Shown piece by piece: positions 1 to 64,000 of a stretch of DNA of 64,000 nucleotides; the stretch's first letter is position 1, and the number at the start of each line of letters is the position of its first letter. The DNA comes from Humulus lupulus (taxonomy: Eukaryota > Streptophyta > Magnoliopsida > Rosales > Cannabaceae). The notes below the pieces were generated by a model, which was not told where the DNA came from, searched no databases, and saw nothing but the letters and a program-made list of their open reading frames with translations. The translations under genes were made by a program, and so were the position numbers. The stretch is taken from contig NC_084802.1 in the NCBI RefSeq assembly GCF_963169125.1, positions 117,060,903 to 117,124,902 on the forward strand, given 5' to 3'.

Positions 1-191
1 CTATCGAACCCCATCATGCAGGCTTAAATGGACCTCGAACACAGAGGAATAAAAGATGAATGATCGCATATGTATATATAAAAAAGAGTTTTGATAACAT
101 AACAAGACTTGGAGAAATTACAAGCAAAATAGGGCTCGAACCAGCATACACCCACATTGGACTAACTGGCAAAAATCGCAAAATGATATTC

Positions 192-386
192 TCAAGGCCT
201 GTTTCCACGGGCGTTCCACTCAGCCGCCAGGGCAACGACATGCTCGCCAAAGGAGGAGAAATTGAAGATAGGATTCTGCCTCCATAATCCGTAAAGGGCG
301 CGCTCTATGGATCTATACTTAATAGCCACCTTGTCCGCCTCCATAACCGCCTTGTCCACCTCTAAAGAAGAGACCCTCCCTTGCAA
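192..386 (-). pseudogene. Element A: C-terminal segment of Tat antisense accessory ORF
   Basis: A short minus-strand reading frame (about 64 aa) with a helical start and an aromatic motif of the form LYGLWRQNP-IFNFSFFG near its middle. The accessory ORFs of elements B (30659-30916) and C (near 40610-40700) end with the same kind of block: an aromatic or Cys-rich stretch, then N-x-x-A-NFS or ADFSFL, then a helix. That makes this the C-terminal end of the same protein family. No function is known for this block. The matching pol genes would lie left of the window edge, where positions 1-190 show nothing I can assign. Confidence 0.55.
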
Positions 387-443
387 CGTTGCGATAGTAG
401 CCTTGGCACTCTCAAGTTCGGTCTCTAAGCTAGTGACCCTTTC

Positions 444-1127
444 CTACAGCATCGTGGCCTTGGAAATCGCCCTCTTATTCTTTTTTGATGAGGAAGAAGC
501 CTTCGCCACGGCCTTCTCTAGCTTAAACCTGGTTTCAGCAAGTTCCCTCTCGAGCTCATGGACCTGGACCGTAAGACGGTCCCTCTCAGCATTCAACGTG
601 GAGAGGTCTTGAGCTGAGTCGGAAAATTTCTGAGCCACTGTATAGGTCTGCACAAGAAAAATAACAATAACAATGATAAGCAACAAAAAAAAAGAGAGAA
701 AAAAGGGATAAGGCCGACATAGGATGCATGAACTCACCCAAGCGGCGGAACACGCAAGAGTCTCTCCGAGCTCTGACATAGCAAAACTCCCAAGATCACT
801 CCAATCAGCCTCAGGAAAGTCCGTGGCAATCTGGACGTACCGTCGCCCATAAGAAGCTGACATGCGGCCCACCCAGGGCACCCCTTCTAAGCCAAGGGCA
901 CATGGCTGAGTAAGGACAGATGACCCGCTCGCCAAAGGAGGAGGGGGCGCAGGAAGATCGAAAAAATGAGCCCTCAATGGACCAGGAGGGAGCACAGGAA
1001 GATCAGAAAAGTGAGCCCCTGATGGACCAGGGTTAAGGGAAGCCTGAGGAAAAGCATCGAAGTCCTCAGAATAAGGACAGACAAAACACCTCGGCCTGGC
1101 CTGTTGATCCTGAGAGTGGGAGGCCAT
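444..1127 (-). pseudogene. Element A: linker and coiled-coil segment of Tat antisense accessory ORF
   Basis: A 227-aa minus-strand frame. The first half is Pro/Ser-rich (GPSGAHFSDLP repeated as GPLRAHFFDLP). The second half is a heptad-like coiled coil rich in Glu, Arg and Leu, ending in a Lys/Ser-rich tail (SSSSKKNKRA). A run of about 15 hydrophobic residues between the halves (FLSFFLLLIIVIVIFLV) lies in AT-rich sequence and is probably read-through of an intron, because the equivalent place in element B is also intronic. Elements B and C show the same order of acidic or Pro-rich linker then coiled coil. Protein function is unknown. Confidence 0.55.
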
Positions 1128-1274
1128 GTCATGGTCTGTAGGGGCTAAAGGAGGGCACCCCCTCGGAGATGAAGATGGTTGGTGGGGTTGCCCATGTCCA
1201 AGGGAGACCCCCTCTGGCGCACGCTCAGCCTCACCCCCGTTCGAACGATGTTCAACCGAAGCAACCTTCTTCTT

Positions 1275-2084
1275 CTATGATCCAGAAATACTCCACAACA
1301 ACCTGGGATCCGAAACCGAGGACAGCTTGTGAAGCTTGAGTTTGTCCACGGTGAAGAGGTATGCAGCCATTTTCTTGGCAAGGTTAGCCTCGAGGAATGC
1401 ATCCACTACATCCTCCTCTGACCCAACAACTCCAGGCGTGGTGAAATGCTCTGCACAATCCACACAGTTTCCGACACAAACTTAAGTTCTAAAACAGTAA
1501 GTTTAAAAAAAGGGGGCTTGAAGTACTTACTAGGAGCAGAGCGAAAGTGCTCACGGACAGAGAGGGGACCCTTCTCAAAGAAAAAGTCCTGCCTCCAAGA
1601 CCCTAGGTTGGATACAGCGCCCTCTATCAAGGGGACCAAAGTATTGGCCTTTTGCAGGAAATAAAAGCCCTCGGACTTAGGAGAGGGCATGAGGTTGTAC
1701 ATGAAATGCACCTCTGGGCTGTAGGAGCACGCTGGAAACGATCCATATACGAGATGAAGAGGCAACTCAAGGTTAGCCAGCTTTTGGGCACTAGCTTGAG
1801 TGGAGGAAGGTCAAAATAATTTAAAACCGTGACGAAAAACAGGTGTAATGGGATTGTACCACCCGCTTTCAAGATATGCTTGCTCATAGCCACGTAACCC
1901 GGATTTGGGCAATCTGCCTGGCACGTGTTCGAAGGAACGTATGAGGTGTAGTCTGGGGGAACACGGTAGTTCTCCGTTATTTCCAACAGTTTATTTTCGG
2001 ACACATAGGACACTAGAGTGGATGCCAACAGGGGGTCAGTGTCCTGATCATTAGTCACCTGTCGTTGCCCTCTCTTCAGCATAT
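1275..2084 (-). pseudogene. Element A: conserved 'putative plant transposon protein' domain of accessory ORF
   Basis: The minus-strand exon starts after a good acceptor (ttttgcag) and reads through a domain with the landmarks GGTIPLHLFF-x-LNYFDLPPLKLVP-W-L-x-LFI. Elements B and C have the equivalent blocks EAGATLPLHAFFQGVANY and GEFLPLDQYFADFLNY. This matches the family known as putative gypsy-type transposon domain (Transposase_28, PF04195), which occurs in extra ORFs of plant Tat retroelements despite the name. A frame change near 1700 moves the second half (PSPKSEGFYFLQ, then LGSWRQDFFF) to another frame, and a third piece (FLEANLAKKMAAY) lies at 1275-1463. Broken, so annotated as a pseudogene. 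Confidence 0.65.
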
Positions 2085-2214
2085 CTGCAAAACCAAAAGA
2101 AAAAGGTGAGGTGGAAACAGGGCACCTTACCCTCCATTTTTTCTTCCTTGTAAGAGTCTTCCACCGAGGCAGTGGCTGTGAAAGCGCTAAACTAGGGTAG
2201 ATCGAGAATAAGGG

Positions 2215-2646
2215 TTAAGGAGAAGACGAGATGGCCCCATGACAGTCATTAGGGGAAAACAGGTTAGGAGGCTCAGGAGGGAGATTTCCCTCCATAAACT
2301 CCAACTCCATCTGCAAATCTAAAAGGGTCACCCTAAGGTTCGCTACATGGTCGTTAAAGTCAAGGGGGAAAGGTACTCCATCTCCCCTCAACACCGAGTC
2401 TATTTCACTCTCTACCACCCAAATTTTACGCCTAAGTTCAGCCATATGCTCAAGATGACGAATGCGGGCCTGCCTTAAGGTGTCGTAGTCATGGTGGGGA
2501 TTGTCCTTAGGGGACTCCGAGTCTAAAGACAAGTTAACAAACTCGACCCCCGGAGGAGCGTCGAATGGACCTTCACATGCCATGAGACCTCGTCCTGAAA
2601 GCAAAAAGGGTTCACGTATAAATGAGAGAATTGCTACAAAACACAA
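2215..2646 (-). pseudogene. Element A: N-terminal segment of accessory ORF
   Basis: A 143-aa minus-strand frame just upstream of the domain exon. It is rich in charged helices (LRQARIRHLEHMAELRRKIWVVESEID) and ends in a Pro-rich tail (LPPEPPNLFSPND). I recognise no domain. It takes the position of the N-terminal part of the accessory ORF, and a short intron-like gap (about 2085-2214) separates it from the conserved domain. Confidence 0.4.
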
Positions 2647-3184
2647 AGGAATGGGCTCAAAACCTCTAGGTACAAGCGCTCTAAATAACCCACTACGGGG
2701 TATGAATAAGGGCGTATAGCTGGGTTAACTCATGACAAGCTCAGGCCAAAATACCCCCTCCTGAGTGGTGCTAATTTGGACCCAATAAACATAAGGGAGA
2801 ATGAAAGTATACCTCAAGCAAGTAAAATTGGGTGCTGTCGTGGTCAAAAGGAGGTCGAGGGCCGAAAGCACCATCATGTTCAAACAGAGGCAAGTGGCCG
2901 AAAGTACGCGTCTGCAAAAACAAAGGAAAATGGCATTTTAGTCCTCAAATGCCTGCATTGATATAGACTTACAAGATATGAACTCAAATATATATATATA
3001 TATAAAAGGGGGGAAAACACTGTAGCATCATACCACAAGAAATACAAGTTCTTTTCACCATTTTCTTTCTACAACAATTCTCTTAGTTTCTGTTTAGATT
3101 TTTTGAAGTTCTTCATTGATAAGCTCTATACTTTGATTTTTCTAATTTAACTTTGTTGATGAGTTCTCATCGTCAACAATTGTG
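2647..3184. other. Possible LTR end of element A; non-coding
   Basis: No coding frame is supportable here. A (TA)n run at about 2989-3003 followed by AAAAGGGGGG resembles an LTR core promoter on the plus strand. The stretch ends near 3176 with GTCAACA, the same terminus as the LTR of element B. It could be the 3' LTR of element A, but I could not find a matching start or polypurine tract. It is followed abruptly by Tekay protease sequence of element F. Confidence 0.3.
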
Positions 3185-4639
3185 TACACCCAGTGATTAT
3201 TAAGCTGTTGGGTTTGGGACCTTATTGCCTACTGGGGAGCTGGTAGTCTCTAGGAGACGGGTCAAATCATTACCAGTAAAGGTTGATAGTAGAGAGTTAT
3301 CTGTAGATTTGAGTTGGTTATGGAAGATTTTGACATGATTTTGGGTATGGGCTAGTAGCCAAGTATGGGGAAACCATTGATTGTAAGAATACGATGGTAA
3401 CTTTTAAGCTTGAGGGAGAGGGCTCATTTGTTTTTGTTCCTATAATATAAGCATTGAGAGCTATAGACCTATTGTGAGGTGGTTGCATAGGATTCCTAGC
3501 TAGTGTGGTAGACAACACTAAGGTCGTACCAGTTGGACCTGAAGAGATCAGATTGGTCTGTGAGTTTTTGGATGTATTCCCAGAAGATTTACTAGGGTTG
3601 TTGCCGCACAGGGAGATAGAATTTGTTATTGAATTGGCATCGGGAACAGAATTAGTGTCTAGAGCACCGTACAAAATGGCTCCACTAGAATTGAAGGAAC
3701 TAAAGGTTTAGTTATGGGAGCTACTCTACTTGGGGTTTATCAGGCCTAGTTTCTCGACGTGGGGTGCACCAGTTTTGTTTGTAAAGAAGAAGTAGGGATC
3801 CTTGATGAAGTGCATCGATTACTTGTTTGATTAGATACAGGGAAAGATTGTGTTCTCAAAGATTGATCTTCTATATGGTTATCACCAGCTTAGGATCAAG
3901 GAGGAAAATATTCTGAAGATGACCTTTCGTATGAGGTATGGGCATTACGAGTTCTTAGTCATGTCATTTGGATGGACTAATGCCCCAGCAACTTTTAAGG
4001 ATTTCATGAACAAAGTGTTCAAGGACTGCCTAGATAGATTTGTGATAGTCTTCATCGATGACATCCTGGTTTATTCCTAGTGAGAGGAAGAGCATGAGCG
4101 ACATCTCCAGTTGGTATTACAGTGGTTAAGGGAGAATAGAATGTATGCCAAGTTCAAGTTGCCTCAGATGACGTTCCTCGATCACATTATCAGTAAAGAC
4201 AGAATTAGGTGGACCCGACCAAGATTAGTTGGAGATTGGCCAAGGCCTAAGAGTGCTTCAAAGATCAGAAGTTTCCATAGATTGGCAGGGTACTATTAGT
4301 GTTTTGTTGAAGGGTTCTCAAGGATTGCTAAAACATTGACAAAGTTGACACAAAAGAATCTATATTTTGTATGGTCAGACAAATGTGAGAACAACTTCCA
4401 GGAATTGAAGAAACGAATGATTACAGCTCCAGTATTGAGTATTCCATCTAACCAGGAGAAGTTTGTGGTATATTGTGATGCTTCGACGTAGGGATTAGGC
4501 TGTGTTCTTTTGCAAGCAGGGAAGGTGATCACTTATGTATCACGACAGTTAAAGGAATAAGAACAACGGTACCCTACTCATGATTTTGAATTAGACGGTG
4601 TGGTATTTTCATTGAAAGTGTGGCGACACTATCTTTATG
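3185..4639 (+). pseudogene. Element F (Tekay chromovirus), 5'-truncated protease-RT-RNase H part 1
   Basis: Decayed gag-pol, similar throughout to the same region of element D (46100-47640). It starts inside the protease without gag, leader or 5' LTR. The reverse transcriptase is clear: [11 protein letters not shown] at about 3940 and the catalytic FIDDILVYS at 4050-4077, then RNase H with VVYCDAS near 4470. Stops at 3709-3711, 4078-4080 and about 4489 stand where element D has Gln. Missing residues and an amputated first half show that it is dead. RNase H is interrupted at 4639 by CACTA element G and resumes at 15778. Confidence 0.85.
4637..4639 (+). repeat. Target-site duplication ATG, left of CACTA element G
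   Basis: The 3-bp ATG before CACTACAAG is repeated right after the other terminus (15778-15780). Removing G and one ATG rejoins the Tekay RNase H sequence in line with element D (…CACTATCT-TTATG-GAGAGAGGTG…). Confidence 0.9.
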
Positions 4640-4659
4640 CACTACAAGAAAAAATGATT

Positions 4660-5060
4660 TTAATAACACCAAAAATGTGTTATCAAAACATACCATAACA
4701 CTTTCTGATGTGTTAAGACAGACTATGTTATCGTAGGTCAGGGTACTTTACAATACACTATATCATTGTTATACTGATGTGTTATTATACTGTCAACGAT
4801 AACACACTTTTTTTGTTATTTTAATAAATAGATAAGTGTTTAATTATATTATTTATAGTCGATTATATAACACATTTCAACACTTATAAATTTGTGTTAT
4901 ACAACACTTTAGTATAACACATTTTTTGTGTTATACTACACTTTAGTATAACCCATTTTTTGTGTTATATAATGAAGTTTGCATAACATAATTTTTTACT
5001 TATAACAAGAGTTATTGTAATAGATATTATAACACATTTTTCGTATTATTTTAATATTTA
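4660..5060. repeat. Subterminal repeat region of CACTA element G (left)
   Basis: At least eight copies of a short AT-rich word related to AACACATTTTTTGTGTTAT occur in both orientations (for example near 4805, 4865, 4915-4945, 4955-4975 and 5030). Such arrays are the binding sites for the element-encoded protein in known CACTA elements. Weaker copies (GGATAACATTTTTTT) sit near the right end at about 15716-15750. Confidence 0.7.
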
Positions 5061-5414
5061 AATAAGTTTAAATTCTCATTATATATTCATTTATATAACA
5101 CTAATTTATTCTATTATATTTTTATTTTTTATTTATATAATTAAAATTAGCTTTCTAATATATACTAGCATCATCAAATGAACTTGATTTTCAAATAACA
5201 AAATGTAAAAAGCATTCAACATTGTATTAACAATCCACAAATTAGTTTAAAACATTCAACACTGTCATCAACAACAAAATGTTCTTTAATTATTCAAGTA
5301 GTCTTAAATATTCTACATATTGAAGAGTTTAATTTTTTACATAATAACACGTCAAAATTTGAGCAATTGCACACTCCTACAGTACTATTTGATAGGAAAA
5401 AACATGCAATTGAC
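5061..5414. other. AT-rich spacer in element G
   Basis: Simple AT-rich sequence between the subterminal repeats and the first captured exon. No coding frame, repeat or RNA gene that I can support. Confidence 0.5.
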
Positions 5415-5498
5415 GTTGCTTCATTGCACCAGCCACAATGATGTGATCTTCACTTCCAATTCTAGCAAAACCAACACACTCCGTGTCTTCATTGCAGA
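5415..5498 (-). pseudogene. DPH5: Captured DPH5 (diphthine methyl ester synthase) exon fragment, downstream piece
   Basis: After an acceptor (ttgtag) the minus strand reads NEDTECVGFARIGSED-x-IIVAGAMKQ. This is a strongly conserved block of plant DPH5, the S-adenosylmethionine-dependent methyltransferase that builds diphthine on elongation factor 2. It follows the 5623-5711 exon in the order expected for the gene. The rest of the protein (the VDFGPPLHCLVIVG-like end) is absent, and a possible donor (gt) follows at 5414. Dead fragment captured by the CACTA element. Confidence 0.82.
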
Positions 5499-5622
5499 CT
5501 ACAACGCAACATAATACAACAACATTCAATGTTAAATTGATAAACTAAGTCTGATTTAGTTCTTTGAAATTCAAAGTTAAGACATGAGTGAGTTATAGAG
5601 TAATAGTAGTAGTTATCATTAC

Positions 5623-5711
5623 CATCTACTTTTGCTTGCACAACTTCTAGGAGCTGCTCAATGGCAATCTTTATTGTCATGTACCTAGGTGGTTCATACT
5701 GCTTCTTCCCT
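5623..5711 (-). pseudogene. DPH5: Captured DPH5 exon fragment, upstream piece
   Basis: An 89-bp minus-strand exon with acceptor ttttag and donor gtaatg. It reads GKKQYEPPRYMTIKIAIEQLLEV, the signature C-terminal-half block of DPH5 methyltransferases. The exon ends after a Gln/Lys-rich turn, as in the plant gene, and the next exon (5415-5498) follows after a 124-bp intron-like gap. Two adjacent exons with intact splice sites mean genomic DNA was captured, not a processed mRNA. Earlier DPH5 exons were not found upstream. Confidence 0.85.
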
Positions 5712-7237
5712 CTAAAATTAAACAAGAAATATAGAGAAAAACTCAGAACCTGCATGCATTAATATAATTTCCACCTGAATGGACCCACTATAATTCCTTA
5801 TTGTTACTAAAATCATTCCCATAAAGAAATAATATAAATCAAGAAAAACAAAAAGAACAAAGAACATAGAGAGAAACTAATTTCAGAGGAAAAATAAAAC
5901 AAATAAGGTCATTAAATACAAGAATTGAAACTTATCACATTTCAGAGTAAAGAAAACCAGGAAACCAGACCTATGCAACTCAGGAGAAAAAGAAAGGGAA
6001 AGGACAATTCATACTAACTAATTTATCACCCTATATTCCATAAGAAGAACCAATATGAAGAAACAATTCATACAGTTTGTACTAACTTCTATCCCCATTT
6101 ATTTCTTCTCTAAAGACCTAGCAAGGTTAATTCCTTTCTGTAAAGTTCAATACAAACATAGCATTGATGTGTAAATAGCTTTGGCAAAATTCTCTCTGTG
6201 ACAGGTAACCAACAGGGCATCAAGTATGGCATCCAAATTAACAAGTAGAATGTGAATATGGCTGTTAGAGGTCCTTTATGAAGCCCATGCTATTCCTCTT
6301 ATTCTCCCAAAGTTTCTCTTTCTTTCTATGTTCGAAGTGGGAAATGTGTTTAGAGTTAGGTTATGGGAAGTTTAATGGAGGGGCTTTTCTCTTTTTAAGA
6401 TCTCTTTCCCTGGTATTTTCTTATCTTGGGGTGATAATATTTCTAAACATTCTATGTAACACTATTGAGTTTTGCTTTTGCTGGTATTTTCTTATCTTGG
6501 GGTGATAATATTGCTTTTGCTTTTGCTGTAAAATACCATGAGTATCACATAAACAACCAAGTAAAGTGAACAACAAACTAAACTAAACCAAAGACAGCAA
6601 TAAGAAAGTTATATATGCAACTAGCTACACAGAGAACAGAGGACAAAAGATACAATAAGAAAGTGGAGACAAAAAGGCTAATGGAAGCAAAAGACAGATT
6701 CAAGCCTTATCATATTAAACCATTCACAACCCCTTAATGAAAGTTTATAGTCCCTAAACACAGATTAAAACTAACATGTGAAGATGAAAGAAATAACAAG
6801 AATGCATATTCTTCATCTTGATTATGTATTATACAGGTAGGGCAGGGCATACACGTATATAATTTATATATCTTACACCTCTATTGCTACATAAATGGCT
6901 ACTAACGGTAATGCATAGAGGCAACGGTACATGATTAGAGTGGGCAGAAGGGATCATACATCATCTTGATCATCTATACACACCCCATAAAAAAGCTGAT
7001 TAAAAAAAAGCTATAATAATAACTTAATTTACTCATATGTCTCACTGAAGCATTCCATCAAACAGTTATTATGCATAGGTTAAGCAAAGCTTAGTTTTAT
7101 ATAATAAAACCAGTTTAAGCAGTCAAACAAAAGAAAACTTACAGATAAATTGACTCAAACATCAATTAACACAAATACACTCTATTTCAAATAAATTATT
7201 AAGTTTCAAAAGGAAAACAGCAGTAAGAATTTCAGAC
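5712..7237. other. AT-rich spacer in element G
   Basis: Non-coding AT-rich sequence. It holds a local direct repeat: the GGTATTTTCTTATCTTGGGGTGATAATATT word occurs near 6411-6440 and again at 6483-6512. No supportable gene. Intron-like sequence of the captured fragments is the likeliest description. Confidence 0.45.
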
Positions 7238-7300
7238 CTTCGGTTCGAGTTGTCAATAAGTAGAATGGACCACTCCAACACATAATTCCTTGGGTCGAAC
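7238..7300 (-). pseudogene. Unassigned captured exon-like segment (21 codons)
   Basis: A 63-bp open stretch on the minus strand between acceptor ttgcag and donor gtctga. It reads FDPRNYVLEWSILLIDNS in one frame. Its composition is exon-like against AT-rich flanks and it has the same orientation as all the other captured fragments. I cannot name the parent gene. Confidence 0.35.
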
Positions 7301-8345
7301 CTGCAACCAATAAAAAAAGCAAATTGATACAGAACTCAAATAAAATATAGTGCAACTCATAAACAATGGAAATGGATACTGACCTTGAACAACATAGAGC
7401 TAGTAAAGTTCAGCAAAAATGCCAGTCATGATATGATAAATATCCTAAAATTTCATTGACAATGTATGATACCTCAATATGTGCTACTGACACGTCATTG
7501 AGAAAAAAGAGGACCCTAGAACATGGTTTGCTATTTTGTGTAAATAACAGTAATACTAATGCAATGGTTTTTTTATGATGCTATATAAAATGCTGATAGA
7601 AACTCAAACTAAAAAAAAAAAAGAGCAAAACATATAATAGAACAAAAACAATAACCATAAAACAAAGACAATCAGATAAATAACCAAGAAACCAAACCCC
7701 AAAAAAGAACCCTTGGATCCAATATTGTGGTTTAGCTACCACAATTCCACACATAACAAATGTACAAATTACATTAGTAAAAAAAATAGAAAATTATGCA
7801 GAACATAAAGGAGAAATCAAGGGTTAGCTACATAACAGAAAGTTAAAGTACAATGCAATATAGTAGTTGTGGCAACCATGAGCAATTGTTATATGTTATT
7901 TAATATACGTCAAAGATAAATAGATAAACAAGAAAATATATATAAATATAACCCATTAATTTTTGGAGTTGATATAACATATATTTTCAAAGCTATTTTT
8001 GAAAGAAAATTGAATCTGGATCACTAATGCAAAACATTAATACAATTAACAACCAAATAAAATGAACAAGAAAGAAACATGACTCAATCCAAACAAACCA
8101 TGATATCATATATGGCATGGGGAAGAATATACATAACCCTATAAAAGACACTACAACCAATTCAACAAACCCAAATTTGAGACTAAGTGGCATGGCAAAG
8201 AAGATGCAGAAAGGTCATGTAAAATCCTGCTATAGAACCAATCTTTTCCATAAATGAGCACAAATCATTTTCTTCTTTAAGTTAGCAAATAAAACAGAGA
8301 ACCAGTAAATAATTAGAAAAAAAAAGTATGATCACTATAACTTAC
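7301..8345. other. AT-rich spacer in element G
   Basis: No coding frame or repeat that I can support. Probably intron or captured flanking DNA. Confidence 0.4.
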
Positions 8346-8417
8346 CAATTTTTTGAACTTCTCAATTGTCATGAGTGGTATGGTACCAAGAGAAATGATA
8401 TTCCTAGTTCCTTCAGT
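8346..8417 (-). pseudogene. Captured myotubularin exon (PH-GRAM domain), downstream piece
   Basis: A 72-bp minus-strand exon with acceptor ttcaag and donor gtaagt. It reads TEGTRNIISLGTIPLMTIEKF. This is the end of the PH-GRAM lipid-binding domain in plant myotubularin-type phosphoinositide 3-phosphatases (GTIPL-x-x-IEKF is the family landmark). It follows the 8645-8719 exon across a 227-bp intron-like gap, as in the gene. The catalytic domain (CSDGWDRT motif) is not present in the window. Confidence 0.78.
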
Positions 8418-8644
8418 CTTGAAAAAAAAATTACTCAACATAAATAAAGATAAAAGAAAATCATGCACCAAAAGGAAGCACAATGTATTCAATAAAATTG
8501 ACTTGATATAGCCAAAAGATTACTATTCCTCAAAACTAGAGGTCTGAGAATTCAGTCAAACGAAAGCAGCCATACATGTAGACCAAATACTAGCTTAAAT
8601 TCAACAAAAGATACTAAGGTGGAAATACTACACGATTCACATAC

Positions 8645-8719
8645 TAGAAAAATAAGTCGCTAATTAGTTACTAACAGTGTCCCTGCCTCATCAGTGTTAA
8701 CAAGAACAACACCATAACC
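8645..8719 (-). pseudogene. Captured myotubularin exon (PH-GRAM domain), upstream piece
   Basis: A 75-bp minus-strand exon with acceptor actttcag and donor gtatgt. It reads GYGVVLVNTDEAGTLLVTN, then a small frame break, then RLIFL. This is the start of the PH-GRAM domain of plant myotubularins. The frame break (an in-frame stop after VTN) shows decay. Order and spacing with the 8346-8417 exon match a two-exon genomic capture. Confidence 0.78.
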
Positions 8720-9886
8720 CTGAAAGTAAATTCAACTATTACTAATCTAGAAAGTGCATACCAGAAAAATGTGATAATAGAACAGTTAATATATTCACAA
8801 AATCTATCACCGATAAAACAGAATACTTTTAGAGATAAAATCTATCGCCGGTAATTTATCACAATTACTTACTATGCAATCAATCCCCAAGTTATTTTGT
8901 AATTAGGTAACAAGAAATGTATCATCACAGTTTTTCTGCTCTAACGTAACTTTTGATTTGGCATAACTTACCTCTACAAACATGGCAGAGAATACTGATT
9001 ATTAATAGGGTCCTATTGAATATATTTCAGTTAACAGTTAAAAGAGTAAAGAAAATGATGTCGTGGTGGATATGAAAACTGAGAATAATAAGAAGAAAAA
9101 TATATTCTTCAATGCTTGAAGCTTTGAACTATGAACTTATAATGTCTCTTGTGTGGTGTTTCTTGAATCTATGAGCTAAAATGAGAATTCATAACCAAAA
9201 AAATTCTGAAATGCCTTATCAAAATGTTTGACAAACACAAATCTTTAGTTAAGAAGAGGAAGGAAATTAGTATGTAAAACAAATCTACATGTTTGATTTT
9301 TCATATCTGTTTTAGTAACCATATTTATTGTGTTCTGAGTTTTGTGCCTAATCAGAAAGTGTGATCTTGAAGTGGTGTGTATGTATGCAACAGAACAAGA
9401 AAGAGAGGTTCTCTACTGTTTCAGGTCTGAAAACCCATGTAATCACAATAAGAGAATATATATGAACAGATCTACCAAGCTAATTTTTTTGCTAACAGAT
9501 CTACCAATAGATAAAATTCTCTTGCTAATCTTACAGTTTCATATAAGAGAACAGATCTACCAAGCAAATTTTTTTTTTATGGTAAATCACCACAATGGAA
9601 AACAGATAGAAAGCAAAAATATGGTATAAAGGGAAATGGAAAAGGACACCTGAGAGATATTATACTTTCAAAATCTCATCCAAGCAGAACCTGCTTACTT
9701 AGAAAAACCATCCAAACAAATAAAATACTTTCAAAATCTCATCCAAGCACTCCCAAAAGAGATTTTTGGTCTCTAGACAGTCTCATGCCAAATAGACCAG
9801 TAAAGACTAAAATTAAAAGACACAAATCAACAAATAAAATTCGTTTCTTTGGTGGGGAAGAGAGTAGTGAAAGTAGATATATAAAT

Positions 9887-9927
<41 letters not shown>

Positions 9928-10259
9928 CCCATGCTTTACACCCTTGCTGAGAGAAACATGTATTTTGGTGATTCAAACTTATAGAAAAAATAATGATGGC
10001 CACATACTAGTAGTATATACAATAAAAGAAGCCAATACAACATGCCAACTCATATATACATATATTGGAACAATACTTGAAAAAAAAAGTATTGGAGTAT
10101 ACTGTGGAATCAGTAATAGAAGAAATTGAAGAAACAACATGAAAGAAGAACTTCGAAAGATCATCAGAAAATCAACAAAAAATGCAATACTTTATGTATA
10201 TGTCATCGACCAATCAATAGAAATTGAAAATAAAATCACAAAGATCAATCCCAGCTTAC
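8720..10259. other. AT-rich spacer in element G
   Basis: AT-rich DNA with repeated words (AACAGATCTACCAA near 9465, 9500 and 9552; CTTTCAAAATCTCATCCAAGCA near 9665 and 9729) and the AG microsatellite listed separately. No gene supported. Confidence 0.45.
9891..9924 (+). repeat. (AG)n microsatellite
   Basis: Seventeen AG dinucleotides in a row. It lies inside CACTA element G and has no coding meaning, although it lengthens an accidental Arg-Glu reading frame. Confidence 0.95.
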
Positions 10260-10397
10260 TTTTGAGAAAAATTGACCCACTTTGGATAATTCCAATCACC
10301 TTTCTTCATTTCAATATCACTTCCTCCTGACTTCTTTGGTCCCTCAGCTTTGCACCTCAGGCAGCGGATATTTCTAGCAAAATTGGTGAAATTGCAT
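10260..10397 (-). pseudogene. Captured RanBP2-type zinc-finger protein exon
   Basis: A 138-bp minus-strand exon with acceptor gctgcag and donor gtaagc. It reads CNFTNFARNIRCLRCKAEGP, the second half of an NZF/RanBP2 zinc finger (x-N-F-A-R-N-x-x-C-x-x-C), then a linker and the start of another finger (KKGDWNYPKW-x-NFSQ). In that second finger the two expected Cys are Tyr and Trp, so the zinc site is lost. Plant organelle proteins of the VAR3 type carry such finger arrays, but the exact parent is uncertain. Confidence 0.7.
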
Positions 10398-11355
10398 CTG
10401 CAGCACATCAAAAGGGAATCAACCATGAGTTTAGGAAAAAACAAAAGTGAAAAAGGGACCTTAAGAAATAGAAAAATTGAAGAAACTGTGACTGTGGCAC
10501 ATCAAAAGGGCATCCATTCCAAGATTGAATTAAATATATACAAAAACTATAAATAGGATCATACTGTGTGAATTGTAAAACAGGGGTAAAAAAAAAGTTG
10601 AAAGAATGTATAAAAAGGGTAGTTTAACTCAGCTACAAATAGAATTAATCAAGGAAACAAAAAGAAATCATGAAACATAAAGAATAAAACTATTTTCAAA
10701 CAACTAAAACCAAACAATTTTAGAAAGGGGACCAAAGAAATAAATAAGTCTGTTGCATCATTGAGTCCCTAACCTTATGTGTAGCCAATAATCCCATTTT
10801 ATCCAACCAGTACTAGATTTCCAATATAAGCACCAACTGGGGCATAGGACTCCAAAGTCTTTTAGGTACCAAATTTCCAGGCAGTATGTCCTGAATCTAA
10901 GCATGCACTATAGCCAATCTCAGTCTAATCATAACTATGATTTATCACTAGCTAGAACTTGTTTCAGGACATACAGTAAGAACTTGCACTCTTAACGGTG
11001 GACCAATTAAACATCAAATACTAACATACAACACAAAAGTGAGCCCCAGTTGATTAAAAAAAACAAATCTTTTGTCGAAATCATTATCTTGATTACTCAA
11101 TCAACTCATTAGTCATGGAACCCAATAGTGATCTAAGACCTCTTTCTGTTTTTAAGGCCCTTGAGTGAGGACTTTGGGAAAATATATGGCCACCAGACTA
11201 TGCCAGCAACTAAAACCATGTTACTAATGTACAAACACTTCTGTTACCCCCAAAACATAGGTAAAAATCACATCTTTTTCAGGGAAATTCAAAGCAAAAT
11301 GTAATATCTTTAGCTTATAAAAAAAGCTAAAGTAACAGAGTTTTCTGGACATTAC
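10398..11355. other. AT-rich spacer in element G
   Basis: No coding frame, RNA gene or clear repeat. Intron-like. Confidence 0.4.
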
Positions 11356-11422
11356 AAGTGGGAATCCCCTTGCAAAGAGCCCAAGACCCACAACAGAAAC
11401 CAGTGGCACGATTATAATAGGA
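11356..11422 (-). pseudogene. Captured nucleobase-ascorbate transporter (NAT) exon
   Basis: A minus-strand segment reading SPIIIVPLVSVVGLGLFARGFPL with a possible acceptor (ttatttag) and donor (gtaatg). In plant NAT (xanthine/uracil permease) proteins the segment FFSPLxMVPxVxxVGLGLFxRGFP occupies this place, a transmembrane helix and loop. The continuation (CVEIGLP) is absent. The longer accidental ORF around it (11224-11514) is not the exon. Confidence 0.68.
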
Positions 11423-12463
11423 CTAAATAAGCCATTTATGAAGAATTTTTTGCTCTTTTGGCTAGACTTTACGCAGATGTAGAATAGTAGCAATTTTGCT
11501 CTAGTTCGAACCAAGTAAATTCTGGTGTGTTGTTTCCTGTTATTTTGTTATTCTTTGTTTTACTGTTATTTGTTAGATCAATTTTTTGTCTTTAAATTTG
11601 TATCTTCATTAAAGCTTCTGTTTTGTGGTGTTCTTCCTGATATACCTGGCACAACAGAAACTATCTATTTTTCAAGTTTCTCAACCAGAATTAGATACTA
11701 TATGACCAAACCAAAACAACACTCAATATTGATAACCTCATACTAACAAGTCTATGCTCCTTTATGCCTCAATTCAATATATGACATATCATATTTGACA
11801 TACAATTGTCTTTTTACAGATTGAAACTTATATGTTTGAAGAAAAAATGAAAAAAAAAATAAATAAAAAAAACCCACTTTCTGTATGTAGTATATGTTAA
11901 GTGTTGGTCAAATGCTCAAGGTCAACTTGGCTATTATTGGACATCATAACTGAATTTTGTAAATTCAGTTATGACAGTTGGTGCTCGGGCCTTGGAGGGG
12001 ATTTTAGTCACTTACATCACATGTATATATATATAAGGCTCCTATTCTATCATTTAATCCAATTTAGTTTTTACATACATTGTAATATTGAGAGTGAGTT
12101 TTAGAGAGCCTAGAGATATCTTGTACTACTGTTATGAGAGAAGCTTGGAGCTAGACTCCATTGTTCGACAGATTGAAACTTAGAATCAATAAAGAGATTG
12201 TCAAGCCCTTGGGGCTGGTTTTGGCCGTGGAGTAGAGTGGTGTCTAGCCAACATAATAAAAGAAATTGTATTAAGGAACAGAATGAAACATCTCTGAATA
12301 ATAAAAAAAAGATAAGTAAAAACTGCAAGAAATATTCATTTAGTTACTATATTAGGATTAATATGTACTCTCAGAAGATTATGTTTGTCTATAAGATGGA
12401 TGCATGTATTTATGTGTTTATTCAACCAAGCCTCAATCAACGAAACTTAAACGAGTACTCTAC
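11423..12463. other. AT-rich spacer in element G, with a perfect inverted repeat and an LTR-like stretch
   Basis: Contains a perfect 14-bp inverted repeat with a 3-bp loop (arms 11944-11957 and 11961-11974). Positions 11895-12253 look like a small solo LTR: TG start, TATATATATAAGG near 12024-12036, AATAAAG near 12189 and an end in CCAACA. I found no matching target duplication, so the LTR reading is weak. No gene. Confidence 0.3.
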
Positions 12464-12538
12464 CTGGACAAACCCATATAGGCCAAGAATGGACATAGCA
12501 TTTGCACCAAGTACTTTTAATCTAAATTCAACATGTGG
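12464..12538 (-). pseudogene. Unassigned captured exon-like segment (25 codons)
   Basis: A 75-bp open minus-strand stretch between acceptor ttttgcag and donor gtagag. It reads PHVEFRLKVLGANAMSILGL and then YGFVQ. Length is a multiple of three, splice sites are good and the residue composition is protein-like. I do not recognise the parent gene. Confidence 0.4.
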
Positions 12539-13117
12539 CTGCAAAAAACATTAGAGACAATAATGAAAGAAGGAAATACATATTTTTTTTAAGACAAGAC
12601 CTAAAAGAGTGCCACAAATATAAATAAGTAAACAAATAAATAAGAGTGTCATCAAATTATAGAACTCAAAACTGATTCTGTATATCCAACCTCTCCTCGA
12701 ATGATTAGTTGCAGTGAGAAATAACTAGACTCATAATAGAAAGAGGCCATATGAATCACAATACTGATATGAAAATTTACCAAGAAGATTTTTATACTTC
12801 AAGACTTCAACAACTGAGCCCCAAAATTTAGTCTAATGTATCATCAGAGACAGCTTAATAAAAATTTATATATTTATATATATTAAATCAAAACAGATAT
12901 ACATGCTTAATAACTTCAATTTAGCATCAAGATGACATGATTTTATGACAAATATAAATCAGAGACGTAAATATGACATGATTTTATAAATTCGATCAAG
13001 CACAGAACCATCTACACTAACAGTAAACATTTCCTGCCCAATGACAATTACATGAAGTTTTGAATAAGATGTACATTACCAAAAATAAGATTGCACAAGG
13101 GTTCAACAACTTTAAAC
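12539..13117. other. AT-rich spacer in element G
   Basis: Intron-like AT-rich DNA; nothing supportable. Confidence 0.4.
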
Positions 13118-13186
13118 CTCAGGCTGTGGACAGTCAGCTCTACTTCTGTGCACCGTAGTTAGAATGTCTCGAGAATACCCATTTTC
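13118..13186 (-). pseudogene. Unassigned captured exon-like segment (23 codons)
   Basis: A 69-bp open minus-strand stretch between acceptor gtaccag and donor gtttaa. It reads ENGYSRDILTTVHRSRADCP and then QPE. It is in phase with the 12464-12538 segment if both are spliced, so the two may be neighbouring exons of one parent gene. Not recognised. Confidence 0.4.
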
Positions 13187-14520
13187 CTGGTACAAATGGA
13201 AAAAGAAAAAGCGTCAGAGCACTAAAAATCTTACAGAAAGATTAAATTATCTGGGACAGGCCTATGGCTACTAAAACTGTCAGTTAGTTTTCACTTAATT
13301 TGATTGGGTAAAATGGTATCCTTGTTAAATCAAAAACAAAATTCAGAGCTTTAGTCCCGTTGATAGATTTGTAATAGGAATAGTCCATGCATTATAGAAT
13401 AATTGTTCCCTTTTTAAAAGTTTACGAAATTGGACTAGTATGCATTTTTTTTGTAATAAAACAGATGGAAAACTAACTGTACAACTTTCAAAATTCTGGT
13501 ACGTATAAAGCAACTTAAGATACACAAAAATAGAACTTCAAAACATATTATTAATAACTATATTCTGACATGAGATTAATCATCAGAGCAGAAGAGTAAA
13601 CACGAACTAAGTCTCTATGATCAAGAAAGGACTCGAGTAAGAAAAGGCACTATCAATAAGGGCATACACTTGGCAGCTGATATAAATAATTGTGATAGGT
13701 TCACATATATGATGATAAGTGTGCTAAATAAGTATAGGCCAACATATTCATTCAAAAGTATTCTAAAGTAGTTGCAAAGTTAAAAAATTGGAGACCCTTT
13801 ATGTATATATTGACATGGTTAAAAAATCAAGCAAAGTTAACATTCCAAGATGTCGTTTAACTCACAAATGGAAAGAGAGCTTCTACAAATATACCACTGC
13901 ACACTTAAACAGAGTGGAGAAGAGAAGACGTGTGCCTCAATTGAAAGAAGAAAAGAGCAAAGAAATGGTTATATGTACGAATCTATAAAAATGGTGACAA
14001 TCTATATAACCAGGACCTAAAGTACAAATATAGTCACTCCAGTCTAAAAACTCACACCTCACGGCTGCATTCAAAACCTCAAATATCAACCCTAATTGAC
14101 CAACACCCAATCGTGCAAGGAAGACCCAAATTGAACAAGAGAGATGCTCCTACTTTTATTCTTTATTTCACATGTATACACACATTATAATAAATCATAT
14201 TAAAAACAATTAAACATAAGCGTATACAATGCACATAAAATTAATAAGGAAATTTACACACATATATATAACACATACATGTATATAGATCAAGCATAAT
14301 ATTTGAAATAACAAACAGAATATCTTAAAAGAATATACCTTCTTATTCAGTTTCTAGAGATCTTTCTCCTTTTTTGAAAGTTTAAATCAAGCCCTAAATC
14401 AACTTTTTCCAACCATAGTTGTAATGAAGTGAGGCCGGAAAAAAAAAACACAAATTAAGAGCACAGCAGAGAGACTGGAGCATAAAAATACCCCATAAAT
14501 ACAAAAATGGATATTAAAAA
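13187..14520. other. AT-rich spacer in element G
   Basis: No supportable coding frame. AT-rich, with short A runs. Confidence 0.4.
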
Positions 14521-14770
14521 AAAAAGCTTATATTAACTGAGAGAGGGACAAAAACTGGAGATACCCTGAGTGAGAGAAAGAGAAAGGTAACCAGGAAAAA
14601 AAAACAAGAAAAAGATTACACATACCTAGGGATTTCGTGTGAAAGAGAAAGAGGCAGTGAGAGAAAGAGAGAAGCGGTGAGAAATAGGTAACGTTGAGTG
14701 AGAGGAGGAGAGGGTTTGGGGATTTGGCAAGATAAATAAAGAGACTGTGGATCATACAACACGAATGGAT
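14521..14770 (-). promoter_or_regulatory. CT-rich leader-like segment with splice donor (captured 5' UTR candidate)
   Basis: On the minus strand this is strongly CT-rich (repeated CTCTCTTTCTCTCACT words), as plant 5' leaders often are. It contains a good donor (CCCTAG|GTATGT) near 14626. It lies upstream of the exon-like pieces at 13.2 to 5.4 kb and on their strand. It could be the first, non-coding exon of a chimeric unit. No start codon or expression evidence. Confidence 0.3.
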
Positions 14771-14952
14771 CAATTCTAATTTACACACTACTTAGTAACC
14801 TAAATGTAAAAGAGTTCATCTTGGTTACTTCAATTGGTAAATTTCTCAAATTTTCTAGATAAAGTATCATAAATGTAGCTCAATTTTGGAAACAAAAGTA
14901 ACATAAACGCTAAAATCAACAACTGAGCTGAGCAAAAGTACCATGAACTCAC

Positions 14953-15356
14953 CTCAATGCACGAAGCCTCATCCGAGCCTCCAATCGATGACGACCCTCC
15001 CAAGAATTCGGCATCCGCTGCTCGAATCCAATGTGAATGGTCCAGAGTCCCGACTTGGCGAAGATCGAATCGGTCTCATTGCTAGCTCCACCAACCTCCA
15101 CCACGATCCAAACGACTTCTTACGGCACCAGCATCAGCGAGTGCATCAGACCGGTCATGTGAAGGGCCTGGAACGTCCTCACATAAGTGGGAGTCACCAC
15201 AATGACGGTTCTAGGGTTCTTGACTCCAAATTGATGCCTCTGCTCCCTCTAAACCGTGTCAATAATCTGGTGCGCCTTCATGACCTCAGCCAGATTCGGA
15301 TGCGGCCAAGGCCTGATTCAGATCCCGTGGCGGCCAACCACCGCACGACTAGTAGA
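14953..15356 (-). pseudogene. IRX14: Captured IRX14-type GT43 glycosyltransferase exon fragment
   Basis: The minus strand reads a long, easily recognised block of the plant xylan-backbone glycosyltransferase IRX14 (family GT43, Golgi): VVGRHGI, PWPHPN, EVMKAHQII, VTPTYVRTFQALHMTG, MHSLMLVP, VVWIVVEVGG, NETDSIFAKSG, IGFEQRMPNSWE. It ends MRLRALR at a perfect donor (gtgagt). Three in-frame stops (after HGI, after IIDTV and after LMLVP) kill it. Only this exon is present. The DxD metal-binding region encoded downstream in the gene is missing. Confidence 0.9.
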
Positions 15357-15777
15357 ACTACCCGTAGAGGACTAGAATTTGGGGATTTCGGTGAGAGGTA
15401 GGGAGAGCTGGGAGTTTGAGGCTGTGGGGAAATTTCTGGGAAATTTGGAGAATTTCCTCTTGGAAAGTTTGGAAATTTTATTAGAGAGGTCTCGGAGGTT
15501 CGAGAAAATTTGGGGTTTGGGTAGGGAGATTTCTGCTAGGTTTAGATAGATGTGAGGGAGACAGAGAGTTAAGAGAGAGAATGAGATATGCAGATTTAGA
15601 AAATGAGAATATCAAGTGAAATAATACAATATTTGGCACAATTATTTCATTTATCGCCAATTAATGTATTTGTGCACCATTTTTTTTTTATGTCCTCCCA
15701 AATTTTATGGGTTTAGGATAACATTTTTTTAAAAGAGTTATACTTAAATGTTGTGGAAAGGGTTATTTGGTGTAGTG
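15357..15777. other. Right end of CACTA element G
   Basis: On the minus strand, 15357-15560 may be further IRX14-type upstream coding or leader DNA, but I recognise no conserved block in it. The last 200 bp hold subterminal AACATTTTT-type words and the terminus …GGTGTAGTG. Confidence 0.5.
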
Positions 15778-15780
15778 ATG
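15778..15780 (+). repeat. Target-site duplication ATG, right of CACTA element G
   Basis: Matches 4637-4639. Confidence 0.9.
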
Positions 15781-17400
15781 GAGAGAGGTGTGAGATAAAA
15801 ACTAATTACAAGAGTTACTTCTTCACATGGAAGGATCTGAATATGAGACAGAGGCTTTGGTTGGAGTTGGTGAAAGATTATGATTGTGAGATTCTTTATC
15901 ATCCAGGAAAATCCAATGTAGTGGCAGATGCTTTGAGTTGGAGAGGTGCAAAACAGTTATTCAATTCAAAGCAGATATATAGGGCATCGCCAAAGGATAT
16001 GACCAGAGCAGGGATAGAGTTAGTGGTTGGCCAGCTAGCCAAGATCACTTTCCATTCTACTCTATTAGAGGGGTTAAAGGACGGCCAAATGAGTGATCCT
16101 CAGTTGATGAAGCATAGAGGGGACGTCCTAGCTGGAGTGGCTAAGGACTATATAATGTATGAGATAGGTTTATTTAGATACAAGGATCAGATTATGATAT
16201 TAGACGAAAGATTCTAGATGAATCTCACACTACACTGTATTTGTTGCATCGAGGCACCACAAAGATGTACCAGGATCTAAAAACTTTGTATTGGTGGCCC
16301 GAGAAGAAGAAAGACGTGGATTATGTGGCTAAGTGCATAACGTGTCAGAAAGTGAAAGCTGAGCACCAGAGACCATCGAGGCTATTACAACCTTTATGTA
16401 TTCCTGAGTGGAAGTGGGAGGATATAACCATGGACAGTGGGTCAGCATGATTCAATTTGGGTGATTATGGATCGATATACCAAATCATCACATTTCTTGC
16501 CTGTGAGGACAAGTTTTATAGTTGATCAGTAAGCTGAGTTCTATGTGAAAGAGATTGTATGCCTTCATGGGGCTCTGAAGTCTATTGTGTCAGATCAGAA
16601 CCCCACTTTTACTTCCATGTTTTGAGGAAGTCTACAGAAGGCTATGGGTATGCAGCTAAAGGTTATGACAACTTATCATCCTCAGACAGATGGTCAGTCT
16701 GAGAGGACGATTCAGATACTGGAAGGCATGCTTCAGGAGTGTGTGTTGGACTTTGAAGGATCATGGAGTAAGTATTTTCCTTTGATATAATTTTCCTACA
16801 ACAGTTATCAGTCGACCATTGGGATGGCTCCTTATGAGATGTTGTATAACAGGAAGTGTAGATCATCCATTCAGTGGGATAAAATGGGTGAAAGGAAATA
16901 CTTAGGTCCTGAAGCAGTTGAAAGAACTTATGAAGCCATTGATAAGATTAGAGCTCAAATGCTCACATCATATAGTAGGCAGAAGATTTATTATGATCTA
17001 AGGCCCAGGAACGTAGAATTCCAAGTTGGAGACTATGTCTTCCTTAGAGTTTCACCGCTGAAAGGGCTGAAAAGATTTGGAAAGAAGGGCAAGTTGAGCC
17101 CCAAGTTTGTAGGACCTTTTGAGATCTTGAAAAGGACTGGTCAGGTGGCCTACAGGTTGGCCTTACCTCCGACATTGTCAGGAGTTCATAATGTGTTTCA
17201 CATTTAAATGCTTCAAAAATATATATCATATGGAACTCGTATGCTGAGTTATGAGAATCTGGAGCTACACAAAGACTCGTCTTATGAGGAGCAGCCAATT
17301 TAGATATTAGATAGGAAGGACAAGGTCTTGAGAAATAAGACTATATAGGATCAGTATCCCGAGCTGCTCAGGTAAATTTGGAGGATAAAATTTCTATAAG
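15781..17400 (+). pseudogene. Element F (Tekay), RNase H end, integrase and chromodomain region
   Basis: Resumes at the RNase H and runs through tether ([21 protein letters not shown]), the integrase zinc domain (H…H…C-ITC at about 16246-16360), the catalytic core (VSDQNPTF near 16590, [13 protein letters not shown] near 16680) and the C-terminal domain (GDYVFLRVSP, GKLSPKFVGPFEIL). A degraded chromodomain lies near 17280-17375. Several stops (16215, 16448, near 16530, 17205, near 17302) are present. Element D covers the same stretch at 47640-49366. Confidence 0.85.
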
Positions 17401-17411
17401 GAGGGGATAGT
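17391..17411 (+). other. Polypurine tract of element F
   Basis: AAGGAGGGGATAG directly before the LTR, the same as in element D (GAGGAGGGGATAG). Confidence 0.75.
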
Positions 17412-19824
17412 TATAACGTTCCAAAATTCATAATAAGGCTTAGTGCCTTAATTCGGGTGCGAGGAGGGCAATATTGGAAATTATATGCGATATTATATGA
17501 TTTTAGTGAATGATTATGTGATTATGTGAATTACATGAGTTGTATTATGATATGACTGCTTATGTGTGTTTGTGTGTATTAATTATGTTGTAGGCCCATT
17601 TTCGTCAGAAATGGCATTTTTTGTAATTTTGACCTACTGAGGGTATATCTATAATTATATATGATATGTGATTGAGACCACATTATTATGTGGATATATT
17701 TGAGATATTCGGCATGAGGCGATCCTTGTGAGCAATTTAGTGGTAAAGTCACAATAGGGATAAATACCCGGCTCGAGGTGAGCCTAGAGGTATTTTGGTA
17801 ACTTCGCAAGCTACTGGGTTTATTGGGTAATGGCAATTGATTTTTTGGGTATTTGAGCTTAATGGATTTAATTGAGATTATGTGGTGAAATTTGAGGTTA
17901 ATGGGAGATTAGGCTAAAAAGTACTATTTTGTCTATGGGCTTAGTATTATGGTTTGATTGGAGGTGAGGGCAAATTGGTCATTTGACCAAGTTAAGAATA
18001 AGTCTGATTAAGGGAATAATAGCCTAGTGCTTCACATTTTGGGGCATTCATCACTTCTCGTAGTTTCTCTCTAAAGCTTGTGTTTAGGGCTCAGGCACAA
18101 GATAACCAAGTTGTTAGATTTTTGTGAAATTAAGGAGATTCAAGGCCCCTAGGGAGGGATGGAGGTGCCAAGTTCAACACTTAGCATCTGGGAATTTTAA
18201 ATTTGAGGAGGTATGAACCAATTACCCTATGTTTCATCTTATATTTTTGGTATTCTTGGATGAGTTAATGTATGTTAAGTTCTTCTGATTTGAGGTTTCT
18301 AGGAGGTGTTGGAGTTGGATTTTGCTGGAAGAACATGTCTAGGTGGACAATTATAGACTGAATTCTCAATTTGTAGCATGAAAGGTATGAATTATCATGG
18401 CTTCTCTTATTGTTGTTGGTGTTCTTGAGGAGTGTTTGAACTCTTGAGTAATTTTCTGATTTTGGGGGTTTTTGGATGAGTTTTTAATACTTTGAGGTTT
18501 GGGTTTTCTTTTAAAAGTTGTATGAGGTGTTTTGGGGTCAAAAGTCTAATATGGAAACTTGGTTTGGTGATTTTGAGGGCTTAGGTTTGATTGGGGCGAG
18601 TTTGGGTCGAAAACGTTGCAGAAAACACAACCCAAAAATCTGGGTTTGCGACGTAGTACCCTTGCGCTTGGTTTGGATGCCCCTGCGCTATGCAGGGGAG
18701 AGTTTGGGGGAGCCTCTAACTTGTTGGGCACCCCTACCCTATGCAGGGAGAGCTTGGGGTGTCTCTGCTCAGTTGGGGAGCCCCTGCCCTTATTTTGGGT
18801 GCCCCTTCCCTATGCCCATTTCAGCATGATTCATTTTTAGGGCCTGGGAATAACTCGGGGGCTCAGGGGACGATTCCACCACCCCGATTAGTGGAATAGG
18901 AGGTCCTAAGAGTACATGATTGATCCCAGCTTCAGTGTTTGTATTTAGTTCTTAACGGAAGTACCATTTATGGTGGGGCTTGAGAAAGGATCGCGCTCGG
19001 GGTTATACCATTATTCGCACAGAACCTGAGGTATGAAAAATGCACCCAGGTTGTGATTAGGGCTTGAGCCCCGGTTATTGAACATGATTATAACCATGCC
19101 TTTGAATATTTGTTTAAATTTGAATGACTGTGTTATGTCGAAACTGCATAATTGATTGAATCTGATTGAAAATCTCAGCTTATAAGTCGTGGACAGCATA
19201 TGCATGTAGAATACAGGCCGTTATGGCTGAGCCACTTTGGAAGGGAGATATGCACTTATCTGGCTCTGAAGCCGCTTGAATAAATGAAGTTCGGTATGCA
19301 CTCGTGTGACTCTTTGGTCACATAATTGAGTTAAATTCTTGGTTGAGTATGGTTATTACTGCTAAGCATGCAATTTATGTTCTATTGAATATTTTTTTCT
19401 GTTTATTTAAGTTTTCTTGCAGAGCCTTGGCTCACGAGTGCTACATGGTGCAGGTAAGTGTAAGGAGAAGCTAGACCAGCCATGAGTTGGAGAGCTTCAG
19501 GGGCAGCATGTACATATGCAGTCTACTCAACCACCACGATCATTATTGCTATAGAGGAACTAGGGTTAAGCTTTTATTGTGTCGCTTAGGCCGACCTCTT
19601 TTGTATTCATTTTGTGTTTGTAATTGACTGTTATACTCTGTTTGGGATCCCATGTATAAACTCAAACTTTTAATGGAAAATTATTACTTCTTTGACCAAA
19701 ATTTGTAATACCTAAATCATTAGTTAATTTTAATTACATTTTTAAGTCCAGACAACTCGCTTAACGAGTTAAGCACAATTTTAAACACACAAGTGTAACG
19801 ATCCTAGAATAGTAGGGCATTACA
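17412..19824 (+). mobile_element. Element F 3' LTR (Tekay)
   Basis: Starts TATAACGTTCC, where the G of the usual TGTAAC is mutated, and ends GGGCATTACA. Landmarks shared with the other Tekay LTRs: a TTCTTGCAGAGCCTTGGCTCAC box near 19413 and TTTGGGATCCCATG near 19640. At about 18655-18830 it holds four related palindromic words (for example CCCCTGCGCTATGCAGGGG). No 5' partner LTR exists in the window. It abuts the accessory ORF of element H/J at 19825. No host gene lies in this 2.4-kb stretch. Confidence 0.8.
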
Positions 19825-21080
19825 GCAGTAGTAGATAACACATTTACTTCAGGATTACCATTTTTAATAGTATGGTTCAAACCTCCAATCATGGCATTGG
19901 AGTATTAAGAGTCGTGCAAAGTAGTAATTTTAGAGTCTCCCCCTCCCCCAATAATCCAAGTGTTAGAGGATATGTCTAGCCCGGTCCATAATTCATAGCA
20001 GATTGTAGTAGTTTCCTCCTCTAGTTTGGAGGGTAGGGTTCTCACTCATTTACTTCTTGTTGTCTACATAGTTATAATTATAAGTCTTTGTTTTAACATT
20101 TTGGTTCGTTCTTGCGGAGGAAGATACGAACCTCCAGGACATCTTCAGAACCGGCCCTATCATTAAGAGGCCAAGGATTTTGAAGAAGGTTGCCTCTGAA
20201 ACTGGAGCTCCAGCTGGATCTCCTCCGTGGTTAAAACCAAAGATGCCCCTCCCTCAACTCCTCGTGATCCTGTGGACCTCCCCCATGTCATCCAATCCGC
20301 AGCCCCGGCTATCACGATCCCAGGTCCTTACATCAAGGTGGGGAAACCTCTGGAACCCCTGCACACTCGCTCCAGAAGATTGTGAACAACCTAATGGGGC
20401 ATGAAAACTAGGTCAGCACCAAAGAGATGCAGGCCATAGAAGGGAACCCCTCCGCGACCATCCTCAACTCTATGCTTGGGATGTCTCAAACTGTAAGTCT
20501 TATCCTTATCCTCTTACTTCAATTTCAAGATTTCACGAACCAACCCCTCATTAATTGTTGGATGTAGACCTGCATGGCTCAGATCCGGGGCATTACTCAG
20601 ATCCGTGCTAAGGTGGAAGATTCTAAGGTAGCTCTGAAAGAGGCTAGGATAGCTCTAGAAACCTCCCAGAATAACAAAAAAATTGCTAAGGCGAAAGCTT
20701 TGGAGGTGATCTAGGGTGGTGACCAGCTACTGAGGGAGATTGAGGACCATAAGCTGAAGGTCTCGGAGGTCGAGGATAAGTTCCAGTCCAAGGCCAAAGA
20801 GGATGCTCCCCGGATCGAGGAGCTCAAGCTTCAGATGAAGGGCCGCTGGGCCAAGACGAAGAACTCCTTGGAGAAAATGTTCTATCGGTTCTTGATGTAC
20901 AATCAGGACATGGATTTCTTATTCCTCGACGTTGAACTCTGGGGGTGCTACCTCACCATGTTCCAGGACCGGTTGGAAAAGGAGCCAACGAAGACAGTGG
21001 AGACAGCTTCTAGGGCCGGAGCTGATGAACAGGTCAAAGAAGTGTCATCTCAGAAGCAAACTGCTAGAGCTCAAGGATGA
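19825..21080 (+). pseudogene. Element H/J: antisense accessory ORF, C-terminal half
   Basis: Plus-strand pieces of the Tat accessory ORF. At 19825 it resumes with GTAGTAGATAACAC, like C at 39478. An exon after acceptor cttgcggag (near 20117) reads EEDTNLQDIFRTGP and onward. A coiled-coil exon follows at about 20566-21080 (AQIRGITQIRAKVEDSKVAL…) and ends with the typical block (MFYRFLMYNQDMDFLFLDVELW). There is an in-frame TAG near 20713. It is antisense to the minus-strand integrase at 21783-22835, as in element C. Confidence 0.65.
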
Positions 21081-21782
21081 GAGGTTCTTCCATACATTTG
21101 TTGTATCCTCATTTGGGTAGTGCTCGAGGTTCATTATCCTCGTTTAATTTATACATACTTTTCTTATATATGTTGGTTTTATACTCAATCTTTCTACTCC
21201 CCATTTCCATTAATTATTATCATGTTTATAAACCTTTGATGTTTTTATACACTTTCACAGTTGTAGGGAGTGCTTATTAGGTCTAGATATGTGCCTGATG
21301 GCTTGTACAGTTAATTTCTAGTCGTTGACCTACTTGCACATACCTGTTAGGATTCAAGCCTCGGACCTGGTTTAGCTCCAGGATTTTTGTACCTAGTGAA
21401 ATTCTAGGGTTTTTATTTTTGCTTTGAATTTTCTTAACTTAGTTCACATTGAAATTTCTTGAAACTCAAGCTTTAAAAAGCCACAGACTTTCAAAATTTC
21501 CAAATTCTAAGTTGCAAAAACTTATCTAAAGTTTTCTGAATATTTCAAAGACTATTGAGGGTTATATGCTCCTGAAGCGATCAGAACTTATAAACATTTT
21601 ACATCACTTTTACATAATTAGCTCGCGCTAAATAACAAGAATAAATTGAAAAATTCTTGCACCATGTTTAAATTACAAAGCAACCTTATACTATTTAAAT
21701 TCAAACAATAGAACACATGGCTTTAATACTTAAGCCTTACAAAAGATGAAATAAATAAAGTCTAACAAAAAATTTCTATCAG
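21081..21782. other. Element H/J: non-coding stretch between accessory ORF and integrase end
   Basis: Corresponds to the place of the 119-bp array in element C. No tandem array remains here, only AT-rich sequence. Confidence 0.5.
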
Positions 21783-22835
21783 TGGTAATACTTCTTGAAT
21801 GACAAGGCATTCCAAGTTTGTGGAACCATCTCTCCATTTAACTAATCTAGTATTAAGGTTCCTTTTCGTAAGATCTCCACGATCTAATAGGGTGCTTCCT
21901 AGTTCGATCTGAGTACACCGTCTTTAGGGTCTTTGTTAGCTAGGAATACCCTTCGAAGCACTAAATCTCCCAGCTCGAGTCTCCGCTCCTTGACCTTCGA
22001 GTTGAAATAACGTGTCATCCTTTGTTGGTAATGAGCGAGCTGCAACTGATATTCTTCTAATCGTTCTTTTAATAGATCTAGGGATGCATTAAGCATGGTG
22101 TGATTCTTTTCCTAGTCAAAGGTTCTCTGGTTGTGTGACGTCACCATAGCCTAGACTGGGAGCATAGCTTCGCTTCCAAAAGTTAAAGAGAAGAGAGTAT
22201 GCCTAATGGAGGTCCTGTAGGCCCATTGCACTTGTGGGAGCTGTTCAGGCCATAGCCCCTTTACATCCTCTAATTATTTCTTTAGACTCGCCATAAGAGT
22301 TTTATTTACTGCCTTGACCTGGCCATTGGCCAGCGAGTATCCCACTGAAGAGAAACTCTTAAGTATGTCATGTTTCTCGCAAAAATTTGTGAAAAGATTG
22401 CAATCAAACCGAGTTCCGTTGTCAGACACGATCTTCTTTGGGAGTCCAAAACAGTAGATTATGTTCTTCACTATGAAGTTCAGTACTCTCTTTGAGGTTA
22501 TAGTCGATAGAGGTTTAGCCTCAACCCACTTTGTAAAGTAGTTGATAGCGACGACCGCATAGCAAACTCCTCATTTGCCAGTAGGCAACGAGCAAATTAG
22601 GTCAATTTCGCATATAGCAAATGGCCAAGGCAAGGAAATCATGGTTAACTCCATGGGTGCAACTTAGGAGATTGAGGCAAAGTTTTGGCACTTGTCACAC
22701 TTGAGGACATATTAGGTCGAGTCCTTTTTTAGTGTGGGCCAAAAGGAACCCTATCTCAGAACCTTAAGGGCCAATCTTTTCCCCCCAGGCTCGTCAAAAC
22801 TTTTGTGTGAAGTTACATGCTTTTCGTAATCCCCG
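21783..22835 (-). pseudogene. Element H/J (Tat): integrase remnant
   Basis: Read on the minus strand: zinc-domain remains (CDKC-like block near 22690), core with ICEIDLI near 22605 and VSDNGTRFD near 22428, KSFSSVGYS-x-ANGQVKAVNK near 22320-22370, then the C-terminal part (QYQLQLAHYQQRMTRYFNSKVKERR, GDLVLRRVFLANKDPKDGVLR). The same motifs in order are present in B (28900-29986) and C (43470-42148). Tat type, no chromodomain. Reverse transcriptase and protease of this copy are missing. Confidence 0.8.
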
Positions 22836-23251
22836 AGTGGTGATATATCGCCCCTAGAGCTGCAATATATCGGCATACGCTGAAATATTATACACGTAAT
22901 TGCACTTTTTCAGCCTAATTTGAATTGAGTAAACAACTTTGACTGAGTCATATAACAATTTGAAAGCTGCTGGCAGATTCTGGGGTTTTCAAATATTTCT
23001 CTTATAAAATTATTCCTCAAAAATACTTAATTTCTCAATAAACATGCACATGACAAATGTCATGATCTTATTGGTTCTATCTAAACCTTATAGTATAATA
23101 AATATCATCTTCATGAACAACTATATTAATCAAACCTTATGTTATAATTAATATTCTTAAACTATAGCTTAAACTTATAAAATCTATAAGTGTGGCTACG
23201 AGTGTTCAACTAAGTCCCGGCTTGAAGCAAAATCCACAGTCATAAAGATAC
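22836..23251. mobile_element. LTR piece I-left (Tekay-like, same family as element K), flanking element B
   Basis: Closely similar, in the same direction, to the right end of the window (63640-64000). It includes the palindromic word GATATATCG and the strings TGACTGAGTCATA, AACCTTATGTTATAATTAATATTCTTAAACTATAG. Non-coding. It contains the target copy GATAC (23247-23251) of element B. How it joins 34746-35446 is not settled (see findings). Confidence 0.6.
23247..23251 (+). repeat. Target-site duplication GATAC (left of element B)
   Basis: Identical to 34746-34750. Confidence 0.92.
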
Positions 23252-23855
23252 TGTTATCCAAAAAATAGGCGTGGATGAGGTGGCATACATTTTTAATACA
23301 TGACTGACACCTGGCAAATGTTCTGTTCAACTATCGACCTGGGAGGTTCCCCTGGCATAACATTTGGATTTTATATACGACTAGCTTGGTCGTATACTCC
23401 ATATATTTTGGGAAGATCTTATGCGATTGTAATCATATCCAATATTATCTCCCATAATTCCTGAGTATCTGATTATTTAGGAAAGAATATCTGTAAAAAA
23501 TTTATGTAATCCTCCTTGAGCCTATAAGTAGAGAAGAAATAGCTCAAAGGAGGGACTTTTACCTTTTGGCTGATTTGAGTTGGTGCTTTACAAGAGAATT
23601 ATAACTATTATCTTCTGATTGTATTATTCATCCCTCTAAGGCTTGTGAAACTCGAAGAACCCTAGTTTTTTTATCACTCCTTTGAGAATCAATATCAATA
23701 ATAGCTTAAGTGGACGTAGGACATTACCAATTCGTGGGGTCGAACCACTATAATCTGTTGTGTCGTTTACTGTTCTTTCCATTAGATCTATTTCAATACC
23801 TTCCATCACATCAAGCATTTGACTCCGTGTCAGTTGACCAAAACAAGGGTCAACA
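23252..23855 (+). repeat. Element B 5' LTR
   Basis: TGTTATCC…GGTCAACA, with a TATA box (TATAAGTA, 23523-23530) about two thirds of the way in, followed by AGAGAAG. Pairs with 34144-34745. Confidence 0.92.
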
Positions 23856-23858
23856 TTC

Positions 23859-23877
23859 TGGTGCTTTCATTGAGAGC
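23859..23877 (+). other. Element B primer-binding site
   Basis: TGGTGCTTTCATTGAGAGC starts three bases after the LTR, in the position of a tRNA primer site (TGG pairs with the tRNA CCA end). It is not the initiator-Met site used by element E. I cannot fix the tRNA from sequence alone. Confidence 0.65.
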
Positions 23878-23902
23878 TTGAGACGAAGTTGTTGAAGCAC
23901 TA

Positions 23903-26200
23903 ATGGCAAAGACAACAAAGAAGACTGGGCAGGCAGCTGGCGTTGCACCATCTCAACCTCCTCCTCCAAATGTGGCTGAGGATGAGCCACACTTGGAGTT
24001 TGATGAGGAGGAACTGGACTCCGAAATGCTGAGAAATACTCTGGGAGTATTGCAAGATGAATTGGCCAATCTGAGGGCCAGTCCAGAAAGTGCTGCGGAG
24101 ACCATGGCGCGACAGCAGCAAGAAATAGAGCGTCAGCGCCAAGAACTGTGTGAAAGACATGTGGAGATGGACCGTTGTCAGAGGGAGGCCATGGCAGCCC
24201 TTGAAGCAGCCCTGCAATTGGCTGGGAATCAGGCTGCACTTGCCTCGTAGCCTGATCAACCCTCAAATGGGCCACCTCAAAGGGGTCCCAATCCAGCCAA
24301 CAAGCCCTCAAAGGTCGGAGCAGCCACCCATTCCTCAGGATGATGTCCCACCTAGGGACCCTGAGATGAAGCCTCCATCCCAGGCTGGTCAAGGCAATCC
24401 CCCACAGCCAAGGCAGAATAGGGCTGGGCAGCAGCCCCCCAGCCCTAGATGCCAAGGGGATGAAGAGCCGCACCCACCGAGCAGGGGACAGCTTCCTTCT
24501 GGCAACAGAAGGAACTCAGAGACAGGCTCTGCAGTCAGGGGCCCCCCACGACATGATAATGCATGGGGACCTACCGACCAGTGCAGGCCTCCCCCTAACG
24601 CTCGGGAAGTTTCAGCCCGAGGAGGCAACCAAGGAGACAGTCGGTCTCACCATAGCCAATCAAGGTTCAGAGATGGCCATGGCTACAATGAGGTCGATTC
24701 AGGCAGAGGGAATGCCGATCGGAGGAATGAGGAGAGAGGTGGAGGCAGAAGCCCACCACCTAGAGAAGACCAACAAGCGAGACGTAATGCTGGGGGGCAG
24801 CCCAGACAAAACAACACCTTTAGCCGGCTTGGAGCCAGCGAGCAACGGCAGAGAGACGACGACATAAGGGATGTACTCAACGACCGTCAAGAATGGCACG
24901 ACGAGTACATTCCCCTGGCACCAGAGGCCCCAGCAATTCCTAAAGCCGTTCAGGCCCAAATAGATGCCCTGAACCAAGCAGTGCAACAGCTGGTCGGGGG
25001 AAGAACATCTCACATCGAGTACGACAGGAGAAGGGGCACTCCTTTCGTCCAAAGGATTACTGTGGCAGAAACTCCCAGCAAGTTTAAAATGCCCATACTT
25101 CCAAACTTTGACGAGTATGGTGACCCGGTATCTGATGTCAACAAATTTGAGATACAAATGGACATTGAGAAAGTGTCCGAAGATGCTCGGTGTAGGATCT
25201 TTCCTGCAACACTTTCTGATGCCACATAGGAGTTGCTCTTTAAATTCCCTCTTGCAAGTATTGAATCTTGGGAGATGTTCGTAAAGGAGTTTTACGGACA
25301 ATTCTATGCGGGTCGTGTGCACCCAACTGAGGCAAACCAGCTGGTCGAGATACACCAGGAAGAAGGACAAACATTGAAAGACTACGTCTAGCATTTCATG
25401 CGAGCTGTGGCTAGAACCAAAACAGTGGGAGACGAAGGAAAAATGATGGCCCTAACTGCAGAAGTTCAGCGCCGTACGCCTCTGTGAAGTAGCCTCAGAA
25501 AACATGGGGTTAAAACTACCCAAGAATTTTTGGATCGAGCTGATCGATAGATCAAGCTCGAAGATGAGATTGCCAGCGAGGGAAAGACCCCAAATAAAGA
25601 TAAGGGGACTGAAGACCCCGCCAAAGCCGCCAATGGGTCAAAGCCCAATGGCAATGACAACGGCAAAAGCAATGGGAATGGCAACGGAAAGAATGGGGGG
25701 AAGAGATCCCATAACGAACCCTCTACTTCCGAGAGCAAGCACACTAAGGGCAACCGTTATGAACCACGGTTCACCAACTACACTACCCTTGTTGAGTCTC
25801 GAGCAGAGGTGTATCAGGCCACAAGTTACAGTGTGCCTTACAAAAGACCCACTGCAATTCAAAAGGATATTTTGAAAAGGGATACCACCAAGTTCTGTCA
25901 TTTTCACAACGACTATGGACACGATAGGAACGAGTGTAACCAGCTAAAGGATGAAATCGAGTTCCTTATTAGACAAGGACACTTGAGAAGATACATGTAG
26001 GTCGCGGGAGCTTCCCAACGAGAGGCTCCAGGTGGCAACGAGCAGGCGCCTGCGCGCCAACGCTCGCCACCTTTACAGCCTAACCCCGTGCTAGCACCTT
26101 ACTCACCATCTGCGGAGGCCCGCACCTTGCAGGAAACAACGGAAAGGCAAGGGAATGATATGCTCAGACCCTACGCCACGACCAGGACATTGAGATGATG
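23903..26200 (+). pseudogene. Element B gag (broken)
   Basis: Starts MAKTTKK and has a coiled coil to 24247 (Glu/Gln/Arg-rich), then TAG at 24248. A frameshift near 24280-24330 moves it to a second frame for a long Pro/Arg/Gly/Asn-rich disordered part and the capsid-like region (FKMPILPNFDEYGDP, WEMFVKEFYGQF, QTLKDYV). TAG codons follow at 25227 and 25389. The zinc-binding block CHFHNDYGHDRNEC lies near 25900, then TAG at 25998. The gag protein would form the particle and bind RNA; this copy cannot be made whole. Confidence 0.82.
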
Positions 26201-26301
26201 ACTGTGGAGGACCGGACATCAAAGAAGGCTCGGACAGAGGACGGTGAAATAACTTCTCTGATTGGGACGCCCAACATGTCCGGTTCCCACATTCCGATCT
26301 G

Positions 26302-26847
26302 TTGGTCATGGATGTTCAAATTGCCAACATGATGGTGAAAAGAGTGCTGGTTGATGCAGGAAGTTCAGTTAACATCCTGTATAAATCTTCGTTGGAACGA
26401 ATGAAGTTGTCCATCAATGACTTGGAGCCCTGCAACCAAACAATTTATGGTTTCTCTGGTGAGGGACTCGCTCCAACAGGGTCAATCAGGCTTCCAGTAA
26501 CAGCAGGTACAACGCCCGCTACCAGGACATTACTCACTACTATCATAGTAGTCGATTGTCATTCGGCCGACAATGCTGTAATTGGAAGGCCCATACTGGT
26601 TGACCTTCGGGCTGTCACCTCTATACGGCACCTGGCCATGAAATTCCCAACAGAGGCAGGGGTAGGACGTGTATTGGGAAACCAGAGGGAAGCTAGGGAG
26701 TGCTACAATGCCTCAATCACCAAGGCCAAGAAAGGTCTATCGAGGAGTGCTCCCCCAGAAAAGTTGCAGATGGCCATTGATGTACAAGCCCAATCAGGTG
26801 ATGAAGTCACCAAAAGGGTGTTTCCCAAAGTGAGGATAGAGACTTAG
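26302..26847 (+). CDS. Element B aspartic protease region
   Basis: A 181-aa open frame with the active-site block LVDAGSSVNILY (about residues 15-26) and the flap/second-half landmark AVIGRPIL. The Tat-type DAGSS replaces the DTG or DSG of other retroelements. It would cut the gag-pol polyprotein. It ends with TAG 26845-26847 before RT, so the polyprotein is interrupted. Confidence 0.82.
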   Translation: MVMDVQIANMMVKRVLVDAGSSVNILYKSSLERMKLSINDLEPCNQTIYGFSGEGLAPTGSIRLPVTAGTTPATRTLLTTIIVVDCHSADNAVIGRPILVDLRAVTSIRHLAMKFPTEAGVGRVLGNQREARECYNASITKAKKGLSRSAPPEKLQMAIDVQAQSGDEVTKRVFPKVRIET

Positions 26848-26895
26848 ATCCTCGCTTTGGGGATTTTGAAGAAGATGTAGGACCTGTCGAGGACC

Positions 26896-28065
26896 TTGAG
26901 GAGGTCCAGCTTGACGCGTAAAGACATGGCTGGGATAGATCCTACAGTAATCAGCCATGTCCTGAATGTCGACAAAAGCTTTCCACCCGTGCAGCAAAAA
27001 AGAAGGCTGCTCAATAAAGACAGATCGAAAGCCTTGAAAGAAGAAGTTGAAAAACTAAAGGAGAATGGATTCATCAGGGTGGCGTTTTATCCATCGTGCG
27101 TCTCTAATCCAATACTGGTTCCCAAGCCGAATGGAAAATGGCGAACCAGTGTGGATATCACAGACCTTAATAAAGCCTGCCCTAAAGATTGCTTCCCACT
27201 CCCAAGGATCGACCAGCTGGTCGATGCAACTGCAGGCCATGAGATCCTCTCTTTCATGGATGCATACTCAGGATACAATTATATTAGTATGCATCCCCCT
27301 GATGAGGATCACACTAACTTTCAGATCGATACAGGGCTATACTGTTACAAAGTAATGCCCTTCGAACTAAAAAATGATGGTGCGACTTACCAGCGACTCG
27401 TTAACCACATGTTGAAGGAGTTAATTGGAGTAAACATGGAGGTGTACATTGATGACATGCTGGTAAAGTCAAAAAAGACAGAGGGACATGTGAAGGATTT
27501 GCAAGAGTGTTTCAATGTTATGAATAAATATCAAATGAAGCTAAATCCTCTCAAGTGTTCCTTCGGAGTAGGATCAGGGAAGTTCTTGGGGTTCATCTTT
27601 AATTCGAGAGGAATCGAGGCTAATCCCGAAAAGATCAAGACCCTGATCGATATGAAATCGCCAGTAAAGATCAAAGATGTGCAAAGTTTGACTGGAAGGA
27701 TTGCCGCACTCAGTAGATTTATTTCAAAATCGACGGATAAGTTTGTCCCTTTCTTTATTCTACTTAGGGGCATCAAGAAGTTCGAGTGGACTGAAGACTG
27801 TGAACAGGCTTTCCAAGCCTTAAAAGCCCACATGGCGCAGCCTCCCGTCTTATCAAAGCCTATAGATGGGGAAACTTTGTTCATATACCTAGCGATCACC
27901 GAATATGCTGCTAGTGCGGTGTTAGTGAGAGAAGAAGAAGGCGTACAAAAGGCAGTGTATTATTTGAGTAAGAGGTTAATTGGAGCCGAGTTGAGATATC
28001 CTCCCATCAAAAGATTAGCCTATTGCCTAATTTTGGCCTCAAGGAAGTTACGTCCTTACTTCTAG
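26896..28065 (+). CDS. Element B reverse transcriptase and first RNase H
   Basis: 389 aa open. RT fingers and palm: NPILVPKPNGKWR, ITDLNKACPKDCFPLPRID, FMDAYSGYN and the catalytic YIDDMLVKS near residue 187. Then thumb and RNase H (SKPIDGETLFIYLA, AASAVLVREE). In the first RNase H the usual catalytic DAS is replaced (YLAITEYAAS), as is typical of the degenerate first RNase H of Tat elements. TAG at 28063, where other copies have Gln (YFQ), ends the frame. Confidence 0.88.
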   Translation: MRRSSLTRKDMAGIDPTVISHVLNVDKSFPPVQQKRRLLNKDRSKALKEEVEKLKENGFIRVAFYPSCVSNPILVPKPNGKWRTSVDITDLNKACPKDCFPLPRIDQLVDATAGHEILSFMDAYSGYNYISMHPPDEDHTNFQIDTGLYCYKVMPFELKNDGATYQRLVNHMLKELIGVNMEVYIDDMLVKSKKTEGHVKDLQECFNVMNKYQMKLNPLKCSFGVGSGKFLGFIFNSRGIEANPEKIKTLIDMKSPVKIKDVQSLTGRIAALSRFISKSTDKFVPFFILLRGIKKFEWTEDCEQAFQALKAHMAQPPVLSKPIDGETLFIYLAITEYAASAVLVREEEGVQKAVYYLSKRLIGAELRYPPIKRLAYCLILASRKLRPYF

Positions 28066-28083
28066 GCCCATCCAATCACAGTC

Positions 28084-28524
28084 TTGATTGATCAGCCCCT
28101 TCGACAAGTTTTACAAAAGCCAGAGGCTGTTGGTCGTTTGTTGAAATGGGCAGTCGAACTTCGGCAGTTCGATATCACATACTCACCGCGAGCAGCAATA
28201 AAAGGACAAGTCTTGGCTAATTTCATTGCTGAATTCACTGAACTCCCAGACGTCGAGCAGGGTGAAAAGCCTAGTGCGCCTGAATTCATAGACGGATCGT
28301 CCAACGAATTTCACGCAGGAGCAGGAGTGATATTGATAACGCCGGAAGGGCATCAGTTTCATTACGCAATTAGGTTTGATTTCACCGCTTCAAACAACGA
28401 AGCCGAGTATGAAACCCTACTCGCTGGGTTAAGGTTAGCCAAAGACATGAACATTAAAGTGTTGGATATTTACAGCGATTCACAGTTGGTAGTGAATCAG
28501 GTCTTAGGGGAGTATCAAGCATGA
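28084..28524 (+). CDS. Element B second (archaeal-type) RNase H
   Basis: Begins with the tether (LRQVLQKPEAVGRLLKWAVELRQFD) and then a second RNase H: FIDGSSN (first Asp), NNEAEYE (Glu), YSDSQLVVNQVLGEY (Asp). A doubled RNase H is known for plant Tat elements. It stops at TGA 28522-28524 where Arg (CGA) is expected (YQAR in element C). Confidence 0.85.
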   Translation: MIDQPLRQVLQKPEAVGRLLKWAVELRQFDITYSPRAAIKGQVLANFIAEFTELPDVEQGEKPSAPEFIDGSSNEFHAGAGVILITPEGHQFHYAIRFDFTASNNEAEYETLLAGLRLAKDMNIKVLDIYSDSQLVVNQVLGEYQA

Positions 28525-29986
28525 GGTCTGAAAATGGTGGCCTATCTGAACAAAACCAAAGATCTGTTGGCACAATTTGAAAAATATACCCTCCAGCAAA
28601 TACCTCGAGATCAGAATTCAAAACGCAGATGCCTTAGCCAAGCTCGCGAGTGCAAAGGATGCTGACACTTTAAATATAGTGCAAGTTGAAGGGCTGCGCG
28701 AGCCAAGTATATGAGCAGACGAAACCAATATGGATTCCGGTTAGCAGATACATGGATGGCACCATACCTGGAGTATCTCACGAGCGGTATATTACCAGCA
28801 GATAGAAACAAAGCCAAGACCCTTCAAAGGTAGGCTGCTAGGTATATACTCGTCAATAGTGTTCTTTACCGAAGAGGATACTCAATGCCACTGCTTAGGT
28901 GTCTTACACCAGAAAAGGCTAAATAGTTGATGAAGGAAGTACATGAAGGCTTCTGTGGAGACCACGCTGGGGGGCAGAGATTATCAAAGAAGATTCTAAG
29001 GCAAGGTTATTTCTGGCCAATAATGAATGAAGACTCGATGGAGTTTGTGCGAAAATGTGATAAGTGTTAGAGATTTTCCAAGATCCCCCGGGCACCTCCT
29101 AATGAGTTAAAGCAAATGCAAAGTCCATGGCCCTTCGCAGTATGGGGTATCGATTTAATCGGGTCCTTCCCGACAGGAAAAGGTGGGGTGAAATACGTAG
29201 TCGTGGCGGTCGACTACGTCATCAAATGGCCGAGGTTGAACCACTCGCGACCATAACGACAAAGAAAGTACTTGATTTTGTCATCAAGAACATTGTTTGT
29301 CGATATGGATTGCTAAGAAAGATTGTCTCAGACAGTGCCACCCAGTTTGATAGTGACATGTTCATAGACTTCTACGAAAGGCATGGCATAATCAAGAGCT
29401 TTTCTTTAGTTGCTCATCCGCAAGAAAATGCGCAAGTTGAAGCAGTAAATAAGGCATTGAAGGATACCCTAAAGAAAAGGCTCGAAGAAGCTAAAGGAGC
29501 ATGGCCAGAACAACTGCCTGAAGTACTCTGGTCGTATAGAACTTCTCGCCGAACAACAACAGGTCATACCCCATTTTCATTGGCATACAGGTATGAAGCT
29601 ATGTTGCCAGTCGAGTTAGATCCACCCTCACATTGAAGAATCACATACGACCAAGACCAGAATAGCCAACTATTGATGGAGTCCCTAGACTTGATTGAGG
29701 AGAAATGAGAGAAAGCCCAACTCCGAGAGCTGCGTACCAGCAAAAAGTTGCTCGATATTTCAACTCCAAAGTAAAAGAAAGAAAGTTCAACGTCAAAGAC
29801 TTAGTACTTCAAAGATTTTTCTTAAGCACCCGCGACCCGGCTGCTGGAGTACTCGGACCAAACTGGAAAGGACCTTACCAGATTGAAGAAGTCCTTCATC
29901 CAGGCACCTATAAACTTGCACGCTTAAATGGAGATCTTGTTCCACGTTATTGGAATGGAGAACACCTGCACAAGTATTATCAATAA
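28525..29986 (+). pseudogene. Element B integrase (broken)
   Basis: Zinc domain: HEGFCGDHAGG…CDKC followed by TAG (28950-29070). Core: WGIDLIGSFPTGKGG near 29150, a 1-bp loss near 29229 changing frame, then KIVSDSATQFDS near 29320 and NAQVEAVNK near 29440, giving the D, D and E catalytic residues. C-terminal part at 29705-29986: VARYFNSKVKERKFNVKDLV…GTYKLARLNG…YWNGEHLHKYY, no chromodomain. In-frame TAGs at 28831, 28924 and 29068. Confidence 0.85.
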
Positions 29987-30658
29987 ACAGTCCTTCTTAA
30001 AGGACTGGCTTGTATTATTTTTTACTTTTTACAAGTTTTGAAAAAGGGTTAGTCATGTTATATGGATGATCGCTTATAAGTGTAAGATCTTTCAAAGATC
30101 ACTCATAAAGACATGTTTAGTCCATTTAAGTAAGAGAATTATAAGGGACTATGCGTAGCCAGTCATTCTTGCCAAACTTTGTAATTTTTTACAAGTATTT
30201 GTTCATTACGTGTGTTGTTTTGCTATATTATAAGTTTTACATTTATTATCGAGCAGTAATGTTCATACAGGTTTTGGTCAAGGCAAGTGACCAAGGACCT
30301 AAAGCTCCTCAGTCACTTGGGGGGCATATAAGGCACATAGAGAGCAAAGCATACCAAGAGGTATGTAAACACATGAACAAAATAAGTGAAAGCATACTAC
30401 GGTACTTAGAGTATTTTTCAAAATTTATATTTTGTTAAATCAAGCCAAAGTACTATGCTAGGTTCTGTCATGCAAACAGATATTATAATAAAGTAAAAAT
30501 ATTATGATGTCAATGGAATCCTTTTACACCGCGAGCAGTACTACTCGGATGTGACTGTTGAAATAAAAGTAAAATAGTTGCCCTTGCAGCAATAAAAAAT
30601 AGTCTTTACATCACGACCCGTGGGTCGTGTAGTTGAGATAAACAAAAGAAAAAAAGAG
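29987..30658. other. Element B gap between pol and antisense ORF
   Basis: No ORF. This is the convergent 3' region of gag-pol (plus) and accessory ORF (minus), where transcripts from both strands would overlap or end. It lacks the 119-bp array seen in element C. Confidence 0.6.
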
Positions 30659-31267
30659 TTAAGGAGCTGGAGGGTCTTGAGGAACGCCTTGGTTGACGGT
30701 TGGGCCAGCTTCAGAGTTTGCGCCATCTTTCCCTACTGCCAGGGAAATCTCTAGGGAAGTAGGAACTTCAGCCTTCTGTTCTTCTTCCAGGCGAATGGCA
30801 CACTGCGTCATTAAGGTCCTCCTCAAGCATTCTGACAGATAGCTGAAATTAGCCTCCCAGTTGTGCTTCCAAAACTCGTAGCAGCAAAGATGAGTGGCTT
30901 CCTTGTACTTCTCCAAGTTCTTAGCTCCAGCTTCCTTAAGCTCTGTTACTCATTTTCCGAGATCTTCTGCCTCCTACCTGCTTGCGATCAGAGCAAGCTC
31001 GAGCTGTTCAACTTGTTGATAGTTGAGCTTGGTTCTTTCCCTGAACTTTTCCCTAGATTCATTGACCTTCTTCAGGGCGTACCGGGTTTCCAGCAGCTCC
31101 TTGGTCAGAGTAGGTTTGTCCCCGAGTAGTTCATCTTTCTGCTTGGACAGCTCCGTCTTCTCCGCAAGCAATGCTCCATTCTGTTTGGTAAGCTCGTTGT
31201 TTGTGGCTTCGAGTGCTTTCTTGGCCTCGGCAAGCCTGACATCGAAGTTCCTGCACCGAGACACCAA
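30659..31267 (-). pseudogene. Element B accessory ORF: coiled coil and C-terminal block
   Basis: Minus strand. 31267-30974 is a coiled coil (heptads of Leu/Lys/Glu, with NGALLAEKTELSKQKDELLG). After a frame change, 30916-30659 gives the C-terminal block (CCYEFWKHNWEANFSYLSECL, then a charged Glu-rich helix and a Pro-rich end). The same order occurs in C at 40357-40842 and in H and A. Function unknown. Antisense to gag-pol. Confidence 0.7.
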
Positions 31268-31705
31268 TGCCCCAGCACGACGCCAGCCAGCGGTTATGGT
31301 CAGTAGTCCCTGAAGTCAGATAGAAAAAGATAAAGTAAAGGCAGGGAATCGAAAATAAATGTTACATCAGTAGGAGTTAGGTTACGCTAACTATCTCATT
31401 CAGTCCTATATTGAGAACTTGATCAGCCTCCATAGAGGTAGTTTCAGTAATGGCTGCCTGACTGCGTCTATGCTTGGAGGCTTGTATATTCTCTCCTTGG
31501 CGGAGCTGACCACGAGGTTGGGCAGGGAGCCTTCGGGCGGATAGCGCAATGTATGGCTGCTAGGAGCCTTACGAGAAGGCTGCTGGTCGGCGGATGTGGC
31601 AGGATTGGAAGCTTGGCCGACCGAAGGAGTTGAGGCCGGCTACTTGAGAGGCGATGGAGGTGGCAAGTTCTCTGTCGAAGGGGCGGTAGCAAGAGGGTTG
31701 TGAGT

Positions 31706-32305
31706 TCAGGCCTTCTTCTGGGCAGTTTTGCTACTCTCCCCCCGAGCCCTCTCGCTGCTCTTCTTCTGGCCAGAAGAGGCGGCAGCAGCCCTGTAGTGCT
31801 CGAACACGTCCTCAGAGTCCATATATGCACAAAGGAAACAATGCGAGCAGTAAGACAAGATGGTCACACAAGGCCAAAAAAATAAAAAATAAAATATTAC
31901 AAGTAAAGTACCTGCGCTACAACTATTGGTCGCTACATTATTTACTAAACTACTAACTGCCTGGAAGAAATCTGAATTTAAGAGTGGAGCATTCTTAAAG
32001 TTTCCATCCCCATCGAATAGATGACAGGGAATTGGCAAATTGTTTAAAATCAAAATTACTATATCATTATCATCCGATGAGTCGTCAGAGAGTTCGGTAG
32101 GCTCGGTGGCCTTCTGCTTTCCTTTTCCTTTGGGAGCCGAGGGCCTCTTTGCTCGAGGAGTGCTAGTAGGTTCCCTGATTCTAACCCCAGTTGGTCTCCT
32201 CTGCGGAGGAGACGCCTGAGGTTGCTGCTCGGGTTCCCCTTCAGCATGAGCACTCCCTGTCAAAGGCCCCCTCGTCTCTGATTGGGGGGCCCAAAGGCTA
32301 GCCAA
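31706..32305 (-). pseudogene. Element B accessory ORF: middle linker
   Basis: A basic, Pro/Arg-rich stretch with a Lys cluster (SAPKGKGKQKA) and then an acidic cluster (ELSDDSSDDND), like the acidic linker of element C (GDEDEEDEDDE). A hydrophobic run after NSCSAG is probably intron read-through: a donor (gcag|gtactt) stands there and coding-like sequence resumes at MDSEDVFEHYRAAAASSGQKK. The basic cluster could act as a nuclear signal, which is inference. Confidence 0.6.
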
Positions 32306-32593
32306 GCCTTGACACTCATTTTAGCATCTGGCATGGCAGCTAAGAGTGCTGCCCTCGACACCATTCCCAGAGTTGGGTCTGGTCACAGCCATGGGCCTGG
32401 GATACATCAAGAGTTTAAGATATTGTGGAGGAAAACACCAAGAGAAGAATTCAGCTAGTGATAAAAAAGTTTTACCTCCACGAGCGAAGTCCAGATTGTC
32501 CGCGACCAGGTCAGGCGTAAGGAAGTACTCCTAGTGGTACCTCCCTACGTTCGAGATGTGAGTTGTGTCAGTTAGGAAAGTGCGCCTAGTTTC

Positions 32594-33388
32594 CTAATGA
32601 CAAAAATGGAAGAACCCCGTGCCTTCTTGGTTGGGGTTAGACTTAAGGTCGTACAGGTAGTTAACCTCATGTGGTGACAGCACAAGACATTTTTTCTGGC
32701 TATACAGGATATAGAGTGCAGCGAGCATTCTATAACCGTTTGGGGTAATTTGGAAGGGGGAAACTCCAGAATAGTTGGCCACCCCCTGAAAGAATGCATG
32801 AAGAGGCAAAGTGGCTCCAGCCTCAACATGAAACCGTGACCAGGCGCTGTAAGCACCTCCAGGCAGATTAGCCCTTTGGTCTGGGTTAGGTTTGACTAGG
32901 GTTACCCCTGTCAGATTGTATTTGTTTAAGTAGTTGGCGATCATTCTGATCGTCACCCTACTTTCAGAAACTACATGCCACTTGACGTCCGGCTGAGTAG
33001 CGTGTCGAGGGCGGGCATGCCTTTGCACATTTGGATCGGGGGCATTTTCATCTCGACCACTTGTTGAGCGAGCATCAGCAGTAGGCTGATGAAAAGTGTT
33101 GGGAGTTTTTCTTTTCCGAACTTTGGTTTTGGTACGAGCCATATTTTGAGTCAAAACTGGGGAAGTGTTTAGGTTAACACGAGAAAAAGGAATATCTGAT
33201 ATCAAGGTCGAAAGGTGTTCTTTGTCTTCAAGTAGTTGAACTAAGAGATCGTCATCGATGGGTCTTTCTCCTCCCCACGGGTCTTGCATATGAACTACAA
33301 ACAGACAAAGGAGGAGATAAGACGCACAATCTGGGAGCTTTTGTTGAAAGTTAGAATAACGTTGCTCGTGTCTATCGACCAGCAACAT
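32594..33388 (-). CDS. Element B accessory ORF: conserved domain (PF04195-like)
   Basis: 264 aa open on the minus strand. A likely start is the Met of MQDPWGGERPIDDD after an acceptor (tatgcaag). A basic patch (ARTKTKVRKRKTP) comes before the conserved domain: VSESRVTIRMIANYL, AGATLPLHAFFQGVANYSGVS, PFQITPNGYRMLAALYILY, SPHEVNYLYDL, GTGFFHF. It matches the plant 'putative gypsy-type transposon' domain also seen in A and C. Not part of gag-pol and antisense to it. Biochemical role unknown. Confidence 0.72.
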   Translation of the reverse strand: MLLVDRHEQRYSNFQQKLPDCASYLLLCLFVVHMQDPWGGERPIDDDLLVQLLEDKEHLSTLISDIPFSRVNLNTSPVLTQNMARTKTKVRKRKTPNTFHQPTADARSTSGRDENAPDPNVQRHARPRHATQPDVKWHVVSESRVTIRMIANYLNKYNLTGVTLVKPNPDQRANLPGGAYSAWSRFHVEAGATLPLHAFFQGVANYSGVSPFQITPNGYRMLAALYILYSQKKCLVLSPHEVNYLYDLKSNPNQEGTGFFHFCH

Positions 33389-33734
33389 TCTAACCGAAAC
33401 ACTAAGTTTTATGCTAGTCGTTTGAAAAAAGGATCAAAAAGTGAAAGTAAAGAGTTTTCTGAAAAGAAGCTTTTTCCAACTCCAAAGGGGTGGGAAAAAC
33501 TCAGTTTTTCAACTAGCCTAAAAATCAAATTTTTACGTCGATTTTACGCCGTAAACCTAGGATCCTGACTATCAAACTAATTCCTAACTTATATAGAGAA
33601 AAAATACACTACCCTATCAAGCATCAACGACATATACAGAATCCTCACAAATTTCTACTCAAGAACGCAAAAAGTTTCAGAACTCAAAAGCAGTATGCAT
33701 GGCATCTCAAAGAGTTCAAAAGACGAAGAAGTTT

Positions 33735-33912
33735 ACCTGGATGAAGGTTGAAGATTCTAAAATGGGGCGAATTTGGGCTTTCAAACAAAGAACCCTTAAG
33801 AAAAATGATGGGAGACCTTCGAAGTTCTGAGTTCTGAGATGGAGTTCTTGAGAGTTCTTGGCATGAAATGGCGAATGAAAGATAAAAAGGTGAATGAGGG
33901 GGTTACTTATAG
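33735..33912 (-). promoter_or_regulatory. Candidate promoter and leader exon of element B accessory ORF
   Basis: On the minus strand CTATAAG at 33906-33912 could be a TATA box. About 170 bases downstream is a donor (CATCCAG|GTAAAC, near 33735), and an acceptor lies just before the ORF (near 33288). This mirrors the better-defined promoter and leader intron of element C (37572-38266). Confidence 0.45.
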
Positions 33913-34130
33913 AAGCCGAAGTGTGACAAAAAGTAGTAATCATTAATTCCTTTTTTCAAAACATGGGGGAGTGTAACAACCATCGGAGTGGTTTCTTGAA
34001 AACTGAAAAGGCTTGATTAGACGTGATTAGGTCACGGTTTTCAAAAATGGACGAGGCTTCTGACAGATTTCGTGGGGCATATGAAAGGTTGTTTTCCTAA
34101 GTTTACTTATTGCTGGTCGCAATAAATAAA

Positions 34131-34143
34131 CTTGGGGGGAAAA
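34131..34143 (+). other. Element B polypurine tract
   Basis: CTTGGGGGGAAAA directly before the 3' LTR; the standard plus-strand primer site. Confidence 0.85.
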
Positions 34144-34745
34144 TGTTATCCAAAAAATAGGCGTGGATGATGTGGCAGACATTTTAACACGTGACTGACA
34201 CCTGGCAAAGGTTCTGTTCGATATCGACCAGGGAGGTTCCCCTGGCATAACATTTGGATTTTATATACGACCAGCTTGGTCGTATACTCCGTATGTTTTG
34301 AGAAGATCTTATGCGATTGTAATCATATCCGAGATTATCTCCCATAATTCCTGAGTATCTGATTATTTAGGAAAGAATATCTGTAACAAACTTATGTAAT
34401 CCTCCTTGAGCCTATAAATAGAGAAGAAATAGCTCAAAGGAGGGACTTTTACCTTTTGGCTGATTTGAGTTTGTGCTTTACAAGAGAATTATAGCTATTA
34501 TCTTCTGATTGTATTATTCATCCCTCTAAGGCTTGTGAAACTCGAAGAACCCTAGTTCTTTGATCACTCCTTTGAGAATCAATATCAATAATAGCTTAAG
34601 TGGGCGTAGGTCATTACCAATTCGTGGGGTCGAACCACTATAATCTGTTGTGTCGTTTACTATTCTTTCCATTAGATCTATTTCAATACCTTCCATCACA
34701 TCAAGCATTTGACTCCGTGTCAGTTGACCAAAACAAGGGTCAACA
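34144..34745 (+). repeat. Element B 3' LTR
   Basis: TGTTATCC…GTCAACA; TATA box TATAAATA at 34413-34420. Followed by the GATAC duplication (34746-34750). Confidence 0.92.
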
Positions 34746-35446
34746 GATACTATAACTACTACTTGCTATTACTACTACGACTACTATCTAACTAGTTCTT
34801 GGACTCTACACCCAAGCATGTCTTACTAGTCATCTATTCAGGGTGCAGGACCCCAGGATGTCTTATTAGTCATCTATCTAGGGCGCAGGACCCCAGAATG
34901 ACTTAATAGTCATTAATCCCGGGCGCAGGACCCCAGAATGACTTAACAGTCATCATCTGATTAGGGCTGCAAGCCTTGGAATGATCATTTATTAATACTT
35001 TTATACATGTAGTAATAAGTTTTCTTGCTGAGCCTTGGCTCACGGGTGCTATGTGGTGTAGGTAAAGGGAAAGAAAAGCTTACCTAGCCTTGAGTGGAAA
35101 GCTTAGGTGGCGACGTGTACATATGCAACCGCTTGACCACCACGGCCAAGGTGTTTCTCTAGGAAACTAGGGTTTAACCCTATTTTTGCTGCATAGGTAG
35201 GCAGGAGTGTAAATTTTTAACTGTAATGACCATTTTGGATAATAAACAACTTTGTAAACACTTTTATGGGATCCCATGCACAGTTTAACATTTTAAATAA
35301 AATAAATCCCTTCATTTTGATCAAGATTTTTACCCTGGCCCATTAATAACACTTAGATGCACGTTTATGGCCTAATGACTTGTTTAGTGAGTTAAGCACT
35401 ATTTAAAGTATACAATGTGATGGTCTTGGCTAACCAGGGCGTTACA
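34746..35446 (+). mobile_element. LTR piece I-right (Tekay LTR 3' part)
   Basis: Shares with the 3' ends of the D and F LTRs the TTCTTGCTGAGCCTTGGCTCACGGGTGCT box (near 35022), the GACCACCACGGCC stretch and the TATGGGATCCCATG block, and ends CAGGGCGTTACA. At 34822-34975 it has about four copies of a 40- to 45-bp unit containing GGGCGCAGGACCCCAG. Non-coding. It sits inside the gag gene of element H/J. Confidence 0.7.
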
Positions 35447-35792
35447 ACGACAATTTTTAGTGTTGTGACCAATGTCGTTATGAAAACAACAAAATTTGAT
35501 TGGATCCTTCTTGGTCCGTCGGTGCTTCAGGGTCTCTGGCTTATTTCATGGAAGACGGGTAGAATTAGCCAGATAAATGTGTTCCCACATTTTTGTTAGG
35601 TCAGTATACATGGTGAAGATAGAAATGTAATTATCCCTGGGATTATTCTTCTTGGACCCAATCTGGTCGCCCTCACCATTCCCCTATCTTTGTTTATTCT
35701 CTCCCTGGTTGTTATGGACCATGGGCTGAGTTGTGGCTTTAGTATTCATAGCTACAGTATTTGTTGCCACTCTAGCGGGCTGAATAGGGTTC
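35447..35792 (-). pseudogene. Element H/J (Tat) gag, C-terminal part with zinc-binding block
   Basis: On the minus strand one frame reads KFCCFHNDIGHNTKNC, equivalent to the CHFHNDYGHDRNEC block of element B gag, and upstream of it pieces such as YLANSTRLP. It is followed on the minus strand by LTR piece I. Continues to its N-terminal side at 61170, beyond element E. Confidence 0.68.
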
Positions 35793-35797
35793 TAGCT
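35793..35797 (+). repeat. Target-site duplication TAGCT (left of element E)
   Basis: Matches 61165-61169. Tat gag sequence of H/J lies on both sides. Confidence 0.88.
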
Positions 35798-36550
35798 TGT
35801 AACTCCCCAACTCCAGGGACCGTTACGGTGTGCCTTGTAAACAGTGCTAAACTCGCTAATCGAGTCATTTGGCCAAAAACGTGTAACTAAGTATGATTAG
35901 CGGTTTAGGGATTTAAAATTTTGGTTAGGATGTAATGTTTCACTAGAACGTTTAATATATACAATGGGATCCCGAAAATATAGTTTCAGAGTCTATTACA
36001 GAAAATATTTACAACAGGCCGTTCTAAGCGGCAAAATAGGGTTTAACCCTAGTTCCACTTTAAACCTCTGCCGTGGTGGACGAGCAGCTGCATATGTACA
36101 CATCATCACCTAAGCTCTCCAACTCAAGGATGGTCCAGCTTCCTCTTGCCTTTACCTGCACCACATAGCACCCGTGAGTCGAAGTCCAGCAAGAAAACAC
36201 AATAAAGCATGATATAATATCAACAATGACCATAATAGTCATCCAAAACTATCAGTCCAAAATAGATAGGTAACTGTAGCAAAAGTCACAAAAGTAGGTA
36301 CAGCTCCTTCATGCCATGCGACGATAGGGTCACCAGGGCTTAATTGATATGAGAACCTTTCATAAGTTGGAACAGGATAGGTGCATGGTGAATGGTCACC
36401 GACATAACCTTCCTCCCGACTCTAGAGTCGTAACTATGGACAGTCTCCCCTAGCCATGTGACAAACAGTCACCAGGGCCATGATCATCTTGTCTTAGACT
36501 AGGCAAGCGCTTATGATTTCATCGACTTTAGGGTCGGTCCAGCATTAATG
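35798..36550 (-). repeat. Element E 3' LTR, part 1
   Basis: Starts TGTAACTCCCC and matches 58515-59265 almost base for base. Contains, on the minus strand, CTTGCTGGACTTCGACTCACGGGTGCT (near 36170-36200). Broken by element C after AGCATTAATG and resumes at 52673. Confidence 0.88.
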
Positions 36551-36551
36551 T

Positions 36552-37309
36552 TGTTGACGCAGTTCTTCGCCAACAGGTAATTAAGAAAAGAAGAGAAATG
36601 GATTAGTGCTAATGTTGAACCGTAACAGATATATGATCTTGGAAAAGTGAAATGGTGACTCAAGACACGTTTTTTAAGTGGTTCGAAGGTTAAAATCCTT
36701 CTACTCCACTAGTCAGTATTATTGCTATATATTGGATATTTGATTACAGGGTATTTCTTACAAGAGATAATCCAACCCCTCTCAACTCCCAGGGTCTCCA
36801 TATTTATAGGAGAAGGCACTTGGGAGTTGGTAAGAAGGTTATCCCGTGACCTTCTTACCTATCGTATCAACTCTGTGATATTCATGATTAATTCCTAAAC
36901 CTGACACATAAGTGTGGTCAAATCAATAGGTAAGGAGATAATGGGCCGCACGGGCCAACCCAGTCGTGGGTGTCTGAATACGCACGTTCCTGCTGCGTGT
37001 CCGAGAATTCAGGGGCATATCAGACACGTGATGTATGATATGTGCACGTTTACCTTGCGTGTGTTGACTTTACAAAGAGTCATAGCCTCCAAATCCAGCT
37101 CGTACCACGAGTTGGATACCTAACTCGACCTTCGGCCTTCAGAGTCCGGACTCAAGTCTTAGGCAATCTTGGCAAACCCTTGGGTTACCTCGATCTAAGG
37201 AGGTATGATCTTATGACGGCAGCTCCGATTTTGCGAATATCCACGAGGTAATCATGAATAGGCCGCAGCTCAGCTCGCTAATCAGCCCGAGGAAAAATCA
37301 GGGCGTACA
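36552..37309 (-). repeat. Element C 3' LTR
   Basis: On the minus strand TGTACGCCCTG…TCAACA, 758 bp. TATA box TATAAATA on the minus strand (36801-36808), followed by TGGAGACCC. On the minus strand it is preceded by a polypurine tract. Confidence 0.85.
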
Positions 37310-37325
37310 TCTGCCCCCAAGCCCC
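37310..37325 (-). other. Element C polypurine tract
   Basis: Minus strand GGGGCTTGGGGGCAGA directly before the LTR, closely like CTTGGGGGGAAAA of element B. It fixes the orientation of C. Confidence 0.8.
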
Positions 37326-37571
37326 TGCTCGTGGTATACTACATCGTATAAGGACACAGTAGGGGATTTTAGGCTTCCCCATGAACTATTCACTTTCGAC
37401 ATCTTACACAGGCGCCTGATACGTGGAACATCGTGGTTGGTGAATGTACGTCTTACGAGAACCGCATTTAATGGCCTAGCCTATACCCAGCCGTCGTTTC
37501 GTATTTCGAGTGGAGGGCCTTGGATCCCACATCAGGGCCATCCAACGACCCTCTACACGTGATCCTTTTTA

Positions 37572-37579
37572 TATATAAA
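37572..37579 (+). promoter_or_regulatory. TATA box for element C antisense accessory gene
   Basis: TATATAAA followed by AGGGG, then a CT-rich leader (TTCTTCTCTCTTCATCTC) from about 37610. It sits between the LTR and the accessory ORF, pointing away from the LTR and antisense to gag-pol. It gives this ORF its own promoter. Confidence 0.6.
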
Positions 37580-37599
37580 AGGGGTGGCCACCCTACGCA

Positions 37600-38266
37600 T
37601 GGGCCACCCTTCTTCTCTCTTCATCTCAGAAGAAAAAGAAACCCTCCTTTCTGCGACCGCCATTCTCAGTGTTCAAGAAGCTCAGGCGTGAGGATTCCTC
37701 CGAATCTTTGGAGACAGGAACTCCTACGAAGCTCCAACCTAGGTGACACCTTCATTCACCTCCCAACCAAGCACTGTAAGTGTCCTGACCATGCGTGTTT
37801 TGAAAATATTTTTCACTGTAGCTTAGGTAAATATTTACTGTAGCCACATGCAAGGATTTACTGGTTTTTGTGGGTATGAAGGGTGAAAGCCTTTTAGGTT
37901 AGGGTATTCTTTGCTGTAGGAAATCGTTTAGGAGTATGGTTTATAGGATGCATTTTCTAGGGAAAATTTATGGGTAGGAGTTTTGGAATTTTGGGTGCAA
38001 AATCGGGTAGCTTAGGGGACACGCTTCACAAGCGGTTTTGCAATCTCTGCCTACTGAAACTTTCCCCCCAAGGTAAATTCTATCCTGACCCTCCTAACAC
38101 ACGAATTCCGAGTAATCGGGGATCTTTTGGGAGCACAGGCGCGTGTTCATTGAACCGCGTGGTCCCACTCTCCACGGGCTGGGCTTACCTCAACTCATGC
38201 AAATAACATTTGATTTTTCCTCATGCTTGGGTCGCCTTTTCTGAAATATTTTCTTTTGTTCGCTAG
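37600..38266 (+). other. Leader exon and leader intron of element C accessory gene
   Basis: A leader of about 170 bases ends at 37775 with donor CACT|GTAAGT. The intron 37776-38266 ends TTTTGTTCGCTAG. The first ATG after the acceptor is at 38275. Long leader introns are common in plant genes. The 38-kb stretch before the ORF contains nothing else. Confidence 0.6.
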
Positions 38267-38862
38267 GAGACCAGATGGCACCGAAGAGGAACTCTTCCAA
38301 GCAGACTGTCAGCAGCTCAGCCTAACAACAAGACAAAGGAAGGCGGAGAAGATCGTCTCAAAGATCACCGACCAGACGAAGATCAATAAGATATTCCTCT
38401 CCCACAACATCGCGCTGGGGAGGATGTCAGTGATTTCCCGACCTCCCACAGAAGGCGAGCGGAGTTGGGCACCGCTTGATGAGTCATTCGCGGCCTGGAG
38501 CGCCGAGCATTTTAAGGCGGGGGAATTCCTCCCACTTGACCAGTATTTTGCTGACTTCCTAAATTATGTGAAGTTGGCCCCATTCCAGCTCCCCCCCAAC
38601 TCTTATCGGTTGTTGGCGGGGTTAAGATATTTATTTTTGAAGCACGAGTGGGAGGTCTCCACTCCAGTGGACATTTTGTACTTCTTTTGCCTCAAGGCCA
38701 TCCTGGATCAGCGGGGGCGAGGCGACAGGTTTTACTACTTAACCCGATTTCCCAATACGGCTGCGGTCATCGAGCTGCCCAGCCACCCCAATGACTTCAA
38801 GGATCAATTCTTCATGTCAACGGGGTTCAGGAACTGCGAGCTCCACTACTTCAATCGTCCTC
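38267..38862 (+). CDS. Element C accessory gene, exon with conserved domain (PF04195-like)
   Basis: The exon after acceptor TTCGCTAG has ATG at 38275 (MAPKRNSSKQTVSSSA), but that frame meets TAA at once. A 1-bp frame change near 38325 leads into the long frame: TDQTKINKIFLSHNIALG, GEFLPLDQYFADFLNYVKLAPFQLPPNSYRLLAGLRYLF, VDILYFFCLKAI, then RFPNTAAVIELPSHPNDFKDQFF. This is the same domain as in A and B. The exon ends at donor GTAAGT (38863), leaving one base of a codon. Confidence 0.75.
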
Positions 38863-38947
38863 GTAAGTGTTTTTCATCCTTAGCTCGTAAGTTAAGTGTC
38901 GTTTTAGCTCCTCCCGTATCCCTTTCTGACTTAGACTAATCCTGCAG

Positions 38948-39681
38948 CCATCTTCGCGAGGACAGAGAAATCTGTGACCCTCGGGGCCCAAAACGAGACA
39001 CTGGCAGGCTTGCCCCCCAGTGAGAAAGATTACCGTGTGCTCATAACAGACGAGATGATGGTAGCCTACAAGCTGATTTTCTCAAATCAGACTTTGAACC
39101 TTAGGAGGCCCCGGGGGCTTCCCCCAGCTCGCGACACCAGACCCATCATCGTGGAGGAGCTCACGGGAGATGAAGATGAGGAGGACGAGGACGACGAAGT
39201 TCCCCTCGTGAAGAACAGGAAGCGGGCTTTGGAGGTCGCCCAGAGGACGGGCGAGGAGAGGATCCAATCCGGAGCAGCCGCGGGTCCTTCTGGCCAAGGT
39301 AACCCTTACATGTTTAGGAGTCTAGATAGGGCCACAGCAGACCCCCGGCTGGCTAGGTTCAACCCTAGGCAGCTCGTCCATCGTCACCGAAGTGATCCGG
39401 ACCTGAACACAACCCTGCTCCACTGTGTCGACCGGCTTGTGCTGGACTACCAAGATAGCCGGCCTAGGGGTACCGTAGTAGTAGATAACACCCTAGCCCT
39501 TAGGTCGATTCTATTCGAGGAGTATGGGACCAACCTTCGGTCATGGCCATCACTCCGGAGGGGCGCCGTAGCTCCGGGGCTTAGGCAATATGTAGAGGAA
39601 TCTAGCCCTGAGTCAGCCTCGGACCTAGAACTTGCGCCAGCTCGGGAAGTAATCAACTTAGATTCTTCTTCTAGCTCGGGG
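38948..39681 (+). CDS. Element C accessory gene, acidic-linker exon
   Basis: Starts after TCCTGCAG. The two bases before the frame complete the codon left by the previous exon, so the phase matches. Encodes LAGLPPSEKDYRVLITDEMMVAYKL, then the acidic run TGDEDEEDEDDEVP and a basic KNRKRA, then an Arg/Leu-rich part (LARFNPRQLVHRHRSDPDLN) and a Ser-rich end (SSSSSG) at donor GTAGGA (39682). Confidence 0.72.
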
Positions 39682-39795
39682 GTAGGATTCCCTTTAGTAT
39701 ACACATACTTGAATTTTTTTTCATTACCCCTTTGTTTTTGTTTATGTATGATTGCCAACTCTTGTACTAACCATGTTCTCGTTTTTACATAAGAG

Positions 39796-40262
39796 ATGTC
39801 TCAGCCCGAGGAGAGCCTGCGAGGTGCGTTCTTCGGGGGGAACCCCCCAGCAGGGGGCGCTGGGCCAAGAATGAAGAGGCTCCGGAAGTCCAAGCACGCC
39901 GCTGGGACCCCCGCCAAGTCTCCTGCAAAGGAGAAGGAGCAAGCCCCAGCTGCTCAGGTCGTGGGGCGGTTTCTCCTACTGCAGGGGGAAGCAACATGCC
40001 TCCACCCCCTCCGCGAGCTCTCGCCGCCGCCCGGGACGCAGGAACGGAGCTCGGGACTTCGGCGATTGTACCCTCCGAGGTACGCATCCCAGTCAATCCT
40101 TGGGACTTGGGGAAGATCCCCGAGGCCTTCCGGGGAACGGCGTATGAGTCGGCGAACTACGCCGTCAGCCACATATACAAGTTCACCGAGAAGGAGCTCC
40201 GGGCCATCGAGACAATGAGCACGGTAGGCGTGCTGGAGTCTTCACTGGGCATGGCCATGACG
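39796..40262 (+). CDS. Element C accessory gene, basic exon
   Basis: Starts with ATG after acceptor CATAAGAG, in phase with the previous exon. First part: MSQPEESLRGAFFGGNP, then Lys-rich (KRLRKSKHAAGTPAKSPAKEKE). Around 39960-39995 the frame changes by one (an indel or a very short intron) into AIVPSEVRIPVNPWDLGKIP and IYKFTEKELRAIETMSTVGV. It ends at donor GTAAGC. The basic stretch could bind nucleic acid (inference). Confidence 0.62.
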
Positions 40263-40356
40263 GTAAGCTAACTAACCTTTTTGTGGTTTTTATTAATACA
40301 CTTTGCCCTGTTTTTCCTCTCTTTTTTCTAAGGAAATTGTCTTTTCACCTTCGCAG

Positions 40357-40842
40357 AGCCCCGTTGCCCTTCACCGGAGCATCGCCAGGACCAAAACTCA
40401 GCTCGAGGACATGAGGAGCGAGCACCAGACTACCCTGCAGGCGGCTAAGGATGCCTTGGCGGCCTCGCAGGTCGAGTTGGAAAAAACCCGCTCGAAGGTC
40501 CAAGAGCTCGAGACCTCCCTCTCCACCTCGCGGAAAGACCTAGATGTCGCGAAGGCTGAGGCTCAGGCTGGCCTAGAGGCTGAGCAGACAACTTCGAAAA
40601 AGTCCCTGGAAGACCTATTCTACCATTGTTCGGCCTACAATCCATATGCTGACTTCTCCTTCCTGTCAGCGAGCCTCTGGGAGCGCTTGCTGGTGAAGTT
40701 CCAAGCTCGCCTTGATAAAGAAGCGCCCTCCGAGGCCGGGGAGGGCTCTGGCTCAGCTGAGCAAGGCGAGACGACGACCTCCAAGGGGTCCCCTAGCGGA
40801 GCCTGGGGCGTTTCTTCTCTTGTGCCCTTCACTGTTTTTTAA
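40357..40842 (+). CDS. Element C accessory gene, coiled-coil and C-terminal exon
   Basis: Starts after CCTTCGCAG, in phase. A long coiled coil (RTKTQLEDMRSEHQTTLQAA, then VELEKTRSKVQELETSLSTS) leads to the C-terminal block DLFYHCSAYNPYADFSFLSA shared with A, B and H, and a Glu/Ser/Gly tail. The stop is TAA at 40840. Its parts resemble a structural or scaffold protein. No catalytic motif seen. Confidence 0.72.
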   Translation, partial: SPVALHRSIARTKTQLEDMRSEHQTTLQAAKDALAASQVELEKTRSKVQELETSLSTSRKDLDVAKAEAQAGLEAEQTTSKKSLEDLFYHCSAYNPYADFSFLSASLWERLLVKFQARLDKEAPSEAGEGSGSAEQGETTTSKGSPSGAWGVSSLVPFTVF

Positions 40843-40967
40843 TATTTTTTGTGTAACCTTTGGATGAGGTGCTTCCACCTCGAGACAATTTCATTCAACG
40901 CTTTTAATTGATCCTCTTTCTTGCCCTTACGCATTTTGGTTACAATATTTTGAAAAAAAAAAAAAAA

Positions 40968-42025
40968 ACTTAGTTCGCGTTAATCTTTATCCATATCTCG
41001 AGCTCTCTAAGAAGAACAACGATCAATAGATTTAAATCAACTTCTAAGTTTTATGACCTGGTTATGACCAGGAACTTAATTTGAAAACTTAGTTCGCGTT
41101 AACTTTTATCCATATCTCGAGCTCTTTAGGAAGAACAACGATCAATAGATTTAAATCAACTTCTAAGTTTTATGACCCGGCTATGACCAGGAACTTAATT
41201 TGAAAACTTAGTTCGCGTTAACTTTTATCCATATCTCGAGCTCTTTAGGAAGAACAACGATCAATAGATTTAAATCAACTTCTAAGTTTTATGACCCGGT
41301 TATGACCAGGAACTTAATTTGAAAACTTAGTTCGCGTTAACTTTTATCCATATCTCGAGCTCTTATGGAAGAACAACGATCAATAGATTTTAATCAACTT
41401 CTAAGTTTTATGACCCGGTTATGACCAGGAACTTAATTTGAAAACTTAGTTCGCGTTAACTTTTATCCATATCTCGAGCTCTTATGGAAGAACAACGATC
41501 AATAGATTTAAATCAACTTCTAAGTTTTATGACCCGGTTATGACCAGGAACTTAATTTGAAAACTTAGTTCGCGTTAACTTTTATCCATATCTCGAGCTC
41601 TTTAGGAAGAACAACGATCAATAGATTTAAATCAACTTCTAAGTTTTATGACCTGGTTATGACCAGGAACTTAATTTGAAAACTTAGTTCGCGTTAACTT
41701 TTATCCATATCTCGAGCTCTTTAGGAAGAACAACGATCAATAGAGTTAAATCAACTTCTAAGTTTTATGACCCGGTTATGACCAGGAACTTATTTTGAAA
41801 ACTTAGTTCGCGTTAACTTTTATCCATATCTCGAGCTCTTTAGGAAGAACAACGATCAATAGATTTAAATCAACTTCTAAGTTTTATGACCCGGTTATGA
41901 CCAGGATAGGACTTAGTTAGCGTTAATCCTTATCAATATCTCGCGTTTTTTAAGAAAAACAACGGTCAATCGATATGAATCAACTTCTATGTCATTAAGG
42001 AGACCTGGTTATATCCAGGTACCAT
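40968..42025. repeat. Tandem array, 119-bp unit, eight full copies plus divergent ninth
   Basis: The unit starts ACTTAGTTCGCGTTAA. Copies begin at 40968, 41087, 41206, 41325, 41444, 41563, 41682 and 41801, an exact 119-bp step. The eighth is 9 bp short, and a diverged copy runs from 41911 to about 42025. Each unit has a near-palindrome CCTGGTTATGACCAGG or CCCGGTTATGACCAGG. Copies differ at only a few positions. The array lies between the end of pol (minus) and the accessory gene (plus), and an A run precedes it. Confidence 0.95.
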
Positions 42026-42147
42026 ATGCCCCCCAAGTAACTGGGAAAGGGTCTTTCGTGGTTACTTTAGATTACACTTGCAAACATGTACAAAAAGCCG
42101 ATTCTCATTAATACATAAAAAATGGCCTTCCAGGCCTTACAAGTGAA

Positions 42148-43554
42148 TCATTGATAATATTTCTTTAAGTGGATGGCGTTCCAAGTCCGCGGGACCGCCC
42201 CTCCATCAAGCCGAGCTAACTTATAAGTTCCCTCCTTAATGATTTCGATGACCTGGTACGGTCCTTCCCGGTTTGGTCCCAAGACTCCATCTTTGGGATC
42301 TTTCCCGGCCAGGAAAACTCTCCTTAGGACCGAGTCGCCAACATTAAAGGCGCACTTTTTGACTTTGGTGTTGAAGTAGCGAGTGATTTTCTGCTGATAA
42401 TGGGCGAGCTGGAGTTGCGAATCTTCTCGCCTTTCATCAACTAGGTCAAGGGAATTGCACAGTAGCTCGTGGCTGCGGTCCTGGTCGTAAGATTGGACCC
42501 TATGCGAAAGCACTTTAACCTCCACGGGGAGGACTGCCTCACTCCCAAAGGTTAGGGAAAAAGGAGTATGACCTGTAGGAGTCCGATGCGAGGTCCGGTA
42601 TGCCCATAGGACCTGGGGGAGATGTTCTGGCCAGACCCCCTTCGCTTCATCTAATCTCTTCTTGAGGCTCGCCTTTAGAGTCTTGTTAACAGCTTCGACC
42701 TGGACATTCGCCTGAGGATAGGCCACAGAGGAGAAACTTTTCACAATTCCGTACCTTTCACAAAACTCGGTGAACAGGACGCTGTTGAACTGAGTACCAT
42801 TATCGGAAACGATCTTCTTGGGCAAGCTGAATCGATAGATAATGCTTTTAACCACGAAGTCAAGCACTTATTTGGATGTTATCATTGCCAAAGGTTCTGC
42901 CTCAGCCCACTTCGTAAAGTAGTCGATGGCTACCACGGCGTAACGGACTCCGCCCTTTCCAGTGGGGAGGGCGCCAACCAAGTCTATCCCCCAAACGGCA
43001 AACGGCCATGGGGACGAGATCATCTTTAGCTCAAATGGAGGAGCTCGGGCAACTGCGGTGAATCGCTGGCACTTGTCGCACTTCTTCACGTATGAGATCG
43101 AGTCTTTGGACAGAGTTGGCCAGTAATATCCCTGCCTCAGGACCTTTAAGGCCAAGCTCTGCCCCCTAGTGTGGTCTCCGCAAAAACCCTCGTGCACCTC
43201 CTGCAGGATGGCCTTTGCTTCACCTAGAAGAATACATCGTAGGAGAGGGAGGGAGTGCCCACGCTGGTATAACACCCCATCTACTATTGTATACCTGGGA
43301 GCTTGATAGAGTTCTCGCCGTACATCATTATGCCCTTCAGGCAGCTTTCCCTCGACGAGATACTCAAGGATGGGGGTCATCCAGGTCAGCCTGGCATCGA
43401 TCATCTCGACCTCCGTCCTGACATCTACTATGCTTTGTTTCTCCAAGAACTTTATTGGCACTAACCCCAAGGTCTCCGTTTCCCCAGAGGTGGAGAGCTT
43501 GGCAAGAGCGTCTGCGTTAGAGCTCTGCTCTTAAGGTATCTGTTCGATCGAACC
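42148..43554 (-). pseudogene. Element C integrase
   Basis: Minus strand, two long frames separated by one TAA (42868). 43470-42868: HEGFCGDHTRGQ…CDKCQRF zinc domain and WGIDLVGALPTGKGGVRYAVVAIDYFTKWAEAEPL with the first catalytic Asp. 42867-42148: KIVSDNGTQFNS (second Asp), NVQVEAVNKTLKA (Glu), VLWAYRTSHRTPTGHTPFSL, then YFNTKVKKCAFNVGDSVLRR…GTYKLARLDGGAVPRTWNAIHLKKYY. One of the better-kept Tat integrases in the window. No chromodomain. Confidence 0.88.
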
Positions 43555-44010
43555 TCACTCAAACACGGACAGCTCAGCTTTTACCTTTGCTAGATAGGTG
43601 GCCATCTTGGGTCCCCGTGCTTGATATTCGCCCAGAACCTGATTTACCACGAGCTGGGAGTCACTGAAGCACTGGACAGAGCTCGCCTTCAACTCCTGGG
43701 CTATCCTTAGCCCGGCCAGCAAAGCTTCGTATTCGGCCTCGTTGTTGGAGGCTTTAAATCTGAATCCCAGCACCGAGTGGAATCTATGTCCCTCGGGGGA
43801 TATCAAAATGATTCCAGCTTTGGAGCCATTCTCGTTGGACGAACCATCTACAAAGATCCTCCATGACGCCTGGGGCGAGGTGACTTGGTGTGAGTCTTCT
43901 GTGGGATCCTCCTGGAATCTCGTGCATTCTGCCATAAAATCGTCCAGGGCCTGACTTTTTATAGCAGTTCGCGGAGTGTGCGAAATCTCAAACTAACTAA
44001 GTTCGATTGC
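43555..44010 (-). pseudogene. Element C second RNase H
   Basis: Minus strand. FVDGSSNENGSKAGIIL (Asp), NNEAEYEALLAGL (Glu), FSDSQLVVNQVLGEYQARG (Asp). Stops flank it (43552 and near 43940-44010), the latter between tether and domain. Same fold and order as B at 28084-28524. Confidence 0.82.
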
Positions 44011-45411
44011 TCATTTTAACAAACGTCTTGATGCTTCAGGTTTTTGCAAAACCTGCCTTAAAGGTTGATCGGTCATGACGTGTATCGAGTGGGATTGGAA
44101 GTACGGCCTGAGCTTTCGCGAGGTCGTGATAAGGCAGAACGCCAATTTCTCCATCAACGGGTACTGGGATTCAGACCCGAGAATTCTCTTGCTGATGTAG
44201 TAGACTGGTCTCTGAACTCGATCTTCTTCTCGTACCAACACGGCACTAGCTGCATCCCCGGTGACAGCCAGGTAGAGAAAAAGAGGCACTCCTGCTTTGG
44301 GTTTGGATAATACGGGTGGCTCGGCCAGATGTGCCTTCAGGTCGAGGAATGCGCTTTCGCACTTTTCTGTCCATTCGAACTTCTTGTTTCCTCGGAGCAG
44401 GTTGTAGAATGGCAAACACTTATCGGTGGACTTGGAAATAAACCGATTGAGGGCTGCCACTCTTCCTGTCAGGCCTTGGACATCTTTTCGCGACCTGGGT
44501 GAGGGAAGCTCGAGCAGTGTTCTGATCTTGTCAGAGTTTGCCTCGATTCCTCGGGTATTGACTATGAAGCCCATGAATTTCCTAGACGCGACTCCAAAAG
44601 TGCACTTCTGCAGATTAAGTCTCATGCCATACTCCCGTAGTATCCTAAAACATTCTTCCAGGTCGGAAACATGGTTATCGGCAGTCTTTGACTTGACTAG
44701 CATGTCATCAACGTAAACTTCCATGTTTTTCCCGATCTGGCTTGCAAACATTCACTTTACTAACCTTTGGTCGGTAGCTCCAGCGTTCTTCAGCCAGAAC
44801 AACATGACCTTGTAACAATAGACGTTAGTCAGGGTCATGAAGCTAGTGTGTTCCTGGTCTGCCGGATTCATGGCAATCTGATTGTAGCCTGAGTACGCGT
44901 CCATAAAGGACATGAGCTCGTGCCCCACCATGGCATCTACCAGCTGGTCAATCCTTGGTAGTGGAAAACAATTCTTGAGGCAGGCTTTATTCAGGTTAGA
45001 GAAGTCTATGCAAGTCCGCCATTTTCCGTTGGGCTTCGGGACCAGCACGGGGTTGGCGACCCATATTGGAAATTTGGCCTCACGGATAAAGCCGCATTTC
45101 TTGAGCCGGGCCACCTCTTCCTCCAAGGCTTCAGCCCGAGCTGTTCCTAGGCGTCTTTGCTTCTGGGACTTAGCGGGAACGATTTTATCCAGATGAAGTG
45201 TATGCATGATGACACTCGGGCTGATTCCCACCATGTCCTCATGGGACCAGGCAAACACGTCCAGGTTATCCCGCAGAAATTTAGTCAGTTCTACCTTCCT
45301 CTTGCTACAGAGGTTTTTCCCGAGCTTGACCATCCATGATGGGTTCTGCGGATCAATGTTCACTTCCTCGAGCTCCTCAATCGCCTGGAGCTCGGATCTG
45401 TCCTCGCCTAT
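44011..45411 (-). pseudogene. Element C reverse transcriptase and first RNase H
   Basis: Minus strand. 45363-44752: LVPKPNGKWRTCIDFSNLNKAC, FPLPRIDQLVDAM, FMDAYSGYNQIAM. TGA at 44752. 44751-44011: YVDDMLVKSK (catalytic), KCTFGVASRKFMGFIV, AALNRFISKSTDK, then RNase H part and tether RQVLQKPEASRRLLK. An upstream TGA at about 45412 (ccc TGA ata) separates it from the protease. Confidence 0.87.
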
Positions 45412-45776
45412 TCAGGGGTCAATATCCTCACTTAAGACGACATTTTCCCCTTCGGCGCTTTGAGGTTTTAAAATCTCAGGATTAGCTAAGGGTTCCTGAG
45501 ATTCCTCTCCACCACCTTGAATGGCCATTGCCAGCTGCCCGGGTTTAGATTTTCCCTTCATAGAAATGCTGTAGCATTCCCTGGCAGCGAGCTGATCACC
45601 ATGAACGGTGCATATTCCCGTGGAAGTAGGGAATTTCATCGCGAGGTGGCGAATGGAAGTGACGGTCTCAAACGCCATGAGCGTAGGTCGCCCCAAGATC
45701 GCGTTGTACGTAGCGGAGCAGTCGATGACCACGAACTCGAGTCGCGGTTCTGTGGGTGGCCGCCAGGGCGGAAATG
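45412..45776 (-). pseudogene. Element C protease, C-terminal part only
   Basis: Minus strand: PRLEFVVIDC-x-ATYNAILGRPTLMAF…ATSIRHLAMKFPT-like block and ECYSISMKGK, equivalent to VVDCHSADNAVIGRPIL in B. The active-site half (DAGSS) is gone; the sequence stops at the edge of element D. Confidence 0.82.
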
Positions 45777-45895
45777 ACAGCTGGAGAAGCCTTCCGATGT
45801 GTCCTCGATGCAGGCGACGCCATCAGGGCGAGTGCCGGACCAGGGCATGCTTTGTTTGTGGGAGCACCAGTCACTTGAAGAAAGATTGCCCGTAG
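45777..45895 (+). pseudogene. Element D gag, zinc-knuckle remnant
   Basis: SWRSLPMCPRCRRRHQGECR, then ACFVCGSTSHLKKDCP, a C-x2-C-x3-G-x4-H-x4-C retroviral zinc knuckle preceded by a Cys-rich stretch typical of Tekay gag. Ends at TAG 45893-45895. All upstream gag is absent. Confidence 0.82.
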
Positions 45896-46000
45896 GCTAA
45901 GAAGGAGGAGCCTAGGCAGGGAGACAGCCTCGCACCTGCTAGGGTTTTCACCTTGACTCAGACTGAGGCTGAGGCCAGTCCTTCAGTGGTCACAGGTTAG

Positions 46001-48100
46001 ATTTTTAGCGCTGGATCCTTGTTTACTGCATTGATTGATTCTGGTGCTACGCACTCATTTGTTTCTGCTAGGGTGATTGATCAGCTGTGTAGACCTAGTA
46101 TTTTGTATCCTAGGGGTTTTCAGACTATATTGCCTACAGGAGAGCTGGTAGTCTCTAGGAGGTGGGTTAGAGCCTTACCAGTAGTGGTAGAGGGTAGAGA
46201 ATTGTTTGTTGACTTGATTGAACTAGAGATGGACGATTTTGATATAATACTAGGGATGGATTGGTTGACGCGGTATGGAGCAACCATTGATTGTAGGCGA
46301 CGAATGGTGACCTTTGAACCGGAGGGCGAGGCACCCTTTGTGTTCGTGGGAACAGTGGATGGACCGCGGGTGCCTATGATCTCGGCACTAAAGGCTAGAG
46401 ACCTGATGCAGGAGGGTTGCATAGGATTCCTAGCGAGTATAGTAGATTCCTCCAAGGTGGCAGCAGTGGGACCGAATGAAACCAGAGTTGTCTGCGAGTT
46501 TCCAGACTTGTTTCCAGCGGATCTGCCGGGGTTGCCGCCACAGCGGGAGATTGAGTTCGTCATAGAGTTGGCTCCGGGAGCAGAGCCAATATCCAAGGCA
46601 CCTTACCGAATGGCTCCGGCAGAATTAAAGGAATTGAAGATGCAGCTGCAGGAACTACTAGATTTGGGGTTTGTCAGACCGAGTTTCTCGCCATGGGGTG
46701 CTCCAGTTTTATTTGTTAAGAAAAAGGATGGATCGCTCAGGATGTGCATCGATTACAGGGAGTTGAATAAGTTGACCATCAAGAACAAGTACCCATTGCC
46801 TAGGATCGACGATTTATTTGATCAGCTTCAAGGGGGTATAGTGTTTTCGAAGATTGATCTCCGATCAGGCTACTATCAGTTGAGGATCAGGGAAGAGGAC
46901 ATACCAAAGACTGCATTTCGGACGCGGTATGGGCATTATGAATTTTTGGTTATGTCCTTTGGGTTAACCAATGCCCCGGCGGCATTTATGGATTTGATGA
47001 ACAGAATTTTCAAGGATTACCTGGATAAGTTCGTGATTGTGTTTATTGATGATATCCTAGTATACTCCCAGTCAGAGACAGAGCATGAGCATCATCTGCG
47101 CCTGGTGTTGCAGCGGTTAAGAGAGCATAAGCTATATGCTAAGTTTAGCAAGTGCGAGTTCTGGTTATCGCAAGTTTCATTTCTAGGCCATATTATTTGT
47201 AAGGATGGGTTACTGGTCGACCCAAGCAAGACGGAAGCAGTGAGAGATTGGCCTAGACCCAGAAGTGTTCCTGAAGTTAGAAGTTTCCTTGGACTAGCAG
47301 GTTACTACCGGCGGTTTGTAGAGGGGTTCTCCAGAATTGCTACTCCGTTGACAGAACTGACAAGGAAGAAGACCAAGTATGTGTGGACAGATCGATGTGA
47401 GAACAGCTTTAAAGAGTTGAAGCGGCGGTTGATCACTGCACCAGTGCTGAGCCTGCCAACAGATGATGAGAAGTTTGTGGTCTACTGTGACGCTTCTAGA
47501 CAGGGTCTGGGATGCGTGTTGATGCAGACTGGGAAAGTGATAGCGTACGCATCAAGGCAATTAAAGGAGTACGAGCAGAGGTATCCCACGCATGACCTGG
47601 AATTAGCTGCAGTGGTATTCGCCCTTAAGGTTTGGAGACACTATCTGTATGGAGAGAGGTGCGAGATATACACTGATCACAAGAGTCTAAAGTATTTCTT
47701 TACCCAGAAGGAATTGAATATGCGCCAGAGACGGTGGCTAGAGATGGTAAAGGATTACGATTGTGATATCCTATACCATCCTGGGAAGGCTAATGTAGTG
47801 GCTGATGCATTGAGCTGGAGGGGCCCAGGACAGCTGTATAGTTCGAGGCAGATATTTGACAGATTAGCTGGAGAGATGGCCAGAGCAGGTATAGAGTTAG
47901 TGGTTGGTAGGTTAGCCAACATTACTCTTCAGTCGACGCTCCTCGAGAGGATTAAGGAAGCACAGGGAAAGGACCCCCAGTTAGTTGAACGTAGAGAGAA
48001 TGTCCTAACTGGAGCAGCTAAGGACTTCTCTATTTCTGAGATGGGTTTGTTGAAGTACAAAGGACGGATTTGCGCTCCGATTGATCCAGACATTCGGTGA
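46001..48100 (+). CDS. Element D protease, reverse transcriptase and RNase H
   Basis: The longest open frame in the window (693 aa from Met 46019). Protease: [16 protein letters not shown] near residues 1-16. [49 protein letters not shown], catalytic [13 protein letters not shown] near residue 345. RNase [15 protein letters not shown] (Asp), [12 protein letters not shown] (Glu), [10 protein letters not shown] (Asp), then tether [15 protein letters not shown]. In-frame TAG at 45998 lies just upstream and TGA at 48098 ends it. The most intact pol here. Confidence 0.93.
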
Positions 48101-49366
48101 GAGATTCTGGACGAGTGTCATACCACTCCCTACTCTTTACACCCAGGTTCTACGAAGATGTATCATGACCTGAAAGTTTTGTATTGGTGGTCAGGCATTA
48201 AGAGGGACGTGGTGGACTATGTGGCTAGATGCTTAACCTGTCAGCAGATTAAGGCGGAACATCAGAGGCCAGCAAGATTATTACAGCCTCTAGGGATTCC
48301 CGAGTGGAAATGGGAAGATATTGCCATGGACTTTGTGGTAGGATTGCCAAAAACCGTGGGTCAGCATGACTCGGTGTGGGTGATTGTGGACAGGTATACG
48401 AAGTCCGCCCACTTCTTACCTGTGAAGACGACTTATACTGTGGATTAGTATGCAGAACTTTATGTAAAGGAGATTGTTCAACTTCATGGGGCTCCGAGGT
48501 CGATAGTATCCGACAGAGACCCCACTTTCACTTCCAAGTTTTGGAAGAGCCTGCAGAAGGCTATGGGCACGCAGCTCCGGTTTAGTACCGCTTATCATCC
48601 TCGGACGGATGGGCAGTCTGAGAGGACAATTCAGATACTGGAGGATATGTTACGAGCTTGTGTGTTGGATTTTGAGGGATCTTGGAGTAGGTATCTCCCT
48701 CTGATTGAGTTCTCATAAAACAATAGTTATCAGGCGACTATCGGAGTGGCTCCGTATGAGATGCTGTATGGGAGAAAGTGCAGATCGCCGATTCACTGGG
48801 ATGAGGCAGGTGAGAGAAGGTATTTAGGCCCTGAGATGGTTCAGAGGACCAATGAGGCACTTGAGAAGATTAGAGCTCGTATGCTCGCCTCCCAGAGTCG
48901 CCAGAAGAGTTATTCAGATCAGAAACGCAGGAGCGTGGAATTTCAGGTTGGTGACCATGTATTCCTCAGGGTTTCGCCCCTGAGAGGAGTAAAACGATTC
49001 GGCGTTCGGGGCAAGCTGAGTCCCAGGTTTGTTGGCCCCTTTGAGGTTCTGGAACGAGTCGGGGAGGTGGCTTACAGGTTAGCAATGCCTCCAGCTCTAT
49101 CAGGGGTTCATGACGTGTTTCATGTATCCATGCTCCGGAAGTATGTTTTGGACACTACTCATGTGTTGAGCTATGAGAACTTGGAATTGGATCGGGATTT
49201 ATCGTACGAAGAAAAGCCTGTTCAGATACTTGATAGGAAGGACAAGGTCTTGAGGAGCAAGACCATCCCCTTGGTTAAGATATTGTGGAGGAATAGCAAG
49301 GTCGAAGAGGCGACATGGGAACTGGAATCGGATATGCGGGAGCGGTATCCCGAGTTGTTCAGGTAA
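48101..49366 (+). pseudogene. Element D integrase and chromodomain
   Basis: Zinc domain (H near 48120, HPGSTKMYHDLKVLYWW, CLTCQQIKAEHQRP), core ([35 protein letters not shown] with D, D, E), GRKCRSPIHWDE, GDHVFLRVSPLRGVKRFG (the GPF/Y module continues to FVGPFEVLE), and a C-terminal chromodomain KILWRNSKVEEATWELESDM. The chromodomain directs chromoviruses to heterochromatin marks. Stops at 48446 (TAG) and 48716 (TAA). Confidence 0.9.
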
Positions 49367-49385
49367 ATTTCGAGGACGAAATTTT

Positions 49386-49402
49386 CATGAGGAGGGGATA
49401 GT
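49386..49402 (+). other. Element D polypurine tract
   Basis: ATGAGGAGGGGATAGT directly before the LTR. Confidence 0.8.
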
Positions 49403-51726
49403 TGTAACGACCCCAAATTCGGTATTAAGGCTTAGGGCCTGGGATAGTGTGCCTGGAGGGCATAAAGGAATTCTGTGTGTGTCTTTAATGAGTTTTATGC
49501 ATGATTATGATTTAATGCACGTTATATGATTATGTGATTAATTGTGATGCACGACTATGTGAATTAGTATGCATGTAGACCTGATTGAGCATATTTGTAA
49601 TTTGGCCATGTTGGGCCTGACTATGTTGATACTTGTGATCTATGACTCGAGACGATCCTAGAATAAGCGGGTTACCGGAAAGTCAAAGCGGGAACCTGTA
49701 CCAGGCTTGGGTTAAGCCTGGGGAGTTTAATTGAGAATCTGGGAATATATTTAATGATTAATCCGGTATTGGGTAGTGAGCGGGAATTTTAGGAACACTT
49801 GAGGAATTAGTGGGAATTTGGGTAATATGACTAAAATGCCCCTTTATGGACATAAAGGTTTAGAATTAGTAAGGGAGGGCATTTTGGTCATTAGGCTTGT
49901 AAGAGATAAAATAAAGAAGGTCTTTATACTTAGTGGATTTTGTAGAGAAAAGCATAGGCTGAAAAGAAAGAAAGAAGGAAGAGAAGGAAGAGGGCGAAAA
50001 CTGAAGGGTTTGGCTTTGAAGATTCGGTTTGTGGCTCTCCCAACCACTTCACTTGATTTTTCTTGAGGTTAAGCTCAGTGGGAAGCTAGGGTTAGCTGAG
50101 CATCAAGGATCCTAAGCTAGGCTTGAGGATTGGCAAGGGATTAGCAAGATCACATCAGAGATTTGAGGTAAGTTCTTGAGGTTTTCGGTTTTAGGGTTTT
50201 GCTGGTTTTGAGCTGTGTTTTTGAGCTAAATGGATGGGGTTTTTGGGGAAAACAGGTCAAGGTTGTGAAGGTGCAAACCAAGGAGGTCTAGGGTTCAGTT
50301 CAAGGTCAAAATTCCACCCACGGTATGATTTCTTAGACCCTATCCTTGTTGTTTGAGTGATTTTCTGGTTTTTGGGTTCATTGGGTTAGATTTTGAATTG
50401 TGGGTTGCTTGAGCTTGGGATTGAGTTCATGGGGTGCTTGGGATGAGTGTGTGGTGTGTATGAGTTTGTTTTTGGGCTTGAGAAAGAGTTGGGCAAGTTT
50501 GGGGTCGAAAGGGGGGAAGAAAATCGCAAGATGCGATTTTTGGTTTTGGTCTGCTGCAACTAGCGCTACAGCGCTAGGCAGGGGGCGCTGTAGCGCTAGC
50601 CCCTGTCTGGTGAGGGTGGTTCTGCTTGTAGCGCTAAAGCACCCTCTTTTGAGCGCTGTAGCACTGCACTGTTCACAGAGGGGATTTTTGGGCTTTTGTG
50701 AAGGGATTTTGACCTAGGGTTTGGGGCTCGATTCCGCCACTTTGTTTTGGGGATCTAGGACTTCCCGGGGGCTCGGGATTAGTCCCGAGGCTAGGTTTGC
50801 GACTTGAGGTTGGTGATGACTTTGACTTGTGAATTTTGCTTAGGTAAGCGCTAGGGCTCGGGTAGGATCGTGCTCAAGGACTCAGGTGATCAAGGCTACT
50901 GAATCTAAAGGTAAGAAAACCGTAACACCCGAGATTAGGGCATGGGCCCACTGTGTGATTGTAGGGCACGGCCCTAGCTTGTATTGTGTGCAAATGTGTA
51001 ATCTTAGATAAACTATTGCATGTTTGAATGGTTATTTCATAATGTATGATATGTGTGATTGTAATTGAATGAACGGCAAGGCCGAGAGCGGCAAGGGCCG
51101 GGTACGGCAGTGGGGCCAGAAGCAACGCTCAGCACATGGAATGCTATAGCGAGGGTGGGACCCAAGGGATACATGAGTTATCCTACGGTAATGACCGAGA
51201 CCCCAAGCTTTGGTAAGGCCTCTGGGGCGGCATGGCCGTGCTTGTTTAAATCGATGATTTTCCTATTTATCAGTGAATTATGCCAGTGATATTATTATTG
51301 CATATGTTATGTGCTATTTGAGTGTTCTTGCTGGGCTTCGGCTCACGGGTGCTCCGTGTGGCAGGTAAAAGCAAGGAGTCTGTCAACCGGCCATGAGTAT
51401 GGAGAGCGTGGGGGCGGCGCGTACATGTTCGGCCTGCCCGACTGCTTTGGTTGGGGGCATTTTGTAAATGGCTGTATTGATCCATTCTTTTGATAGTTAA
51501 CCTGATGTAAATCTATTTTTGAGTTGTAAATATTTTGTAAACCTTATTTTGGGATCCCAGATGTTTTATACTTACGTTTGCAATGAAGTTAAACATTTTA
51601 AAGAGTACAGCCTTAAATTCTGATTTATCCACACTTTTGGTTTTAGAAACCACTTAGAGTCAGTCAAAAGCACGATTTCTATTTTAAACTCACTTAGTAA
51701 TGGCTCTAAGGTAGTAGAGCGTTACA
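49403..51726 (+). repeat. Element D 3' LTR
   Basis: TGTAACGACCCC…AGAGCGTTACA, 2324 bp, no coding content. At 50573-50672 it has four words built on AGCGCTACAGCGCT. Conserved downstream blocks: CTTCCCGGGGGCTCGGG near 50762, TTCTTGCTGGGCTTCGGCTCACGGGTGCT near 51325, TTTTGGGATCCCAG near 51546. Confidence 0.88.
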
Positions 51727-52415
51727 GACTTATTCTTCTTTTGGCCGTGCTGACCGTTTTCGCCATTCCCCTTTCTCTTGCCTCCACCGGGCTGGTTGTT
51801 CTGTGAGACATTTTGGGTCGCTACCACGAGCTCTGTCCCCACTCCAGCGGGCTGTTCGGGGACCTGGTTGGTTCCCACAGCTGAGGCTTTGGCTTCCTCC
51901 AAGTTTATCCATTCTTGGGCCCTGTTAAGGAATTCGCTAACCGAGCTGACTCCCTTCCTTTGTATATCCTTCCAGAGATCTCCTCCGACTAGGATTCCAG
52001 TTCTCATGGCCATGAGCTTGGAGCTATCTGCTCAGGTAGGTCTTCAAAGTCTCACTGGGCTGCTGCCTCATGTTAGCCAGGGAGTCAGCCTGAACACAAG
52101 CGGCCTGGGAGGCTTGGAATGCCCTTCTGAAATCTGCCGAGAAAGTCTTCCAGGAGCTGATTGATTGTCTTTTACTTTGCTTGAACCACTGTCTAGCAGG
52201 TCCAGTTAGTGTGGAAGGGAAGATTAAACATCTCAACTCGGGGCCAATGTTGTGGGCCATTATTAGGGTGTTGAACATCCCTAGATGGTCCGATGGGTCT
52301 CCGTCCCCATTGAACTTTGACAAGTGCGGCATACGGAAACCAGATGGATATGCCGTTGCTGCTATGCTGGGGGCGAAGAGTTTCATCTCGTCCCCTGAAT
52401 CATATTCATCTCGTC
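51727..52415 (-). pseudogene. Element C gag, internal part
   Basis: Minus strand. 52415 leads with DEYDSGDEMKLFAPSIAAT, then GFRMPHLSKFNGDGDPSDHL (equivalent to FKMPILPNFDEYGDP in B), FPSTLTGPARQWFKQ, FSADFRRAFQASQAAC, ETLKTYLSR; after a frame change SVSEFLNRAQEWINLEEAKA and a Gly/Lys/Gln-rich tail. The N-terminal gag and the zinc block are missing. It abuts the 5' LTR remnant at 52416 and the D LTR at 51726. Confidence 0.83.
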
Positions 52416-52672
52416 CCTTGCGTGTGTTGACTTTACAAAGAGTCATAGCCTCCAAATCCAGCTCGTACCACGAGCTGGATACCTAACTCGACCTTCGGCC
52501 ATCACAGTCCGAACTCAAGTCTTAGGCAATCTTGGCGAACCCTTGGGTTACCTCGATCGAAGGAGGTATGATCTTATGACGGCAGCTCCGGTTTTGGGAA
52601 TATCCACGAGGTAATCATGATTAGGCCATAGCTCAGCTCGCTAATCAGCCCGTGGAAAAATCAGGGCGTACA
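52416..52672 (-). repeat. Element C 5' LTR remnant (257 bp)
   Basis: Matches 37053-37309 of the 3' LTR with few changes. Only the first third of the LTR (minus-strand sense) survives. The promoter, primer-binding site and gag start are deleted. Confidence 0.87.
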
Positions 52673-54538
52673 AATGCCATAGAGCCATTCAATGCATGTT
52701 CATCGACTTTAGAGTCGGTCCAGCATTAATGCCATAGAGCCATTCAATGCATGTTCATCAACTTTAGAGTCGGTCCCTGACTAGTCAGTGCCATACACAA
52801 GTAAGTCATGCCACCAAACATATATCACATGTTCGATATCCATAAACAAGGTATTCAACATGCATACTAAACATATACTAGTACAATTAGCACCATGAAC
52901 AACCAGAGAGGCTCAAGCTCTGAACGATATTATACACAGTATACAAAGCATGTCCTAATCACATGTTTCTCATGCGTCATATGTACAATATTCAACAATC
53001 CAACATGCACCAATAACAGCCATGCATGTCACGTTTATTAATCAACCAACATGCATCAAGAATAGCCATGCACGTCATACTTAATAATCAACCGACACGC
53101 ATCAAGAATAGCCATGCATGTCATACTTAATAACCAACCGACATGCATCAAGAATAGCCATGCATGTCATACATATACACAGGGTGCAGTTTTCTTACCT
53201 CAAAGTCGAGCTAGAACGATTAAAAGAACGACCCTTGAGAACGATCAACTTCTAGTCCATTAGCGGTCACCTAGTCATAACCAAATATAAGATACCATCA
53301 ATAAAAATGACCAACATGAGTTCCCAAACCAATACCTAGCCTCCGGAACATCAATCCCCACTTAACTGGGTACTAGGTTCAACCCCGAGGCCTAAGGCTT
53401 GATTTCCCAAGCTAAAAACACCATTTTGGTCAAAAAGGTCACTAAGGGCCGCGGCCCGCCCTAGCTGCGCCGCGGCGCGCCCGTCAGACAGAGACTACCC
53501 TCCCTGCCAGACTCCTTGAGTCGCGGCGCACCACAGTGATGCCGCGGCTCAATACCCAGTTTTGCTAAAAACTCAGCATGCACCAGCTCGCCTCCCCTGC
53601 GTTTTCCCTTGGAACCAAGCCCTTCAAACCTGTCCCAAACCTTCTCCAAACACTCAATTAAACCTCTAAACATCACCCATAATTTCCCCTCATCAAAACC
53701 CAAGCTAAACATCAATTAAAACCTCCTCAAATCCAAACTTTCAACAAGAATCAAAAGCTGAAAAACCAAAGGGAAAAACAGAGCACAACCAGAAACTAAA
53801 AACTAGAACTCACCTCAAACTCGATTTTGAATCCCCTTTAATGGCTGAAACAGGTTCTCTAGCTTCCACCTTTGATCTCCTAGCTTAACACCTCAAGATG
53901 GCCCTCAAAATTCAAAGAAAAGGATGAGGATGGGCTCTGTTTTATTCTGTTTTCCACAGCCTTCTAAACACTCAAAGGCTGATATAAATCCCTAAGGTTA
54001 AAATACCATAATGCCCCTAAGCCAAATAAATCCCTCTAAAGGCTTCCGAGGGTAAAACCGTCCTTTCCCGCTTATCTCGTTAATTATAATTAACGCTCTC
54101 CAATTCCTGCTATTCTCAATATTCTCAAATACCAATAAATCATATCCCATTACCCTCTTACTCCCGGTAATGTTCTAGTCATCAAAATGACCCCGAGACT
54201 CACCCCGAGCCCCGAACTTAAACCCGTTATGACTAGACCGAACTCTTACAGCTCATATCGTCTCATGCCGAATAGCTCGAACCAATCCACCTTATAATGT
54301 GGCTATATTAATTAATCACAACCATGCACCCAGAATACCCAATTACGCCCACAGCGGCCAAATTACCAAAATACCCTTATAATAATAAATACTCCCAAAT
54401 GCATGCATTCACCATCATATAATAATATAATTCATGTAAACATGCATATAATCATTAAATACCATAATAAGTCAATTATGGCCTTCCCGGCCTTCTAATC
54501 AAGGTCCTAAACCTTATTAGGAAATTTGGGGCATTACA
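52673..54538 (-). repeat. Element E 3' LTR, part 2
   Basis: Continues from 36550. Includes tandem words (GCCATAGAGCCATTCAATGC repeated near 52676 and 52732), about four copies of a 46-bp unit around ATGCATCAAGAATAGCCATG (52990-53170), and the palindromic GC words (GGGCCGCGGCCC, CGCCGCGGCG, CGCGGCGC, GCCGCGGC) at 53448-53550. Ends GGGGCATTACA. Plus and minus ORFs inside it are accidental. Confidence 0.87.
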
Positions 54539-54560
54539 ACTATCCCCTCCTTAAAGAAAT
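54539..54560 (-). other. Element E polypurine tract
   Basis: Minus strand TTTAAGGAGGGGATAGT directly before the LTR, preceded by TTTCGAGGACGAAATTTC as in element D. Confidence 0.8.
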
Positions 54561-56990
54561 TTCGTCCTCGAAATTTACTCAACAACTTGGAACAAGAATT
54601 CCACACAATTGACACAAATTCCTTAGGTCATTTCCTTGACCCCACTATTTCAATAGCCTTATCTTAACCCAAGGTACATTCTGTTCAATAGAACCTCATC
54701 ACTTATGTCACAATCTGAACTGGCTATTCCTTACCGGAATACTTAACCCAACCTTCAGATTCTCATAATTCAATTTATAAATTCCTTTAACCCTTGTTCA
54801 CTGCATGGAAGTACATAACTCATTGTATACAATCTGTCAGTGCCAAAAGTAAACTGATTCAGAGTCACCATATTCAGACCTAATTAGGTTCCAACTGCTG
54901 AACAAACTAGAGCTTAACTTGTCTTAATTCCTCACCCCTTTTCCCATGGTGATACCTTAGAGAAGATACATTCTCCTACTTGGAATTCCACATTCCTACT
55001 GTCCAGTTCAATAATACTTTCCCATTTATTCTGAGAAGTGAGCATCCAAGCTCCACTCCCTGGTATTCTCATTAATCCCCTGAATCACCTCAGGATCTAG
55101 ACATAGATATATATTACCTTACTCATCTTATAAGATGTTCCTCCAATAATAATTGGATAACCCTCTCTCTCTGATTTGCCACCAGTCTGAGAGTAATAAT
55201 CTGTACTGAGTTCCATCTATTTAATCATCACCTTCTAACCCTTCCAAAACTTGGAAGTCACAATAAAGTCTTCATCTGATAAGATAGACCTTGAGTTCAC
55301 GAAGGCACTCTATCCTTCTCACAAAGAGACTCGAATACTGATCAGCTGTACTATTCACTTATCCTTAGTGATAACATGAACTCATTTGGACTACCGGTCC
55401 ACAATGACTTAATGCCAATTCATACCGATCCATCAACCTGGGAATCCCACTGCGAAACTCATCGCGATGCTCTCTTATTCCCACTACGAAATACCCAAAG
55501 GCTGTAATGGCCTTGCTGTTTCCTGATACTATGTCTTAACCTGCTACTAGGTTAAGAACTTTACATGCATCTCATTACTTCCCTCTTCATCTCAGGCCAT
55601 CTCTATAAAGCCTTCATAACCTGTTACCTCTTTACGATGCCTGAATGAAGCGAACATAAGAATAGCATGAGATTCATCCAGAATCTCTCAGTTAATCTCA
55701 ATGTCCATTAGATCCCAAGTCTGATCTCTATATCCCCATAAATTCATGTCTGTCACAATACAACCTTTAGCTAATCCAGCTAAAGCTTTCCATTCATTCT
55801 TGCCCGTCTGTGGCTCACTTAACCATCTTTCCTTTTATCTTTCTTGAGATAATAATCTCAAACAATAAACTGGCCACCTGGCCCGCCAGAAACTCTACTC
55901 CAGTCCTGGTCAGATTCTTTAATCAACATGTTGCATAGGCAATCACTTTTCTCTACCACTAGGATGTCATAACAATCCACTAAATAATCCTGGTCCATAA
56001 AAGACCCAGCACTTTCTCCCCAAGGAACTTGAAATATCTTTACCATTCACGGACACTCCTGTCCCCAAGCCACTCTTCACTCTTGGCAATTCTCCGCAGA
56101 AAAACACCACTATACCATCGTCCAAGACGATCACAAATCCCATTCAAGTATACCCTTGAATGCACTATTCATCTTATTCACAAGCACTTAGCATCAAACC
56201 AATTCTTAAGACATATTCAGCACTTGCAGTGCTCAAATCTAATACCAGCACAATCTTTTACATAATTTTCTTCTCTCTGATCTCTAACTGGTCTTAACCA
56301 AATCCAAGATCCACCTTAAAGGATTCCATCTTACTCAGCAACTAACTCTTTAATTATTATAACTCCACTGAGCCACTCAAAACAATACGTACATCTGATT
56401 TTATTTCTGGCACTAAACCAATCACCATTCTAGTCTCTTTTCATAAAAAGGAACCCTGGCAGACCACCTGGGAACACATTCAGAACCCACAGACTAATCC
56501 AGTCTGTCCTGATCTCACTGGTACATTCCAGGTTATATCCATCACGCTAGCTAAGAGTTCCATGCATCCCCCTGCACAAAACTCTAGCTCTCGCTACAAG
56601 TTTCATAAGCACACAGAACCATACATCAGACTAACCGACACAAGGCTCTCCACTCTCAAGCCCAAGAATTACTACACTTTCCTTGCCATTCAAGACTGCT
56701 CTTTAATTTCTTAACTAATCCAAACCCTGGATCAAACCAAAGCCTATCATAACCAGCTTTATCAGAATCCCTAATGAGTCCTTGCCATAACTCAACTTAT
56801 CTCTTAAGTTGCCATTACCGTATTACATTGCCCATCATAGCATAATCATGTGATCTATATATACCATCAATATACCCTTCTTTATATACATACCAACAAA
56901 AGAATAGCATGACGCCAGAGCCAGACAGCACAACTCAAAACTCAGAGCTAGAAAACTGACCTGTCATCCCCGAGGAACTGGTCTAGGTCT
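54561..56990 (-). pseudogene. Element E pol, heavily decayed (RT and integrase recognisable only at DNA level)
   Basis: No useful ORF, but the minus-strand DNA aligns by eye with element D in order: an RT remnant near 55960-56050 (…GACTATTT-x-GTGGATTG…GACATCCTAGT, the catalytic region with losses), AGAGATTCTGGATGAATCTCATGC near 55660-55695 (D 48101), an integrase core string TCAAGGTCTATCTTATCAGATGA…TTCCAAGTTTTGGAAG near 55245-55305 (D 48500-48545), CAGACTGGTGGCAAATCAGAGAG near 55175 and GTGGAATTCCAAGTAGGAGA near 54980. Many small deletions. Confidence 0.65.
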
Positions 56991-56997
56991 CAAACTT

Positions 56998-58040
56998 TTA
57001 TTGCCCTGGAATAAACACCCGAGTTAGAATCGAGCTGTCCATCCCCCTTTGCTCATCCTTTAACACAGGGAACCTCTTCACAATATGCCCAACCATACCA
57101 CATGCAAAACATGCCTTTGCTCGGCATTCTCCCAAGTGATGTCTCTTGCACCGCGTGCATATTGGACGAGTCTTCCAGCTTTCATTTTTACTTGTTCTAA
57201 TAGGTGGAGGTACCACTATCTGAGCTCCATGCTCTCCAGCACACTGCTGCCCAATCTGATGTCCTGTGCTCTCAACAGCAAGAGCCTTCCCTACCACCTG
57301 AGCATAGGTAGAGACTTCATGCACTGGGGCAACTCTAATGCCCTGAGCTATACCAGGATTCAACCCCTGAATAAACCTTTCCTTCTGAGCTATATCTGTG
57401 GGTACCATGTCTAAGGAAAACTTGGCCAACTCATCAAATTTAGTAACATACTTGGTCACTGATGCATTACCCTGAACGAGATTCAGAAACTCATTCATCT
57501 TAGCAGTTTTAGCTACATCACAGTAATACTTCCCATGAAACAGATGCCTAAATTCTTTCCAGTCCATCACAGCTGTGTCTCATGTCTGGGATACTACCTC
57601 CCACCATGTCCGGGCATCATCCCGCAGTACACATGTAGCACAGATCACCCTATCGTGACCTACCAGTCCCATACTATCAAGGATGGAACTGATCATGCCC
57701 ATCCATTGCTTAGCTCTGAATGGATCTAGGCCTCCCTCGAAGACTGGAGGATAAAACTTCAGGAATCTTCCATAGAGGAATTCCCATCTATTCTCAACCC
57801 TAGGCTGAGCTGAAACCGATGCCACCCCTGGCATAGCAAAGGAAGGGGTACTACCCAACAGACTCCGCGGTTGCTTCAAATACCTGATCTCTTCCTCATG
57901 CCTCTACAATCTTAATTGCAAATCTGTAAGCGTCTGCTGAACATTCAAAGATGCAGACGAAGAACTGATACCCTGGCTGTAACTCCCAGCCCCTGTATAA
58001 CTATCACCAGGTCTCATAACCTGCCTTGAATATAAACCTG
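56998..58040 (-). pseudogene. Element E gag
   Basis: Minus strand. The N-terminal helix (QQTLTDLQLRL…EEEIRYLKQ) starts near 57960. 57879-57580 has FYPPVFEGGLDPFRAKQWM and VLRDDARTWWE. TGA at 57577 (CGA expected). Then 57570-56998: MDWKEFRHLFHGKYYCDVA, MNEFLNLVQGNASVTKYVTKFDEL, and a knuckle CTRCKRHHLGECRAKACFACGMVGH with the last Cys changed (KRFP). A typical Tekay gag; particle protein. Confidence 0.85.
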
Positions 58041-58493
58041 CTGATTGAATCTACAGTCAATAACCTGATCCATTGATCATAATAAGCATATCAAGGGCTT
58101 TCCCCCACGAGATAAATCTTACCACACCACAATCATAACCCACTTGCAGTGCTACAAACATGCCCATGGCATTCATACATACTCACAATCCCTGCTCTTC
58201 CAATACTCAAACCATGCCTCCAATCCCAGCATGCAAATAACACAATTATATATTCACAGAGCAGGCAATCATATGATCACAGTCATATAAATATTCATGG
58301 AGCATATAATCATATAGTCAAGAGCCAGGCTCTATCAGAATCTCATGCTCCCTAATACAATGTGCAGGTAAAGCATTCACATTTTATTTAAACAGCTATG
58401 CACATAACTACAAAAATAGTTACCATTCCTTGAGTGAAGCTATCTTCAGTGATGAGTGTACATGCCCAACTTGTCTTCAGGAACCATAAACCT
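58041..58493. other. Element E leader between primer-binding site and gag
   Basis: AT-rich non-coding sequence with no recognisable feature besides the primer site next to the LTR. Confidence 0.6.
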
Positions 58494-58511
58494 TGGCTTG
58501 CTCTGATACCA
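58494..58511 (-). other. Element E primer-binding site (initiator tRNA-Met)
   Basis: Minus strand TGGTATCAGAGCAAGCCA, three bases from the LTR. TGGTATCAGAGC is the standard complement of plant initiator tRNA-Met used by chromoviruses. Confidence 0.9.
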
Positions 58512-58514
58512 AGT

Positions 58515-61164
58515 TGTAACGCCCCAACTCCAGGGACCGTTACGGTGTGCCTTGTAAACAGTGCTAAACTCGCTAATCGAGTCATTTGGCCAAAAACGTG
58601 TAACTAAGTATGATTAGCGGTTTAGGGATTTAAAATTTTGGTTAGGATGTAACGTTTCACTAGAACGTTTAATATATACATTGGGATCCCGAAAATATAG
58701 TTTCAGAGTCTATTACAGAAAATATTTACAACAGACCATTCTAAGTGGCAAAACAGGGTTTAACCCTAGTTCCACTTTAAACCTCGGCCGTGGTGGACGA
58801 GCAGCTGCATATGTACACATCATCACCTAAGCTCTCCAACTCAAGGATGGTCCAGCTTCCTCCTGCCTTTACCTGCACCACATAGCACCCGTGAGCCGAA
58901 GCCCAGCAAGAAAACACAATAAAGCATGATATAATATCAACAATGACCATAATAGTCATCCAAAACTATCAGTCCAATATAGATAGGTGACTGTAGCAAA
59001 AGTCACAAAAGTAGGTACAACTCCTTCATGCCATGTGACGATAGGGTCACCAGGGCTTAACTGATATGAGAACCTTTCATAAGTTGGAACAGGATAGGTG
59101 CATGGTGAATGGTCACCGACATAACCTTCCTCCCGACTCTAGAGTCGTAACTATGGACAGTGTCCCCTAGCCATGTGACAAACAGTCACCAGGGCCATGA
59201 TCATCTGGTCTTAGACCAGGCAAGCGCTTATAATTTCATCGACTTTAGGGTATGTCCAGCATTAATGCCATAGAGCCATTCAATGCATGTTCATCGACTT
59301 TAGAGTCGGTCCAGCATTAATGCCATAGAGCCATTCAATGCATGTTCATCAACTTTAGAGTCGGTCCCTGACTAGTCAGTGCCATACACAAGTAAGTCAT
59401 GCCACCAAACATATATCACATGTTCAATATCCATAAATAAGGTATTCAACATGCTTACTAAACAGAAACTAGTACAATTAGCACCATGCACAACCAGAGA
59501 GGCTCAAGCTCTGAACGATATTATACACAGTATACAAAGCATGTCCTAATCACATGTTTCTCATGCGTCATATGTACAACATTGAACAATCCAACATGCA
59601 CCAATAACAGCCATGCATGTTACGTTTATTAATCAACCAACATGCATCAAGAATAGCCATGCATGTCATACTTAATAATCAACCAACATGCATCAAGAAT
59701 AGCCATGCATGTCATACTTAATAACCAACCGAAATGCATCAAGAATAGCCATGCATGTCATACATATACACAGGGTGCAGTTTTCTTACCTCAAACTCGA
59801 GCTAAAACGATTAAAAGAACGACCCTTGAGAACGATCAACTTCTAGTCCATTAGCAGTCACCTAGTCATAACCAAATATAAGATACCATCAATAAAAATG
59901 ACCAACGTAAGTTCCCAAACCAATACCTAGCCTCTGGAACATCAATCCCCACTTAACTGGGTACTAGGTTCAACTCCGAGGCCTAAGGCTTGATTCCCCA
60001 AGCTAAAAACACCATTTTGGTCAAAAAGTTCACTAAGGGCCGCGACCTGCCCTATCTGCGTCGCGGCGTGCCCCTCAGACAGAGACTTCCCTCCCTGCCA
60101 GACGCCTTGAGCCGCGACGCACCACAGCCATGCCGCGGCTCAATACCCAGTTTTGCTAAAAACTCAGCACGCACCAGCTCGCCTCCCCTGCGTTTTCCCT
60201 TGGAACCAAGCCCTTCAAACCTGTCCCAAACCTTCTCCAAACACTCAATTAAACCTCTAAACACCACCCATAATTTCCCCTCATCAAAACCCAAGCTAAA
60301 CATCAATTAAAACCTCCTCAAATCCAAACTTTCAACAAGAATCAAAAGCTGAAAAACCAAAGGGAAAAACAGAGCACAACCAGAAACTAAAGACTAGAAC
60401 TCACCTCAAACTCGATTTTGAATCCCCTTTAATGGATGAAACAGGTTCTCTAGCTTCCACCTTTGATCTCCTAGCTTAACACCTCAAGATGGCTCTCAAA
60501 ATTCAAAGAAAAGAATGAAGGAAAACTTGTACGGGAGAGAAAGGAAGAGATGAGGATGGGCTCTATTTTATTCTGTTTTCCACAGCCTTCTAAACACTCA
60601 AAGGCTGATATAAATCCCTACGGTCAAAAGACCATAATGCCCCTAAGCCAAATAAATCCCTCTAAAGGCTTCCGAGAGTAAAACCGTCCTTTCCCGCTTA
60701 TCTCGTTAATTATAATTAACGCTCTCCAATTCCCGCTATTCTCAATATTCTCAAATACCAATAAATCATATCCCATTACCCTCTTACTCCCGGTAATGTT
60801 CTAGTCATCAAAATGACCCCGAGACTCACCCCGAGCCCCGAACTTAAACCCGTTTGACTAGACCGAACTCTTACATCTCATGATCGTCTCATGCCGAATA
60901 GCTCGAACCAATCCACCTTATAATGTGGCTATATTAATTAATCTCAACCATGCACCCATAATACCCAATTACGCCCACAGCGGCCAAATTACCAAAATAC
61001 CCTTATAATAATAAATACTCCCACATGCATGCATTCACCATCATATAATAATATAATTCATGTAAACATGCGTATAATCATTAAATACCATAATAAATCA
61101 ATTATGACCCTCTCGGCCTTCTAATCAAGGTCCTAAACCTTATTAGGAAATTTGGGGTATTACA
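58515..61164 (-). repeat. Element E 5' LTR
   Basis: TGTAACGCCCCAACTCC…GGGGTATTACA on the plus strand, 2650 bp, highly similar to the interrupted left LTR. It holds the same 46-bp tandem units (59590-59765) and GC palindrome words (60039-60141). Relative to the left copy it has a 40-bp extra stretch near 60510-60550 (AGGAAAACTTGTACGGGAGAG…). Non-coding. Confidence 0.9.
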
Positions 61165-61169
61165 TAGCT
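61165..61169 (+). repeat. Target-site duplication TAGCT (right of element E)
   Basis: Matches 35793-35797. Confidence 0.88.
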
Positions 61170-61830
61170 GGTCCCTGTGACTACGGACTCTGCTTCCTCT
61201 AGATTGATCCATTCCTGAGCTCGAGCCAATAACTCGTCCATACTCTTCACTCCTTTCATTTGGCGTTCCTTCCAAAATTTACCTCCATCAGTGATTCCTG
61301 ACCGCATGGACATGAGCTTGGCACTATCATCAGCGTCCCCAACTCGAGCTGCTATGTTTCATGAACCGATTGATGTATTCATTAAGGGATTCACCTAGTT
61401 GCTGTTTTATATTGGCCAACGAGTTGGCCTCTACTCGAACTTCTTTAGCAGCTCGAAGCTGCTTTTTGAACTCTGTTGATAATTGTTTCTAGGAAGTGAT
61501 TGAGTGCCTTTTAAACTTGTTTAACCATAATTTGGCTAGTTCTATCAACGTGGTGGAGAACAGGACACAGCGTAGGTTGATGTCGACATTGTGAGCTCTC
61601 ATCAAAGTGTTGAAGGTCCAGATGTGGTTTGACAGGTCAGTTGTTCCGTCGTATGTAGGCATGTTGGGCACTTTGAAGCCCATGGGATAGGGAGATGCTG
61701 TGATATGAAGAGCAAAAGGCTCGAGCTCCTCATCAAAATTACAATAGTCCACAGTTTTTACAGACAAAATTCTCTTCATTTGTTCCTCCATTAAGGCCAG
61801 TCGTTCGAGGGCTGGATCATTTGTCTCTAG
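61170..61830 (-). pseudogene. Element H/J (Tat) gag, N-terminal and middle part
   Basis: Minus strand. 61791-61489: NFDEELEPFALHITASPYPMGFKVPNMPTYDGTTDLSNHIWTFNTLMRAHN, equivalent to the capsid-like region of C (GFRMPHLSKFNGDGDPSDHL). Downstream after stops: MRSGITDGGKFWKERQMKG and MDELLARAQEWINLEEAE. It joins 35792 once E is removed. Function as for the other gags; dead copy. Confidence 0.77.
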
Positions 61831-62054
61831 GTTATTTTGGAACTAGTTACCAGCTCCAATCCTATCTTGCGTGTTATATAGATTATTGTCCCTCCAAGCA
61901 GAAGCTCAATTAGTTAGGACATTCTCATTATTGCACACGATTAGCATATCTCACATCATCTAAGCATAACTCAGATCATTGCAACAGGCTGACTATCTTC
62001 TTTGCGCGTTTAGAAAGTTGTACTAGGGATTAGAACGGAAGCTTTGGGCCGAGT
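61831..62054. other. Upstream part of element H/J gag or leader
   Basis: Low-coding sequence continuing the H/J element, ended by LTR K. Nothing else recognised. Confidence 0.4.
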
Positions 62055-64000
62055 TGTAATGACCCAACTATTTCTAAGACCTTGGACCATTAAACTACTA
62101 GACATAGCTACCATTTTGGGAAACATACATAAGAAAAAACATAACTTTATTTAAAACCCCAAAATAAATATTGTGCAAAATACATAGTAAAATATGAAAT
62201 ATAAAATATGGTAAGGGTACCCATTGTTTAATACATAGAAACAAACTTAAATTAATTAAATACTAATTGCGAAAATACATCAAAAACATAATTCTAAAGA
62301 ATTAAAAATAACGTCATCCTCGATCGTTCACGCAGTCCATTCAATCCATTCATCCACAACACACAATCTAAGTTTCCATGAATCTTTCCGCCTTCCATAA
62401 ATCATTTTCCTGCATCAAGCTAAAAATAATGGAATGATCCTAATGCCCAGCAAGGAAAATTTACTAACACATAAATCATAAATCATAAGCATAAGACTTT
62501 ATCATAAACATATACTACAAAAATATGACTATAAAAACATATATCATATAGGACTACAATATTAATGACCATTAACTCATTAACATGGCTTGTGATAAAC
62601 CATCTAGGTCCTTTGTCTACTAATTGAGGTAGGTTAGATGACATGGAAGTATATGATAACCCATCTAGGTCCTCTGTCTACTAATCGAGGTAGGGTAAAT
62701 CATAACTCTAAACCATGAAAATGATAAAAATTCTTGGGGTTTGCTATCTAAGCAACTATAAGCCCCAAGCGACATAAAAATATTGGGGTTTGCTATCTAA
62801 GCAACTATAAGCCCCAAATGACTACAAGACATATTTATATATATACATATCATAGCATAAAACATATCATAACATAAACATATAAACACATAAAATCTAT
62901 CACATTTTCCTTACCAAAAACTGGGATATTTGACAACAAGAACGAGATTTGGAACACTTCTAAAAACCAACAGAAAGAATGGTGAGTTTCTAAAGAAAAG
63001 AGATGAAAAGAAAACTAAACCATCAAAGAAGAAACTTACCAAAAAGAACCTTAAGTTTTCACGAAACTTAAACACCTAACCAAGAATCATAAACAAGAGT
63101 TAGGATCTCAAAAGAAAGAAAATAAAGAAAACTAAAGAACCATAAAGAACTGAACTTAAGGATAAGAATACCTTGAATGATCTTATGAATTGATCTAAAC
63201 CTCGATACCAAAATCTCACTATATCTCACTTCCTAAGTGTTTAGAAAAACTTAGATGAATAAACTTTTAACCCAAAAACCCAAGTGTTTCTCTGTATAGT
63301 AACACTAGCAACTTGGAGGCTCTGAAGACTGCTTGAAGAATGAATAAAATGGTTGAGTACTAGGTCCTATTTATAGAGTTTAAGGAGTGAAACTAACCCC
63401 TTTTAATTTGAATAAATAAATGATTAAAAAATGAAAAAGATTTGAATTTTCGTTCAACAGATGCCCAGAACTTGGTCAAAATCATTCAAAGGCAAGTCCA
63501 AGTGGTTAAGGCTGTTTTTAAATTTAAAAATTCTCAAGATTCAAAAATGCAACACCAAGGGCGATATATCGCCTACCCTGGGCGATATATCGCCTAGACC
63601 ATTTTCCCGAGCCCCGTTTGAATGTTCGTGCAAAGTCGACGTGTTTTTCGTATCTCCCATAGGCGATATATCGGCCCCTATAGCTGCAATATATCAGCAT
63701 ATGTTGATATATCAAACACATATTTTCACTTTTTCAGCATATTTTAAATTAAGTAAACAGGTTTGACTGAGTCATAATACGATCCTAACAGCTGCTGGAA
63801 GGTTATAGAGCTTCTAGATCTTTCTTTTATTTAAACTATTCATCAAAAATACTTAAATCCTTAATAAACATGATTATGACAAGTCTCATGCTCTTAATAG
63901 TTCTATCTAAACCTTAGGTTATAATAAATATATTTCTAGAACCAACAATATTAATCAAACCTTATGTTATAATTAATATTCTTAAACTATAGGTTAAATT
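62055..64000 (-). mobile_element. Element K: Tekay-like LTR, minus orientation, runs off the window
   Basis: Starts TGTAATGACCCAACTATTTC on the plus strand (like the outer end of E). On the minus strand it shows TATAAATAGGACC (63369-63376 plus) and, further along, the TTCCTTGCTGGGCATTAGG box (near 62440-62460). Internal direct repeats: ATCTAGGTCCTYTGTCTACTAAT (62602, 62662) and GGGGTTTGCTATCTAAGCAA (62735, 62784). GGCGATATATCGCC words at 63559-63720. Non-coding. Whether it is a solo LTR or a full element cannot be seen. Confidence 0.65.

Follow-up and report, generated by a model that had tools for sequence, protein, structure and literature searches.

An 11,138-bp CACTA transposon in hop (Humulus lupulus) carries exons of several unrelated host genes on one strand. 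We interpret it as a non-autonomous Pack-CACTA belonging to a multi-copy hop family with a constant left end, a replaceable right side and sense-oriented exons, and put the probability of this reading at about three in four. The element occupies positions 4640–15777 of the window (the whole 64,000-nucleotide stretch of contig NC_084802.1 that was analysed), with its captured exons on the minus strand. Beyond the single multi-gene copy, it is the family-level pattern, the contrast between left and right ends and the one-strand cargo, that adds more. The way in which DNA transposons pick up pieces of unlinked genes is not settled, and a family that combines almost identical left ends with replaceable right sides and cargo on one strand makes the order and polarity of capture readable from sequence. 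A literature search found no paper uniting CACTA, gene-fragment capture and Humulus, and none of the titles listed concerned hop CACTAs.

Ends and insertion site

The element begins with CACTACA at 4640 and finishes with TGTAGTG at 15777. ATG flanks it on each side (4637–4639 and 15778–15780), the left copy lying inside a gypsy-type RNase H frame. When 4640–15777 was removed in silico and the flanks were fused over a single ATG, this frame was open again and resembled the gypsy ORF at 46019–48100 of the window, which confirms the initial annotation of an intact CACTA element inserted in an RNase H gene. Inverted CACTA ends and a 3-bp target-site duplication are traits of the CACTA (En/Spm) superfamily. 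They rule out a Helitron, a class not known to have target-site duplications or CACTA ends. A Pack-MULE, with its 9-bp duplication and long inverted repeats, is ruled out by the 3-bp duplication and by the two ends, which differ from each other past CACTACA.

The left end (head) spans 632 bp (4640–5271) and contains the subterminal repeats TGTGTTAT/ATAACACA, which are dense within the first 700 bp and occur 0–1 times within the last 700 bp. Subterminal repeats at both ends are a trait of the superfamily, and the one-sided density weighs somewhat against our interpretation. The right end (15714–15777, ∼ 64 bp) is 97% identical to that of sister copy S06 and 69–75% identical to those of the six other complete elements compared. 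No transposase family was found at E ≤ 0.01 in 132 ORFs of this element (≥ 35 aa) or 561 ORFs of ten sisters (≥ 45 or ≥ 46 aa), the scan being limited to ORFs above these lengths.

Captured gene pieces and annotated chimeras

All recognised captured pieces in the element lie on the minus strand; that they share a single strand had been observed in the initial annotation. Three source genes are well supported by sequence matches: IRX14 and DPH5, both named earlier, and RED, which was absent from the earlier list; the underlying claim of exons from several unrelated genes holds. The captures would be independent in so far as these families are unrelated. The IRX14 (GT43) exon (14953–15369; 5′ limit set by us) has in-frame stops and ends at the donor AG/GTGAGT. 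It gave a Pfam match at 6e-6, and a query bridging an in-frame stop matched 29 database proteins, the best with 92% identity. DPH5 is represented by two exons around one intron, the upstream exon at 5623–5711 (GKKQYEPPRYMTIKIAIEQLLEVVQAKVD; AG before, GT after) and the downstream exon at 5400–5498 (NEDTECVGFARIGSED..; acceptor TTGTAG, 3′ limit set by us), with a match to diphthine synthase in the PDB at 4e-9. Pfam searches of the DPH5 frames of this element did not match the DPH5 family, and the NCBIfam dph5 model reached 0.011 at best in sister S12. The first RED exon (13118–13186, ENGYSRDILTTVHRSRADCPQPE, AG/GT borders) and the second (12962–13033, EMFTVSVDGSVLDRIYKIMSYLRL, acceptor GGGCAG) scored 0.0011 and 0.0018 singly in Pfam, on adjacent profile stretches (180–199 and 199–222). 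Joined as consecutive exons they matched at 3.3e-13, above the curated cut-off; the second exon by itself had no match in the PDB.

Two further assignments are weaker. A pair of PH/GRAM-type pieces with AG/GT borders lies at 8645–8719 (GYGVVLVNTDEAGTLLVTN*RLIFL, with one in-frame stop) and 8346–8417 (TEGTRNIISLGTIPLMTIEKFKKL). Searched singly they matched nothing; joined, with X at the in-frame stop, they matched Pfam bPH_3 at 6.5e-4 and GRAM at 0.099, and nothing in the PDB. A PH/GRAM domain fits the myotubularin proposed initially, which is the putative parent. The RanBP2-type zinc finger (10259–10408, delimited by its reading frame and not by splice sites) did match PF00641, at E = 0.005 (0.012 for the whole ORF), but below the cut-off, and is a candidate captured piece. 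No parent could be named for at least two exon-like pieces: 12464–12538 (PHVEFRLKVLGANAMSILGLYGFVQ) and 7238–7300, both with AG/GT borders, the latter without a convincing match. A nucleobase-ascorbate transporter, also listed in the initial annotation, had to be dropped: exon 12464–12538 had no match, and the frames tried over 7165–7409 matched only PRR22 (0.33) and Csf1_C (0.23). Captured exons keep flanking intron and splice signals, which excludes copying from mature mRNA.

Four annotated hop proteins, probably five, appear to join exons found in this family. P0001, P0002 and P0025 end in ..RALRKMGILETF, which corresponds to the IRX14 exon followed by the RED exon at 13118–13186, read out of frame. 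In P0031 an exon present in S09 and S13 is joined to the DPH5 exon with GT–AG borders. The stretch between DPH5 and the head (5318–5401, minus strand) matches residues 72–99 of P0031 (93%), and the final residues of its tail, ..AESSNFSIC, are matched by sister elements and unmatched in the 4640–15777 copy. In a database search only P0031 and P0030 had such an ending. P0035 joins RAPTOR to DPH5, although the join is not clean. Judged by exon identity, the genes behind these database models would lie in such elements, which suggests that short hop gene models of the IRX14-like, RAPTOR1-like and DPH5-like kind are transposon-borne chimeras; if true, this matters for annotation. Because minus-strand queries alone retrieved these models, they do not test the strand pattern.

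Sister copies and the strand of captured exons

The left 601 bp occur in at least 40 places at ≥ 95% identity, this copy included (40 scored of 2231 first-look candidates). We compared 16 copies, the 4640–15777 element (EL in pair comparisons) and 15 sisters (S02–S16), chosen by left-end similarity. Both ends are present in 11 of the 16, so the ends are common to other copies, as the initial annotation had supposed. The 3-bp duplication is exact in ten of these 11 and has one mismatch in S15. CACTA-type ends were found in the ten other complete copies, the left end of S06 being mutated to CACTTGA. The counts of ends and of strands omit S02, S03, S04 and S08; in S04 a sequence resembling the right end is followed by TGT instead of the expected GGT, and right-end matches in S03 and S08 are inverted only.

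All 55 pairs of the 11 complete elements have left ends (632 bp) that are 96.0–98.1% identical, a likeness that follows in part from the sampling by left-end similarity. The right 64 bp are 61–89% identical in 51 of the 55 pairs and exceed 90% in four (EL/S06, S05/S12, S09/S10 and S09/S14). EL and S06 are equally alike at both ends (96.5% left, 96.9% right), so right ends are not simply faster-changing. The copies have their ends in common and differ in their interiors. DNA common to copies extends inward from the left end to a depth that varies by copy (measured as the first blastn alignment from that end, which halts at indels), and no inverted shared segment > 150 bp was found among 12 elements. 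Left-anchored sharing at varying depths, together with far more diverged right ends, supports the serial capture or fusion of smaller elements envisaged in the initial annotation. Collinear blocks past the shared left part (S05/S12, S09/S10/S13 and EL/S11) indicate that deletion, too, shapes the family.

Sisters carry many further host pieces, including Glycos_transf_3 (6e-22), XRN (3e-13) and RAPTOR (4e-25); seven of ten chosen ORFs, searched one by one, matched in Pfam. Pieces named TOM1-like and TPST by eye agree partly with Pfam VHS, GAT and Sulfotransfer_1, and the two ORFs picked for them had no match. A callose synthase seen by eye in S16 was rejected, the PDB giving one unrelated match at 0.034.

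The host families recognised with confidence in 11 elements fall on the minus strand. At E ≤ 1e-4, Pfam searches gave 14 collapsed families in 365 minus ORFs versus none in 328 plus ORFs (binomial p = 1.2e-4), and at E ≤ 1e-3 there were 15 versus one (p = 5.2e-4). The sole plus-strand family, DUF1235 (6e-4), is without explanation. A plus-strand ubiquitin match (0.008) appears fortuitous, scoring at best 3.6 against ubiquitin; DUF3910 also matched at 0.008 on that strand, and PQ-loop, Ninjurin and YmcE on the minus strand were above the thresholds. RING families, VHS with GAT, and tRNA-synt_2 with OB were each collapsed as a single source. RAPTOR and subtilase (picked by eye from the minus list) and RED (each exon > 1e-3 alone) stand outside the count. 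The ORFs comprised 72 of 74 minus and 60 of 63 plus from EL (≥ 35 aa; ORFs at the ends omitted), 148 of 162 minus (14 of exactly 45 aa omitted) and 145 plus from S05, S07, S09, S10 and S11 (≥ 45 aa), and 145 minus and 123 plus from S12–S16 (≥ 46 aa; first 640 bp excluded, S13 scanned over its first 8980 bp). S06, which repeats EL, and S02–S04 and S08 were left unscanned. The one-strand arrangement is thus a property of the sampled family and not of the 4640–15777 copy alone. GC content, 0.32–0.35 overall, rises to 0.43–0.54 in one or both of the two 400-bp bins nearest the right end in seven of the eight complete elements measured; S05 is the exception, with 0.35 in both bins.

Mechanism and relation to known elements

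We propose that a transposase from an autonomous relative mobilises the element, and that the left end would be mobilised jointly with a right end belonging to a different, older element nearby, the host DNA in between being carried along. Such a hybrid-element model has reportedly been put forward for Arabidopsis Pack-CACTA. Internal deletions would follow capture. Transcription would begin on the right side, proceed left and finish beside the head, the captured exons being spliced together in this right-to-left transcript, and antisense-exon arrangements would be missing through selection or through oriented capture. We speculate, with odds leaning against it, that the family acts as a directional exon collector: the fixed left end and a shared last exon would be kept, captures would replace the right side with a recruited right end, only sense exons would be gained or kept, and the copies would be ready-made chimeric transcription units that seed new spliced hop genes.

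Chance matches in AT-rich DNA can be dismissed for most named pieces, given RED, IRX14 and DPH5 and the sister matches to Glycos_transf_3, XRN and RAPTOR, and a scan that yields almost nothing on the plus strand; the weak RanBP2 and PH/GRAM pieces and the two without a match are what such an explanation could claim. Repair of the break left by excision might instead have copied unrelated genes in, the members being internal-deletion descendants of a few long ancestors whose right ends were never recruited. S09 and S10 do have the appearance of an S13-like element that lost internal segments: three of the four junctions show overlaps of 2, 6 and 10 bp, and the remaining one a 10-bp gap. S05 and S12 have collinear blocks in common, with gaps. 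Simple descent, however, predicts equal similarity at both ends, contrary to the left–right contrast in 51 of 55 pairs, and we regard this account as improbable.

As to the one-strand rule, selection is nearly an even prospect. Under an element promoter, antisense exons would produce RNA complementary to transcripts of essential host genes and would disappear, whereas splicing of sense exons would do no harm. The annotated chimeras, which join exons in sense order, and the splicing of Tgm-Express1 exons into soybean host transcripts (PMC1947982) are consistent with this, but the chimeras came from sense queries only and many copies may be silent. That capture is confined to genes facing one way with respect to the transposon, as it might be if ends inserted near promoters in a set orientation, seems rather unlikely to us, even though no plus-strand family was found at E ≤ 1e-4 and the raised right-end GC is what 5′ gene ends might have; S05 lacks this rise, and the PPR piece captured by grape Cactavine-5 is oriented opposite to the transposase ORF (PMC2528002), so that sense one-strand capture is not general for CACTA elements. 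The hop family makes selection against antisense and oriented capture testable against each other.

Known elements share parts of the pattern that we attribute to a Pack-CACTA family with recruited right sides. Maize Helitrons also contain several gene fragments gained stepwise (PMC3288121) but belong to another superfamily, and CACTA elements of wheat 3B and grape (Cactavine-5) carry host genes (PMC4290129, PMC2528002). Pack-CACTA and other Pack-TYPE elements are non-autonomous, draw on several loci each (maize Pack-CACTA on the most) and grow by fusing with neighbouring elements; in the parts of these reports used here they are mostly of low copy number, unlike the multi-copy hop family, and the strand of captured genes is not described (PMC8903248, PMC13317346). 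The Tpn1 family of Japanese morning glory comprises 339 mostly non-autonomous CACTA copies (mean ∼ 7 kb) with 3-bp duplications, conserved terminal regions and interiors replaced by captured host sequence, and some are transcribed, while the portion of that account consulted says nothing on a common strand for the captures or on ends of unequal age (PMC5105172). In Tgm-Express1, at the soybean wp allele, exonic and intronic sequence from five unrelated host genes lies between CACTA ends, and these pieces serve as cassette exons when chimeric RNAs are spliced (PMC1947982). With such multi-gene elements as Tgm-Express1 and Tpn1 known, the number of parents, which the initial annotation had considered unusual, is not exceptional. 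Splicing is proven for Tgm-Express1 and only suggested by database models for hop; Tgm-Express1, however, is one 5.7-kb insertion, whereas the hop family has many members, with a constant left end but divergent right ends, and its one-strand pattern was counted across 11 of them.

Intron-bearing host exons in one element

The CACTA element spans 4640–15777 of the window (11,138 bp, GC 0.32). As the initial annotation described, it starts with CACTACA, finishes with TGTAGTG and has a copy of ATG on either flank, inside a retrotransposon RNase H gene; fusing the flanks over a single ATG restores a frame resembling RT-RNase H as encoded by the gypsy ORF 46019–48100. All the exon pieces recognised read on the minus strand; in order from the right end, they are an IRX14 (GT43) exon (15369–14953, with in-frame stops, its start set by us), two RED exons (13186–13118 and 13033–12962), an unnamed exon (12538–12464), a RanBP2-type finger (10408–10259, limits being those of the reading frame, not splice sites), two pieces of a PH/GRAM-type domain (8719–8645 and 8417–8346), an unnamed exon-like piece (7300–7238) and two DPH5 exons (5711–5623 and 5498–5400, the end of the latter, last exon set by us). 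AG and GT borders were found wherever inspected, the first RED exon included. Since introns are retained, the pieces are intron-bearing exons and did not originate as copies of mature mRNA.

The previously proposed IRX14 and DPH5 pieces are supported by searches: the former matches Pfam GT43 (6e-6) and 29 database proteins, the latter a PDB entry (4e-9), and a query of the DPH5 exons plus the following segment matched 21 database proteins. The two RED exons fall on neighbouring stretches of the Pfam profile (joint E 3.3e-13). Support is weaker for the RanBP2-type finger (Pfam E 0.005, below the cut-off) and for the joined PH/GRAM pieces (bPH_3 6.5e-4, GRAM 0.099); the latter fit the myotubularin of the initial annotation without proving it, the PDB giving no match. 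Searches with the element's pieces gave no support for a nucleobase-ascorbate transporter.

A family with similar left and dissimilar right ends

The left 601 bp occurs, this copy included, at 40 or more genomic places at ≥ 95% identity (2.48 Gb, 121 contigs; 40 of 2231 candidates scored). We compared this copy with 15 sisters (S02–S16) chosen by left-end similarity. Both ends are present in 11 of the 16, this copy counted, and these complete elements are 7.7–12.7 kb long; the 3-bp duplication is exact in 10 and has one mismatch in S15. The sequence examined for S13 stops short of the right end, and S02, S03, S04 and S08 have no TGTAGTG followed by a matching duplication. In S04, a sequence like a right end is accompanied by a duplication with one mismatch, and this sister might count as complete too.

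The left-anchored stretch shared with this copy measures 632 bp (the head) in S09, S10, S13 and S14, about 680–690 bp in S07, S15 and S16, 964 bp in S11, and 1128 bp and more in S05 and S12. Certain sisters also share separate collinear blocks deeper inside; no inverted shared segment > 150 bp was found between any two of 12 elements compared. The nearest sister, S06, is collinear at about 95–96% identity along most of its length, with a longer IRX14 piece. It carries a 2.7-kb solo-LTR-like insert (beginning TGTAATGTCCC, finishing GGGGCGTTACA, short direct repeat TCAAC). Part of this insert is about 82% like paired long repeats in the window (52782–54538 and 59373–61164), which flank a minus-strand gag-like ORF (56998–57570); this arrangement looks like an LTR retrotransposon. 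The window also holds a tandem array at 40965–41906 (119-bp unit, 7.9 copies, 97% matches).

Across the 55 pairs formed by the 11 complete elements, identity over the left 632 bp is 96.0–98.1%, whereas over the right 64 bp it exceeds 90% in only 4 pairs and lies at 61–89% in the other 51. Selection of the copies by left-end similarity forces the left-end agreement but not the left/right contrast within pairs. Both the structure and this contrast are direct observations. Simple faster decay of right ends does not account for the contrast, because this copy and S06 are 96.5% identical on the left and 96.9% on the right. On the plain reading of these sequences, elements sharing one young left end would have acquired right ends that are older and differ from one another; this is what the hybrid-element model predicts for Pack-CACTA (PMC13317346, PMC8903248). 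An autonomous relative would mobilize the elements, which may grow by right-end recruitment, plus internal deletions. In 7 of 8 complete elements, GC rises to 0.43–0.54 in one or both of the two 400-bp bins nearest the right end (overall 0.32–0.35), S05 being the exception with 0.35 in both.

Strand of the cargo and chimeric gene models

ORFs from both strands were scanned against Pfam (72 minus and 60 plus from this copy, 148 and 145 from five sisters, 145 and 123 from a second five), and matches were grouped by probable source gene. The 11 elements yield, at E ≤ 1e-4, 14 source genes on the minus strand and none on the plus (binomial P = 1.2e-4), and at E ≤ 1e-3, 15 versus 1 (P = 5.2e-4; the plus match is DUF1235, 6e-4), both P values assuming independent source genes. 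The 14 are a class-III aminotransferase, GT20, a RING protein, an OPT transporter, a VHS protein, MRS2-like, VPS13, APD1-4, lysyl-tRNA synthetase, CCT-theta chaperonin, anthranilate phosphoribosyltransferase, XRN, POT1 and GT43; NCBIfam, run on the second minus-strand batch only, named LysRS, CCT theta and TrpD. RAPTOR (4e-25) and subtilase (4e-9), also minus, were picked by eye and excluded from the count. Captured cargo recognised at the stricter threshold lies on one strand in the sampled family. Selection against antisense RNA fits this pattern, and so does an oriented capture step. On the minus strand of S16, several successive exon-like pieces resemble, by eye, a single callose synthase gene that has kept its introns; a single PDB test gave no relevant match.

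Six hop database proteins (P0001, P0002, P0025, P0030, P0031 and P0035) are built from exons present in this family, and are perhaps mis-annotated as ordinary genes. They were sought with minus-strand exon queries only, and are database models. Three named IRX14H (P0001, P0002 and P0025; 152, 118 and 77 aa) share the ending ..RALRKMGILETF: the IRX14 exon, up to donor AG/GTGAGT, continues at CAG/GAAAATGGG into the first RED exon, which is read out of frame. In LOC133816492 (P0031, 110 aa), an exon found in S09 and S13 (donor G/GTATTT) is joined to the DPH5 exon, whose acceptor is TTGCAG/TC in S12 and likewise in S05. In S05 and S12 the stop of this protein falls at element position 676, some 45 bp beyond the common head; the present copy lacks the final part of this tail. 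The 148-aa 'RAPTOR1-like isoform X2' (P0035) has a RAPTOR–DPH5 junction that is not clean in the copies compared. Four, probably five, of these proteins join different exons. As far as database models can indicate, they suggest right-to-left transcription and splicing, in which the last exon would adjoin the head.

Comparison with known elements

A family-wide one-strand rule or left/right age contrast was not found in the literature searched, to the extent that its texts were available; the 2004 Tpn1 paper and Catoni 2019 might mention them. We rate the novelty as resting with the family, through these two features, and not with the single copy. Multi-gene CACTA elements are already known, so this copy alone belongs to a known kind: Tgm-Express1 carries five fragments, which are used as cassette exons in splicing (PMC1947982), Tpn1 elements retain their ends but exchange their interiors (PMC5105172) and maize Pack-CACTA elements hold several loci each (PMC8903248). 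One CACTA capture in grape is described in opposite orientation (PMC2528002).
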